DNA from: Actinomycetes bacterium
GTDB lineage: Bacteria > Actinomycetota > Acidimicrobiia > Acidimicrobiales > Ilumatobacteraceae
Direction of reading: 5' to 3'
Assembly: GCA_025359865.1 (NCBI GenBank)
Contig: JANYDH010000081.1
Location: 1-38,632, forward strand
Length of the DNA: 38,632 nucleotides
A model generated the notes under the pieces. The model saw only the letters and a program-made list of their open reading frames with translations. It did not search any database and was not told the DNA's origin. This document shows, piece by piece, positions 1 through 38,632 of this stretch (position 1 is its first letter; each line of letters starts with the position of its first letter). Position numbers and translations under genes: made by a program.

Positions 1-147
1 GTTGTTGCTGAACTCGTACTTGTGCCGCACAAGTCGGCTCAACATCGGCGACTCACAGCCCACCCGCCGGGCCTACCCGCTGTTGCGGTGCCGAGTCGCG
101 TCGAGTTATCGGCGCTGGCGACATGAAAGTCGACGCGATCCTGCCCG
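1..147. repeat. left copy of a 147-bp dispersed element (inverted relative to 38287-38433)
   Basis: Positions 1-147 match the reverse complement of 38287-38433 with about 10 mismatches and no gaps when aligned by eye. The segment is cut by the window edge, so the element may extend further left. Reading frames through it are open by chance and do not resemble a protein family. It could be an intergenic dispersed repeat, a non-autonomous mobile element or the end of a larger duplicated block. Confidence 0.85.
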
Positions 148-187
148 CATAGCCGGGGCCGGGGTCGGGATCGGGGTCGGGATCGGG

Positions 188-227
188 ATCGGGTACCGCC
201 AACCCCACCCGCAATTTGCGACAGCCT
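188..227. repeat. left copy of a 40-bp repeat block (inverted relative to 38069-38108)
   Basis: Positions 188-227 match the reverse complement of 38069-38108 with two mismatches. The block starts inside a short GC-rich array (about 152-193) built from GGTCGGGATC-like units. Together with the 147-bp block it shows that the left and right repeat clusters share two blocks in the same relative order, mirrored. No gene is visible between 1 and 279. Confidence 0.75.
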
Positions 228-279
228 TTCAGTGACAGCCAAACGCCAAACGTCAACTCAACTCGACGCTCAGCAAGGC

Positions 280-738
280 TTATTGCTTGTTTCCCTTGAC
301 GGAACCCTTCCCGAGGGGTGTGTTGGTCTTGTCGCCGAGCACGCACAACACGGCGTAATCCGGGTTCACCTTCTGGTTCCAACTATCGAGACTGGGCACG
401 ATCCACGACACGAAGTACTTCGAGTCGAAGACGTTGACGCCCACGTATTTTTCAAACCTGGCGTAACACTCACCTTCGGCGAATGTTTCGAGCGCAGCCA
501 TCCCCGGAAACAGGTCTTGGGGGGTATACAACACCTTGGCAAAGATCTCATGTGTATGGAGCGGATCGGAGCATGGCACAACGGGAAGATCAGTCACCGT
601 GGCACCAAGCGCGTCGGTGACCAGTAGACACTGTGCCGCCTCAACTTCGAGTGCCGGCACCGCCTTGGCGGCGTTCGGGTCTTTGTCGTCGCTGCACCCG
701 ACGAGCAGCGAGACTGCGACAAGGCCCAAGCCGAGCAT
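280..738 (-). CDS. septum-formation-family lipoprotein
   Basis: Predicted 152-residue lipoprotein. The N-terminus MLGLGLVAVSLLVGC is a hydrophobic signal ending in a lipobox with the acylated Cys at residue 15, so the mature protein should sit on the outer face of the membrane. The mature part has the spacing of the actinobacterial septum-formation domain (PF13845 type): a Cys near the start (AAQCLL), PCSDPLHTHEIFA, YPG-like LFPGMAALE, a further Cys in GECYARF, a VPSLDSWN motif and a final VLCVLGD. The ATG at 738 lacks a charged n-region and a clear ribosome site. The in-frame GTG at 864 would add about 42 Arg-rich residues and is the alternative. It is divergent from the CIS cap gene and may not belong to the CIS. 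Function in this family is poorly defined. Confidence 0.75.
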   Translation of the reverse strand: MLGLGLVAVSLLVGCSDDKDPNAAKAVPALEVEAAQCLLVTDALGATVTDLPVVPCSDPLHTHEIFAKVLYTPQDLFPGMAALETFAEGECYARFEKYVGVNVFDSKYFVSWIVPSLDSWNQKVNPDYAVLCVLGDKTNTPLGKGSVKGNKQ

Positions 739-899
739 TTGCCGGGGGTGCAGGACGGTTCTCGCGCCAAGATTGCGGCGGCTGAGCCAACGGGAAGAGC
801 GGGCAGGACGGGCGATGCGAGGATCGTAGCCGTCGCGACCGGCACCAAGAGCACAGCGATGCACTACTCTTATCCGGATGAACGGGGCGCGATACTGCC

Positions 900-908
900 G
901 AGGGGTGA
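900..908 (+). promoter_or_regulatory. ribosome binding site selecting the GTG start at 913
   Basis: GAGGGGTGA at 900-908 places its AGGGG core 7 bases before the GTG at 913-915. It favours this start over the in-frame ATGs at 739 and 859, and the resulting protein begins LTLIDESLESFL, as expected for a DUF4255 N-terminus. Confidence 0.6.
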
Positions 909-912
909 CATT

Positions 913-1680
913 GTGCTGACCCTTATCGACGAGAGCCTGGAATCGTTCCTGCGCGCGATGGTCCCGTTGAGCGCGGTCGACATCGACGTGTCGTTCGTAC
1001 CCCCCGACGACGAATGGGGCGCAAAGCTCACCCGACCAACCGTGAGTGTGCACTTGTGGGATGTTCGGCGAAGCATCCAACGGGCCATCACCGGTATCGA
1101 GACGTTCGAGCGTGACGGCGTGACGATGCGTCGGTTGGCGCTACCTCGGGCCGAACTCCACTACGTGATCACTGCATGGGCCTCAGATCCGAGCGACGAA
1201 CGAGCGCTGCTCGGTGCTGTGCTCGTGGCGTTGTTGGGCCATAGCGAAATCCCCATGTCGTTCACCCCTGAACCGCTCCACGACCTCCCACTGCCCGTTC
1301 TCACGGTGGCCCGTGAGGGTGACAACAACGTCAAGCTGATCAAAGACGCGATGAAGCTCGGTCTACAGTTGACGGTCACCGCCGTGGTCGACATCGGCAC
1401 GGGGGTGAGCGTGGCGGCCGTGCCCAGCACGATCGACATCGGCATCACCGACATGCAGTCGGGAGCACGCAGCGTGCCCCCGCGACGCATCGCAGGCGAA
1501 GTACTCGCATCCGGCTACACGGGCGCAATGGTCACCTCGCCGCGGGGCAGCGCAACGGTGGACGAAACCGGCCGGTTCCTCATCAAGGCGTTGCCTGGTG
1601 ACGAGATCATCGTCGTCGGACCAGAAACGCTTTCCGCCACCGCTCCCGTCGAGGGTGGCGTCACGATGGGCAAGCCTTGA
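913..1680 (+). CDS. Pvc16/Afp16-like CIS tail terminator (DUF4255), C-terminally extended
   Basis: A 255-residue protein. Residues 1 to about 180 have the DUF4255/Pvc16_N pattern: a helical start (LIDESLESFLRAMV), beta strands with PTVSVHLWDVRRS, a LHYVITAWA strand, and a helical RALLGAVLVALLGHSEIP segment before a variable region. In Afp and PVC this family caps the distal end of the sheath and tube. The last 60 or so residues (GEVLASGYTG onward, with ETGRFLIKALPGDEI) look like a shortened carboxypeptidase-regulatory-type unit, as found in bulk in the next three proteins. This is the first gene of a plus-strand operon. Its stop is 1 base from the next start, so coupled translation is likely. 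The start rests on the site at 900-908. Confidence 0.78.
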   Translation: MLTLIDESLESFLRAMVPLSAVDIDVSFVPPDDEWGAKLTRPTVSVHLWDVRRSIQRAITGIETFERDGVTMRRLALPRAELHYVITAWASDPSDERALLGAVLVALLGHSEIPMSFTPEPLHDLPLPVLTVAREGDNNVKLIKDAMKLGLQLTVTAVVDIGTGVSVAAVPSTIDIGITDMQSGARSVPPRRIAGEVLASGYTGAMVTSPRGSATVDETGRFLIKALPGDEIIVVGPETLSATAPVEGGVTMGKP

Positions 1681-1681
1681 A

Positions 1682-4186
1682 ATGGCCCTGCGTACCGAAG
1701 TCGGGGCATCCCATCTCAGTGTCACGCCGGGCGTGCCGGTTGTGTTCGACATCGAGGTCACCAACACGTCCGAGGTGATCGACGGCGTGACGGCCACGAT
1801 CAGCGGACTCGACCCGTCATGGGTACAACTGGTCCTGCCGGTGGTCAGCCTGTTCCCCGACTCCACCGCCACACTCAGCCTTCGGCTCTCGTTGCCAAAG
1901 GATTGTCTGGCGGGCGAGTACTTGGTGACAGCACGGGTGGTGTCGGTGATCGACCCAGACCGCTCGTCCGAACACGAGTTCTGGCTGTCGGTCGAACCGC
2001 TGGAACAGGCCTCGATGCGGCTTCGACCAAGTCTGGTGGTCGGCCGCAAGCACGCCCGGTTCGACGCCGTCGTGCAGAACGAAGGCAACGTACCGATCGA
2101 CTTCGCGGTCTCGGTCATCGATCCGACCCGTCTACTCACATGCCGGCTCGAGCCGGCCGGGGTGGTGGTGCCCGCAGGCGAATCCCGATTCGTAGAGCTC
2201 CACGTCAGCGGGCCGCGACCGTGGTTCGCCAACAAGGTCGCACGCGAATTCACCGTCCATGCCGCCGGCACCGGACCCGGCAGTGACGAGACCGACCTCG
2301 AACTCGACGCTCGGGGCGGATTCACCCAAACCCCCCGAATCGCACGCGGCCTCGTCACGTTCCTGATCCTGGCGATGATCGTGGCGCTATGGGCCGGGAT
2401 CTTCGCCTTCGCAGCAGGCCTGCTGGGCGACAAGCCGCCACTGACCAAAGAGGTTGGGGCCACCTTCGACACCAGAGGAAAGTCGCCCGCGCCAGCGCCT
2501 GTGGGAGAACCGGTCGTGCCGGGCGCACCGGTTGCTCCGAGCGTTTCTCAGGTCCCGGCGATCCCTGCCGGAACTGCTGCCCCGGGTGCCGCCGGATCGC
2601 CAGCCGCCGGATCGCCAGCCGCTGGATCGCCAGCCGCTGCCCCCGCCGACGCGGGTGCCACGCCGGCGGCCGCCGCTGGTGCGCAACCGATGGTGTTCCA
2701 AGTCAACCTCGATTCGGTGGGTGTCGCGATCGCCGGCTCGGTCACTGCGAGGGCCAACAAGGAGCCGCTGCCACGAATGGTGGTCCAAATCTTCAGGATC
2801 GACCCGAAGACAGCGGTCCCCCTCACCAAGCCGGGGGCCGACGGGAAACCGCTCCCGGTCCCAACCGCGTCTGCTGCGACGGGCGACGACGGGTCGTACA
2901 GTTTCAACAACCTGTTGCCAGGCGATTACAAGCTGCTCGTCACCGGCGCCGGGTTTGTCGATCAGTGGTCTGGGGGAGCGCCGAACCTGGAAACCGCAAC
3001 GACAGTTTCACTGCCGACCGTGGCCAGGAGACCCGGCGAGGAAGCCGTTCCGACAGTGTTCCCGTTCGTGATGGACGGACAAGACGGTGAACTGAGTGGT
3101 TCGGTGATTGCGCCCGAAAGAAAGCCCGGCGTCGAGATCACTGTGGCACTCAGCCAAGCGGGCGATCCCACTCCGGACTTCACGATTCCCGGCCCCACGT
3201 CCTGCACCGTCGACGGACCCTGCGACTACACGTTCCCAGCGTTGCCGACTCCGGCCAGTTACAAGCTCACGTTCCATTCAGACGGGTTCGACGACCGAGT
3301 GGTCACGCAAGACCTCGGAGCCGGCCAGAAGCTGAACCTCAACACGGTCACCCTTGGGGCTGCGCCAGGCAGCATCCAAGGAGTTGTCACGAGTGGGGGT
3401 GTTCCGAAGGGCGGGGTCAAGGTCACCGTGTCGAGTGGACAGTTCACCAAGACCGTCACCACGCCCACGTCTGGAGCGAAGACAGGTACCTACATCGTCG
3501 AAGGCCTCGAAACACCTCGCACCTACGTGGTCACGATGGCGCTCGATGGGTTCGAAGGACAGACGCAGGCCATCGATCTCTTGCCCGGCGCACCCCAGAC
3601 CGTCAACGGCATCGTGCAGGGTGGGATCGGTACGATCAGTGGATTGGTGACCGACTTCGGCACGCCGCCCGCCGGCCTCGGCGGCGTCAAGGTGGTCGTA
3701 TCCGGCGGCACATTCACGGCCGAGACCGCAACACTCACGGGCGGCAGCGGCGACCCGACGAACGGCACGTACACGATCACCGGGCTTCCCAAGGCCGGTA
3801 GGTACACCGTCACGATGTCACTCGACGGATTCGAGAGCGAGACGCTCGTGGTCCAAATCGGCGACACCCAACCGCTTCAACAAGACGTCCAGTTGAAACG
3901 ATCGAAAGCCACGATCGACGGGGCCGTCAAGATCGCAGGGGCCCCCGCATCCGGTGTCATCGTCGAACTGTCCGACGGCGGCAAACCGCGCTCCACGGTA
4001 ACCGCGACCAACCCGGTCACGAACCAGGCCGGCTACTACATCTTCCCCGACGTCGCCCCCGGCACCTACACCCTTACGTACATCATCGCAGCGACATCAA
4101 CCACTCCCGCGCGGACCCGCGTCTTGCTCATCTCTGTGGTCGTCGGCGACGTTCAGACCCGCAACGTCGATCTGCCTGGCGTCTGA
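1682..4186 (+). CDS. bitopic membrane protein, Ig-like N-domain plus carboxypeptidase-regulatory repeats (834 aa)
   Basis: There is no signal peptide. Residues 1-215 form two Ig-like/NEW3-type beta domains resembling the COG1470 domain (motifs GLDPSWV near 42 and GPRPWFAN near 177). One membrane helix lies at about 223-247 (GLVTFLILAMIVALWAGIF), followed by a Pro/Ala-rich linker (265-335). From about 345 to the end there are roughly five beta-sandwich repeats with the signature of CarboxypepD_reg/Cna-B-like domains (GTYTITGLPKAGRYTVTMSL, then DGFESETL). With Arg before the helix and no leader, I infer N-terminus inside and repeats outside. It is translationally coupled at both ends: ATG 2 bases after the previous stop, and TGATG overlap with the next gene. 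The position next to the cap gene suggests a CIS anchor or surface stalk. COG1470-type proteins are known neighbours of actinobacterial CIS genes. Role inferred. Confidence 0.75.
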   Translation: MALRTEVGASHLSVTPGVPVVFDIEVTNTSEVIDGVTATISGLDPSWVQLVLPVVSLFPDSTATLSLRLSLPKDCLAGEYLVTARVVSVIDPDRSSEHEFWLSVEPLEQASMRLRPSLVVGRKHARFDAVVQNEGNVPIDFAVSVIDPTRLLTCRLEPAGVVVPAGESRFVELHVSGPRPWFANKVAREFTVHAAGTGPGSDETDLELDARGGFTQTPRIARGLVTFLILAMIVALWAGIFAFAAGLLGDKPPLTKEVGATFDTRGKSPAPAPVGEPVVPGAPVAPSVSQVPAIPAGTAAPGAAGSPAAGSPAAGSPAAAPADAGATPAAAAGAQPMVFQVNLDSVGVAIAGSVTARANKEPLPRMVVQIFRIDPKTAVPLTKPGADGKPLPVPTASAATGDDGSYSFNNLLPGDYKLLVTGAGFVDQWSGGAPNLETATTVSLPTVARRPGEEAVPTVFPFVMDGQDGELSGSVIAPERKPGVEITVALSQAGDPTPDFTIPGPTSCTVDGPCDYTFPALPTPASYKLTFHSDGFDDRVVTQDLGAGQKLNLNTVTLGAAPGSIQGVVTSGGVPKGGVKVTVSSGQFTKTVTTPTSGAKTGTYIVEGLETPRTYVVTMALDGFEGQTQAIDLLPGAPQTVNGIVQGGIGTISGLVTDFGTPPAGLGGVKVVVSGGTFTAETATLTGGSGDPTNGTYTITGLPKAGRYTVTMSLDGFESETLVVQIGDTQPLQQDVQLKRSKATIDGAVKIAGAPASGVIVELSDGGKPRSTVTATNPVTNQAGYYIFPDVAPGTYTLTYIIAATSTTPARTRVLLISVVVGDVQTRNVDLPGV
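2591..2635 (+). repeat. 15-bp tandem repeat, three copies (Ala-Gly-Ser-Pro-Ala linker)
   Basis: Three consecutive 15-base units, the third with one substitution, encode AGSPA-type pentapeptides in the linker after the membrane helix. Copy-number change would alter linker length without shifting the frame. Confidence 0.85.
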
Positions 4187-6705
4187 TGTACGCCCAGATC
4201 GAACCCAGCCAGGTTGAGCTGAGCCCGCAGGGCAGCGCCACGCTCACCGTGCACGTCAGCAACGCTGGTTCCACCATCGATGCGTACGAAGTGAACGTGT
4301 TCGGCCTCGACCCATCGTGGGTATCGGTCACGCCTCGGCGCCTCTCGCTGTTCCCGTCCGAATCCGAATCTGTCGCGTTGACGATCACGCTCCCACAGAG
4401 CTTCCCATCCGGGCACCGGATGTTGTCCATCCACGTCCAGTCCGAGAACGACCCAACCGAGTTCACGCTGTTGCAAGCCGGAATGTACGTGGCCGAACAA
4501 CCGCGTCTCCAACTGCGAATCGACCCGGCAGTGGTCACCGGCGGAACTTCTGCCGGATTCGGCATGGTGATCACCAATGAGGGCAACAACACCGTCATCG
4601 CCACCCCCTCCGCCATCGATCCGGAAGAGCTGGCGACCATTACGTTCACGCCGGCCATTGTCGAGTTGAACCCTGGGCAACGCGAGGTCATCCAGGCCGT
4701 CGTCGAGGCCAAACGGCCGTGGTTCGGTCAACCCAAGATCCGCACGTTTACGTTCGTGGCCGAGTCGACGACCAAGAGCGAGATGATGGCGACGTTCATC
4801 CAGAAAGCGCGGATCGGTCGTCTGCTGTTTTCGGTACTCGGTCTGTTGACGGCTGCTGCGGTGTTCTACGTCGTACTCAGCCAGTCGTTCAACAAGGTGG
4901 TCGATAAGACGAGCCTCGACAAGAGCTCGCTCGCCGCTGCGCTCGAGCAGGGCGGAGACGGCAGCACGCGCACACCCGTGCATCCGCCGGTGATCTCGGG
5001 CACCGTCGCAGCGTTCTCCACCGGTGCGCACCTCCCCGGGGTGCAGGCCGACCTGTTCGCTGCCGACGACACCAAAGTCCCGATCGCCACCGAGGCCAGC
5101 AACAACGACGGCGTGTTTGCGTTCGGCAACGTCGGCGCAGGCAAGTACAAGCTGCGGCTCAAGGGTGCCGGCTTCGCTGAGATGTGGTATCCGGATCAGG
5201 CCACGGCCGCGGACGCAAAAGAGATCACGACCGAGTTCAACAAGCCGGTCGAACCGTTGGCCGAAGTCAAGCTCGGCGGGCTACCTGGCATGGTCGCCGG
5301 CTCGGTGATTGCCGACAACCCGATCGGTGCAACCGCGACGCTGCTCGTACCCGGAGCAATCAAGGAAGAAGACGCGAAGGTGCAGACCGTGAAGGTGGCT
5401 GCCGACGGCAGCTTCCTGTTCGCGAAGGTGCAGTCGCCCGCGACGTACGAGTTGGTCATCGAACAAGCCGGATTTGCGCTCGAGACACGCACCGTCCGAG
5501 TCGATCCAGGCCAATCCGTCGAAGGGATCGAAATGGTGCTGCGGCGTGCCGGTGGCGTCATCTCCGGCACGGTGTTCGGGTCGGGTTTGCCACTCGGCGG
5601 GGTCACCGTCGAAGCAACCGACGGCACGGCGATCGTCTCCACCGTCACCTTGACGACCGATGCCGGCAAGGGGACGTATTCGCTGCGTGGACTCGCTACG
5701 CCGGCGGTGTACACGATCACGGTGTCGAAAGCTGGATTCACCAGCGAAACCCGGACGGTCGAACTCAAACCCGAAGCAGAATCGCCGCCCATCGACGTCC
5801 AGTTGCAACTTGCGACGGGATCCATCGGCGGTACCGCAACGTTTGCCGACGGTACCCCTGCCGGAGGTATCACCGTCGCCATTGTTGGCGGCGATACGAC
5901 GATTTCCACCACCACCATCAGTTCGTCGCTGGCCGATCCGTTACAGCTCGGCACCTTTCTTGCCCACGACCTTCCGATTCCGGCCACCTACACCGTGACA
6001 TTCACGAAGGCGGGGTACGGCAGCCAGGTGCTGCTCGTCAATCTCGATCCAGCTACCGGACTTTCCGACAAGCTCGACCTCTTCGTCTCACTTGACCGAA
6101 ATGTCGGCACCGTACAGGGGCAGGTCCTCGGAGCTGACGGCCGGCCGGCGGCTCATGCCACCGTCACGCTCAACGATGGCACGACGGCCCGCACGCTCAT
6201 CACCGCCGACGACCTGACCGTTGGTACCGCTAGGACGGGCGATATCCCGCCGGTGTGGAACTTCGAGTTCAGCAACGTCGCATTCGGCACCTACACGCTC
6301 ACGGCCAGCCTGACCGGCACCACGGACGTCGTCAGCCTCGTCAACGTGACCGACGGGGCAACGCAGCACATTCCCGACATCAGACTCGCGGCACAGGCGT
6401 CGCTCGTCGGATCGGTCACTCTGCTCGACTCCGCTGGCGCCTTCCAGCCAATGCCCGACGCAACCGTGCGCCTCTATCTCGCCACAACATTTCCAGGCAG
6501 TTTCGCCGATGCAGCCGCCACGACTGTCACCGACAAAGACGGTTTATACTCGTTTACCTCGCTCGAGGCACCGCAGGATTTCGTCATCGCGGTTTTCCCC
6601 AACGACAACAGTCCCGATCCGCTCGATTCACGACTAGTCTTGACCGAACCGAGCAAACAGAAGACGGTTGCCGTCTTCCAGATTCTTTCGGCCTCGGTCT
6701 TTTGA
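4186..6705 (+). CDS. bitopic membrane protein, Ig-like N-domain plus carboxypeptidase-regulatory repeats (839 aa)
   Basis: Paralogue of the preceding protein with the same plan. Ig-like region 1-205 contains the shared motifs GLDPSWVSV (near 40) and AKRPWFGQPK (near 175). A single membrane helix lies at about 210-232 (after KARIGR: LLFSVLGLLTAAAVFYVVL), followed by a short Ser/Gly/Thr-Pro linker. From about 262 onward there are about six beta-sandwich repeats (for example GTYSLRGLATPAVYTITVSK followed by AGFTSETRTVEL). No signal peptide. Its ATG overlaps the upstream stop by one base (TGATG at 4184-4188), so stoichiometric coupling is likely. The linker is much shorter than in the upstream paralogue. 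I infer a cytoplasmic N-terminus and an extracytoplasmic repeat stalk. The partner of the N-domain could be the CIS particle. No catalytic motif is visible. Confidence 0.75.
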   Translation: MYAQIEPSQVELSPQGSATLTVHVSNAGSTIDAYEVNVFGLDPSWVSVTPRRLSLFPSESESVALTITLPQSFPSGHRMLSIHVQSENDPTEFTLLQAGMYVAEQPRLQLRIDPAVVTGGTSAGFGMVITNEGNNTVIATPSAIDPEELATITFTPAIVELNPGQREVIQAVVEAKRPWFGQPKIRTFTFVAESTTKSEMMATFIQKARIGRLLFSVLGLLTAAAVFYVVLSQSFNKVVDKTSLDKSSLAAALEQGGDGSTRTPVHPPVISGTVAAFSTGAHLPGVQADLFAADDTKVPIATEASNNDGVFAFGNVGAGKYKLRLKGAGFAEMWYPDQATAADAKEITTEFNKPVEPLAEVKLGGLPGMVAGSVIADNPIGATATLLVPGAIKEEDAKVQTVKVAADGSFLFAKVQSPATYELVIEQAGFALETRTVRVDPGQSVEGIEMVLRRAGGVISGTVFGSGLPLGGVTVEATDGTAIVSTVTLTTDAGKGTYSLRGLATPAVYTITVSKAGFTSETRTVELKPEAESPPIDVQLQLATGSIGGTATFADGTPAGGITVAIVGGDTTISTTTISSSLADPLQLGTFLAHDLPIPATYTVTFTKAGYGSQVLLVNLDPATGLSDKLDLFVSLDRNVGTVQGQVLGADGRPAAHATVTLNDGTTARTLITADDLTVGTARTGDIPPVWNFEFSNVAFGTYTLTASLTGTTDVVSLVNVTDGATQHIPDIRLAAQASLVGSVTLLDSAGAFQPMPDATVRLYLATTFPGSFADAAATTVTDKDGLYSFTSLEAPQDFVIAVFPNDNSPDPLDSRLVLTEPSKQKTVAVFQILSASVF

Positions 6706-6775
6706 CCACCATGCGCACGATTCCGTTCCCGTCGCCCGGCCTCTCGGGTCGCCACACAACGAAAGGTCGCGCGAC

Positions 6776-9700
6776 ATGAGAGTCGACGTCCTCGATCCAG
6801 TGGCCTCGGCCGCTCCCGGCGATACGGCCACGTACCGACTGCGGGTGTTCAACGACACTCGCGGCCCAGCCTCATATCGCATGCGCGTCGTCGGCCTGCG
6901 CGACGACGACACCGATCTCCCGATCGGCGAGCAACACGTTCCAGCCGGCGCAGCGATCGACGTCGACGTCGACGTGCGAGTGCCCAAAGCCTTTGCCGCC
7001 GGCCGCCATGCGTTGGCCGTCGAAGTGCGATCCGATCGCCGAGACGAACGCCCCGGGTTGGCCGGTCTCACCGTTGAAGTGTCCTCCATCCAGCAGGTGA
7101 CGCTGCAGGTCATCCCATCGTCATTGAAGGGCCGGCTGTCGGGTCGGTTCAAGCTCGAGATCGACAACCACGAAACCCGCCCGATCGACCTCCAGTTGGC
7201 GGGCGAAGGCCCGCACCTGAGCGTGCAACTCAAGCGCACCGCAGTCACGCTGCAACCGGGCCAGCGAATCCAGGTCAAGGGCAAGGTCCGCGGAGAAAAG
7301 CGCATGGTGCGCTCTGCTCGTAACCATGTGCTCACGTTCTCGGCCACCGGCAAGTCGGCACCGGTCTACACCGATGCCGGCTATCACCAGCGCCCGATCG
7401 TGCCCCGCCAGTTCCGGATGTTCTTGGCGATACTCGTCATCGTTGCATTGTGGGCTGGTCTGCTCGGTGGCGGTCTCTATCTGTGGAAGACCCGCGATCA
7501 GCGCACCGCAACCGCCGTACTAGCAGCACCTCTGGCCATCGATACAGACGGCGACGGCATTCTCGATACAGCGGCACCTGGGGTGGGAATCGCGATGGGC
7601 ACCGGGCAGACGGGGGCCGACGGCGCGTCAGCAGGCGCCGACGGAGGCGTTGCCGCGCCCGGCGAGACGCCGGCGGCCGTCGCCGTGCCCGAGGCGAAGC
7701 CGCCTCGCCCCACTACCGCAATGCTCAGCGGCACCGTCAAAGCCGGTGCGACAGGCAAGAACAGCGGTGTCAGTTTCACCCTGGTGCCGATCAAGTTGGG
7801 TAACGAGTCGACCACTGATTCAGTCGGGTCTGCTGGTGCCAGCCGGCCCGCGAAGATCTGGCCCGCCCGCTACGGCAGAGCGTCACAGGCCGGTGTCAGC
7901 GACCAGCAGATGACCGAGTCGGTCATCGCACCGCTGTCGACCACGTCCGACGATAAGGGTGTCTGGTTGATCCCCGACGTCAAGATCCCCGACAACTACC
8001 GCCTCGAGGTAAAGGCCAACGGGTTCGACACGCAGCAGTTGGTCGTCAGTTTCTCCGACGATGGCAAGCCGGTCGAATTGAAGGCCATCGAACTGCAGCC
8101 GGGGACGGGTCACGCAAAGGGCGTCGTCAACGGGCCGTCCGGCCCTCTTGGCGGCGTAGCGATCACCATCACCGACGGCACCCTGGTCTTCCAGACCACC
8201 AGTTCGAGCAAGGCTGGCGAGGTCGGTCAATGGGACCTGCCCGGTCTCAGCACCCCGAACAACTACACGCTCACCGCCGAGTTGGCCGGGTATGGCACCG
8301 AGGTCCAACTGCTTCCGCTCGCCCCGGGTGGAGCGAACCTGGCCATGCAGATCAACATGGTTCCCGGGGTCGGCTCCATCCGCGGGATCGCCACCATCGG
8401 CAACCCGCCGCATGGCGGCGTCACGCTCACCGCATCCAACGCCGACCTCACCCGCACAGCCACCAGTTTGACCGTTGATCCACAAGGCGCGTTCCACTTC
8501 CCGCAGCTGCCGCTCGGCGTCTACACCATCACCGCCGCTTCGCCCGGATTCCAGACACAAACCCGCATGGTGACGCTCGGCGATGGTTCGCCAGAGAACC
8601 CTGAGGCCGTCGATTTCGCATTGTTGTCGACATCGGCGTCGGTGTTTGGCGACGTCGTCAACGACCGAGGGGAAAAGCTCGTCGGGGTGGGCATCAAGGT
8701 CAGCCGTGACACCGCAACCATCGACTCGTCGACGGCGGCCACGCCGAGCGCCGGCCGCTTCGAGATCAAGGAGCTTCCCCCCGGCAAGTACGTAGTTGCG
8801 TTCGACATGTTCAACCATGCCCCCGAATCGCGAGCTGTCACGCTGGTGGCCGGGCAAGCCTTGGATCTCGGCACCATCACGATGAAGTTCCGCCTCCAGC
8901 CCACCATCGGCGCCACGGCAGTCGTGACCATTCCGGTGTTCGACACCAACGACGCTCCGCTTACCGGTGCCACGGTGCAGTTCTTGGCCGTAGCCGACAA
9001 CAAGGTCGTACTAGAACGGGCCGACAAGAAGAACGAACAGGCCAGTTTCACGTTCAAGGATGTGCCGATCGGTACCTACACCGTCAAGGTCTCCAGGCCG
9101 AACTACCGCACGGTCACCAAACGGATCACCGTTGGGTTGGATCCGATCACCAAGTCGTTCCAGCTCATCAAGCTCGGCCAAGTGACCGGCGCACTCATCG
9201 ATGCATTCAACAAGTCCCGCCAACTCGATGGCTACTCGTTGAGGATCTTCGCCCTCGATGCAAAGGGCAACCGAGACGGTGACGCGCTCCCCGATCCTCC
9301 AGTCGTGGTCGATCGTGCGACACCCAATCTGGAGGGCAAGATCCTCTGGCAGTCGCCGCCCAATGCGCTTCCCGCCGGCACGTACGAGCTCGACGTCGTC
9401 AAGCCGCCTGCCGGCTACTTGGTTCGAAACACTCAGATCATCGATCCGATCACCATCGGTGCGAAGCCGATGCAGTTCACGATTTCGCCCACCGATGAAG
9501 ACACGATCCGGCTGAACGACCTACTTGCCGTTCCGTATCCAACGCTCAAAGGTCGCCTACTGGTTCCGCTCACGAGCAATGGCGACACGGTCAGCTATAA
9601 GCCGCTCGACGCCACCGTGGCCGTCACGCTCAGCTGCCCCAGCGGCGATTCGAACGTACCAGCTGAGCTCGTCGACACCAACACCGGCGTGCCCGGTCTC

Positions 9701-12700
9701 GACAGCTACGTCTTTTCGCGGGCAAGTATCGAGACGCACAAACTGCTCGGTGCTTGCACGATCAAGATCACCTCGGCCAGCTTCCAGCCGGTCTCACTGA
9801 AACTGGCAACACCGTTGGCGGTCAGCGACGGCGTCACCAGCTCCGACCAGATTGTCAACATCCCGCTGACCCCGGTGCTGAATCCCACCGAGCCAGTGTT
9901 CGGGTTCGTGCGTTGGTTCGACTACGGCACGCCGACGAAGACCGAGAAGCTGCTCGAAGGTGTCACGGTCGGACCCAGTGGACAGGTGATCACTGGGTTC
10001 ACGCCATCGACGGGCGACCTCAACACGGTGCCCACGCCGATCAGAACCACCGTGGCGCCATTCACCAGCAAGCCCGATGGAGCATGGGTGGTGAAGGGCC
10101 AGATCTTCGGTTCCTCCACATACAACGTGTCGAGGGACGGATTCAACGACGGATCGTTCGATGTGAAGATGAGCATCACGACCAACAACACCAACGTTCG
10201 CGATGTATCAGCCGGCACCAATCTCAAGTCGACTGCGGCGAGTGCGACCAGCCCGATACTTGTCGAGATGGAGCCCCGCAACCGAGCGATGGGCGGCAAC
10301 GTCGTCCTGGTCTCGAATGGCACCAAGGACTACGCCGGTGTCCGCATCGCCAAAGTCGGTCCCACCACCAATGGGCCCGCCGACACCGGCACGCTGATCG
10401 GCCCGTCAGCGACCGGTGCGTTCTCGATTACCGACGCCCGACCTGGCACGTGGAAGCTGACCATCACCAAGCCCGACCACTACGTCTTCTTCCCTGCCGT
10501 GATATCAGGGGACCCAACAAAGTTCGTTCTCGAGGTCCCACTTCCCCCTGGCTCCGGCGAGTTTGCCATTCCCACGACCACGCCGATTCCGAAGATGGTC
10601 GCGCTCGCCAGCCTCGACGTGAACGTGCTCGAAGCCGGAACAGGAAGGGACCTGCTGGCCACGAGTACTGCACCGACGGTTGCGCTCAACTACAACTCCG
10701 GAGCCACCCCAATCATCGGCGACCTCATCCCAGCCGTTCCCAGCAGCCGTACAGCCCCAGCCGTCACCGCGTTCTGGAAGTACCAGGACCTCATCGTGCC
10801 GCTCGATGGCTCGGCGGCGCTGTTCCACAAGATCGCCGTGGACACCACCGACCACGACCTGGCGGCCGCCACAGTCACCGTCACCGTTAATGGAGTGGCC
10901 GCCGACCCAACGACGCTGAGCGCCGCGAACATCCCGCTGCAACTGCGCCCGGGAGACCACGTGGTTCTTTCTATTGCGCTGGCGAGGTTCGGTTCGCTGA
11001 CCGGTTCCGTCGTCGGCATTGTCGGTCCGACTGCGTCGTCCACTGAAGATCTCCTCGATCCATCGCTGTCCGCCGGCCTGCACCTCACCGCTATGAGAGA
11101 GTTCGACGCCGCTGGAGTTGCGCTCACCGTGCCGGTACCTGCCGACCACGTCATCGTGACACCGGCAACTTCGACTGCACCCGGCACGTTCAAAATCGAC
11201 GGCCCCGCGGGCGGTTACCGCATCACCGTCACCCACGATCAGTACCAGGCCGCGCTGAGCAGTAGCCCGACCGCCCTGGCCTCAACAGGGGCACCCACTT
11301 CCCTGTTCACTCCAGGCGGGGTGCTCTACAGGGTGGCAAACTCCGAAGACCGAGTGCTGGCCACACCCTTCACGCTCGATCTCATCAAGGGCCGCATCAC
11401 GGTGACCGCAGTACAGGGCAACGGGACGAGTCCGCTCGCCGGTGCCAAAGTCATCGTTACCAGGTCTCTGTACCCGCTCCCTGCGCCAGCCGACACCAAC
11501 AGCGACGGCATCACATCCCTGTCGGGCCTGTACCCGGGAACCTATCGAATCGAGATCCGCAAGTACAACCCACTCATTCCCGCCCAGGACGAACGATTCC
11601 CCGTCATCGTCTCTGTCTTGGTACCGAGAGGCACGCTCGCGACGCCCGGCGCGGTGACCGTCAAGGGAGCGTTACTCGAACTCGGCGGCTCAATTACCGG
11701 CACTATCCAGGCCATCAACCTCGACGGCGAAGCGATGCCGATGCCGTCGGGTGTCACGATCACCAGAACCTACAACTCATCCTTGTCACCCAAGGTGGTC
11801 GTGAACTCGGCCACCACAGTGCTCAACTCGGCGTCCGACACCGACCTGTCGGTCGGAAGTCGACCGAGCGCGGTCACGTTCACCCCGCTCATAGCGCTCA
11901 CAACACCGCAGACGTTTGGATTCACATCGTTGGCGTTCGGAGTACATAGTTTGACGTTCTCCTCACCCGTGGTGGGATACAACGCTCCTGCTCCGAAGGA
12001 ATTGACCGTCGACGACAACACCCTCCCCGCCGTGCCGAAAGATGCTGGCACGGTGTCGTACACCGCGAAGAACGTCGTCGTCAAAGTGAACCTCAATTCG
12101 TCGACTGGTGCACCGATCTTCGGCGCCACCGTAAGGCTGATCGACCCCGACACGGGAGAACCCATTCCGCTCGCAGTGCAGCCCGGCGACCCGACCAACC
12201 GGTACACCGCGTTGTCGGTGGTGCCGGAGTTCCTCCAGCTTACACCCGCCGTCACTCAGGTCTACGGACTGATCATCAGCCATCCGCTGTATGGGCTGTC
12301 AGAATCAACAGTGTTCGTCGGAGTACGAGACGACGCGCTCATCGTGCCCATCACGATGACTCCCACTAAGGCCGGTGTGAATGGCCTGATCAAGAAGCAA
12401 CTCACCGAGTCGCCGAGTTCGATCGACAAGTTCGACAACGTCAAGTTCGCGACGATCGAACTCTACAAACTGAGAACTGCTGGCGCGACTCTCGACCCGA
12501 CTCTCGACACGTTCATCGACAGTACGACGACCGATGTAAATGGCGACTATGCCCTCGGCGTGCCCGATACCGTTCTACCGGGGAGTTTCTACGTCGTCGC
12601 CTCGTCTCCTGGCTTCGCTCCCCGCCAATCCGGTGTGAGACCTTTGACTATCACCGACAAAGGGTCCAGCGCCAACTTCAACTTGACGCTACCCAAGTAC

Positions 12701-14749
12701 GCGCAGGCCAAGGTGACGGTCCTCGGCGCTGCCGCTGCCGCCGACACGACCGTCACGATGTCGACATTTGGCGTGACCCCACTGACCTGCACCACGATGC
12801 CGTTGTGCACATTCGCGTCGCTTGACCCGGACAAGTCGTACTCGTGGACGATCACAGCGGCAACGTTCTTCCCCAAGTCGATACCCTCGATCAATCCCGA
12901 TATCGGTGACGTTACGACCGCGGTCTACAACGTCACCCCAGTCCAACGCATTGTCGAGGTGCAGGTCATCCTCGAGGTGCCAGCCGCCTGCACGGATCCC
13001 TTCCCCTCGGTCAGCATCGCCATCCCGTCAGGGATTGGCGCAATTCCGGCCGCCCAAGACATCACCCCGAGTGGGGCTGATGCCGGCTCGTATCGGTTCA
13101 GGTTCACAGGTGTTCCGCTCGGCGCGGGCACCATCACGGTCAGCGAGGCAGGGTGCCGAACCGTTACGGTCACGGTCAGTAACACCGATGTGACCAACAC
13201 CGCCACCATCGACTTGTCGTATGCCGTGAACCTCAAGCCTCCGGTGCAGTACAAGGTCAAGGTCGTCGGTGGTAGTCCACTGGCTACAAACGTCATCGCA
13301 ACGCCCGCCGGTGGTGGAACAGCGATTCAATCGACGTTAAGTGGCGGTTTCTACACGATCCAGCTCGATAGCGGTAGTTGGACCTTCGCTGCGACGCTCG
13401 ACGGGACGGGCGAAGCCCACACCACGACCCCGTTCGTGGTCACGGGACTCACGGCTACCGGTCCGGGTTCGCCTCAGGATCTGACGCTCACGCTGGTACC
13501 GCGCACGGTCACCGTCGTGATCAACGTCACCGGTACGACTGGCGCATCGATCAGTTTCCCCGCCGACATCGCGTCTGGCGCGCCCTTCACCATTGTCGAG
13601 TCAAACCTTCCGTCTGCGTACACCGTCACGAAGGAGGGCTACGTCGTGGTGTCCGACTCCGGGTCAGGTTCGGCGACGTACGCAATCGGAGTCACGACAC
13701 CGATCAGCGTCGTGATGGAAGCTAAGCCCGTTCTCAAGTTCTCCGGGGTCGCGGGCGCCGTCGTCACAGTGACTAATGGGGTCGCCGATTCATCAGATCC
13801 CACCAAGTTCTACTTGAACAGTGCTCTGCTTGCTTCGACCACCTACACCGTCATCAAAGAGGGCTACGTTACGCTCAACACGTCCGCTGTTCCCGTGAGT
13901 CCAGCAACCGTCTTCGCAAACGGATCGACCACACCGATCGACGTCGCACTGGTCGCGAAACCCGTTCTCCAGTTCACCGGCGTCGTGGGCGCAACCGTCA
14001 CACTGGACGGCGGCAACAGCGTCGGCGTCATCGACTCGCACGACGCAGGACTGGCTACCCAACGGTTCTACATGACCAGCGGTCTTTCGTCCCCGACCAA
14101 CTACAGCGTCACCAAGACCGGCTACAGCCCAATCGTCAGTGCCTCCGCAGCTGCCGACAGTCCAGCAACGACGTTCGCTAACGAATCGACTACGACGATC
14201 CCGGTGGTGCTCTTGTCGTTGCCAACCGTTCAGTTCAACGTTCCGAGCGGATCGACCATCACCATCACGTCCGGTCAAACCTTCAACGTTTCCGGCACCA
14301 ACCTGTACACCATTACTTCGGGTACCTCACCATTGGCCTACACCGTGGCGAACCCCCCGTACTTCACCCTGACGGGTTCCGTGTCATTCGCGAGCGGTAG
14401 CCCCGCCACTGTTTCCGGGATGGTGCTTCGACCCTTGCTGTCCGGAACGTTCTCATCAGCTGGGCGTCCGGACTTCTTCCTGTGTCGGACCGATACGACG
14501 GTGGTTGATGCCGGCACGTGCCTGCTGTCGACAGGCAAGGTAGCGGGACCCACCAGTGTGGGAGGGACCAATTACAGCTTCAACCTGCCTCAGGCCATCG
14601 GAGCCGCTAGCGGAACGCTGATCATCGTTGCCAAGAAAGACTCCAACCACTACATCGGTGCCACTGTTGTTTGGGACGGATCATCAACGACTATCGCGGG
14701 ACCTACACTCGACGTCTCCGCAACTGCCGTTACTCCGGACGTCCCCTGA
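6776..14749 (+). CDS. giant bitopic repeat protein (2657 aa), third member of the CIS-linked Ig/TM/repeat set
   Basis: One uninterrupted frame of almost 8 kb. GAAAGG at 6761-6766 precedes the ATG at 6776; in-frame upstream codons to 6668 lie inside the previous gene and lack a site. Residues 1-205 are Ig-like and more diverged from the two paralogues (GLRDDDTDLP replaces the GLDPSWV motif). A membrane helix lies at about 214-236 (FLAILVIVALWAGLLGGGLYL) and an Ala/Gly/Pro linker runs to about 320. The rest is a long chain of carboxypeptidase-regulatory/Cna-B-like sandwiches. The last quarter shifts to a distinct, more regular type with recurring LKFSGVAGAVVTVTNG / LQFTGVVGATVTLDGG units and YTVxKxGY strands (about 2220-2560). 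Such a chain could span a cell envelope or form an external fibre. No enzyme motif is seen. A cell-surface adhesin is the main alternative, but operon position with the CIS cap favours a CIS role. Confidence 0.72.
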   Translation: MRVDVLDPVASAAPGDTATYRLRVFNDTRGPASYRMRVVGLRDDDTDLPIGEQHVPAGAAIDVDVDVRVPKAFAAGRHALAVEVRSDRRDERPGLAGLTVEVSSIQQVTLQVIPSSLKGRLSGRFKLEIDNHETRPIDLQLAGEGPHLSVQLKRTAVTLQPGQRIQVKGKVRGEKRMVRSARNHVLTFSATGKSAPVYTDAGYHQRPIVPRQFRMFLAILVIVALWAGLLGGGLYLWKTRDQRTATAVLAAPLAIDTDGDGILDTAAPGVGIAMGTGQTGADGASAGADGGVAAPGETPAAVAVPEAKPPRPTTAMLSGTVKAGATGKNSGVSFTLVPIKLGNESTTDSVGSAGASRPAKIWPARYGRASQAGVSDQQMTESVIAPLSTTSDDKGVWLIPDVKIPDNYRLEVKANGFDTQQLVVSFSDDGKPVELKAIELQPGTGHAKGVVNGPSGPLGGVAITITDGTLVFQTTSSSKAGEVGQWDLPGLSTPNNYTLTAELAGYGTEVQLLPLAPGGANLAMQINMVPGVGSIRGIATIGNPPHGGVTLTASNADLTRTATSLTVDPQGAFHFPQLPLGVYTITAASPGFQTQTRMVTLGDGSPENPEAVDFALLSTSASVFGDVVNDRGEKLVGVGIKVSRDTATIDSSTAATPSAGRFEIKELPPGKYVVAFDMFNHAPESRAVTLVAGQALDLGTITMKFRLQPTIGATAVVTIPVFDTNDAPLTGATVQFLAVADNKVVLERADKKNEQASFTFKDVPIGTYTVKVSRPNYRTVTKRITVGLDPITKSFQLIKLGQVTGALIDAFNKSRQLDGYSLRIFALDAKGNRDGDALPDPPVVVDRATPNLEGKILWQSPPNALPAGTYELDVVKPPAGYLVRNTQIIDPITIGAKPMQFTISPTDEDTIRLNDLLAVPYPTLKGRLLVPLTSNGDTVSYKPLDATVAVTLSCPSGDSNVPAELVDTNTGVPGLDSYVFSRASIETHKLLGACTIKITSASFQPVSLKLATPLAVSDGVTSSDQIVNIPLTPVLNPTEPVFGFVRWFDYGTPTKTEKLLEGVTVGPSGQVITGFTPSTGDLNTVPTPIRTTVAPFTSKPDGAWVVKGQIFGSSTYNVSRDGFNDGSFDVKMSITTNNTNVRDVSAGTNLKSTAASATSPILVEMEPRNRAMGGNVVLVSNGTKDYAGVRIAKVGPTTNGPADTGTLIGPSATGAFSITDARPGTWKLTITKPDHYVFFPAVISGDPTKFVLEVPLPPGSGEFAIPTTTPIPKMVALASLDVNVLEAGTGRDLLATSTAPTVALNYNSGATPIIGDLIPAVPSSRTAPAVTAFWKYQDLIVPLDGSAALFHKIAVDTTDHDLAAATVTVTVNGVAADPTTLSAANIPLQLRPGDHVVLSIALARFGSLTGSVVGIVGPTASSTEDLLDPSLSAGLHLTAMREFDAAGVALTVPVPADHVIVTPATSTAPGTFKIDGPAGGYRITVTHDQYQAALSSSPTALASTGAPTSLFTPGGVLYRVANSEDRVLATPFTLDLIKGRITVTAVQGNGTSPLAGAKVIVTRSLYPLPAPADTNSDGITSLSGLYPGTYRIEIRKYNPLIPAQDERFPVIVSVLVPRGTLATPGAVTVKGALLELGGSITGTIQAINLDGEAMPMPSGVTITRTYNSSLSPKVVVNSATTVLNSASDTDLSVGSRPSAVTFTPLIALTTPQTFGFTSLAFGVHSLTFSSPVVGYNAPAPKELTVDDNTLPAVPKDAGTVSYTAKNVVVKVNLNSSTGAPIFGATVRLIDPDTGEPIPLAVQPGDPTNRYTALSVVPEFLQLTPAVTQVYGLIISHPLYGLSESTVFVGVRDDALIVPITMTPTKAGVNGLIKKQLTESPSSIDKFDNVKFATIELYKLRTAGATLDPTLDTFIDSTTTDVNGDYALGVPDTVLPGSFYVVASSPGFAPRQSGVRPLTITDKGSSANFNLTLPKYAQAKVTVLGAAAAADTTVTMSTFGVTPLTCTTMPLCTFASLDPDKSYSWTITAATFFPKSIPSINPDIGDVTTAVYNVTPVQRIVEVQVILEVPAACTDPFPSVSIAIPSGIGAIPAAQDITPSGADAGSYRFRFTGVPLGAGTITVSEAGCRTVTVTVSNTDVTNTATIDLSYAVNLKPPVQYKVKVVGGSPLATNVIATPAGGGTAIQSTLSGGFYTIQLDSGSWTFAATLDGTGEAHTTTPFVVTGLTATGPGSPQDLTLTLVPRTVTVVINVTGTTGASISFPADIASGAPFTIVESNLPSAYTVTKEGYVVVSDSGSGSATYAIGVTTPISVVMEAKPVLKFSGVAGAVVTVTNGVADSSDPTKFYLNSALLASTTYTVIKEGYVTLNTSAVPVSPATVFANGSTTPIDVALVAKPVLQFTGVVGATVTLDGGNSVGVIDSHDAGLATQRFYMTSGLSSPTNYSVTKTGYSPIVSASAAADSPATTFANESTTTIPVVLLSLPTVQFNVPSGSTITITSGQTFNVSGTNLYTITSGTSPLAYTVANPPYFTLTGSVSFASGSPATVSGMVLRPLLSGTFSSAGRPDFFLCRTDTTVVDAGTCLLSTGKVAGPTSVGGTNYSFNLPQAIGAASGTLIIVAKKDSNHYIGATVVWDGSSTTIAGPTLDVSATAVTPDVP

Positions 14750-14925
14750 CAGTTCACTCTGCTGCACCAACAATCAAGTTCCGCCATTGAAGTCTTGTTC
14801 TCTTCACGAAGGGAATGGGACGTGGTTTTCTGTTTGTAAAGAGAACGGGGAGGGTGCCGCGCTGAGGTTGGCGGAACGTTGTGCTGGGGTTGGGGGGCGG
14901 GGCTGGTGACGGTTGAATCCGGAGG

Positions 14926-15458
14926 TTGACCACGATTCGCCGTCTTGCGACGGATCTCACCGGTCAACTCGACAAGGTGTTTCGAAGCCGAGACCTGAGC
15001 GGCTTCCCGTCCGATCGTCTCCATGAACTCAGCGCGCTCATCGATGGCATCGGATCCGACAGTTGGGCTGCTGGCCCTACCATTGCAGCATTGCACCGAC
15101 TTGACGGCTACCGCCTGCGCAGGCCATTCCATCTCGTCGTGTGTAGCGGTCGCAACCTCGCCCGAGCGGGCCACGTCATCCATTCGAGTAACGAGCTCGA
15201 ACCCATCGACCTTCCAGAGCTGGCTCTCACTCGAGCGTGAGTTCCTACGACTGGTCGACAGTGCAGGGTTGCCCAAGCCCACCATGCAGCAGGTTCTGGG
15301 ATGCCGGGGCAAGAGTCTGATCCGTGTCCGTAGACGTTCGCTTCGAGGGAACCCCGATCGTCGTCGAAGACCCCGCTGATGTGCTGGCCACAGTGCTCGA
15401 GGCGCTCGCTCTATACCTGTCCGCCACGGCCCTCCCTGGCGTTCTCTTCACGACATGA
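14926..15458 (+). pseudogene. degraded AbiEi/DUF559-type endonuclease-domain gene
   Basis: Three frames together give a shrunken member of the actinobacterial DUF559 (VSR-like endonuclease) family. 14926-15240 reads IAALHRLDGYRLRRPFHLVV then AGHVIHSSNELEPID, matching the mid-region, and ends at a stop. The next frame reads LEREFLRLVDSAGLPKP to LIRV. The third reads RVDVRFEGTPIVVE and then DPADVLATVLEALALYL to a stop at 15458. Intact members carry about 100 more residues between the first two blocks (the RTLIDLA region) and an LGYRxHRT-like stretch after VVE. Both are missing, so at least two deletions and two frameshifts have occurred. Domain recognition is from memory of the family. The 176 bases before it hold no gene; they include an 8-bp inverted repeat, GTTCTCTT (14797-14804) with AAGAGAAC (14839-14846). 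Confidence 0.7.
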
Positions 15459-15490
15459 ACAGGACATGCCTCACTGTACGTGGAGAGAAC

Positions 15491-15518
15491 GAGGGGTGGC
15501 GGGCGAGGGGTGGCGGGC
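15491..15518. repeat. 14-bp tandem duplication
   Basis: GAGGGGTGGCGGGC occurs twice in direct tandem just downstream (in transcription sense) of the zinc-ribbon gene stop. No T-tract terminator is visible here. Confidence 0.8.
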
Positions 15519-15523
15519 GATGG

Positions 15524-15943
15524 TCAGAGCATCAAGAATGCGCCGACGGCGCTGATCACCACGATGATGCCCATGATCGCAAGTGGGACGAAATCCTTCG
15601 GCGGCGCGGCGGGGGGCGCCGCGGGCGGTGGCAGCGCTGCGGGCGGCTGATCCACCACGGGCTTCGGATTCCAGTCGCCGCCGCAACGGATGCACACCAG
15701 CGCATCCAACGTGTTCAACTCGCCGCACGTGGTACAGACCTTGGTGCCGATCATCCGGCGCCCGCCGGCTCCGGGCAGTCGACGCAGCGTGGTATCGCCC
15801 GCCACGCTGGCAGCGCCTACGGGCACGGCGGTCGGTGCCCAGAACAGTGGAAAGTCGCAGTGGGTACAAAACTCGTCACTGGCCCGCTGAATCGACGGGA
15901 ATGTGGTGATCTGGCCGCATTGCGGGCAGACGATGTCGCTCAT
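15524..15943 (-). CDS. tail-anchored double zinc-ribbon protein
   Basis: 139 residues. Four CxxC knuckles make two zinc ribbons: CPQC (6-9) with CTHC (26-29), and CTTC (70-73) with CIRC (84-87). A Pro/Ala linker (about 95-116) is followed by one hydrophobic helix at 119-139 that ends the protein (FVPLAIMGIIVVISAVGAFL). There is no N-terminal signal, so this is a tail-anchored topology with the zinc ribbons in the cytoplasm. The ATG overlaps the stop of the tail-protein-I gene by ATGA, so it is the last cistron of the CIS structural operon. I infer a membrane adaptor that binds the baseplate or a cytosolic partner. A standalone zinc-ribbon membrane protein unrelated to the CIS is possible, but the coupling argues otherwise. 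Confidence 0.8.
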   Translation of the reverse strand: MSDIVCPQCGQITTFPSIQRASDEFCTHCDFPLFWAPTAVPVGAASVAGDTTLRRLPGAGGRRMIGTKVCTTCGELNTLDALVCIRCGGDWNPKPVVDQPPAALPPPAAPPAAPPKDFVPLAIMGIIVVISAVGAFLML

Positions 15944-16620
15944 GACTCGCTCCAGATGTCGTATTGCTGCGGCGGCGGCGGAGGCTCATGGGGCAGCGAG
16001 CCTGCGGCCACGGCAATTCCCGGCGATGGAACCGACGGTGCGGCGGGCGAAGCTACCAATGCGGCGAGAGCAGCGCTGGCAGGGGCAACGCTTCCAGAGG
16101 ACGCGTCGGTCGGCCACAGCCGGCGGTCGCCGACGAACAACTCGAACGTGACGCTGGCAGGCAGCTCGGCACGCACGATCCGCAGCACGTCACGTTCGGT
16201 CGCCCAGCCCGTGGACTCGATCCTCAAGACAACGTGCGGATCGGTTACCGGCGCCTCACCCTCGGGGTACACCCCGCCGTTGTCGATCACGGTGGCGGGC
16301 CCATTGGTGACCAACTCCAACAGCATCTTCAGGCCTTGACGTGTTCCACGCCACCGCACGAGCGCGGAGTAGCCGCGCACCATGTCGCGCTGCAACTCAT
16401 CGGGAAGTGACGGGTCGATCCAGTCGACGCCGATCCATTGCCCCATCAACCGCACCATGGCATCCGGCGCGACCGCAGGGTCGAACATGTGCTTCAACGT
16501 GTCGATCTGGTGCAGTTCCGTATCGGCAATCGACTGGAAGATCATCAAGAATCGGCCGAGGAAGTCGTCTTCGACCATGCTGACCGGAAGTTGCTGCAAA
16601 AGCCAATCTGAACGCCTCAT
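15940..16620 (-). CDS. phage tail protein I-like baseplate wedge component
   Basis: 226 residues with the tail_P2_I pattern (P2 gpI; position of Afp12/gp7 in CIS loci): an early FLGRFLMIFQSIADTE helix, DTLKHMFDPAVAPDAMVRLM, the characteristic WIGVDW, and a YSALVRWRGTRQGLKMLLEL segment, then a beta domain (VVLRIESTGWATERDVLRIV). The last 55 residues are Ala/Pro-rich and end in a PPPPPQQYD tail, probably disordered. It is much shorter than Afp12, as is usual in simplified baseplates. ATGA overlaps join it to baseplate J upstream and the zinc-ribbon gene downstream. Acts in the baseplate wedge. Confidence 0.82.
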   Translation of the reverse strand: MRRSDWLLQQLPVSMVEDDFLGRFLMIFQSIADTELHQIDTLKHMFDPAVAPDAMVRLMGQWIGVDWIDPSLPDELQRDMVRGYSALVRWRGTRQGLKMLLELVTNGPATVIDNGGVYPEGEAPVTDPHVVLRIESTGWATERDVLRIVRAELPASVTFELFVGDRRLWPTDASSGSVAPASAALAALVASPAAPSVPSPGIAVAAGSLPHEPPPPPQQYDIWSES

Positions 16621-18551
16621 CGCACCACCACCTGATGATTGGCAGACAAGAACAGCGAGTCTCGATCGAGCTTGACGAGGTCTTTGCCGAACCCGATCCG
16701 CTCATGATTACGAAGGTCGTACTCGAAGAACAGCACTTCTTCCACCCGCTCGACGCCTTGCACCGCTTCGAGCATTTGGAACACGGTCGCCGAGTTGAGG
16801 TCGCTGTCGAATCCCCAGCCACGCCCATCGGCGCCGCCATTGACCGGGTTGATGTAGCGATAGAGCGCGGTCATCGCTCGATCTCGTACCAGCGACACCG
16901 GGCTACCAGGGCGAGCAACGACCAGAGTGGCCACCGTGACACCCTGATAGTATGGCGTGCCGATCTCGATGGTGCTGCCAAGGATGCGACATTCGTCGAG
17001 GTGGTGGCGAACGCGGTTCGTCATCTCGTCGGTCAGCGCGAAATCGTCGAGTTGCAACTGCTCGGAGCGGCGCTCGATCGATGGCACCAGCAGCAGCCGA
17101 ATCGGCCTGCCCCGTTCCAGCGGCGGAAGACACCGCACACGGGCGATCGAGGCATCGGCCTCGCCGGCGATTCGCTCGAAGTCTTCGACGGTGACCGCTC
17201 GGGCACCGGTACGCAACGACTGGGGGCCCCGAAGCTTCGCGTTGTCGATGGTCTCGGCGTCGACCCCACCTGTGGCCGCCTCGATGTTTTCGACAGCGCC
17301 AATGTATGGCACCGTGGTGCGCAACCCGATGAGCGTGCCAGCGCCAACGTTGCCGATCGCACCTCCGCCGAAGCGATAACCGCTGACTGCGATAGTGGCG
17401 CCTTCCTTCGGCACAGCGCCGTGTTGCAGCATCGACCCATCCGGATAGCGGATGAGTGGGCCGAAGATCACTTCTCCCGTCGTGGAGTTCCACACGATGT
17501 GGCGATCGTCGGGACTCGATCTGCAAAAGTCGGCGACCTCGGTCCATTCGGTACTGACCTCACCGTTGGTGACAACCACCACCTCGCCCTCACGACGAGG
17601 AAGCACCGGCGCATTGCGGACCGTAAAGACCTGATCGGGTTTGCCGGTACTGCGACCAAGAACTTCTCGGCCAAACAGATCGCTGTGCTCGGCGCGGACC
17701 GTACCACCGACGGCAGCCACTGACAGCTTGCGAATCTGGGGCGACGCCCGGTAGCCGGGTTGGCCCGGCTCGGGCGTGAGCAGCCGGGCGCGAAGCCAGT
17801 ACGCACGGGTGCCATTGAGACTGAGCGGCTCGTGGGCGTTGGGAATGAGGAGCACGATGTTGCCGTCTCGGTTGAGGCCACCGGTGGTGTCCTGGTATGG
17901 CTTCACCGGCACCCAGCCCTTGCCCTGCCATACCTCCCACCGCATCGGTGGTCGAGTAGGAATCACCCCGATCCCTTCGACGTTGGCCGTGACCCCCAAG
18001 CGAATCGCGTCGCCCGCGAGCGACGATTCGAACCCGAGGTAGAAGCAATCGCCAGGCGTGACGGTTGGGAAGCAGGTGACGACGCCCCGGTCGACACGCA
18101 AATCATCCCAGACATCGTTGTAGGAGTCGATGCCGGCGGATGTGAGCGACGCCATGAGCACGGGTGCCGAAACCGTCTTGTCGAGCGTGGTGGTGAACAC
18201 CCGCGGAACCCCGAACTCGCCAACGGTCGACACAGAGGTGCCCACTGGTACGTCGACCGAGTGATCAAGCGCCGTGACCAGCCAGAACGTGAGATCAGCG
18301 GACGCCGCGGTGGCCGGAAACGGCTCGAACCCCATCAGGTTCAGCATCCGGCTGAAGAACACATCCGGCACCTGGTTGAGCCGGTAGAGGGTCATCTCGG
18401 TCATCCACGCGAACAGTTCGATGAGGGCGACACCGGGGTCGGAGAGGTTGTGGTTCGTCCACTCCGGGCAGTACTTCGGGATCAGCCGCTTGGCCTCATC
18501 GACGATGTCTTGGAACGTTCGGTCATCGAGGTTGGTGACGGGGATACTCAT
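16617..18551 (-). CDS. baseplate J-like assembly protein (gp6/Afp11 type)
   Basis: 644 residues. The start, LDDRTFQDIVDEAKRLIPKY followed by CPEWTNHNLSDPGVALIELFAWM, is typical of the putative baseplate assembly protein found in CIS and T4-like simple baseplates. A baseplate-J core lies in the second half (VDAETIDNAKLRGPQSLRTG, then RAVTVEDFERIA near 430-460), with a C-terminal wedge domain (VFQMLEAVQGVERVEEVLFFEYD). It forms the main baseplate ring and links the hub to the first sheath ring. It overlaps gp25 by ATGA upstream and tail protein I by ATGA downstream. Length is in the usual range and nothing appears missing. Confidence 0.9.
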   Translation of the reverse strand: MSIPVTNLDDRTFQDIVDEAKRLIPKYCPEWTNHNLSDPGVALIELFAWMTEMTLYRLNQVPDVFFSRMLNLMGFEPFPATAASADLTFWLVTALDHSVDVPVGTSVSTVGEFGVPRVFTTTLDKTVSAPVLMASLTSAGIDSYNDVWDDLRVDRGVVTCFPTVTPGDCFYLGFESSLAGDAIRLGVTANVEGIGVIPTRPPMRWEVWQGKGWVPVKPYQDTTGGLNRDGNIVLLIPNAHEPLSLNGTRAYWLRARLLTPEPGQPGYRASPQIRKLSVAAVGGTVRAEHSDLFGREVLGRSTGKPDQVFTVRNAPVLPRREGEVVVVTNGEVSTEWTEVADFCRSSPDDRHIVWNSTTGEVIFGPLIRYPDGSMLQHGAVPKEGATIAVSGYRFGGGAIGNVGAGTLIGLRTTVPYIGAVENIEAATGGVDAETIDNAKLRGPQSLRTGARAVTVEDFERIAGEADASIARVRCLPPLERGRPIRLLLVPSIERRSEQLQLDDFALTDEMTNRVRHHLDECRILGSTIEIGTPYYQGVTVATLVVARPGSPVSLVRDRAMTALYRYINPVNGGADGRGWGFDSDLNSATVFQMLEAVQGVERVEEVLFFEYDLRNHERIGFGKDLVKLDRDSLFLSANHQVVVR

Positions 18552-18958
18552 CGCTCGCTCTCCTGAGGAATCACGTAGAACGGGTAGACGAGGTTACGTC
18601 GGTCGTTGGTGGCCCGAATTCGGTATACAAGGTTGATGGAGACCCGGGCCGAGTCGGCCGGGTCTGGTTCGATGATGACCGTTTCGAGTTTGACGCGCGG
18701 CTCCCACTGGGACACCGCATCACGTACCGCTTCGCCCATCAACCCGATTGTATTGGCGTTGATCGGCTCGAACAGCAGGTCCCAGATCCGACACCCGAAC
18801 TGGGGGCGCATCAGTCGCTCACCGGTGGCGGTCATCAGAATCATCCGCAATGATCCGTTGATATCGGTACCAGCAGGGGTGAGCGCAAGCGCGCCAGACT
18901 GATCGACCCTCATCGGAAATGAAATGCCCCGCCCGATGAAGTTGGCTGCATCGCTCAT
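18548..18958 (-). CDS. GPW/gp25-family baseplate wedge protein
   Basis: 136 residues matching the gp25-like fold (Afp9 position): GRGISFPMRVDQSGALAL, SLRMILMTATGERLMRPQFG, FEPINANTIGLMGEAVRDAV, WEPRVKLETVIIEPD and a final VYRIRATNDRRNLVYPFYV. The RP-FG motif and following helix are the family core that nucleates sheath assembly. Start overlaps the spike stop (TGATG) and stop overlaps the J start (ATGA). Function follows the family. Confidence 0.92.
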   Translation of the reverse strand: MSDAANFIGRGISFPMRVDQSGALALTPAGTDINGSLRMILMTATGERLMRPQFGCRIWDLLFEPINANTIGLMGEAVRDAVSQWEPRVKLETVIIEPDPADSARVSINLVYRIRATNDRRNLVYPFYVIPQESER

Positions 18959-20748
18959 CAGTTGATCGCCGTCATCGCACCCTTGAGGGTAAGCATGGCA
19001 CCAGCCTCAACCTTTGCCGTAGTCTGCCCCTTCACTTCGACGGTCAACCCCTCGATCTTGGCTGCCGTGGTCGCCTTTATTTCCACCCCGGTGTCAGAAG
19101 CGAGCTTGTACCCAGTGGCCGCTTTGATGTCGATCTTCTTCGCGTCGATGGTGAGGTTGCCTTTGCCGTCGAATGTGATCGTGCCGACACCGTCACCGAA
19201 TTCGATCGGCTTGTTGTTGGAGAGCACCTGCACCTTGTTGCCGGACAAGATCAGTTTGGTCTTTTTGTCCTTGTGCTCGATCCAGATGCCGTCCTTGGCG
19301 GGATCGTCGTCGACGTCTTTCAACGTCACCTTGTGCCCGAGGCGGCTGGTGATCGTCCATGCCTGAACCACACCGTCTTTGATGACAGGATCACCCTGCA
19401 ACGGTGGCGCGTCCTTGCCGTTCCACAGCGATCCGAGGACAAACGGGCGGCGCAGGTCGCCTTGCTCGAAACCGACGAGCACCTCGTCGTCGACCGCCGG
19501 GAGCACTTGAAATCCCCGAGTGGCGCCCGCGCCCAAACTGAGCACCCGCGCCCAGTTGCTGTCCTCTGTGTCGCTGCGACCGGGAAACTTGACCTTCACC
19601 CGCGACAGGTCGTCGGGGTCATTGTTGTTCGTGACCAGCCCGATTACGAGCCCCGACGCCCCCCATTGGTCGCCGGCATGTGGAGCTGGCGCCAGTAGAT
19701 CCACCAGAGCGACGCCACCGAGTGGGCCAGCGGTGAACCGAGTGATCATGTCCCCGCCCTCACCGAACAGATGCACCACGTCAGTGATGTGGTACTTCCC
19801 GCTCAGTTTGGTTCCGACACCCTTCACTTCGACGCAATCTCTCGCCTTCAGTTTCGTGGCGCCGAACGCCTCGCCACGAACGACGAGCTCTTGCGTGGCC
19901 TGACGCGCACCAAGCGCCGCAGCGGCCGTAGCGGCTTCCTTTCGCGTATCGAACCCACCAGCGCGGAACATTTTTGCGGCACCGAATCCGTCTGCTCCTT
20001 GTCGCCCCGCGCGGATGAGGCCCGAACTTCCGCCACCGGTCGGGTACTTGGCCTCGGCTTCGTCGCGCGCGGTGATCTCCTTCTTTCTCTTTGGATCCCA
20101 CGAACGCGTGCTCACCTCGGCGAGATGGCCGCTGCCACCGAATCGGGCTCGGAACTTGATGAGGTTCATTCCGTAGGTGAACGTTGCCGTTGGACTGAGG
20201 TCTGGGCGTCGCTTCACGCTCAACTTCGTACCGTCGACGTGCCATTCACAGCCGGTGCGAGCGGCGATCCGCTCGATGAACGTGACATCGCTGTCGTTCT
20301 GGGCGAAGTACTCGAACACCGGATCGCTCAACACTGGGTCGGTCTCGGCCTGAAGCCCTGCTTCGCTGGCGATCTTTTTGATCATATCCGCATAGCTCGA
20401 CTTGAGAAAGGTGCGAAAGTGTGAGTTCCGTCCGAGCTTGTACGACTTGTCGTATGCCTCGATCACGACGTTGTGCGTGAACGATGCACCATTGTCGATG
20501 CCGATCGCGACGATGTCACCCTTGAAGGCCAGATCTGCGCCGAACTTCACCTCGACCGCACTCCCAACGGCAAACGTGGCTGCGTCCATGATCTCGAAGT
20601 CTTTGTCACGAAAAACGAGTTCACACTTGCTGGCCGAGCCGACGGATGACTCGACGCGAACCGAAACCATTGCTTCGAGCAACATCTTCGAGATGTCGGA
20701 ACCATTGATCTTGACCAACGGCGAAACCGGCAGTAGCGGGCCGGGCAC
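18958..20748 (-). CDS. VgrG-like spike protein (Afp8/Pvc8, gp27-gp5 type)
   Basis: 596 residues. The N-terminal hub domain, about 1-350, has gp27-like features (KASEC-type start KCELVFRDKD, YDKSYKLGRNSHFRTF, SEAGLQAETDP, FIERIAARTGCEWHV). An OB-fold lies at about 360-450 (GLVIGLVTNNNDPDDLSRVK and VLPAVDDEVLVGFEQGDLRR and PFVLGSLWNG, the diagnostic gp5 core). A C-terminal beta-helix follows (about 490-596) with short repeats rich in Val, Lys, Ala and Thr (VEIKATTAAKIEGLTVEVKG). There is no fused effector domain: the protein ends with the needle, which should accept the PAAR-like tip. The start is GTG at 20748, 1 base after the stop of the LysM gene. Confidence 0.92.
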   Translation of the reverse strand: MPGPLLPVSPLVKINGSDISKMLLEAMVSVRVESSVGSASKCELVFRDKDFEIMDAATFAVGSAVEVKFGADLAFKGDIVAIGIDNGASFTHNVVIEAYDKSYKLGRNSHFRTFLKSSYADMIKKIASEAGLQAETDPVLSDPVFEYFAQNDSDVTFIERIAARTGCEWHVDGTKLSVKRRPDLSPTATFTYGMNLIKFRARFGGSGHLAEVSTRSWDPKRKKEITARDEAEAKYPTGGGSSGLIRAGRQGADGFGAAKMFRAGGFDTRKEAATAAAALGARQATQELVVRGEAFGATKLKARDCVEVKGVGTKLSGKYHITDVVHLFGEGGDMITRFTAGPLGGVALVDLLAPAPHAGDQWGASGLVIGLVTNNNDPDDLSRVKVKFPGRSDTEDSNWARVLSLGAGATRGFQVLPAVDDEVLVGFEQGDLRRPFVLGSLWNGKDAPPLQGDPVIKDGVVQAWTITSRLGHKVTLKDVDDDPAKDGIWIEHKDKKTKLILSGNKVQVLSNNKPIEFGDGVGTITFDGKGNLTIDAKKIDIKAATGYKLASDTGVEIKATTAAKIEGLTVEVKGQTTAKVEAGAMLTLKGAMTAIN

Positions 20749-20749
20749 C

Positions 20750-21415
20750 TCAATCCGCCCGTTCGGGGATGGCGAGCAGCGAACCGGGACGGAGTTCGAG
20801 CGGATCGCCGATGCCGTTCATCGCTGCGATGGTGCGCCACCTCGTGGAGTCGCCGTAGTACTTGGCGGCGATCCGGTCGAGGGAATCGCCGACACGCACC
20901 TGATGGGTACGGTTGGGCGATGGCGTTCCTGATGTGGGGTTCTGCGGCCCCCAATTGGCATCGGGTTCGTACTGCTCGCAGCTGAGATCGACACTGGCAC
21001 GCAATGGCAATCCGTCGCTGGAGAAATACGTGAACGACACCGACATGGTGCTGATGATCGCCTTGAAGGTGTGGATCTCTGTTCCCCAGTTGAACTTGAT
21101 CCACGGCGGACGACCGTTGTTGCGTTCCGCGTCGTAGCCGGCCAGCGACGTGTCGACATCCATCAGCCCCAGCAGCTTGTTGGTGTGCTCAGTGACCGAC
21201 TTGCCAGTTGGCGTGGTATCGAACGTCAGACTGAGGCTGAACGAACCGCTGTTGCCCCCGGCATAGCGTTGGGTGGGGATGTCGCGCCCGGGGATGCTCT
21301 TGCTCTCCCACTTGTTGCCAGCCGTGAACGAAAACTTGGCCGGGTTGAACATGCAGTCGATCCTCGTCCCGGTCTCGGTGGTGAAGAACGCCTTTTGGAG
21401 TTGGGTGGGAGCCAT
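20750..21415 (-). CDS. LysM-containing CIS hub/tube adaptor (Afp7/Pvc7 type)
   Basis: 221 residues. Residues 1-155 have the CIS tube-adaptor domain (FNPAKFSFTAGNKWESKSIP, GSFSLSLTFDTTPTGKSV, TFKAIISTMSVSFTYFSSDG, GLPLRASVDLSCEQYE). Residues 170-221 form a LysM-like module (THQVRVGDSLDRIAAKYYGD and LRPGSLLAIP), which in T4 gp53-like proteins packs against the hub rather than binding peptidoglycan. It connects spike and tube. The ATG overlaps the stop of the 1376-residue gene by one base and its stop is 1 base from the spike start. Confidence 0.9.
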   Translation of the reverse strand: MAPTQLQKAFFTTETGTRIDCMFNPAKFSFTAGNKWESKSIPGRDIPTQRYAGGNSGSFSLSLTFDTTPTGKSVTEHTNKLLGLMDVDTSLAGYDAERNNGRPPWIKFNWGTEIHTFKAIISTMSVSFTYFSSDGLPLRASVDLSCEQYEPDANWGPQNPTSGTPSPNRTHQVRVGDSLDRIAAKYYGDSTRWRTIAAMNGIGDPLELRPGSLLAIPERAD

Positions 21416-24400
21416 CAGAACTCACCCCGGTTACGGCCACCACGGCGCTCGAGTTGCGACATGATCCGGTCTTCCAACAGTTCGACAATCACATCGAAGT
21501 GCTTGTGGAGGTACGTCTCGAAGTGTGCGGCGAAGCTCTGCTCGAATTCCTTGTCGCTCTGAACTTGGTGTGCTCCTTGGGTCTCGACGACAGCGTCGGA
21601 TTCTGAGAACGTGCGGCGGATCACGTTCGGAGTGCTATTGGTGCGGCGGATGTCGGGCGCAGCTGATGGAGCGGCGATGCGGGCCGCCAGCGATGAGGCG
21701 GTGACCGTACCAGGGTCACTCGATGCCATCACCCGTCGAATCGTGGACATGTCGGTGGAGCTGCTCATGATAGGCACTTGTCTTGCAGGGGCGACGCGGG
21801 GGGCCAACGGCGAGCTGCGCATGAGCTCGCCAACTGCATGGGCGCGGCGCTCCTCGACACTGTCTCGCTCGTCTCCGAAGAACCGGGGAGCGGGGGAAGC
21901 ATGAGCGACATGGGTGAGTTCATGGGCGATCACCTCGGTGAGGTCGGGGCGCGAGGCCAGCGATGTTGGAGGGGCGGAGGCGAGGTGGATCACGTCGCCA
22001 GTAGTTGCGGCAATCTTACCCACTGCAGCCAGAGCCCGCCGCGAGGCCTGGTCGGTGGAGATGAGCGGGCGTTTGTTACCGACAATCACATCGGCAATGG
22101 GTCGGAACGAAGCCGGCAGCGGAGCCGGTCGCTCTCTGCGATGACGGCTGAGTTCGGTGAGGAAGCGGTCGGCCACCGATGCAGACAAGCCCGTCGTCGG
22201 GGTGGGAGCATCGGGCTGCGGTGTAACGCCGGACAGCACGGCGGGTCGCTCGTCGGACACCTCGGCCGGCAAACGACGGACGACGTCGGCTGGTTTGCTG
22301 CGAAGAGCAGGTCGAGGGTCGCCTGCCACCGGCTGCACCGCCGCCGACTGCACACGCTCCGGTTGGGCTAGCTGCACCATCGTCGGCTTCGCCATCGTCG
22401 ACTGGGTCATCATCGACTGGGTCATCGTCGACTGGGTCATCGTCGACTGGGTCATCGTCGACTGCGTCGACTGGGTCGGCTGCAGGCTCGAGATCGAACG
22501 CGTCGCGCGTGTAAGCGTCGGGCCATTGTTCGGAGTCAGGGTGGGAGCGGCATTGAACCGAGGCGGCTGTTGCCATCCCTGCGCAAGGAGCGCCCGACCG
22601 TCGAGTCGCGAACCGTCGATGGATTCTGTCCACCCATCGGCCAGTCCCTGAACGTGCGCTGGTTCGACCGCTGGCAAAAGTACGCGAAGGCCGTCACGCC
22701 GAACAACCGTCAGAGGCGATGGCTTGGGCTGCGCATGAGGTGAACGGCGAACTCCACGGTGAACCGGCGAACGGCGAACGAGGTGACCCGGCCGGGCTGA
22801 CACCCAGTGGTGATCTCTCGAGTCGTTCGAAGAGGCAGGGCCACTGGGTTCCATGACGGGCTTCGCGGTCATCCCGGGCATCGCGATTGTCCCGGGCTTT
22901 GCGGTCATCCCGGGTAGTTCCGACGCAACCGCCGGCTGTGACAGCGGCACAAGCACCGAAGCCATGTCCGCCGGTGTTGTAGACACACCTGGATAGGTCA
23001 CGGCTGGGTTGGGCGCGGCTGGGTAAGTCACGGTCGCCGCGACCGACCGGATGATTCGTCGACCGTCAACCGAACGGTGGATATCGGCCCGTGTGGGGCG
23101 GGGCATCGACATGACCCGCCCTGGCGCCGGATCGCGGCGCGTGGGTGGAAGATCGGAGCGCAGCGCCACGTCGCTTGATCCCGGGCGCAACCTACGCGCT
23201 AACCCGGCGACCAGGTGAACGGCCGTAGTGTCCGCGCGTTGGTCGGCGACATCGGGGGCATGCAAGAGCAGCGAGGTTGCGCTTGGTACGGCTGCCGCCA
23301 CCCTCGAAATGGAGGTGGGCTGCTCACTACCGTCAAATGTCCGTTGAAGCAGATGATCCTGCGGTTCGCGTTTCGTTGCCAACAGCGTGGTGGGCGGTGC
23401 CGGATCGGTGGCATGCATCGGTAGTGCTCGGGCGACGGCCGCAGCGACCGCCGGCATCGTCGGCATCGTCGGAAAGGCACCGGTTTCGAGCCGATCAGAG
23501 TGGAGATGCACCTGTGTGTGATGGTTGCCAAGGTTCAGTACGGGCACCGACAGCCGATGCGACTCAGCCAAACGCGGTCGCACCGCTCTGCGAAGCAGTC
23601 TCGGTGGATTCTCGCCGCTCGAAGACGAACGTAGCGACGGCGACGCGGACGGCGACGACTGCGATTGCGATGGCGACCTCGCCTCGATCACAGACACCGG
23701 ACCGATGCTGCGAGGCGACCGCGCCTCGATGTCAGATACCTGAGTTGCGGTGTGCAGCGGCCGAACGTCGGGTCCGGTTTCGGCATTGGCATTGGCATTG
23801 GCATTGGCATTGGCATTGGCATTGGCATTGGCATTGGCATCGGCGTGCGCTTCGGGGACCGATCCGCGGCGAACTGTGGCAAGCATGCCCAGATCGATCC
23901 TGGGGGCCGTCCCGACTGCTGCGGTTGACGGCGTCGGATCGACGGCACGTAGAGCAAGACCGGACACCGCACGTTGTAGAAGGCCGGTGTCGCGAGACGC
24001 GACCGCAGCAGGACTATCCGCGTAATAGTCCGGCAATGATGAAGCCAGCACCTCGGTGGCGGCACCAGAGACGGGGGCAGCGACGGGGCGAGCGGCCGTT
24101 CGCCTCAAGCTCTTTGCCTTGCCGGCGATAGTGGGGACGGGCAACTTCGACGGTTCGATCACTCGCGACGGCGTGGACGGCGTGGACGGCGTGGACCCAC
24201 GCTCCACGGCCTGCGATGTGCTTTGCATTGGCACGGAAGGCTGTTGGCCCGGTGCAACCGGGCCAACAAGAGTGCGGCTGCGCTCGGCACCGAACGGGCT
24301 CACGGGCTGGACCGCGCTCAGCGCCGCTGTTGCCCGACGCAACGGACTCGTTCGTACATCTGGGGCCGGTCGTTCGGGGCCGGGTCGTTCGGGGCCGGGT

Positions 24401-25545
24401 CGTTCGGGGCCGGGTCGTTCGGGTAAGGGTAGTTCGGAGCCGGAATTGGTCCGGGGGGAATCATCGGGCGCTCCCGACGTCAACATGCCGGCGGATTGCA
24501 TCGCTGTGCGTAGTAAATCGAGTTTGCTCTGTTGCTTGGGCGGTGCAGCCTGGCTCGTCGAGCCTCCCGACGCAGCAGCCGTCGCGAAGGGCGAGTGCCA
24601 CTCGCTGCGCTGACCAAACGAGGTGCTACTTCCGTCGACGCGATCAACGGCGACCGTACCGGTGGCACTGGGAGACGCCGATACGGCGATACTGCCCGGT
24701 GTGGTTGCAGAGCCTGCCCACGTGCGAGTGCCACGACGGACCACCAATGGGAGCCCTCGCTCACTCACGGTGTCAGCCGCACTGCGCGTGTTGGCGCGGG
24801 CGCCGCCCAGGGCACGCCTCGGTTCGATCGCGGGTGCTGCCTCGGCGCGGAATGTGTCGGCAGCTCCCGTCACGATTCCAACTGCCCGAGCTGTTCCGGC
24901 TGCTCCAGCTTCATGATTCAGCCCCGTCTGGAGCTCATTGGTTGCCACCGCCATGAGCGTGCGCAGGAGGTCGAGTTTGTCGAACTTTGGCGCTTGCTGC
25001 TGTTTCGTCGCCAGTTCTGGCATCCCTGGGGTGACCGATTTCCGTTCGACCTTCGCGAGCGGGGTGGTCGGCCGTTTCGGACTCGGTACGCCCGGCTTGG
25101 TTGTCGCTGTCTGTGTCGCTGTCTGTGTCGTTGCCCGGCTGGTGGTCTGTGACGCTGCCTGTGTCGCTACCCGCTGGGGACGGCCATGAACCTCGGGAAA
25201 CCATTCGTCTTCTGGATCAGGAACTGGACTCTGCTCGATAAAGGGCCAATAGTTGCGGGGTGGGCGTACCTCGCCATGCAAGGTCTCAGCAAGGGTCACC
25301 CACTCACGCTGGACGTATCGCCGACGGGAGGTTGACAGCCCGAGCGTGCCGGCAAACGATGACGTCGACCGGGCCAGGTAACCGAGTTGACGCCGTGGAA
25401 GGCGACCCGGAAGGGGCGCCCGGCGTAGCACCGTTCTGGCGGCGGCCTGTCGACCCAGCGTCGCCACAAAGGGTTCGGCCGGCAGAACCGGCGCTACCTC
25501 CGGCGGTTCCGCGGTCGGCTTAGGGCTTCGTCGCCGTGAAGCCAT
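21415..25545 (-). CDS. 1376-aa low-complexity CIS protein with eCIS-core (DUF4157-like) HELTH domain
   Basis: Residues 1-110 are basic and partly ordered (RRAPLPGRLPRRQLGYLARS, then TLHGEVRPPRNYWPF). Residues 110-1150 are Ala/Pro/Thr/Ser-rich, probably disordered, with several perfect in-frame repeats. Near 1145-1250 there is a diverged DUF4157-like domain (ADVIVGNKRPLIS, TGDVIHLASAP, EVIAHELTHVAHAS). The zinc-binding HELTH is at 1208-1212 (codon for the first His at 21924). The C-terminal 45 residues form an amphipathic helix region (FETYLHKHFDVIVELLEDRI then MSQLERRGG), reminiscent of tails on comparable actinobacterial CIS proteins, and may dock to the LysM hub. DUF4157 is strongly tied to eCIS loci, often in cargo. 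Its place between tube and hub genes suggests a structural or lumenal part. A tape-measure role is possible but unproven. Overlaps the tube gene by 26 bases. Confidence 0.8.
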   Translation of the reverse strand: MASRRRSPKPTAEPPEVAPVLPAEPFVATLGRQAAARTVLRRAPLPGRLPRRQLGYLARSTSSFAGTLGLSTSRRRYVQREWVTLAETLHGEVRPPRNYWPFIEQSPVPDPEDEWFPEVHGRPQRVATQAASQTTSRATTQTATQTATTKPGVPSPKRPTTPLAKVERKSVTPGMPELATKQQQAPKFDKLDLLRTLMAVATNELQTGLNHEAGAAGTARAVGIVTGAADTFRAEAAPAIEPRRALGGARANTRSAADTVSERGLPLVVRRGTRTWAGSATTPGSIAVSASPSATGTVAVDRVDGSSTSFGQRSEWHSPFATAAASGGSTSQAAPPKQQSKLDLLRTAMQSAGMLTSGAPDDSPRTNSGSELPLPERPGPERPGPERPGPERPAPDVRTSPLRRATAALSAVQPVSPFGAERSRTLVGPVAPGQQPSVPMQSTSQAVERGSTPSTPSTPSRVIEPSKLPVPTIAGKAKSLRRTAARPVAAPVSGAATEVLASSLPDYYADSPAAVASRDTGLLQRAVSGLALRAVDPTPSTAAVGTAPRIDLGMLATVRRGSVPEAHADANANANANANANANANANAETGPDVRPLHTATQVSDIEARSPRSIGPVSVIEARSPSQSQSSPSASPSLRSSSSGENPPRLLRRAVRPRLAESHRLSVPVLNLGNHHTQVHLHSDRLETGAFPTMPTMPAVAAAVARALPMHATDPAPPTTLLATKREPQDHLLQRTFDGSEQPTSISRVAAAVPSATSLLLHAPDVADQRADTTAVHLVAGLARRLRPGSSDVALRSDLPPTRRDPAPGRVMSMPRPTRADIHRSVDGRRIIRSVAATVTYPAAPNPAVTYPGVSTTPADMASVLVPLSQPAVASELPGMTAKPGTIAMPGMTAKPVMEPSGPASSNDSRDHHWVSARPGHLVRRSPVHRGVRRSPHAQPKPSPLTVVRRDGLRVLLPAVEPAHVQGLADGWTESIDGSRLDGRALLAQGWQQPPRFNAAPTLTPNNGPTLTRATRSISSLQPTQSTQSTMTQSTMTQSTMTQSMMTQSTMAKPTMVQLAQPERVQSAAVQPVAGDPRPALRSKPADVVRRLPAEVSDERPAVLSGVTPQPDAPTPTTGLSASVADRFLTELSRHRRERPAPLPASFRPIADVIVGNKRPLISTDQASRRALAAVGKIAATTGDVIHLASAPPTSLASRPDLTEVIAHELTHVAHASPAPRFFGDERDSVEERRAHAVGELMRSSPLAPRVAPARQVPIMSSSTDMSTIRRVMASSDPGTVTASSLAARIAAPSAAPDIRRTNSTPNVIRRTFSESDAVVETQGAHQVQSDKEFEQSFAAHFETYLHKHFDVIVELLEDRIMSQLERRGGRNRGEF
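22393..22467 (-). repeat. 15-bp tandem repeat, five copies (Thr-Met-Thr-Gln-Ser type)
   Basis: Five contiguous 15-base units (CATCGTCGACTGGGT and one-base variants), followed by a partial sixth. On the minus strand they encode consecutive MTQST pentapeptides. They lie inside the 1376-residue CIS protein, in frame. Confidence 0.9.
23784..23843 (-). repeat. hexanucleotide microsatellite, nine perfect copies plus one variant (Asn-Ala dipeptides)
   Basis: CATTGG is repeated nine times without interruption at 23784-23837, then CATCGG. On the coding strand it gives alternating Asn-Ala between AHAD and ETGPDV of the 1376-residue CIS protein. The unit is a multiple of three, so slippage changes length but not frame. 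Confidence 0.95.
24376..24420 (-). repeat. 15-bp tandem repeat, three perfect copies (Pro-Gly-Pro-Glu-Arg)
   Basis: GGGGCCGGGTCGTTC occurs three times in tandem, preceded by a near copy. It encodes PGPER pentapeptides in the disordered region of the 1376-residue protein. A shorter 9-base repeat (GGCGTGGAC, three copies, about 24170-24197, Thr-Pro-Ser units) lies nearby. Confidence 0.9.
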
Positions 25546-25984
25546 GATGTGCGATTTCGAGAGACTCGCTGGCCGAGTCGGACGATGTTGCCGCGAACTG
25601 TGGCCCGCTCCACTTCACCGGGAACGCGTCGAAGAAGTTCCACGACCGCAACCGTACGTTGGTACCAGACATCAACGTGATCGCCGCGGTCGAGCGCGTG
25701 AGGACGTTGCCCGCTGAGGCAAACTGCTCTCCGGACGACTTGTTCAGCCATTTCAACAAGTTGTCGGTCTGAGTGACACCACGCTTGAGCGTGATATTCG
25801 GCCAGCTCATCCTTCCGGGAAGGCGATGGCTGAATCCGTTCTGGCCACCTTCCTCGATGGACTCAACCGTGACCTCGACCTCCAGACCGCCGACTTCCAT
25901 GAAGTGGCCGATCTTCTCACCGTCGACCTCGAACAAGAACCTTGCTGAAGAAACCTGCTGGCCATCGAATGAATTGTCAGACAT
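25520..25984 (-). CDS. T4 gp19-like tube protein (third tube paralogue, Afp5 position)
   Basis: 154 residues of the phage_T4_gp19 family: RFLFEVDGEKIGHFMEVGGL, then VEVTVESIEEGG, SWPNITLKRGVTQTDNLLKW and WNFFDAFPVKWSGP. These are the conserved tube-fold strands and the W-x-P-x-K-W core. It is encoded apart from the two other tube genes and next to hub components, matching Afp5/Pvc5, which forms the first tube ring on the hub. Its 3' end overlaps the start of the 1376-residue gene by 26 bases and its start overlaps the DUF6760 stop by 8 bases. Confidence 0.9.
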   Translation of the reverse strand: MSDNSFDGQQVSSARFLFEVDGEKIGHFMEVGGLEVEVTVESIEEGGQNGFSHRLPGRMSWPNITLKRGVTQTDNLLKWLNKSSGEQFASAGNVLTRSTAAITLMSGTNVRLRSWNFFDAFPVKWSGPQFAATSSDSASESLEIAHHGFTATKP

Positions 25985-26147
25985 GTCGTACCGCCTCCCA
26001 GGCTCGCTCGTTCAAATCGGCTACCCGCCGGATCAGCCGGGCACGATCGGTGTGCTCAAGATCGAGAAGATCACCGATCGACCAATGCAGATGATATGCA
26101 AGATAGGCGATCTCGTCCCACAATGCTTCCGTGGGATAGAGCTTCAT
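25977..26147 (-). CDS. DUF6760-family small protein
   Basis: 56 residues. It starts MKLYPTEALWDEIAYLAYHL followed by HWSIGDLLDLEHTDRARLI. This is the compact helical pattern of DUF6760, a short protein regularly found between tail-assembly-chaperone-like and gp19-like genes in CIS loci, where it resembles the small T4-type chaperone or hub adaptor slot. The ATG at 26147 overlaps the upstream stop (ATGA), and the last 8 bases overlap the start of the tube gene, so it is locked into the operon. Function unknown. A tail-assembly or gp-loading role is inferred from position. Confidence 0.82.
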   Translation of the reverse strand: MKLYPTEALWDEIAYLAYHLHWSIGDLLDLEHTDRARLIRRVADLNERAWEAVRHV

Positions 26148-26716
26148 GTCGCTGACTGTCGCGGTACCTCTTCGATTCGCGCGCGACGCCGCCCCGCAGC
26201 CGGCGATTCCGCTGAGCGAGCCGGAGCTTCCGGCGTCTCTATCGCTTCCTCGACGGGTTCCGGTGCGGACTGGACCGGCTCGACGGCGGCGGCAACGTGC
26301 GGCTGTTGTGCCTTCGGCACTGCCCGCTGTATCGGCGCTGGCGCTGGTTCCGGAGCCGGAGCCGGTTCCGGCTCGGGTTCTGTTCCGACCACGCCTTGAA
26401 GCGCGGCAATGTCGTCAGCGCTACCGAAGTTGATGATGCCGTACAGGTCCTGCAAGAAGGCCAAGTCGGCCGCAAACAGGTTCTCCATGTCGCCAGCCAT
26501 CACCGACTGCAGTGTGCCCAGTTCGGTGATGACCCGCGACAACACGAGAATCGTGAGATATGGATCGTCCGGCCCAGTGACCCGCGGGTCGCGGAGCGGT
26601 TCGATCTCGTCTCGCGCCGTGGCCAGACGCATGGTGCCTACTCGATGAAGGCGCCCTTCACTGTCGACGTACCCTTTCGGGAGCGTGAAGTTAAATTCGG
26701 TTTGCAATCCGGCCAC
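26144..26716 (-). CDS. phage tail assembly chaperone-like CIS protein
   Basis: 190 residues. The first 95 have the layout of tail-assembly proteins in CIS and Mu/P2-like loci (FNFTLPKGYVDSEGRLHRVG, then MRLATARDEIEPLRDPRV, DPYLTILVLSRVITELGTL, and NLFAADLAFLQDLYGIIN). The second half is a Pro/Glu/Ala-rich tail (PEPEPAPAPEPAPAP) ending in a basic RRRARIEE, probably disordered. The start is GTG at 26716. It is followed by DUF6760 through an ATGA overlap. Likely acts with the sheath/tube initiation complex. No catalytic motif. Confidence 0.7.
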   Translation of the reverse strand: MAGLQTEFNFTLPKGYVDSEGRLHRVGTMRLATARDEIEPLRDPRVTGPDDPYLTILVLSRVITELGTLQSVMAGDMENLFAADLAFLQDLYGIINFGSADDIAALQGVVGTEPEPEPAPAPEPAPAPIQRAVPKAQQPHVAAAVEPVQSAPEPVEEAIETPEAPARSAESPAAGRRRARIEEVPRQSAT

Positions 26717-26726
26717 GGCGGACGAC

Positions 26727-27170
26727 TCAGTCAGCCCATTCGAGGAATTCGTGTTGAATTGTGACTTCCTCGATCATCACTTCGTCACTGCCGACGCTCA
26801 GGTCACCGGCCGAGTACTTCGACGGCCACATGTTGGTCAGGTTGAACTTGGCCACAGGCTTCATGTTGCGGTCGTAGACGATGATGGCACCCGTCTTGCG
26901 CGGAACGGCAGCGGTCGCATCAACGACTTCCTTGAACCAATCCGACAGTTCGGTGCCCGGGGTCAGGCCGCGCTTCAAGACAACCTCGGAATAGGTGATT
27001 GCACCGGGGATCTTGGTGGTCACCTTCTGGCCCGAAGCCGTGGAGTGAGGGTGTTCGATGACCTTGAGTTCGATACTGAGTCCACTACACGCCGTGAACG
27101 TGGCGATCTTGACGCCGTCGACTTCGATGCCAAAGAAGTTTCCGACGAATTGTTGGTCGTTAACGGTCAT
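26727..27170 (-). CDS. T4 gp19-like tube protein (paralogue 2)
   Basis: 147 residues, phage_T4_gp19 family: NFFGIEVDGVKIATFTACSG, then IPGAITYSEVVLKRGLTPGT, WPSKYSAGDLSVGSDEVMIE and a final EVTIQHEFLEWAD strand. The length and strand order match the inner-tube hexamer subunit. GAGAGGG sits upstream of the ATG at 27170. The gene lies 10 bases after the other main tube gene and 10 bases before the assembly-protein gene. Confidence 0.92.
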   Translation of the reverse strand: MTVNDQQFVGNFFGIEVDGVKIATFTACSGLSIELKVIEHPHSTASGQKVTTKIPGAITYSEVVLKRGLTPGTELSDWFKEVVDATAAVPRKTGAIIVYDRNMKPVAKFNLTNMWPSKYSAGDLSVGSDEVMIEEVTIQHEFLEWAD

Positions 27171-27180
27171 GGCTGCCCTC

Positions 27181-27648
27181 TCACTTCGTCCGCTGCAGTA
27201 GTTCGATGACGATGGTGAGTTCTTCCATCATCGGGTCATTGGATCCGACGTCGAGATCGGAGGCAGACCACTTGCTTGGCCACGCGTTCTGAAACGTCCA
27301 GATCCCGATAGGCGCCGTATTGGTGATGTCATACAGTTGAATAGCGCCGTTGGTACGGTACGCCGCGTCGCCATCGCGGATCTTCTTGACCCAGGTATAC
27401 AGCGACTTCTCTGCACTCATCGGCCGCTTGAGGCTCAGTTCGGAGTACTTAGACGTCGAGGGTCGCTTCAGCGTGGTGTGTACACCGCCTGCATCGACCA
27501 TGTCGACAGTCACCACTTCGACCTCGACGTTGAGGCCACCGACGTCGGAGAGCCCCTTGATGGTGCTCTTCGGATTGTCGAGTTCGATGTGAAACCACGA
27601 GGCGACAAGAAACTTGTCCTTCACGTCGCCAATATTGACGTTTGTCAT
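27181..27648 (-). CDS. T4 gp19-like tube protein (paralogue 1)
   Basis: 155 residues, phage_T4_gp19 family: FLVASWFHIELDNPKSTIKG, VGGLNVEVEVVTVDMVDAGG, TSKYSELSLKRPMSAEKSL, then WPSKWSASDLDVGSNDPMME and ELTIVIELLQR. A good AGGAGA site lies 6 bases before the ATG. It is immediately downstream of the sheath gene, the usual place of the major tube protein. The three tube paralogues differ clearly from one another, suggesting distinct ring positions along the tube. Confidence 0.92.
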   Translation of the reverse strand: MTNVNIGDVKDKFLVASWFHIELDNPKSTIKGLSDVGGLNVEVEVVTVDMVDAGGVHTTLKRPSTSKYSELSLKRPMSAEKSLYTWVKKIRDGDAAYRTNGAIQLYDITNTAPIGIWTFQNAWPSKWSASDLDVGSNDPMMEELTIVIELLQRTK

Positions 27649-27689
27649 GCTTTTCTCCTGACGAATTCGCTAGTGGGTGTGACCGCGGC

Positions 27690-29267
27690 TCAGGCCGAGG
27701 TCTCCTTGATCTGGGCGATGCGGAAGATCACGAATTCGGCGGGCTTCACCGGCGAAATGCCGACCTCGACGATGACGCGGCCGAGATCGATCGATTCGGG
27801 TGGGTTCGTCTCGCTGTCACACTTGACGTAGTACGCCTGCTCGGCAGATGCACCGAACAACGCTCCGTCACGCCACAGCCCACGAAGGAACGAACCGACG
27901 GTGCGCTTCAGGCCTTCCCACAACTTCTGATCGTTCGGCTCGAACACTGCGAACTGGGTGCCGTTCATGATCGCCGTTTCGATCATGTTGAACAGGCGAC
28001 GAACGTTGATGTAGGTCCAATCGGTGTTGGACGACAAGGTGCGAGCACCCCAGATGCGGATACCGCGGGTACCGAACGGGCGGATGCAGTTGATACCGAT
28101 CGGGTTGAGCATGCCCTGCTCGGCCTTGGTGATGTCGTTCTCGACGTCGAGCGCGCCACGGACCACCTCGTTGGCCGGTGCCTTCCACACCCCACGGGTG
28201 TCGTCGGTACGGGCCCAGATACCTGCCATATGACCACTCGGCGGAACCAAGATCTCGGTGTCGCCGTTGGTGGCAGCAGGGTTCGAGACCTTGATCCATG
28301 GGTAGTAGAACGCAGCGAACTGCGAGTCGTACATGGCGACGTTGGAGCGCCATTCTTTGATCTGCTGCGGGTTCATGCCAGGAGGCGCATCGAGCACCGC
28401 CATCCGGTTGGCCTGGCCTTCACAATGGTTGATGAGCGCAAGCTGCACGCTCTTCCACAGGTTGAGGTCGACCGAGCCGTCGGCCTTGGTGGCAGCAGTG
28501 ATGAGGTCGGGCACCATGACCATGGTGACGTCCTCGGCGATGACCAGGCCGTTGATACCGGTGCGAGCGGTCTCGCTGCCAGTGAACGCACGACCCGGGA
28601 CTGGCACCGGGGTGGCGGCGGCCGGCTCGATGGAGTACACCCCAGCGGGGATAGACGCAAGATCGGCGGTGAGTTGATCGACGTCGATCTTGGTGGCGAT
28701 CTTGACCCGTGTCGACTCGGCATTGACGATCGTCTCGACGTTACGTGCGCCCTTGGTGAGCGTCAACGAATCGAAGCTCTCGACGACCTTGCCGCTCTCG
28801 ATGACATCGATCGAAAAGGTGGGCGATGCATCGTCGGGGGCGTCGGCGGGAAGTTCCTCGGCGGTGACGTTGATCGAAATGGGAGCATTCGGCTCCACCG
28901 TGGTGATCTCGAGGGCGGGTCCGAGCGTACGGTCGGCAGACGGCAATGCCCGAACACCCGACTCGGTAGCCGGTGTGGTGTTCGGGATGCGCACGATGTA
29001 CGCCATGCTGCCACCGTTGTTGAAGTAGCCGTACACCGAGTGGGGCAACATGATGCCAGGGGCGAAGCCACCGTACAGCTTCTCAAACTGTGTCCAGTTG
29101 GTGACCAGCCGGGGCTTCACGCCCTCCGGATCCGATGGATCATCATGTGGCGCTAGTGCGGTGAATCCGACGAACGCGGCAACGGCGGTGGCGCCAGCCG
29201 AGAGGGTGGCGGAACTGGACGGAACTTCTTCTACGTACACGCCTGGCGTGAGATAGGTAGCTGCCAC
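27690..29267 (-). CDS. contractile sheath protein
   Basis: 525 residues. The start, TYLTPGVYVEEVPSSSATLS then AGATAVAAFVGF, is the classic CIS sheath N-terminus that interlocks with neighbours. The C-terminal third has the conserved sheath core (IRIWGARTLSSNTDWTYINV, RRLFNMIETAIMNGTQFAVF, then EPNDQKLWEGLKRTVGSFL) and the terminal strand VEVGISPVKPAEFVIFRIAQ, which extends into the adjacent subunit. The GTG at 29267 is chosen because GAAGGAGAG lies 9-13 bases upstream and the protein then starts at the family N-terminus. Only one sheath gene is present, unlike Afp, which has three. First gene of the tight structural operon. Confidence 0.95.
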   Translation of the reverse strand: MAATYLTPGVYVEEVPSSSATLSAGATAVAAFVGFTALAPHDDPSDPEGVKPRLVTNWTQFEKLYGGFAPGIMLPHSVYGYFNNGGSMAYIVRIPNTTPATESGVRALPSADRTLGPALEITTVEPNAPISINVTAEELPADAPDDASPTFSIDVIESGKVVESFDSLTLTKGARNVETIVNAESTRVKIATKIDVDQLTADLASIPAGVYSIEPAAATPVPVPGRAFTGSETARTGINGLVIAEDVTMVMVPDLITAATKADGSVDLNLWKSVQLALINHCEGQANRMAVLDAPPGMNPQQIKEWRSNVAMYDSQFAAFYYPWIKVSNPAATNGDTEILVPPSGHMAGIWARTDDTRGVWKAPANEVVRGALDVENDITKAEQGMLNPIGINCIRPFGTRGIRIWGARTLSSNTDWTYINVRRLFNMIETAIMNGTQFAVFEPNDQKLWEGLKRTVGSFLRGLWRDGALFGASAEQAYYVKCDSETNPPESIDLGRVIVEVGISPVKPAEFVIFRIAQIKETSA

Positions 29268-29621
29268 GGATGTCTCTCTCCTTCGATGCGATCGGATAAC
29301 AATACGGCCAGCGAAGGACTTGATTTCCCCCCGACACCCAGTGGCTACCTCATCATCAACCCGACGAATCAGTAGCCGCCGCGCGACCGTAGCACAGTGG
29401 TCACCGTCTGCGTGAAACGCTAGGACCGTGGGTCGGTAACGGTGAAGTTGGTCAGAGCGTTCGACTGCTGTATGCGCCAGCCCAACGCAAAAGATCGGGT
29501 CGTGCGACGTGGAGTCGCGAAGTGCAGAACGAGATGGCATTTTCGCGCGTTGTGTTCGTCACTTCGCCCATGGCTGCGCACGCCACACCACAACCAACCC
29601 CACCAGTACCGACTTACGCTC
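29268..29621 (-). promoter_or_regulatory. 354-base intergenic region before the structural operon
   Basis: No gene seen. It must contain either the promoter of the sheath operon or read-through leader from the PAAR-like gene. The sheath ribosome site (GAAGGAGAG) is at its 3' end. A 7-base inverted repeat, TCACCGT (29401-29407) with ACGGTGA (29439-29445), is a possible operator or weak hairpin. No convincing -35/-10 pair is visible. Confidence 0.4.
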
Positions 29622-30008
29622 CTAGGGAACCGTGATCGTCATGCAGGCAGTCGACGTGAACTGGATGACGCCGCCCCAGTTACACATGCACTTCGACGAG
29701 TTGTTCAACGCCGGCTTGTTGCCGACGACAACCGTTGGCGAGCCGGGCACCCACGGTGCTGCGGTCACCGGAATACACGGCATGGGCGTGAGCACGCCCA
29801 GCGCGGCAGCGGTCGCCGCGGCCACGGTGGGGTTGGACAGGCTCATGCAGGTAGCAAATGGTGGGATGTTGAGAATCGGGACGTTGTCCATGATGGTGCC
29901 GACCGGTGTGTTACCGCCCACGGTCGTGGGGGGCACAGCGATGAACGACGACGGTGCCATTCCGAAGCTGCATGTCATCATCGATCCCATGGTGACCAAA
30001 AGCGCCAT
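29622..30008 (-). CDS. PAAR-like (DUF4280) spike-tip protein
   Basis: 128 residues with the DUF4280 layout: MALLVTMGSMMTCSFG, NTPVGTIMDNVPILNIPPF, CMSLSNPTVAAATAAA, PMPCIPVTAAPWVPGS and a final CMCNWGGVIQF. Cys and Gly positions follow the PAAR-like fold, a small cone that sharpens the VgrG beta-helix (Afp10 role). There is no C-terminal effector extension. It is encoded outside the tight structural operon, upstream of the sheath on the same strand and only 64 bases from the divergent ATPase start. No Shine-Dalgarno is evident. TACGCT lies at -12 to -7 relative to the ATG, which would fit a leaderless transcript (speculative). Confidence 0.85.
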   Translation of the reverse strand: MALLVTMGSMMTCSFGMAPSSFIAVPPTTVGGNTPVGTIMDNVPILNIPPFATCMSLSNPTVAAATAAALGVLTPMPCIPVTAAPWVPGSPTVVVGNKPALNNSSKCMCNWGGVIQFTSTACMTITVP

Positions 30009-30072
30009 GGCCGGAGCGTAGCCCGATTGCGGCGGCGCTCCGTCGCACCGTCAGACATGATTGACTGCCGAC

Positions 30073-32142
30073 ATGGCGCAATCGGCTCTCATCCCGGACG
30101 AGTACTCCTGGCGCTTGCTGGCCCAAGTCGCGATCGAGCGGCAAGCGCTGTTGCACCGAGTCACCAAGAGTGGGGTTGGCGCGTCGGTCGGCGACCACAG
30201 CACCGCCAGCACAGCCGAACTGGGCACAGCCGAACTCGGTGCGGACATCGACACGCTGCTCGGTGCGCTCACCGGGTCGGGTCCGAGTAACAGCGATCCG
30301 CCAGCAGTGACGACGATCCGCGAGCGAATGGACCCCTTGCTCGTCGCTGCGCAAGCTGCGTTCTTCGCGATGCTCGAACTGCCCGTGCCGTTCTCACTGA
30401 TCGCCGCGAATGCTCGGCTCGACGCAGCCGAGGCCGAGGCACTCGCGCTCATCGCCGGATGTGAGCTCGACGCCCGATTGGCCCGCCTAGTCGCGTACCT
30501 GCAGGACGAGACCGGAGTCGGGCGGTTGTCGCTACAAACACTCGACCAACTGTTGCGTGAACGCCCGGGGGCAACGACGGACAACGGACGAGGCGTGATC
30601 GGAATCGCCGAGGCGCTCGGACTCGACTCGCAACTCCGACGCTCGTCACTGATCGAGGTACGCGAGGAAGGACCCTGGGCACAACATGCTGTGGTCGCGC
30701 ATCCCGGAGTGATCTGGGCGCTGGTCGGCGACACTGCCGCTGATCCCGACCTGCCGCTCGGCACCACCGCCGTCGATGCCCCTGCGGATGACCGCGAAGG
30801 CGAGGATTTCGTCCACGGCGACTTCGTCGTGATCACCGGCCAGGACAAGATTCGTCGCCGCGAAGAAGCGATTCGTCGCGCATCGGCCACCAGGTTTCTC
30901 GTCACCTCGCAGCCCGCCGATCGGCGCGGGTGGGAGGCACTCGTGCGCGAAGCCACCCTGTCCGGCAACGGAATCGTGATCGAACTCGACGACAGCATCG
31001 GCCCAGAGCTCAACAACGAGGGGCGACGAATCATCGCCCGCGCTTCGCACCTGGCATGGGCGGTCACGGCCCGCCGCGAGATGTCCGTGGCCACGATGCC
31101 CGCCCGTCAATGGATCGAGTTCACCGCCTCGGCCGACGAGCCGGACGCCACCGAATGGGCTGCCGCTGTCGGCCGGGCCGACGTGCCAGTTGCCGGTCAG
31201 ACCGACGGCCGGGTGCACCGGCTGTCGGCTTCGCAGCTCGACCTTGTGAGCCGCGCCTACGTTGCCCGCCGCGGTGACCTCGATGGAGCGGTGCGGCGAC
31301 TTGTATCGGGAAGCCTGGAACAACTTGCGCAACGAATCCGGCCGAACAAGACCTGGGACGACATCGTCCTCACGCCCACACGGTTCGCCCAGCTCCGCGG
31401 CATTGTCGACCGCTACCGCCATTCAGCGACGGTCTACGACCAGTGGGGGTTCCAGGCGAGCCCGTCGCGCGGTCTTGTTTCGCTGTTCGCTGGCCCGTCG
31501 GGTACCGGCAAGACTCTGGCGGCCGAAGTGATCGCCGGCGACCTTGGCCTCGATGTGTTCAAGCTCGACCTTTCGTCGGTGGTCAGCAAGTACATCGGTG
31601 AGACCGAGAAGAACCTCGAACAGATCTTCGACGCCGCGGGAGGCAGCAACGTCGTGTTGTTCTTCGACGAAGCCGACGCATTGTTCGGCAAGCGCAGCGA
31701 GGTGAAAGATGCCCGCGACCGCTACGCCAACATCGAAGTGTCATACCTGCTCCAGCGCCTCGAGCGCTACGACGGTGTGGTACTGCTGGCTACCAACTTC
31801 GAAAAGAACATCGACGAAGCCTTTCTCCGACGGATCCACACGCGCGTCGAGTTCGTCATCCCAGCCGAAGCCGAGCGCCGGGTGATCTGGGCTCGCAACT
31901 TTCCGCCCGGCGCACCCGTCGACGGCGTCGACTTCAATGCCCTCGCCCAACAGTTCGAGATGTCGGGCGGCTCGATCCGCAATGCGGCCATCCACGCCGC
32001 ATTCTTGGCAGCGGCCAGTGGTTCATCGATCACGATGGAGCTGATCGTGCGCGCCATCGCTCGCGAGATGCGCAAGATGGGCCGACTGCTCAAGCGAGAG
32101 CACTTCGGGCAATGGTTCGACGGCGTGACCAGCCTGGAGTGA
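30073..32142 (+). CDS. CIS AAA+ ATPase (Afp15/Pvc15 type)
   Basis: 689 residues. One C-terminal AAA+ module has Walker A GPSGTGKT at 474-481, Walker B VVLFFDEAD at 527-535 followed by LFGKRSEVKD, a sensor region VVLLATNFEKNIDEAF and an Arg-finger region RRIHTRVEF. The N-terminal 400 residues are helical with a second, degenerate nucleotide-binding-like domain (DFVVITGQD, then GNGIVIELDD) lacking a Walker A lysine motif. This matches the CIS ATPase family, thought to help assemble or recycle the particle. The ATG at 30073 is taken over the TTG at 30061. Divergent from the PAAR-like gene. A 13-base direct repeat, GTGACCAGCCTGG (32125-32137 and 32153-32165), spans the stop. Confidence 0.9.
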   Translation: MAQSALIPDEYSWRLLAQVAIERQALLHRVTKSGVGASVGDHSTASTAELGTAELGADIDTLLGALTGSGPSNSDPPAVTTIRERMDPLLVAAQAAFFAMLELPVPFSLIAANARLDAAEAEALALIAGCELDARLARLVAYLQDETGVGRLSLQTLDQLLRERPGATTDNGRGVIGIAEALGLDSQLRRSSLIEVREEGPWAQHAVVAHPGVIWALVGDTAADPDLPLGTTAVDAPADDREGEDFVHGDFVVITGQDKIRRREEAIRRASATRFLVTSQPADRRGWEALVREATLSGNGIVIELDDSIGPELNNEGRRIIARASHLAWAVTARREMSVATMPARQWIEFTASADEPDATEWAAAVGRADVPVAGQTDGRVHRLSASQLDLVSRAYVARRGDLDGAVRRLVSGSLEQLAQRIRPNKTWDDIVLTPTRFAQLRGIVDRYRHSATVYDQWGFQASPSRGLVSLFAGPSGTGKTLAAEVIAGDLGLDVFKLDLSSVVSKYIGETEKNLEQIFDAAGGSNVVLFFDEADALFGKRSEVKDARDRYANIEVSYLLQRLERYDGVVLLATNFEKNIDEAFLRRIHTRVEFVIPAEAERRVIWARNFPPGAPVDGVDFNALAQQFEMSGGSIRNAAIHAAFLAAASGSSITMELIVRAIAREMRKMGRLLKREHFGQWFDGVTSLE

Positions 32143-32175
32143 TCGGGACAGGGTGACCAGCCTGGCGGGAAAGCG

Positions 32176-32847
32176 TCAGGGTGCGACGGTGGTGGCCGTA
32201 GTGACCGCTCCGGCCACGGTGGTCGTGGTAGCAGCGCCAGCCTCTGCCAGGGTCTTACCAGCCTTGTCGGATCCGAGCATGAGCAAGATGGTGACCCCGT
32301 CGGCGAGTTTGCCGCCGGCAACCGGCACCGTTGTAGGCAACACCTCGACTATGACCCCGCCCAGCAACGATGCCAGGTAGGTAGCCACCGGGAGCGCCGC
32401 AGCGTTGGCGGGATCGTAGTACACCTTGGTGACGTCGAGCTTGATCGACGCATTGGCCGGCGTGGCCACATCGAACTTCACGCCTTTCAGCGCCGTGGTG
32501 AAACGCTTTGCCGCACCGTCGGCGGTGGACGCGTTGGCCACGACCACTGTTGCGCCGGTAGTGATCGGTGCGACGGTGGTGACGGGCGGTTCGGTGGGGG
32601 GCACCGTGATCAGCGGCAACGTGCTGCTGACGCCGCCATCGGGCAACGTGGTGCCGTTGACGGCCGGCGTGGGTGTCACTCCGGACGGGCCACTCGTTGG
32701 GCTGCCACCGTCGTCACGGATGGTCTTCAGGATCAAGAATCCGCCGACCACCGCGATGACGGCGATGACGATGGCCGCAGTGGAACCGATCGGCGAGCCG
32801 CTTGCGCCCCCGGTCTCACGTGCACGGCGTGGCTGTTCGCTGCTCAT
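32176..32847 (-). CDS. membrane-anchored LytR_C-domain protein
   Basis: 223 residues: a short basic cytoplasmic head, a membrane helix at about 21-41 (GSTAAIVIAVIAVVGGFLIL), a Pro/Thr-rich extracytoplasmic linker (48-95), then a LytR_C-like domain (ATVVVANASTADGAAKRFTT, VTKVYYDPANAAALPVATYL, then VTILLMLGSD), ending in a Thr/Ala-rich tail. In Actinobacteria this domain type commonly follows a DUF3263 gene, as here (ATGA overlap). It probably acts in the cell envelope. The biochemical role is unknown. It converges with the CIS ATPase gene, 33 bases away, and is not obviously part of the CIS. Confidence 0.8.
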   Translation of the reverse strand: MSSEQPRRARETGGASGSPIGSTAAIVIAVIAVVGGFLILKTIRDDGGSPTSGPSGVTPTPAVNGTTLPDGGVSSTLPLITVPPTEPPVTTVAPITTGATVVVANASTADGAAKRFTTALKGVKFDVATPANASIKLDVTKVYYDPANAAALPVATYLASLLGGVIVEVLPTTVPVAGGKLADGVTILLMLGSDKAGKTLAEAGAATTTTVAGAVTTATTVAP

Positions 32848-33149
32848 GCGTTGCCTCTCTGCGCACCGGACATGGTGCCGCTACTGCTGTTCGGGCCATC
32901 GATACGGGCACGACGACGACGTTCACGCTGACGCCGCAACCGGCGTACTACCAACGGATCGAACGTGAGCGCGTCGGGATGATCGAGCAGCTGGTTGAGC
33001 TCCTGATAGTACTCGTCGCTGGAGCATGAGAACCTCGCGCGGATCACCGTGTCGCGTCCATCGTCTTCGGCCCACCATGAGGATTCATAGTGAATGATGG
33101 CGCGTTCGCGTTCGCTGAGGGCGGGCGGATGGTCGCGGTTGGCCGTCAC
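32844..33149 (-). CDS. DUF3263-family protein
   Basis: 101 residues from the GTG at 33149. The core PALSERERAIIHYESSWWAE, then IRARFSCSSDEYYQELNQLL and DPLVVRRLRRQRERRRRARI, is the DUF3263 signature: a helix-turn-helix-like actinobacterial protein with a basic C-terminus, possibly DNA-binding. AGGGGG about 11 bases upstream supports this start. GTG 33161 is an alternative that leaves no spacing. Overlaps the LytR_C gene by ATGA. Confidence 0.85.
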   Translation of the reverse strand: MTANRDHPPALSERERAIIHYESSWWAEDDGRDTVIRARFSCSSDEYYQELNQLLDHPDALTFDPLVVRRLRRQRERRRRARIDGPNSSSGTMSGAQRGNA

Positions 33150-33285
33150 ATCATGAGTCACCCCCCTAGCCTGCCCGGTCGGACACCCTCGTGACAAGCA
33201 TCCCCCCGAATCAATGCTCTGCGAGGTGGTGATCGATGCCGCCCTCACCGACGATGCTGCCACTATCCGCGTTCTGCCGCTAGGG

Positions 33286-33678
33286 CTAGAGACCTGCGAG
33301 CAGCAGTTCTCGGATCTCAGCGTCGCCGAACATGCCCGACGTGCCCTGCGCGTATGCACAGTGCATTTCGAGCACACCATCTGCGAAGTTGATGCTCATC
33401 GAAGCCGTGTCGGCGACGTTCTTCAACTTGATCGACTTCAGTCCGTCGCGTACCGCTTCGCGACCCATGTCATCCTGACAGATCACCCGTAAGGCCATGT
33501 TCAGCCGGTGGCACGACAAGTTGTCGAGGTAGTTCAGGCCCGCCGGATCAGCAGCGAGGCTGTCCCAATCAACGTCATACGGAATCGCTGTGCCGCAGAT
33601 CTCTTCGATCTCGCGCACACGCTCCGGCAACGTCACTTCTTGCAGCTCCTTGATACGTCGCCGCTCTTCTAGTCCCAT
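33286..33678 (-). CDS. conserved hypothetical protein
   Basis: 130 residues. The ATG at 33678 has a strong GGAGG site 7 bases upstream. The N-terminus is charged and helical (GLEERRRIKELQEVTLPERV), then comes an acidic DVDWDSLAAD, a compact LNYLDNLSCHRLNMALRVI and CQDDMGREAVRDGLKSIKLK, and a hydrophobic end (GMFGDAEIRELLLAGL). I do not recognise a named family. It looks like a small soluble alpha/beta protein. No signal or membrane helix. Single gene with flanking gaps of over 100 bases. Confidence 0.7.
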   Translation of the reverse strand: MGLEERRRIKELQEVTLPERVREIEEICGTAIPYDVDWDSLAADPAGLNYLDNLSCHRLNMALRVICQDDMGREAVRDGLKSIKLKNVADTASMSINFADGVLEMHCAYAQGTSGMFGDAEIRELLLAGL

Positions 33679-33795
33679 GTCAGTCCTCCATCGCTCGTTC
33701 ATTGTTCGGTCATCGTTCGTTGCGTCCAAACAGACGATGACCATCGTGATCCACTCCCCGTGCAGTGGTCATGAGTAGCGACTACTCAATGATGG

Positions 33796-34818
33796 CTACA
33801 TCGATTGCTCGTGCCAGTGCTCGGCGATGCCGAACCCCGTGCGGCCATTCGTGTGGAAACGAGTCAGGCCCTCGTTGACGAACGTCACGCCGTCACGGCG
33901 CGGGATCTTCGTGGGGCAAATGGTCAGCACTGTTCCGTCGACGATAATGGACGTACCTTCGCTGTCGGTCGCCTTCAGCTGCACAGCGCGGTGCAGCAAC
34001 GAATTGCCCGGGTCGTACTCGGTCGTCATGCTCACGTCGGTGAGCTCCAGCGTCTCACCGTTGCGTTGGATCCAGCCCTTGCCGCGGAACGTTCCATCGG
34101 TGGCCCTGCCACATGCACCGCCCAGCGCGAGATTCTCGCCGAAGTTGATGGAGAACCAATTCATGAAGCAGCTACCCCGAACCGCGGCGGCGACCGATGC
34201 AACGCCGGCATCGGTGGTCGCGGCATCGCTCGGACCTTGCCAGGTACGCGGCCCCCACGACTTGTCGCGCACCCCGAAACCGTTCACATGCCACTGCTCG
34301 TCACCGAGCCGGATAGTTCCACTGACCCGGCCGGTCTGCTCGAAGTGCCCTTGCGAGCCGCCGACCGCGTAGTGCGGGTCGCTGATGGCCTCGAATGCAA
34401 CGTCCATGTCGAGATGAGCCGGGCGGCTCCATCCCTTTGGGCGGTCCCGGGTTGCCGCCAGCATCACGGTCGGGTCGCCAACGTCCTTGGCATCGCCGGA
34501 ATAGACAATGTCCCACCGGCGGAACGCCTCACCCCTGCGGAGTGTGAGGTTGCCGACCGTCGGATCTGCGGGGCCGAGGGTGCTGACCACCGACGGGCTC
34601 AGATCGGTACGTCGTCCATAGGTGAATGCCACTCGACCCTTGGGCAGGTAGACGACGTGTAACGCGTCGGCCCAGCCGTCGTTGGGGCGAAACCCCATCC
34701 GGGTGAAGGCGCCTACCCCCGTGTCGGGGTCGACGAAGTTGAAGTAGTAGCTCTCGCTCCACGCAGCATGGTCGCCAACAGGATGGAACAGTTCATCGGC
34801 AGGATCAGCAGCAGTCAT
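33796..34818 (-). CDS. CrtC/AttH-like (DUF7064/7065-type) beta-barrel protein
   Basis: 340 residues. The pattern resembles the lipocalin-related AttH/hydroxyneurosporene-synthase-like superfamily found as DUF7064/7065 in actinobacteria: WSESYYFNFVDPDTGVGAFT, then ALHVVYLPKGRVAFTYGRRT, GRVSGTIRLGDEQWHVNGFG, VRDKSWGPRTW and MNWFSINFGENLALGG. Similar proteins bind or hydrate lipophilic substrates, but the substrate here is unknown. The start ATG at 34818 begins MTAADPADELFHPVGDHAAW. An in-frame ATG at 34845 is possible. Longer upstream extension is unlikely because it would run into the divergent gene. Confidence 0.65.
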   Translation of the reverse strand: MTAADPADELFHPVGDHAAWSESYYFNFVDPDTGVGAFTRMGFRPNDGWADALHVVYLPKGRVAFTYGRRTDLSPSVVSTLGPADPTVGNLTLRRGEAFRRWDIVYSGDAKDVGDPTVMLAATRDRPKGWSRPAHLDMDVAFEAISDPHYAVGGSQGHFEQTGRVSGTIRLGDEQWHVNGFGVRDKSWGPRTWQGPSDAATTDAGVASVAAAVRGSCFMNWFSINFGENLALGGACGRATDGTFRGKGWIQRNGETLELTDVSMTTEYDPGNSLLHRAVQLKATDSEGTSIIVDGTVLTICPTKIPRRDGVTFVNEGLTRFHTNGRTGFGIAEHWHEQSM

Positions 34819-34939
34819 GGTGCAGGTGTACTCCGGCTGCGCCATCCACAACGAACGGAAATGACAGCCAGACGCCGAAGAACCTGGGCAGTTCGCCGGC
34901 ATCGACGGCCCGTGCGCGCAAGGACGTACGCTTCCGAGC

Positions 34940-35617
34940 GTGAACAACCGCAGGGCAACCGAGTTGAGCCGCCTGCTCTCATCGGTAGTGGCCCTGTCCC
35001 AGCGCAGACGGTTGGTGGGGGCAGGAGTGATCGGCGTGATCGTCGGCGTCGTGGTCGCCCGCTTCGCGCCATGGCAGATGGCAGTACTCGGCGGATGGGA
35101 CATTACGGCAATCGTGATCGTTGCGTCGATCTGGATGTTCATCCCGGTGCTCGATGGTGAGATGACGAAGTCCACAGCGAAGCGCGAGGACGTGAGTCGA
35201 GCAAGCGACGATTTCGTCGTGCTCCTCGCCAGCGTCGTCAGCTTGGTCGGCGTGATCCTGACGCTGTTCGCTGCGAAGAGCGCCTCCGGCGGACTGAAGG
35301 CATGGATGACCTCAGTCGCAGTGGGGACCGTTGCGGTGTCGTGGTTCACGGTCCACACCGTCTTCACGCTGCGCTACGCGCACCTGTACTACGACGAGCC
35401 AGACGGCGGGATCGACTTCAACGAAGACGCGTGCCCGGACTACCTCGACTTCGCGTATCTCGCGTTCACGGTCGGCATGACCTTCCAGGTGTCCGACACC
35501 GACATCTCGTCACGAACCATCCGGCGCGCAGTGACTCGCCACGCACTGCTCGGGTACGTCTTCGGCACGGTCATCATCGGCGTCACCATCAACGTGGTCG
35601 GCGGGCTCATCCAGTAG
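34940..35617 (+). CDS. DUF1345-family membrane protein
   Basis: 225 residues with about six membrane helices (near 25-42, 45-71, 91-112, 119-150, 168-184, 201-224). Features match DUF1345: WDITAIVIVASIWMFI, a RASDDFVVLLASVVSLVGV segment, WFTVHTVFTLRYAHLYY, and PDYLDFAYLAFTVGMTFQVS followed by DTDISSRTIRR. The family is widespread and of unknown function. GTG start at 34940, divergent from the CrtC-like gene. Confidence 0.85.
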   Translation: MNNRRATELSRLLSSVVALSQRRRLVGAGVIGVIVGVVVARFAPWQMAVLGGWDITAIVIVASIWMFIPVLDGEMTKSTAKREDVSRASDDFVVLLASVVSLVGVILTLFAAKSASGGLKAWMTSVAVGTVAVSWFTVHTVFTLRYAHLYYDEPDGGIDFNEDACPDYLDFAYLAFTVGMTFQVSDTDISSRTIRRAVTRHALLGYVFGTVIIGVTINVVGGLIQ

Positions 35618-35657
35618 CGGGTGTGTATGGGACCCCTCAAGTGGGTAGTTGTCCGCT

Positions 35658-36146
35658 ATGGCCACCAGCGTACCCCGCCTCCAGACCGTCGATCTCATCC
35701 GGCACCTGCCTGACTGGCAGGTCATCGAGGTCATCGAGGTGTCCGCAACCGAGGATCAACCAAACGCCGCCTGCTTCGTCGCTTCCTTGACCGATCTGGT
35801 GTCTCCGGTCGTTCTTCGAGCACAAGGACGCAACCTGCTGATACCCGAGCTCTTGGGCCTGTGGGTGGTCTTCGTCGACGAGCACTCCCGCTTGGATCGA
35901 GCCTGGTTCGATCTCTTGGCGCAAGACCTGAACGCCCTCGCCAGCGATCACGAGGTCGCCTGCTCAGTCGGCGCCGGACACTGTGACGGGTCGTTGCGAC
36001 TGGATGTCGCCTACCGGCGTTCGGCACTCGAGTACCTCGGCGGATTCGCCGCATCTGATGACTGGAGCATCGATCTGGAAGCCCAGGCTCGCCTGGTGGC
36101 TTGCGGCTACGCCGTTCGTGGCGGAATTCGCGATCAGGTGTGTTGA
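35658..36146 (+). CDS. hypothetical protein with glycosyltransferase-2-like remnant features
   Basis: 162 residues from the ATG at 35658. The middle and end recall a reduced GT-A/GT2 fold: LWVVFVDEHSRLDRAWFDLL (in the place of the metal-binding strand and following helix) and DVAYRRSALEYLGGF, then LEAQARLVACGYAVRGG, a GT2 C-terminal pattern. The N-terminal nucleotide-sugar half is unusually short and no canonical DxD is present, so activity is doubtful. Could be a decayed or specialised relative. Moderate confidence that it is a gene, low for function. Confidence 0.5.
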   Translation: MATSVPRLQTVDLIRHLPDWQVIEVIEVSATEDQPNAACFVASLTDLVSPVVLRAQGRNLLIPELLGLWVVFVDEHSRLDRAWFDLLAQDLNALASDHEVACSVGAGHCDGSLRLDVAYRRSALEYLGGFAASDDWSIDLEAQARLVACGYAVRGGIRDQVC

Positions 36147-36244
36147 TTCAGGCACGCAACAGCCCACCATTTCGCCGTTGACGGAGCTCCCTGACGACTG
36201 AGTGCGGTGAAACGTGGCGGCACGTGTCGATGGCTTGCGGCGGC

Positions 36245-36266
36245 GGCGGCTCGTGGCCGAGCCGCC
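36245..36266. terminator. 9-bp GC-rich hairpin between convergent genes
   Basis: GGCGGCTCG (36245-36253) and CGAGCCGCC (36258-36266) pair perfectly around a 4-base loop. There is no T-tract. It lies between the convergent genes ending at 36146 and 36312, so bidirectional termination is plausible. Confidence 0.5.
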
Positions 36267-36276
36267 AACACCCGTC

Positions 36277-36305
36277 GACCTCGGGGACACTTCGCCCCCG
36301 AGGTC
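36277..36305. terminator. 10-bp GC-rich hairpin just past the GlsB-type gene
   Basis: GACCTCGGGG (36277-36286) pairs perfectly with CCCCGAGGTC (36296-36305) around a 9-base loop, 6 bases beyond the stop of the minus-strand gene at 36312. No U-tract, as is common in GC-rich actinobacteria. Confidence 0.55.
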
Positions 36306-36311
36306 TGCCGG

Positions 36312-36593
36312 TCACAGTGCGTGCTTGTGGTGACGGCCGGTCGCTGCGCGGTAGACGAGCAATGCCACCACAGCGCCGACGATCGAGCCGATGATGCCCG
36401 ACGCCTGGAACGCGCCGCCATTCGCATCCTTATGGGTGAGCACGTAGCCGATGAAACCGCCGATGAAGGATCCGATGATGCCGAGGATGACGGTCCCCCA
36501 GGCACTCATTGGGTCACGACCTGGAACGAGGGCACGTGCGATATAGCCGGCGACTAAGCCGATGACGAGTAGGTAGATGATAAAGCCGACCAT
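36312..36593 (-). CDS. GlsB/YeaQ/YmgE-family stress-response membrane protein
   Basis: 93 residues, three short Gly-rich membrane helices: FIIYLLVIGLVAGYIARALV, then PGRDPMSAWGTVILGIIGSF and SGIIGSIVGAVVALLVY. The pattern matches the transglycosylase-associated GlsB/YeaQ family, small inner-membrane proteins induced by stress. AAGGAG lies 7 bases before the ATG at 36593. Standalone, with hairpins downstream. Confidence 0.88.
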   Translation of the reverse strand: MVGFIIYLLVIGLVAGYIARALVPGRDPMSAWGTVILGIIGSFIGGFIGYVLTHKDANGGAFQASGIIGSIVGAVVALLVYRAATGRHHKHAL

Positions 36594-36700
36594 GTTGTCG
36601 CTCCTTGAGTTGGTGTGGGTTGGACCACTGGAGTACCCACGCCGGTCGTGGTCGAACCATGCAGCACTATGCGCTGCCTCACGCGGCACCCTGTTCGCGG

Positions 36701-36752
36701 CGACACGTGGGGGCATGTGTCGCTACGTAGGCACACGTGCCTCCACGTGTCG
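36701..36752. terminator. 52-bp near-perfect palindrome downstream of the APH-family gene
   Basis: The 52 bases read almost the same on both strands: outer arms CGACACGTGG / CCACGTGTCG, centre CTACGTAG. Only four of 26 base pairs mismatch in DNA, and two of those become G-U pairs in RNA, leaving one small internal loop. It starts 34 bases past the stop of the minus-strand gene at 36786. Best read as a long terminator-type hairpin. A regulator binding site with repeated CACGTG boxes is the alternative. Confidence 0.55.
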
Positions 36753-36785
36753 CTCGCGTGTTGAGGCGCGCTCCCAGCAAGAGCG

Positions 36786-37715
36786 TCACCGGCGGGCGAG
36801 CAGGTCCTGAAGGTCGGGGAGTCGGCGGAACATGTCGGGGAGACCACGCATGCCGTTGCGCACGGAGTCATGTGACAGGGCTAGGTCGGGGCCAGTGCTG
36901 GCCTCGACACCGGCTAGGCAGCGGAGGATGTTCCACCTCGTGAACCCCAGCCACCCGCCGATCATGAACACGAACCAACTCGGACCCGACGGTGGAAGCG
37001 CTCCGCCTCCTGCGACGTAGCCGTCGAGCACCGAGCGGAAGATGGTGGGCTGGATGTCGTCGAAGTCAGGTCCCTTTGCGACGCTCAGCGCGGTCGAGCC
37101 GAGTTCACTGGCCAAGTCCAGTGTTCCCGAGAGCTCCCAGTCGAGCACGACCGGCCGTCCGTCTCGAGCGAGCAGGTTCCACGGTTGGATGTCTTTGTGG
37201 GTCAGCACAACGGGGCCTGGTCGTTCGCAGGTGTCAACGAAGTGGGCAATCGCGAGCATCGTCTCGACATTGGACGCCAGCTCCTCGGCCCACGGCTGTC
37301 TCGTCGCCGCCGCTCGCTCTGCAAGTTCACGCCAGTCCCGTGGCGTCGGACCCTCGATCGACTCGTGGGTCCACTCGACGTCGAGCGCGTGGATGCGAGC
37401 GAGGATCTCGCCGATCTCGAACGCGAACGCTGCCGGCACGGGGGCCTCGGGCACCTTGTGACCGTCGACCCACCGGTGGATGAGAGTGTCGTGGCTCGCC
37501 GAGATCGGCTCCGGCATCGAGATGCCCGCTGCGAAGGCTGCCTGCTCGAACCTGAACACGTCGTCAACGCGGTACTTCCAGCGGCGGTCGATGAGGTTCA
37601 GCTCCTTCACCGCGAACGACCCCTGGTCGGTGTCGAGCCGATACACCCTGTTGGCGAACCCGCCGTGAACGCGGGTCATGGGACTGATCGGCGTGCCGAG
37701 ATGCGAAACGTTCAC
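36786..37715 (-). CDS. aminoglycoside phosphotransferase-like (APH family) kinase
   Basis: 309 residues with the APH/choline-kinase fold. N-lobe: HGGFANRVYRLDTDQGSFAV, with the ATP-binding Lys37 in AVKEL. The Brenner-type catalytic loop is LTHKDIQPWN (His173, Asp175, Asn180), and the metal-binding Asp192 lies in VVLDWELSG. A helical C-lobe follows. All key catalytic residues are present, so it is probably active on an unknown small-molecule hydroxyl; a resistance function cannot be inferred. GTG start at 37715. It lies next to tRNA-Thr, and the 52-bp palindrome follows. Confidence 0.85.
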   Translation of the reverse strand: MNVSHLGTPISPMTRVHGGFANRVYRLDTDQGSFAVKELNLIDRRWKYRVDDVFRFEQAAFAAGISMPEPISASHDTLIHRWVDGHKVPEAPVPAAFAFEIGEILARIHALDVEWTHESIEGPTPRDWRELAERAAATRQPWAEELASNVETMLAIAHFVDTCERPGPVVLTHKDIQPWNLLARDGRPVVLDWELSGTLDLASELGSTALSVAKGPDFDDIQPTIFRSVLDGYVAGGGALPPSGPSWFVFMIGGWLGFTRWNILRCLAGVEASTGPDLALSHDSVRNGMRGLPDMFRRLPDLQDLLARR

Positions 37716-37783
37716 CGCGCAACCTCGACGGGCAAGCTCGACTCAAGTACATCCATGCGCCTGCAGTTTCGCAGGTCAGATCG

Positions 37784-37856
37784 AGCCGGGTGCGAGAATC
37801 GAACTCGCGACAACCGCATTACAAGTGCGGTGCTCTGCCAACTGAGCTAACCCGGC
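37784..37856 (-). tRNA. tRNA-Thr (anticodon TGT)
   Basis: On the minus strand the 73 bases fold as a full cloverleaf: acceptor GCCGGGT / ACCCGGC, D-arm GCTC / GAGC, anticodon stem CCGCA / TGCGG with loop CTTGTAA, T-arm GCGAG / CTCGC with TTCGATT loop. The anticodon TGT (37821-37823 on the plus strand) reads ACA, Thr. No CCA is encoded, as is usual in actinobacteria. Confidence 0.95.
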
Positions 37857-38068
37857 GGGGGTTCGGGAGATGCTGGAGGACTACCCCTGATACAACGTAA
37901 GGGGAAACCCGGCCAACGCCCGAACCTGTGGAGGGAGTCTAGGCCAACCTTTTCCGTCGTCGACTTGGCCGTTGTGCAGTCCTGCGAGGACTCCCCCGCA
38001 CGTACGACACCGCACCCGGCGCAGCGCACCTCGACCGAGCACCAATGATGGCCGCTCGCAGGTAATAC

Positions 38069-38108
38069 AGGCTGTCGTACATTGCGGGTGGGGTTGGCGG
38101 TACCCGAT
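38069..38108. repeat. right copy of the 40-bp repeat block
   Basis: Reverse complement of 188-227 with two mismatches. Next to it, GGCGGTACCCGAT is duplicated (38097-38122), a local change not seen in the left copy. Confidence 0.75.
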
Positions 38109-38208
38109 GGCGGTACCCGATCCCGGCCGTGCGGTCGCGCTGCAGCGGGAACGTTCGGTGCATGACAGGCGGGCGTGGTAGAAGTCTGCATCAGCGACCA
38201 CGGCGGCT

Positions 38209-38268
38209 GCGTAACGGGCAGGATCGCGTCGACTTACATGTCGCCAGCGCCGATAGCTCGACGCGACT
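38209..38268. repeat. 60-bp direct repeat, copy 1
   Basis: 60 bases repeated at 38281-38340 with three mismatches, separated by 12 bases. The second copy is the inner part of the 147-bp element, so the right-hand cluster contains one full and one truncated copy in the same orientation. Confidence 0.9.
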
Positions 38269-38286
38269 CCTCCCAGAAAGGCGTAA

Positions 38287-38433
38287 CGGGCAGGATCGCG
38301 TCGACTTTCATGTTGCCAGCGCCGATAACTCGACGCGACTTGGCACCACAACAACGGGTAGGCCCGGCGGGCGGGCTGTCAGTCGCCGACGTTGAGCCGA
38401 CTTCTGCGGCACAACCACGAGTTCAGCAACAAC
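38287..38433. repeat. right copy of the 147-bp dispersed element
   Basis: Mirrors positions 1-147 (about 93% identical, ungapped, counted by eye). Being inverted, the two copies could pair in single-stranded DNA or recombine to invert the 38-kb segment between them. No target-site duplication or transposase gene is visible within the window. Confidence 0.85.
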
Positions 38434-38547
38434 CATGACACCGTTGCCAACAACACGACCAGACGGCCAATCTCACCGCCGCACCACCAAACGGCATTGT
38501 GCGACAGCCTGAATAACGAAAGGTAGATACGAGGGTAGAGTTCTTCC

Positions 38548-38632
38548 ATGAGTATCAATCTCAAGAGCGAACGCGCTGATCGACTCGCCCGCGAACTCGC
38601 CGCGACGACTGGTGAAAGCCTCACCGACGCGA
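38548..38632 (+). CDS. VapB-like antitoxin (5' part, cut by window end)
   Basis: The first 28 codons read MSINLKSERADRLARELAAT then TGESLTDA, the N-terminus of Rv0623-type VapB antitoxins (PSK_trans_fac family), which neutralise PIN-domain VapC RNases and bind their own promoter. A vapC gene would be expected just beyond the window. GAGGG (38531-38535) is a weak, distant ribosome site. Confidence 0.72.
   Translation, partial: MSINLKSERADRLARELAATTGESLTDA

What the first reader, a model, noticed from the sequence alone, without database searches (positions are those of the whole stretch)
1682..14749. Three tandem bitopic proteins sharing an Ig-like/TM/repeat plan, growing to 2657 residues
All three lack signal peptides, have an Ig-like cytoplasmic-type N-domain with shared GLDPSWV and RPWF motifs (first two), one helix at about 210-247, and chains of carboxypeptidase-regulatory-like domains. 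The first two are translationally coupled to each other and to the cap gene. One N-domain type on three stalks of different length suggests a hetero-assembly that binds one particle end and reaches different distances outward.
Basis: partly seen in the sequence, partly recalled or inferred. Interest (0 to 1): 0.75.

Follow-up and report, generated by a model that had tools for sequence, protein, structure and literature searches.

The report
Three-stalk membrane set of bacterial injector
Next to the genes of a phage-tail-like injection machine, this actinobacterium carries three related membrane-spanning proteins with long stalks, probably the dock that holds or triggers the machine at the cell envelope.

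Summary
Window 1682-14749 encodes three bitopic proteins (834, 839, 2657 aa) right after the cap gene of a class IId-like contractile injection system (CIS): two Ig-like (ASH/MSP-like) domains, one TM helix, transthyretin-like (CarboxypepD_reg) repeats. I examined 13 such trios; the cap lies directly upstream in all 13, and the N-domain tree separates B3 firmly, B1 fairly, B2 weakly. B1 has 5 repeats in 13 of 14 complete copies, B2 has 6 in 15 of 15, B3 varies. The N-domain is that of the Streptomyces Sco4256 family, published as CIS effectors. It occurs in 24 of 26 sampled actinobacterial genomes with a IId-like sheath. Relatives carry kinase+FHA on the N-domain's side of the helix and PASTA, ricin, ChW or peptidoglycan-binding domains on the other; SCO4256 is a published membrane glycoprotein. 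Trio loci lack linked CisA, the known adaptor (0 of 7; 12 of 19 other IId loci have it). I judge the trio a membrane dock or trigger rather than tube cargo. Against: no contact was tested, flank charges of short relatives do not favour N-in, short relatives also occur without a CIS, and published mutants favour cargo. New variant of a known kind.

The parts
895..1680 (+). CIS cap/terminator protein (Pvc16/Cis16-like); exact start uncertain
   Evidence: Pfam Pvc16_N 5.7e-16
1682..4186 (+). B1, 834 aa bitopic protein: two Ig-like domains, TM, low-confidence linker, 5 transthyretin-like repeats
1682..2329 (+). B1 N-domain, proposed cytoplasmic (tandem Ig/ASH-like, residues 1-216)
   Evidence: AF2 pLDDT 91, two beta-sandwiches 3-104 and 110-216; PDB matches to ASH/SPD-2 domains
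2351..2407 (+). B1 transmembrane helix (residues 224-242; AF2 helix 222-246)
2729..4168 (+). B1 stalk: 5 CarboxypepD_reg-like repeats
4186..6705 (+). B2, 839 aa, same plan with 6 repeats (TM residues 213-231, window 4822-4878; repeats 4993-6618)
6776..14749 (+). B3, 2657 aa, same plan (TM residues 216-234, window 7421-7477); at least 10 detectable repeats
15940..16620 (-). Baseplate wedge Cis12 (Tail_P2_I)
   Evidence: Pfam PF09684 1.5e-6
16617..18551 (-). Baseplate wedge Cis11 (Baseplate_J)
18548..18958 (-). Cis9 (gp25)
18958..20748 (-). Spike/hub VgrG-like (Phage_base_V, Phage_GPD)
20750..21415 (-). Tube initiator with LysM (CIS_tube)
21415..25545 (-). 1376 aa eCIS_core (DUF4157-type) protein, the likely tube cargo of this locus
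   Evidence: Pfam eCIS_core 1.1e-5; cargo role inferred from the literature
25520..25984 (-). Tube protein (gp19)
26144..26716 (-). Tail-assembly-chaperone-like protein
   Evidence: phrog_508 5.4e-4
26727..27648 (-). Two more gp19 tube proteins (26727-27170, 27181-27648)
27690..29267 (-). Sheath; likely true start GTG at 29267
   Evidence: Pfam sheath domains; most homologues align only from residue about 64-95 of the 616-aa ORF; sequence read, open frame
29622..30008 (-). DUF4280 (PAAR-like) tip protein
30061..32142 (+). AAA+ ATPase of the CIS (Cis15-like); start uncertain
   Evidence: matches AAA genes in other CIS loci

Best explanation
B1, B2 and B3 are three paralogous, single-pass membrane subunits of a docking/trigger complex for a cytoplasmic class IId-like CIS. 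The two Ig-like domains sit in the cytoplasm and are proposed to bind a component or end of the CIS particle. The helix crosses the membrane. The transthyretin-like repeats form stalks through and beyond the wall: 5 and 6 domains (about 20-25 nm if each adds about 4 nm, an estimate) in B1 and B2, and a far longer one in B3. An outside stress or contact signal, or simple anchoring, would be passed to the docked particle and permit firing. They belong to the Sco4256 family and take the place of CisA in these loci. Shown by sequence: family, CIS linkage, conserved trio, fixed repeat numbers, no linked CisA. Predicted: topology. Inferred: hetero-oligomer, particle contact, signal transfer.
For: Linkage: N-domain in 24 of 26 sampled actinobacterial genomes with a IId-like sheath, 20 of 26 on the same contig within about 25 kb (in G520 only a fragment is there), but in 11 of the other 320 (Fisher 2e-26, not corrected for relatedness). 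Topology: in the trio proteins net charge is higher before the helix in 26 of 30, 3 ties, 1 reversed; in 3 of 3 Deinococcus CIS homologues scanned (of 5 records hit) the order is kinase-FHA-Ig-TM-long tail; PASTA after the TM in 3 of 3 long single actinobacterial homologues scanned, ChW and ricin lectin in a tandem pair beside a sheath, PG_binding_1 in S. clavuligerus. SCO4256 is in the table of glycoproteins from the S. coelicolor membrane proteome (PMC6593405, section 7 part 1 read). Assembly: 13 trios examined, cap directly upstream in all 13 (gap -26 to +34 nt in 12); N-domain tree groups B3 (99/99) and B1 (86/95) by position; B1 has 5 repeats in 13 of 14, B2 has 6 in 15 of 15. CisA linked in 0 of 7 trio loci against 12 of 19 other IId loci. 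Of 14 other CIS proteins of the window none reaches hydropathy 2.0 over 19 residues (highest 1.72, AAA), against 2.42-2.62 in B1-B3.
Against: No direct contact between N-domain and any CIS protein was predicted or measured. In 11 non-trio relatives the flank charges favour N-in in 3, tie in 1, are reversed in 7, all 3 Deinococcus among these; topology there rests on the fused domains. Short homologues live without CIS: 9 of 16 N-domain genomes among the 41 relatives have no sheath match, and this genome has an extra copy on another contig. Casu 2023 reports Sco4256-4258 as effectors: toxic in E. coli, tube lumen mostly empty in the triple mutant (passages). G052 has a window-type sheath but neither N-domain nor CisA. 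Trio loci share one group of similar sheaths, so loss of CisA may be a single event; the CisA query is from Streptomyces and 6 of its 12 linked hits are weak (2e-6 to 6e-5); G376 has a weak hit on another contig (2.7e-6). Confidence was lowered from 0.58 to 0.55 for the charge result.
Confidence: 0.55

Rival explanations
1. They are injected effectors: the Ig N-domain loads the protein onto or into the particle, and the helix and C-terminal repeats act on the target membrane or wall after firing.
For: The published reading for Sco4256-4258: shared N-terminus plus TM plus variable C-terminus, toxic in E. coli, lumen mostly empty and nisin-induced death lost in the triple deletion (passages of PMC10066040); Sco4256 found in three of three particle purifications (passage of PMC10020575).
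Against: SCO4256 is listed as a glycoprotein of the membrane proteome. Kinase-FHA on one side and PASTA/wall-binding domains on the other side of the TM fit a resident bitopic protein. The locus has its own eCIS_core protein, the class shown as cargo partner elsewhere (passages). Fixed repeat counts of 5 and 6 fit a structural span better than a toxin (inference). CisA, not described as an effector, is also toxic in E. coli (passages).
Confidence: 0.22
2. They are surface or wall proteins (adhesin-like stalks) co-expressed with the CIS but without direct contact to the particle; the Ig domains serve another partner.
For: Repeats of this kind are common in surface proteins (general knowledge); short homologues occur without CIS, next to a large PD40/ASH protein.
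Against: Co-occurrence with IId-like sheaths in 24 of 26 sampled genomes, and B1 within -26 to +34 nt of the cap gene in 12 of 13 trios.
Confidence: 0.15
3. They are tail fibres that assemble on the particle before release, so the CIS acts extracellularly and the hydrophobic helix only serves attachment.
For: In G429 and G409 the homologous gene lies directly after the baseplate wedge gene cis12, where fibre genes usually lie (usual place as stated in PMC10020575).
Against: A strong TM-like helix in 30 of 30 trio proteins long enough and 11 of 11 other relatives scanned, and kinase or wall-binding fusions that fit a protein kept in the producer's membrane.
Confidence: 0.06

Closest known systems
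Sco4256-4258 family of Streptomyces CIS clusters (Casu 2023, Vladimirov 2023)
   Same: Chaperone/Ig-like N-domain, single TM, variable C-terminal domain, encoded among IId CIS genes; window B1 matches the S. clavuligerus homologue at 3e-8 in the plasmid collection and is hit back at 1e-10 in the small set of fetched loci.
   Different: Here three old paralogues in fixed order after the cap, with long transthyretin-like stalks of 5, 6 and many domains instead of a short lectin or wall-binding domain.
CisA (SCO4242), membrane adaptor of CIS-Sc (Casu 2025)
   Same: Bitopic, N-in/C-out, CIS-linked; the role proposed here is the one proposed for CisA.
   Different: No detectable sequence similarity in the fetched loci; [quoted passage not shown] not linked to trio loci.
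Thylakoid-anchored CIS of cyanobacteria
   Same: A CIS held at a membrane of the producing cell.
   Different: Anchored there by an extension of the baseplate (as described in PMC12237407, passage), not by separate bitopic proteins.
Sle1/Sle2 and Tme-type effectors with DUF4157 partner
   Same: Accessory proteins of actinobacterial CIS; the window has an eCIS_core protein of its own.
   Different: Coiled-coil, tape-measure-like cargo (passages); no Ig N-domain or transthyretin-like stalk is described in the passages seen.

Membership tests
Sco4256 family | Homologous Ig/chaperone-like N-domain | tested here: met
   B1 vs S. clavuligerus homologue 3e-8; reverse search hits B1 1e-10 and B3 6e-6 in the small fetched set; FimC chaperone at rank 44 of the PDB matches. 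The Sco4256 sequence itself was not at hand; identity rests on position, annotation and architecture, incl. a ChW/ricin tandem pair beside a sheath
Sco4256 family | Single TM after the N-domain | tested here: met
   (B3 has a second, weak stretch far downstream)
Sco4256 family | Encoded with a class IId CIS | tested here: met
   window CIS genes; sheath 47-55% identical to those of the other IId-like loci. Class assigned by similarity and gene content; no class tree built
Sco4256 family | Toxic on expression in E. coli; needed for CIS-dependent death | not testable with these tools
   reported for S. coelicolor (passages)
CisA | Sequence similarity to CisA TM and C-terminal domain | tested here: not met
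   no hit in any other fetched locus at 1e-3; none in G000 at 1e-4
CisA | Bitopic, N-terminus cytoplasmic | tested here: inconclusive
   trio flank charges 26 of 30 for N-in and domain fusions agree; flank charges of 11 other relatives do not; no experiment
CisA | Required for sheath contraction | not testable with these tools
   needs mutants
DUF4157/tape-measure-like CIS cargo | DUF4157 domain, or long coiled coil in its partner | tested here: not met
   no eCIS_core match in B1-B3; the matches above cut-off are beta-sandwich repeat families; the eCIS_core domain is in another gene. Coiled coils not computed
eCIS tail fibre | Position directly downstream of the baseplate wedge genes and phage-fibre domains | tested here: inconclusive
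   position met in G429 and G409, not in the window; no phage-fibre model above its cut-off (phage_tail_N 0.029 in B2)

The most novel reading that the evidence does not exclude
A further way for a contractile injection system to meet a membrane: a hetero-oligomeric trans-envelope dock of three Sco4256-type subunits. B1 and B2 stalks have near-invariant lengths (5 and 6 domains), like a ruler across the wall, and a very long B3 reaches outside to sense contact. It replaced CisA and lets a cytoplasmic IId CIS be held and fired at the envelope like a type VI system. By extension, Sco4256-4258 would be receptors rather than injected toxins.
Probability: 0.3. Interest if true: 0.85.

Novelty: new variant of a known kind. 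Interest (0 to 1): 0.66.

Why it matters
How cytoplasmic CIS contact and fire at a membrane is an open question. CisA is the one adaptor described in the papers seen here, and it was not found linked to the trio loci tested; its close homologues are also reported absent from Roseiflexus CIS (passage of PMC12998442). The trio gives a second candidate system. It also questions the published reading of the Sco4256 family as injected toxins, since several relatives look like resident membrane proteins with a cytoplasmic CIS side and a wall side. The fixed 5 and 6 repeat counts make a geometric hypothesis that can be tested by adding or removing stalk domains in a harmless laboratory actinobacterium.

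Tried and rejected
Considered and rejected: ORF 15455-16339 (+) as a gene; it is antisense to Cis12. CisA homology of B1-B3: none. Signal-peptide-driven export of B1-B3: no N-terminal hydrophobic stretch by hydropathy. NCBIfam choice_anch_T and NikL matches are below cut-off and taken as chance or distant Ig similarity.

Led nowhere: a genome-contig scan with single B1 (no relative); the full-length B1 model at only pLDDT 62.6 from 3 rows, so repeat numbers rest on the HMM, not on this model. The repeat HMM was seeded and iterated on these same proteins and is weak for divergent B3 repeats. Rows dropped before counts: G262_B1p (ORF extraction failed) and the truncated G015_B3a for TM counts; truncated G262_B1 for repeat counts; L060 is G015's contig and was not counted twice. 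N-domain hits that I did not fetch (such as G280, G285, G477, G565) are not in the tree, and the fetched G249 locus (L055) was not used. Trio loci were chosen for having three tandem N-domains, so only the cap position, gaps, tree and repeat counts are tests.

Not run: complex prediction, SignalP/TMHMM, coiled-coil prediction, a class-assigning CIS or sheath tree.
Full report
1. What is there. The window is a 38.6-kb contig of an actinobacterial assembly of 4.99 Mb. It carries a nearly complete class IId-like CIS: cap (Pvc16_N), sheath, three gp19 tube proteins, chaperone-like protein, eCIS_core protein, LysM tube initiator, VgrG-like hub, gp25, Baseplate_J, Tail_P2_I wedge, DUF4280 tip and AAA+ ATPase. 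Right after the cap lie B1 (1682-4186, 834 aa), B2 (4186-6705, 839 aa) and B3 (6776-14749, 2657 aa). Cap stop and B1 start are 1 nt apart, and B1 and B2 overlap by 1 nt. Of 14 other CIS proteins of the window none reaches hydropathy 2.0 over 19 residues (highest 1.72), against 2.42-2.62 in B1-B3.

2. Architecture. AlphaFold2 on B1 1-247 with nine rows gives pLDDT 91: two Ig-like sandwiches (3-104, 110-216) and a helix 222-246. The best PDB matches are ASH/MSP-like domains of the ciliary central apparatus and CEP192 (E near 1e-9, TM-scores only 0.3-0.5), with pilus chaperone FimC at rank 44. The last fits the HHpred reading given for Sco4256 (passage of PMC10020575). B1 has a low-confidence linker at 250-346, then beta domains (mean pLDDT only 62.6). 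Pfam finds CarboxypepD_reg in all three. A repeat HMM built here counts 5, 6 and 10.

3. A conserved cassette. N-domain searches gave tandem trios in related genomes of the family, in other families of the order, and beyond the class. I examined 13 (G000, G016, G015, an uncultured Ilumatobacter MAG, G019, G146, G226, G313, G067, G305, G376, G500, G507); they were chosen for the three tandem N-domains. The cap lies directly upstream of B1 in 13 of 13, at -26 to +34 nt in 12; in G507 it is 419 nt, or -4 if B1 starts at its long ORF start. B3 is inverted in G015, and runs off the contig in G019 and, by its frame, in G376. In the Ilumatobacter MAG and G305 all junctions are 4-nt overlaps with the starts chosen. 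The tree of 45 N-domains groups B3 (99/99) and B1 (86/95) by position, and B2 needs two changes, which is weak for B2. So three paralogues probably arose before these families split and were kept together. B1 has 5 repeats in 13 of 14 complete copies (G226: 4) and B2 has 6 in 15 of 15, while B3 gives 5 to 16 in 9 complete copies with the same model. B3 is the internal control: stalks can vary, but those of B1 and B2 hardly do.

4. Family. A S. clavuligerus plasmid CIS cluster holds a 559-aa homologue labelled 'hydrolase' between the sheath/regulator side and the ATPase/cap side. Window B1 finds it at 3e-8 in the plasmid collection; the reverse search hits B1 at 1e-10 and B3 at 6e-6 in the small set of fetched loci. 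Position, label ('putative hydrolytic protein' is the name of SCO4256) and a ChW/ricin tandem pair beside a sheath in G485 identify the Sco4256-4258 family; the Sco4256 sequence itself was not at hand. Homologues also sit in CIS clusters of three Deinococcus plasmids fetched of five hit. A Pseudanabaena plasmid match beside CIS genes is weak (E 0.04). Two Streptomyces plasmid copies (NBC_01471, S. cadmiisoli) have no annotated CIS core genes within 16 and 12 kb, though the latter has a PAAR gene next to it.

5. How strong is the CIS link. In 346 actinobacterial genomes at least 90% complete, the N-domain model (E <= 1e-10) hits 35 and the sheath query 33. Of the sheath genomes, 26 have a strong IId-like match (E < 2e-127). 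Of these 26, 24 have the N-domain, 20 on the same contig within about 25 kb (in G520 only a 49-residue fragment is near; the full copy is elsewhere), 4 on other contigs, and 2 lack it (G052, G544). Of the 7 weaker sheath genomes one (G361) has an N-domain, on another contig. Of the 320 genomes without a strong IId match 11 have the N-domain (Fisher 2e-26). In 296 genomes of the class (E <= 1e-8): N-domain 24, sheath 19, both 11 (p 4e-9). Relatedness is not corrected. Among the 41 nearest genomes 9 have a sheath match and 16 an N-domain match, 7 both; of the 9 N-domain genomes without a sheath match 8 have one open frame of 410-520 aa and one of 775. Some of these short copies lie near heme-biosynthesis genes (recognised by eye) and a large PD40/ASH protein. 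The family is thus not strictly CIS-bound.

6. Topology. In the trio proteins net charge is higher on the N-terminal flank in 26 of 30 helices, 3 ties, 1 reversed. In 11 other relatives it is higher there in only 3, tied in 1 and reversed in 7, the 3 Deinococcus proteins included, so for these the charge rule does not support N-in. Fused domains do: Deinococcus proteins read Pkinase (about 10-275), FHA (about 340-398), Ig domains (from about 426), helix (677-695 or 700-718), long tail. Kinase and FHA domains work in the cytoplasm, so the Ig domains would be there too. On the other side of the helix, relatives carry PASTA (G429, G409, G389), ricin lectin and ChW (G485), ChW (NBC_01471) and PG_binding_1 (S. 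clavuligerus). SCO4256 is one of the membrane glycoproteins isolated by lectin from the S. coelicolor membrane proteome (PMC6593405, section 7 part 1 read). The same table holds three proteins that the authors call very likely intracellular, so this is good but not absolute support for exposure outside the membrane.

7. CisA. CisA is the known bitopic adaptor of the S. coelicolor CIS (PMC12237407; abstract and passages). The S. clavuligerus gene after Cis12, taken as CisA by position, has no relative in any other locus held. In the phylum sample its TM and C-terminal part is linked to the sheath (same contig, about 10-13 kb) in 12 of 19 non-trio IId loci, 6 of them with weak E-values of 2e-6 to 6e-5; it is on another contig in 3 and absent in 4. 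It is linked in 0 of 7 trio loci, with one weak hit on another contig in G376 (Fisher 0.005 for linked copies). G052 (neither) was left out of this table; G507 counts twice because it has two loci. Three of the four CisA-less non-trio loci (G429, G409, G389) have a longer N-domain protein with PASTA domains, directly after cis12 in G429 and G409. Sheaths of trio genomes are 65-74% identical to the window's against 47-55% for the other IId-like loci (no sheath tree was built), so the loss may be one event.

8. Mechanism. Best reading: a membrane dock or trigger. Ig domains hold the particle (inferred), the helix crosses the membrane (predicted), B1 and B2 stalks of fixed length cross the wall, B3 reaches beyond (inferred). 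The main rival, cargo, rests on Casu 2023 (passages): toxicity in E. coli, mostly empty lumen and lost cell death in the triple mutant. Toxicity is not specific, since CisA is toxic too. The empty lumen is the strongest point for cargo and is not explained away here; the triple deletion could also affect loading indirectly. The confidence of the dock reading was lowered from 0.58 to 0.55, and that of cargo and of surface proteins raised slightly, when the charge result was added.

9. In print. Searches of the held open-access library: 'carboxypeptidase regulatory' with 'contractile injection' 0 papers; 'Ilumatobacter' with 'contractile injection' 0; 'contractile injection' with 'Ig-like domain' and 'transmembrane' 2 phage papers, seen as listing; 'FHA domain' with 'contractile injection system' and 'Deinococcus' 0. 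Most subscription papers and bioRxiv preprints are not in that library, so this is not proof that the trio is unpublished.

Noticed in passing
window 29420-29590: A dispersed repeat of about 100-170 bp lies between the PAAR-like gene and the sheath; 37 other matches to parts of window 29400-29620 in the same genome, the best at 91-94% identity. The first about 91 codons of the sheath ORF, which overlap this repeat, are probably not coding (likely start GTG 29267).
   Followed up: partly
L037 12723-17501, L038 12708-17549, L039 12708-17516: In Deinococcus CIS clusters the N-domain is fused behind a Ser/Thr kinase and FHA domain. The usual VAIK lysine seems replaced in D. psychrotolerans (read by eye), so it may be a pseudokinase.
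   Followed up: partly
L029 7234-8517 (G000:C115) and L027, L028, L030, L031: A version of the N-domain protein away from CIS genes (about 410-430 aa, own C-terminal domain) lies next to a large PD40/ASH-type protein, in some loci near heme-biosynthesis genes (by eye); a similar PD40/ASH neighbour occurs beside the CIS in G018 (L033). Pfam was run on the L029 and L033 neighbours only.
   Followed up: partly
L048 2299-6887 and L053: G067 and G262 carry an extra B1-B2-like pair with no B3 seen beside it (in G067 before the PAAR and sheath genes; in G262 on another contig); the G067 copies have 5 and 6 repeats, the G262 B2 copy 6.
   Followed up: partly
L070 7343-10570: The G429 homologue has a weak zinc-ribbon match (0.0045) at its N-terminus, Ig domains, TM, PASTA and ASH domains; CisA of S. 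clavuligerus also starts with Cys-rich motifs (by eye), so this may combine features of both adaptors.
   Followed up: no
L036 11956-13777: In Streptomyces cadmiisoli an N-domain protein lies directly before a PAAR-domain gene, without other annotated CIS genes within 12 kb.
   Followed up: no
L056/L057 (G052): A CIS with a window-type sheath but no N-domain or CisA hit, and no VgrG-like or LysM-tube match in the stretch read; possibly reduced.
   Followed up: no
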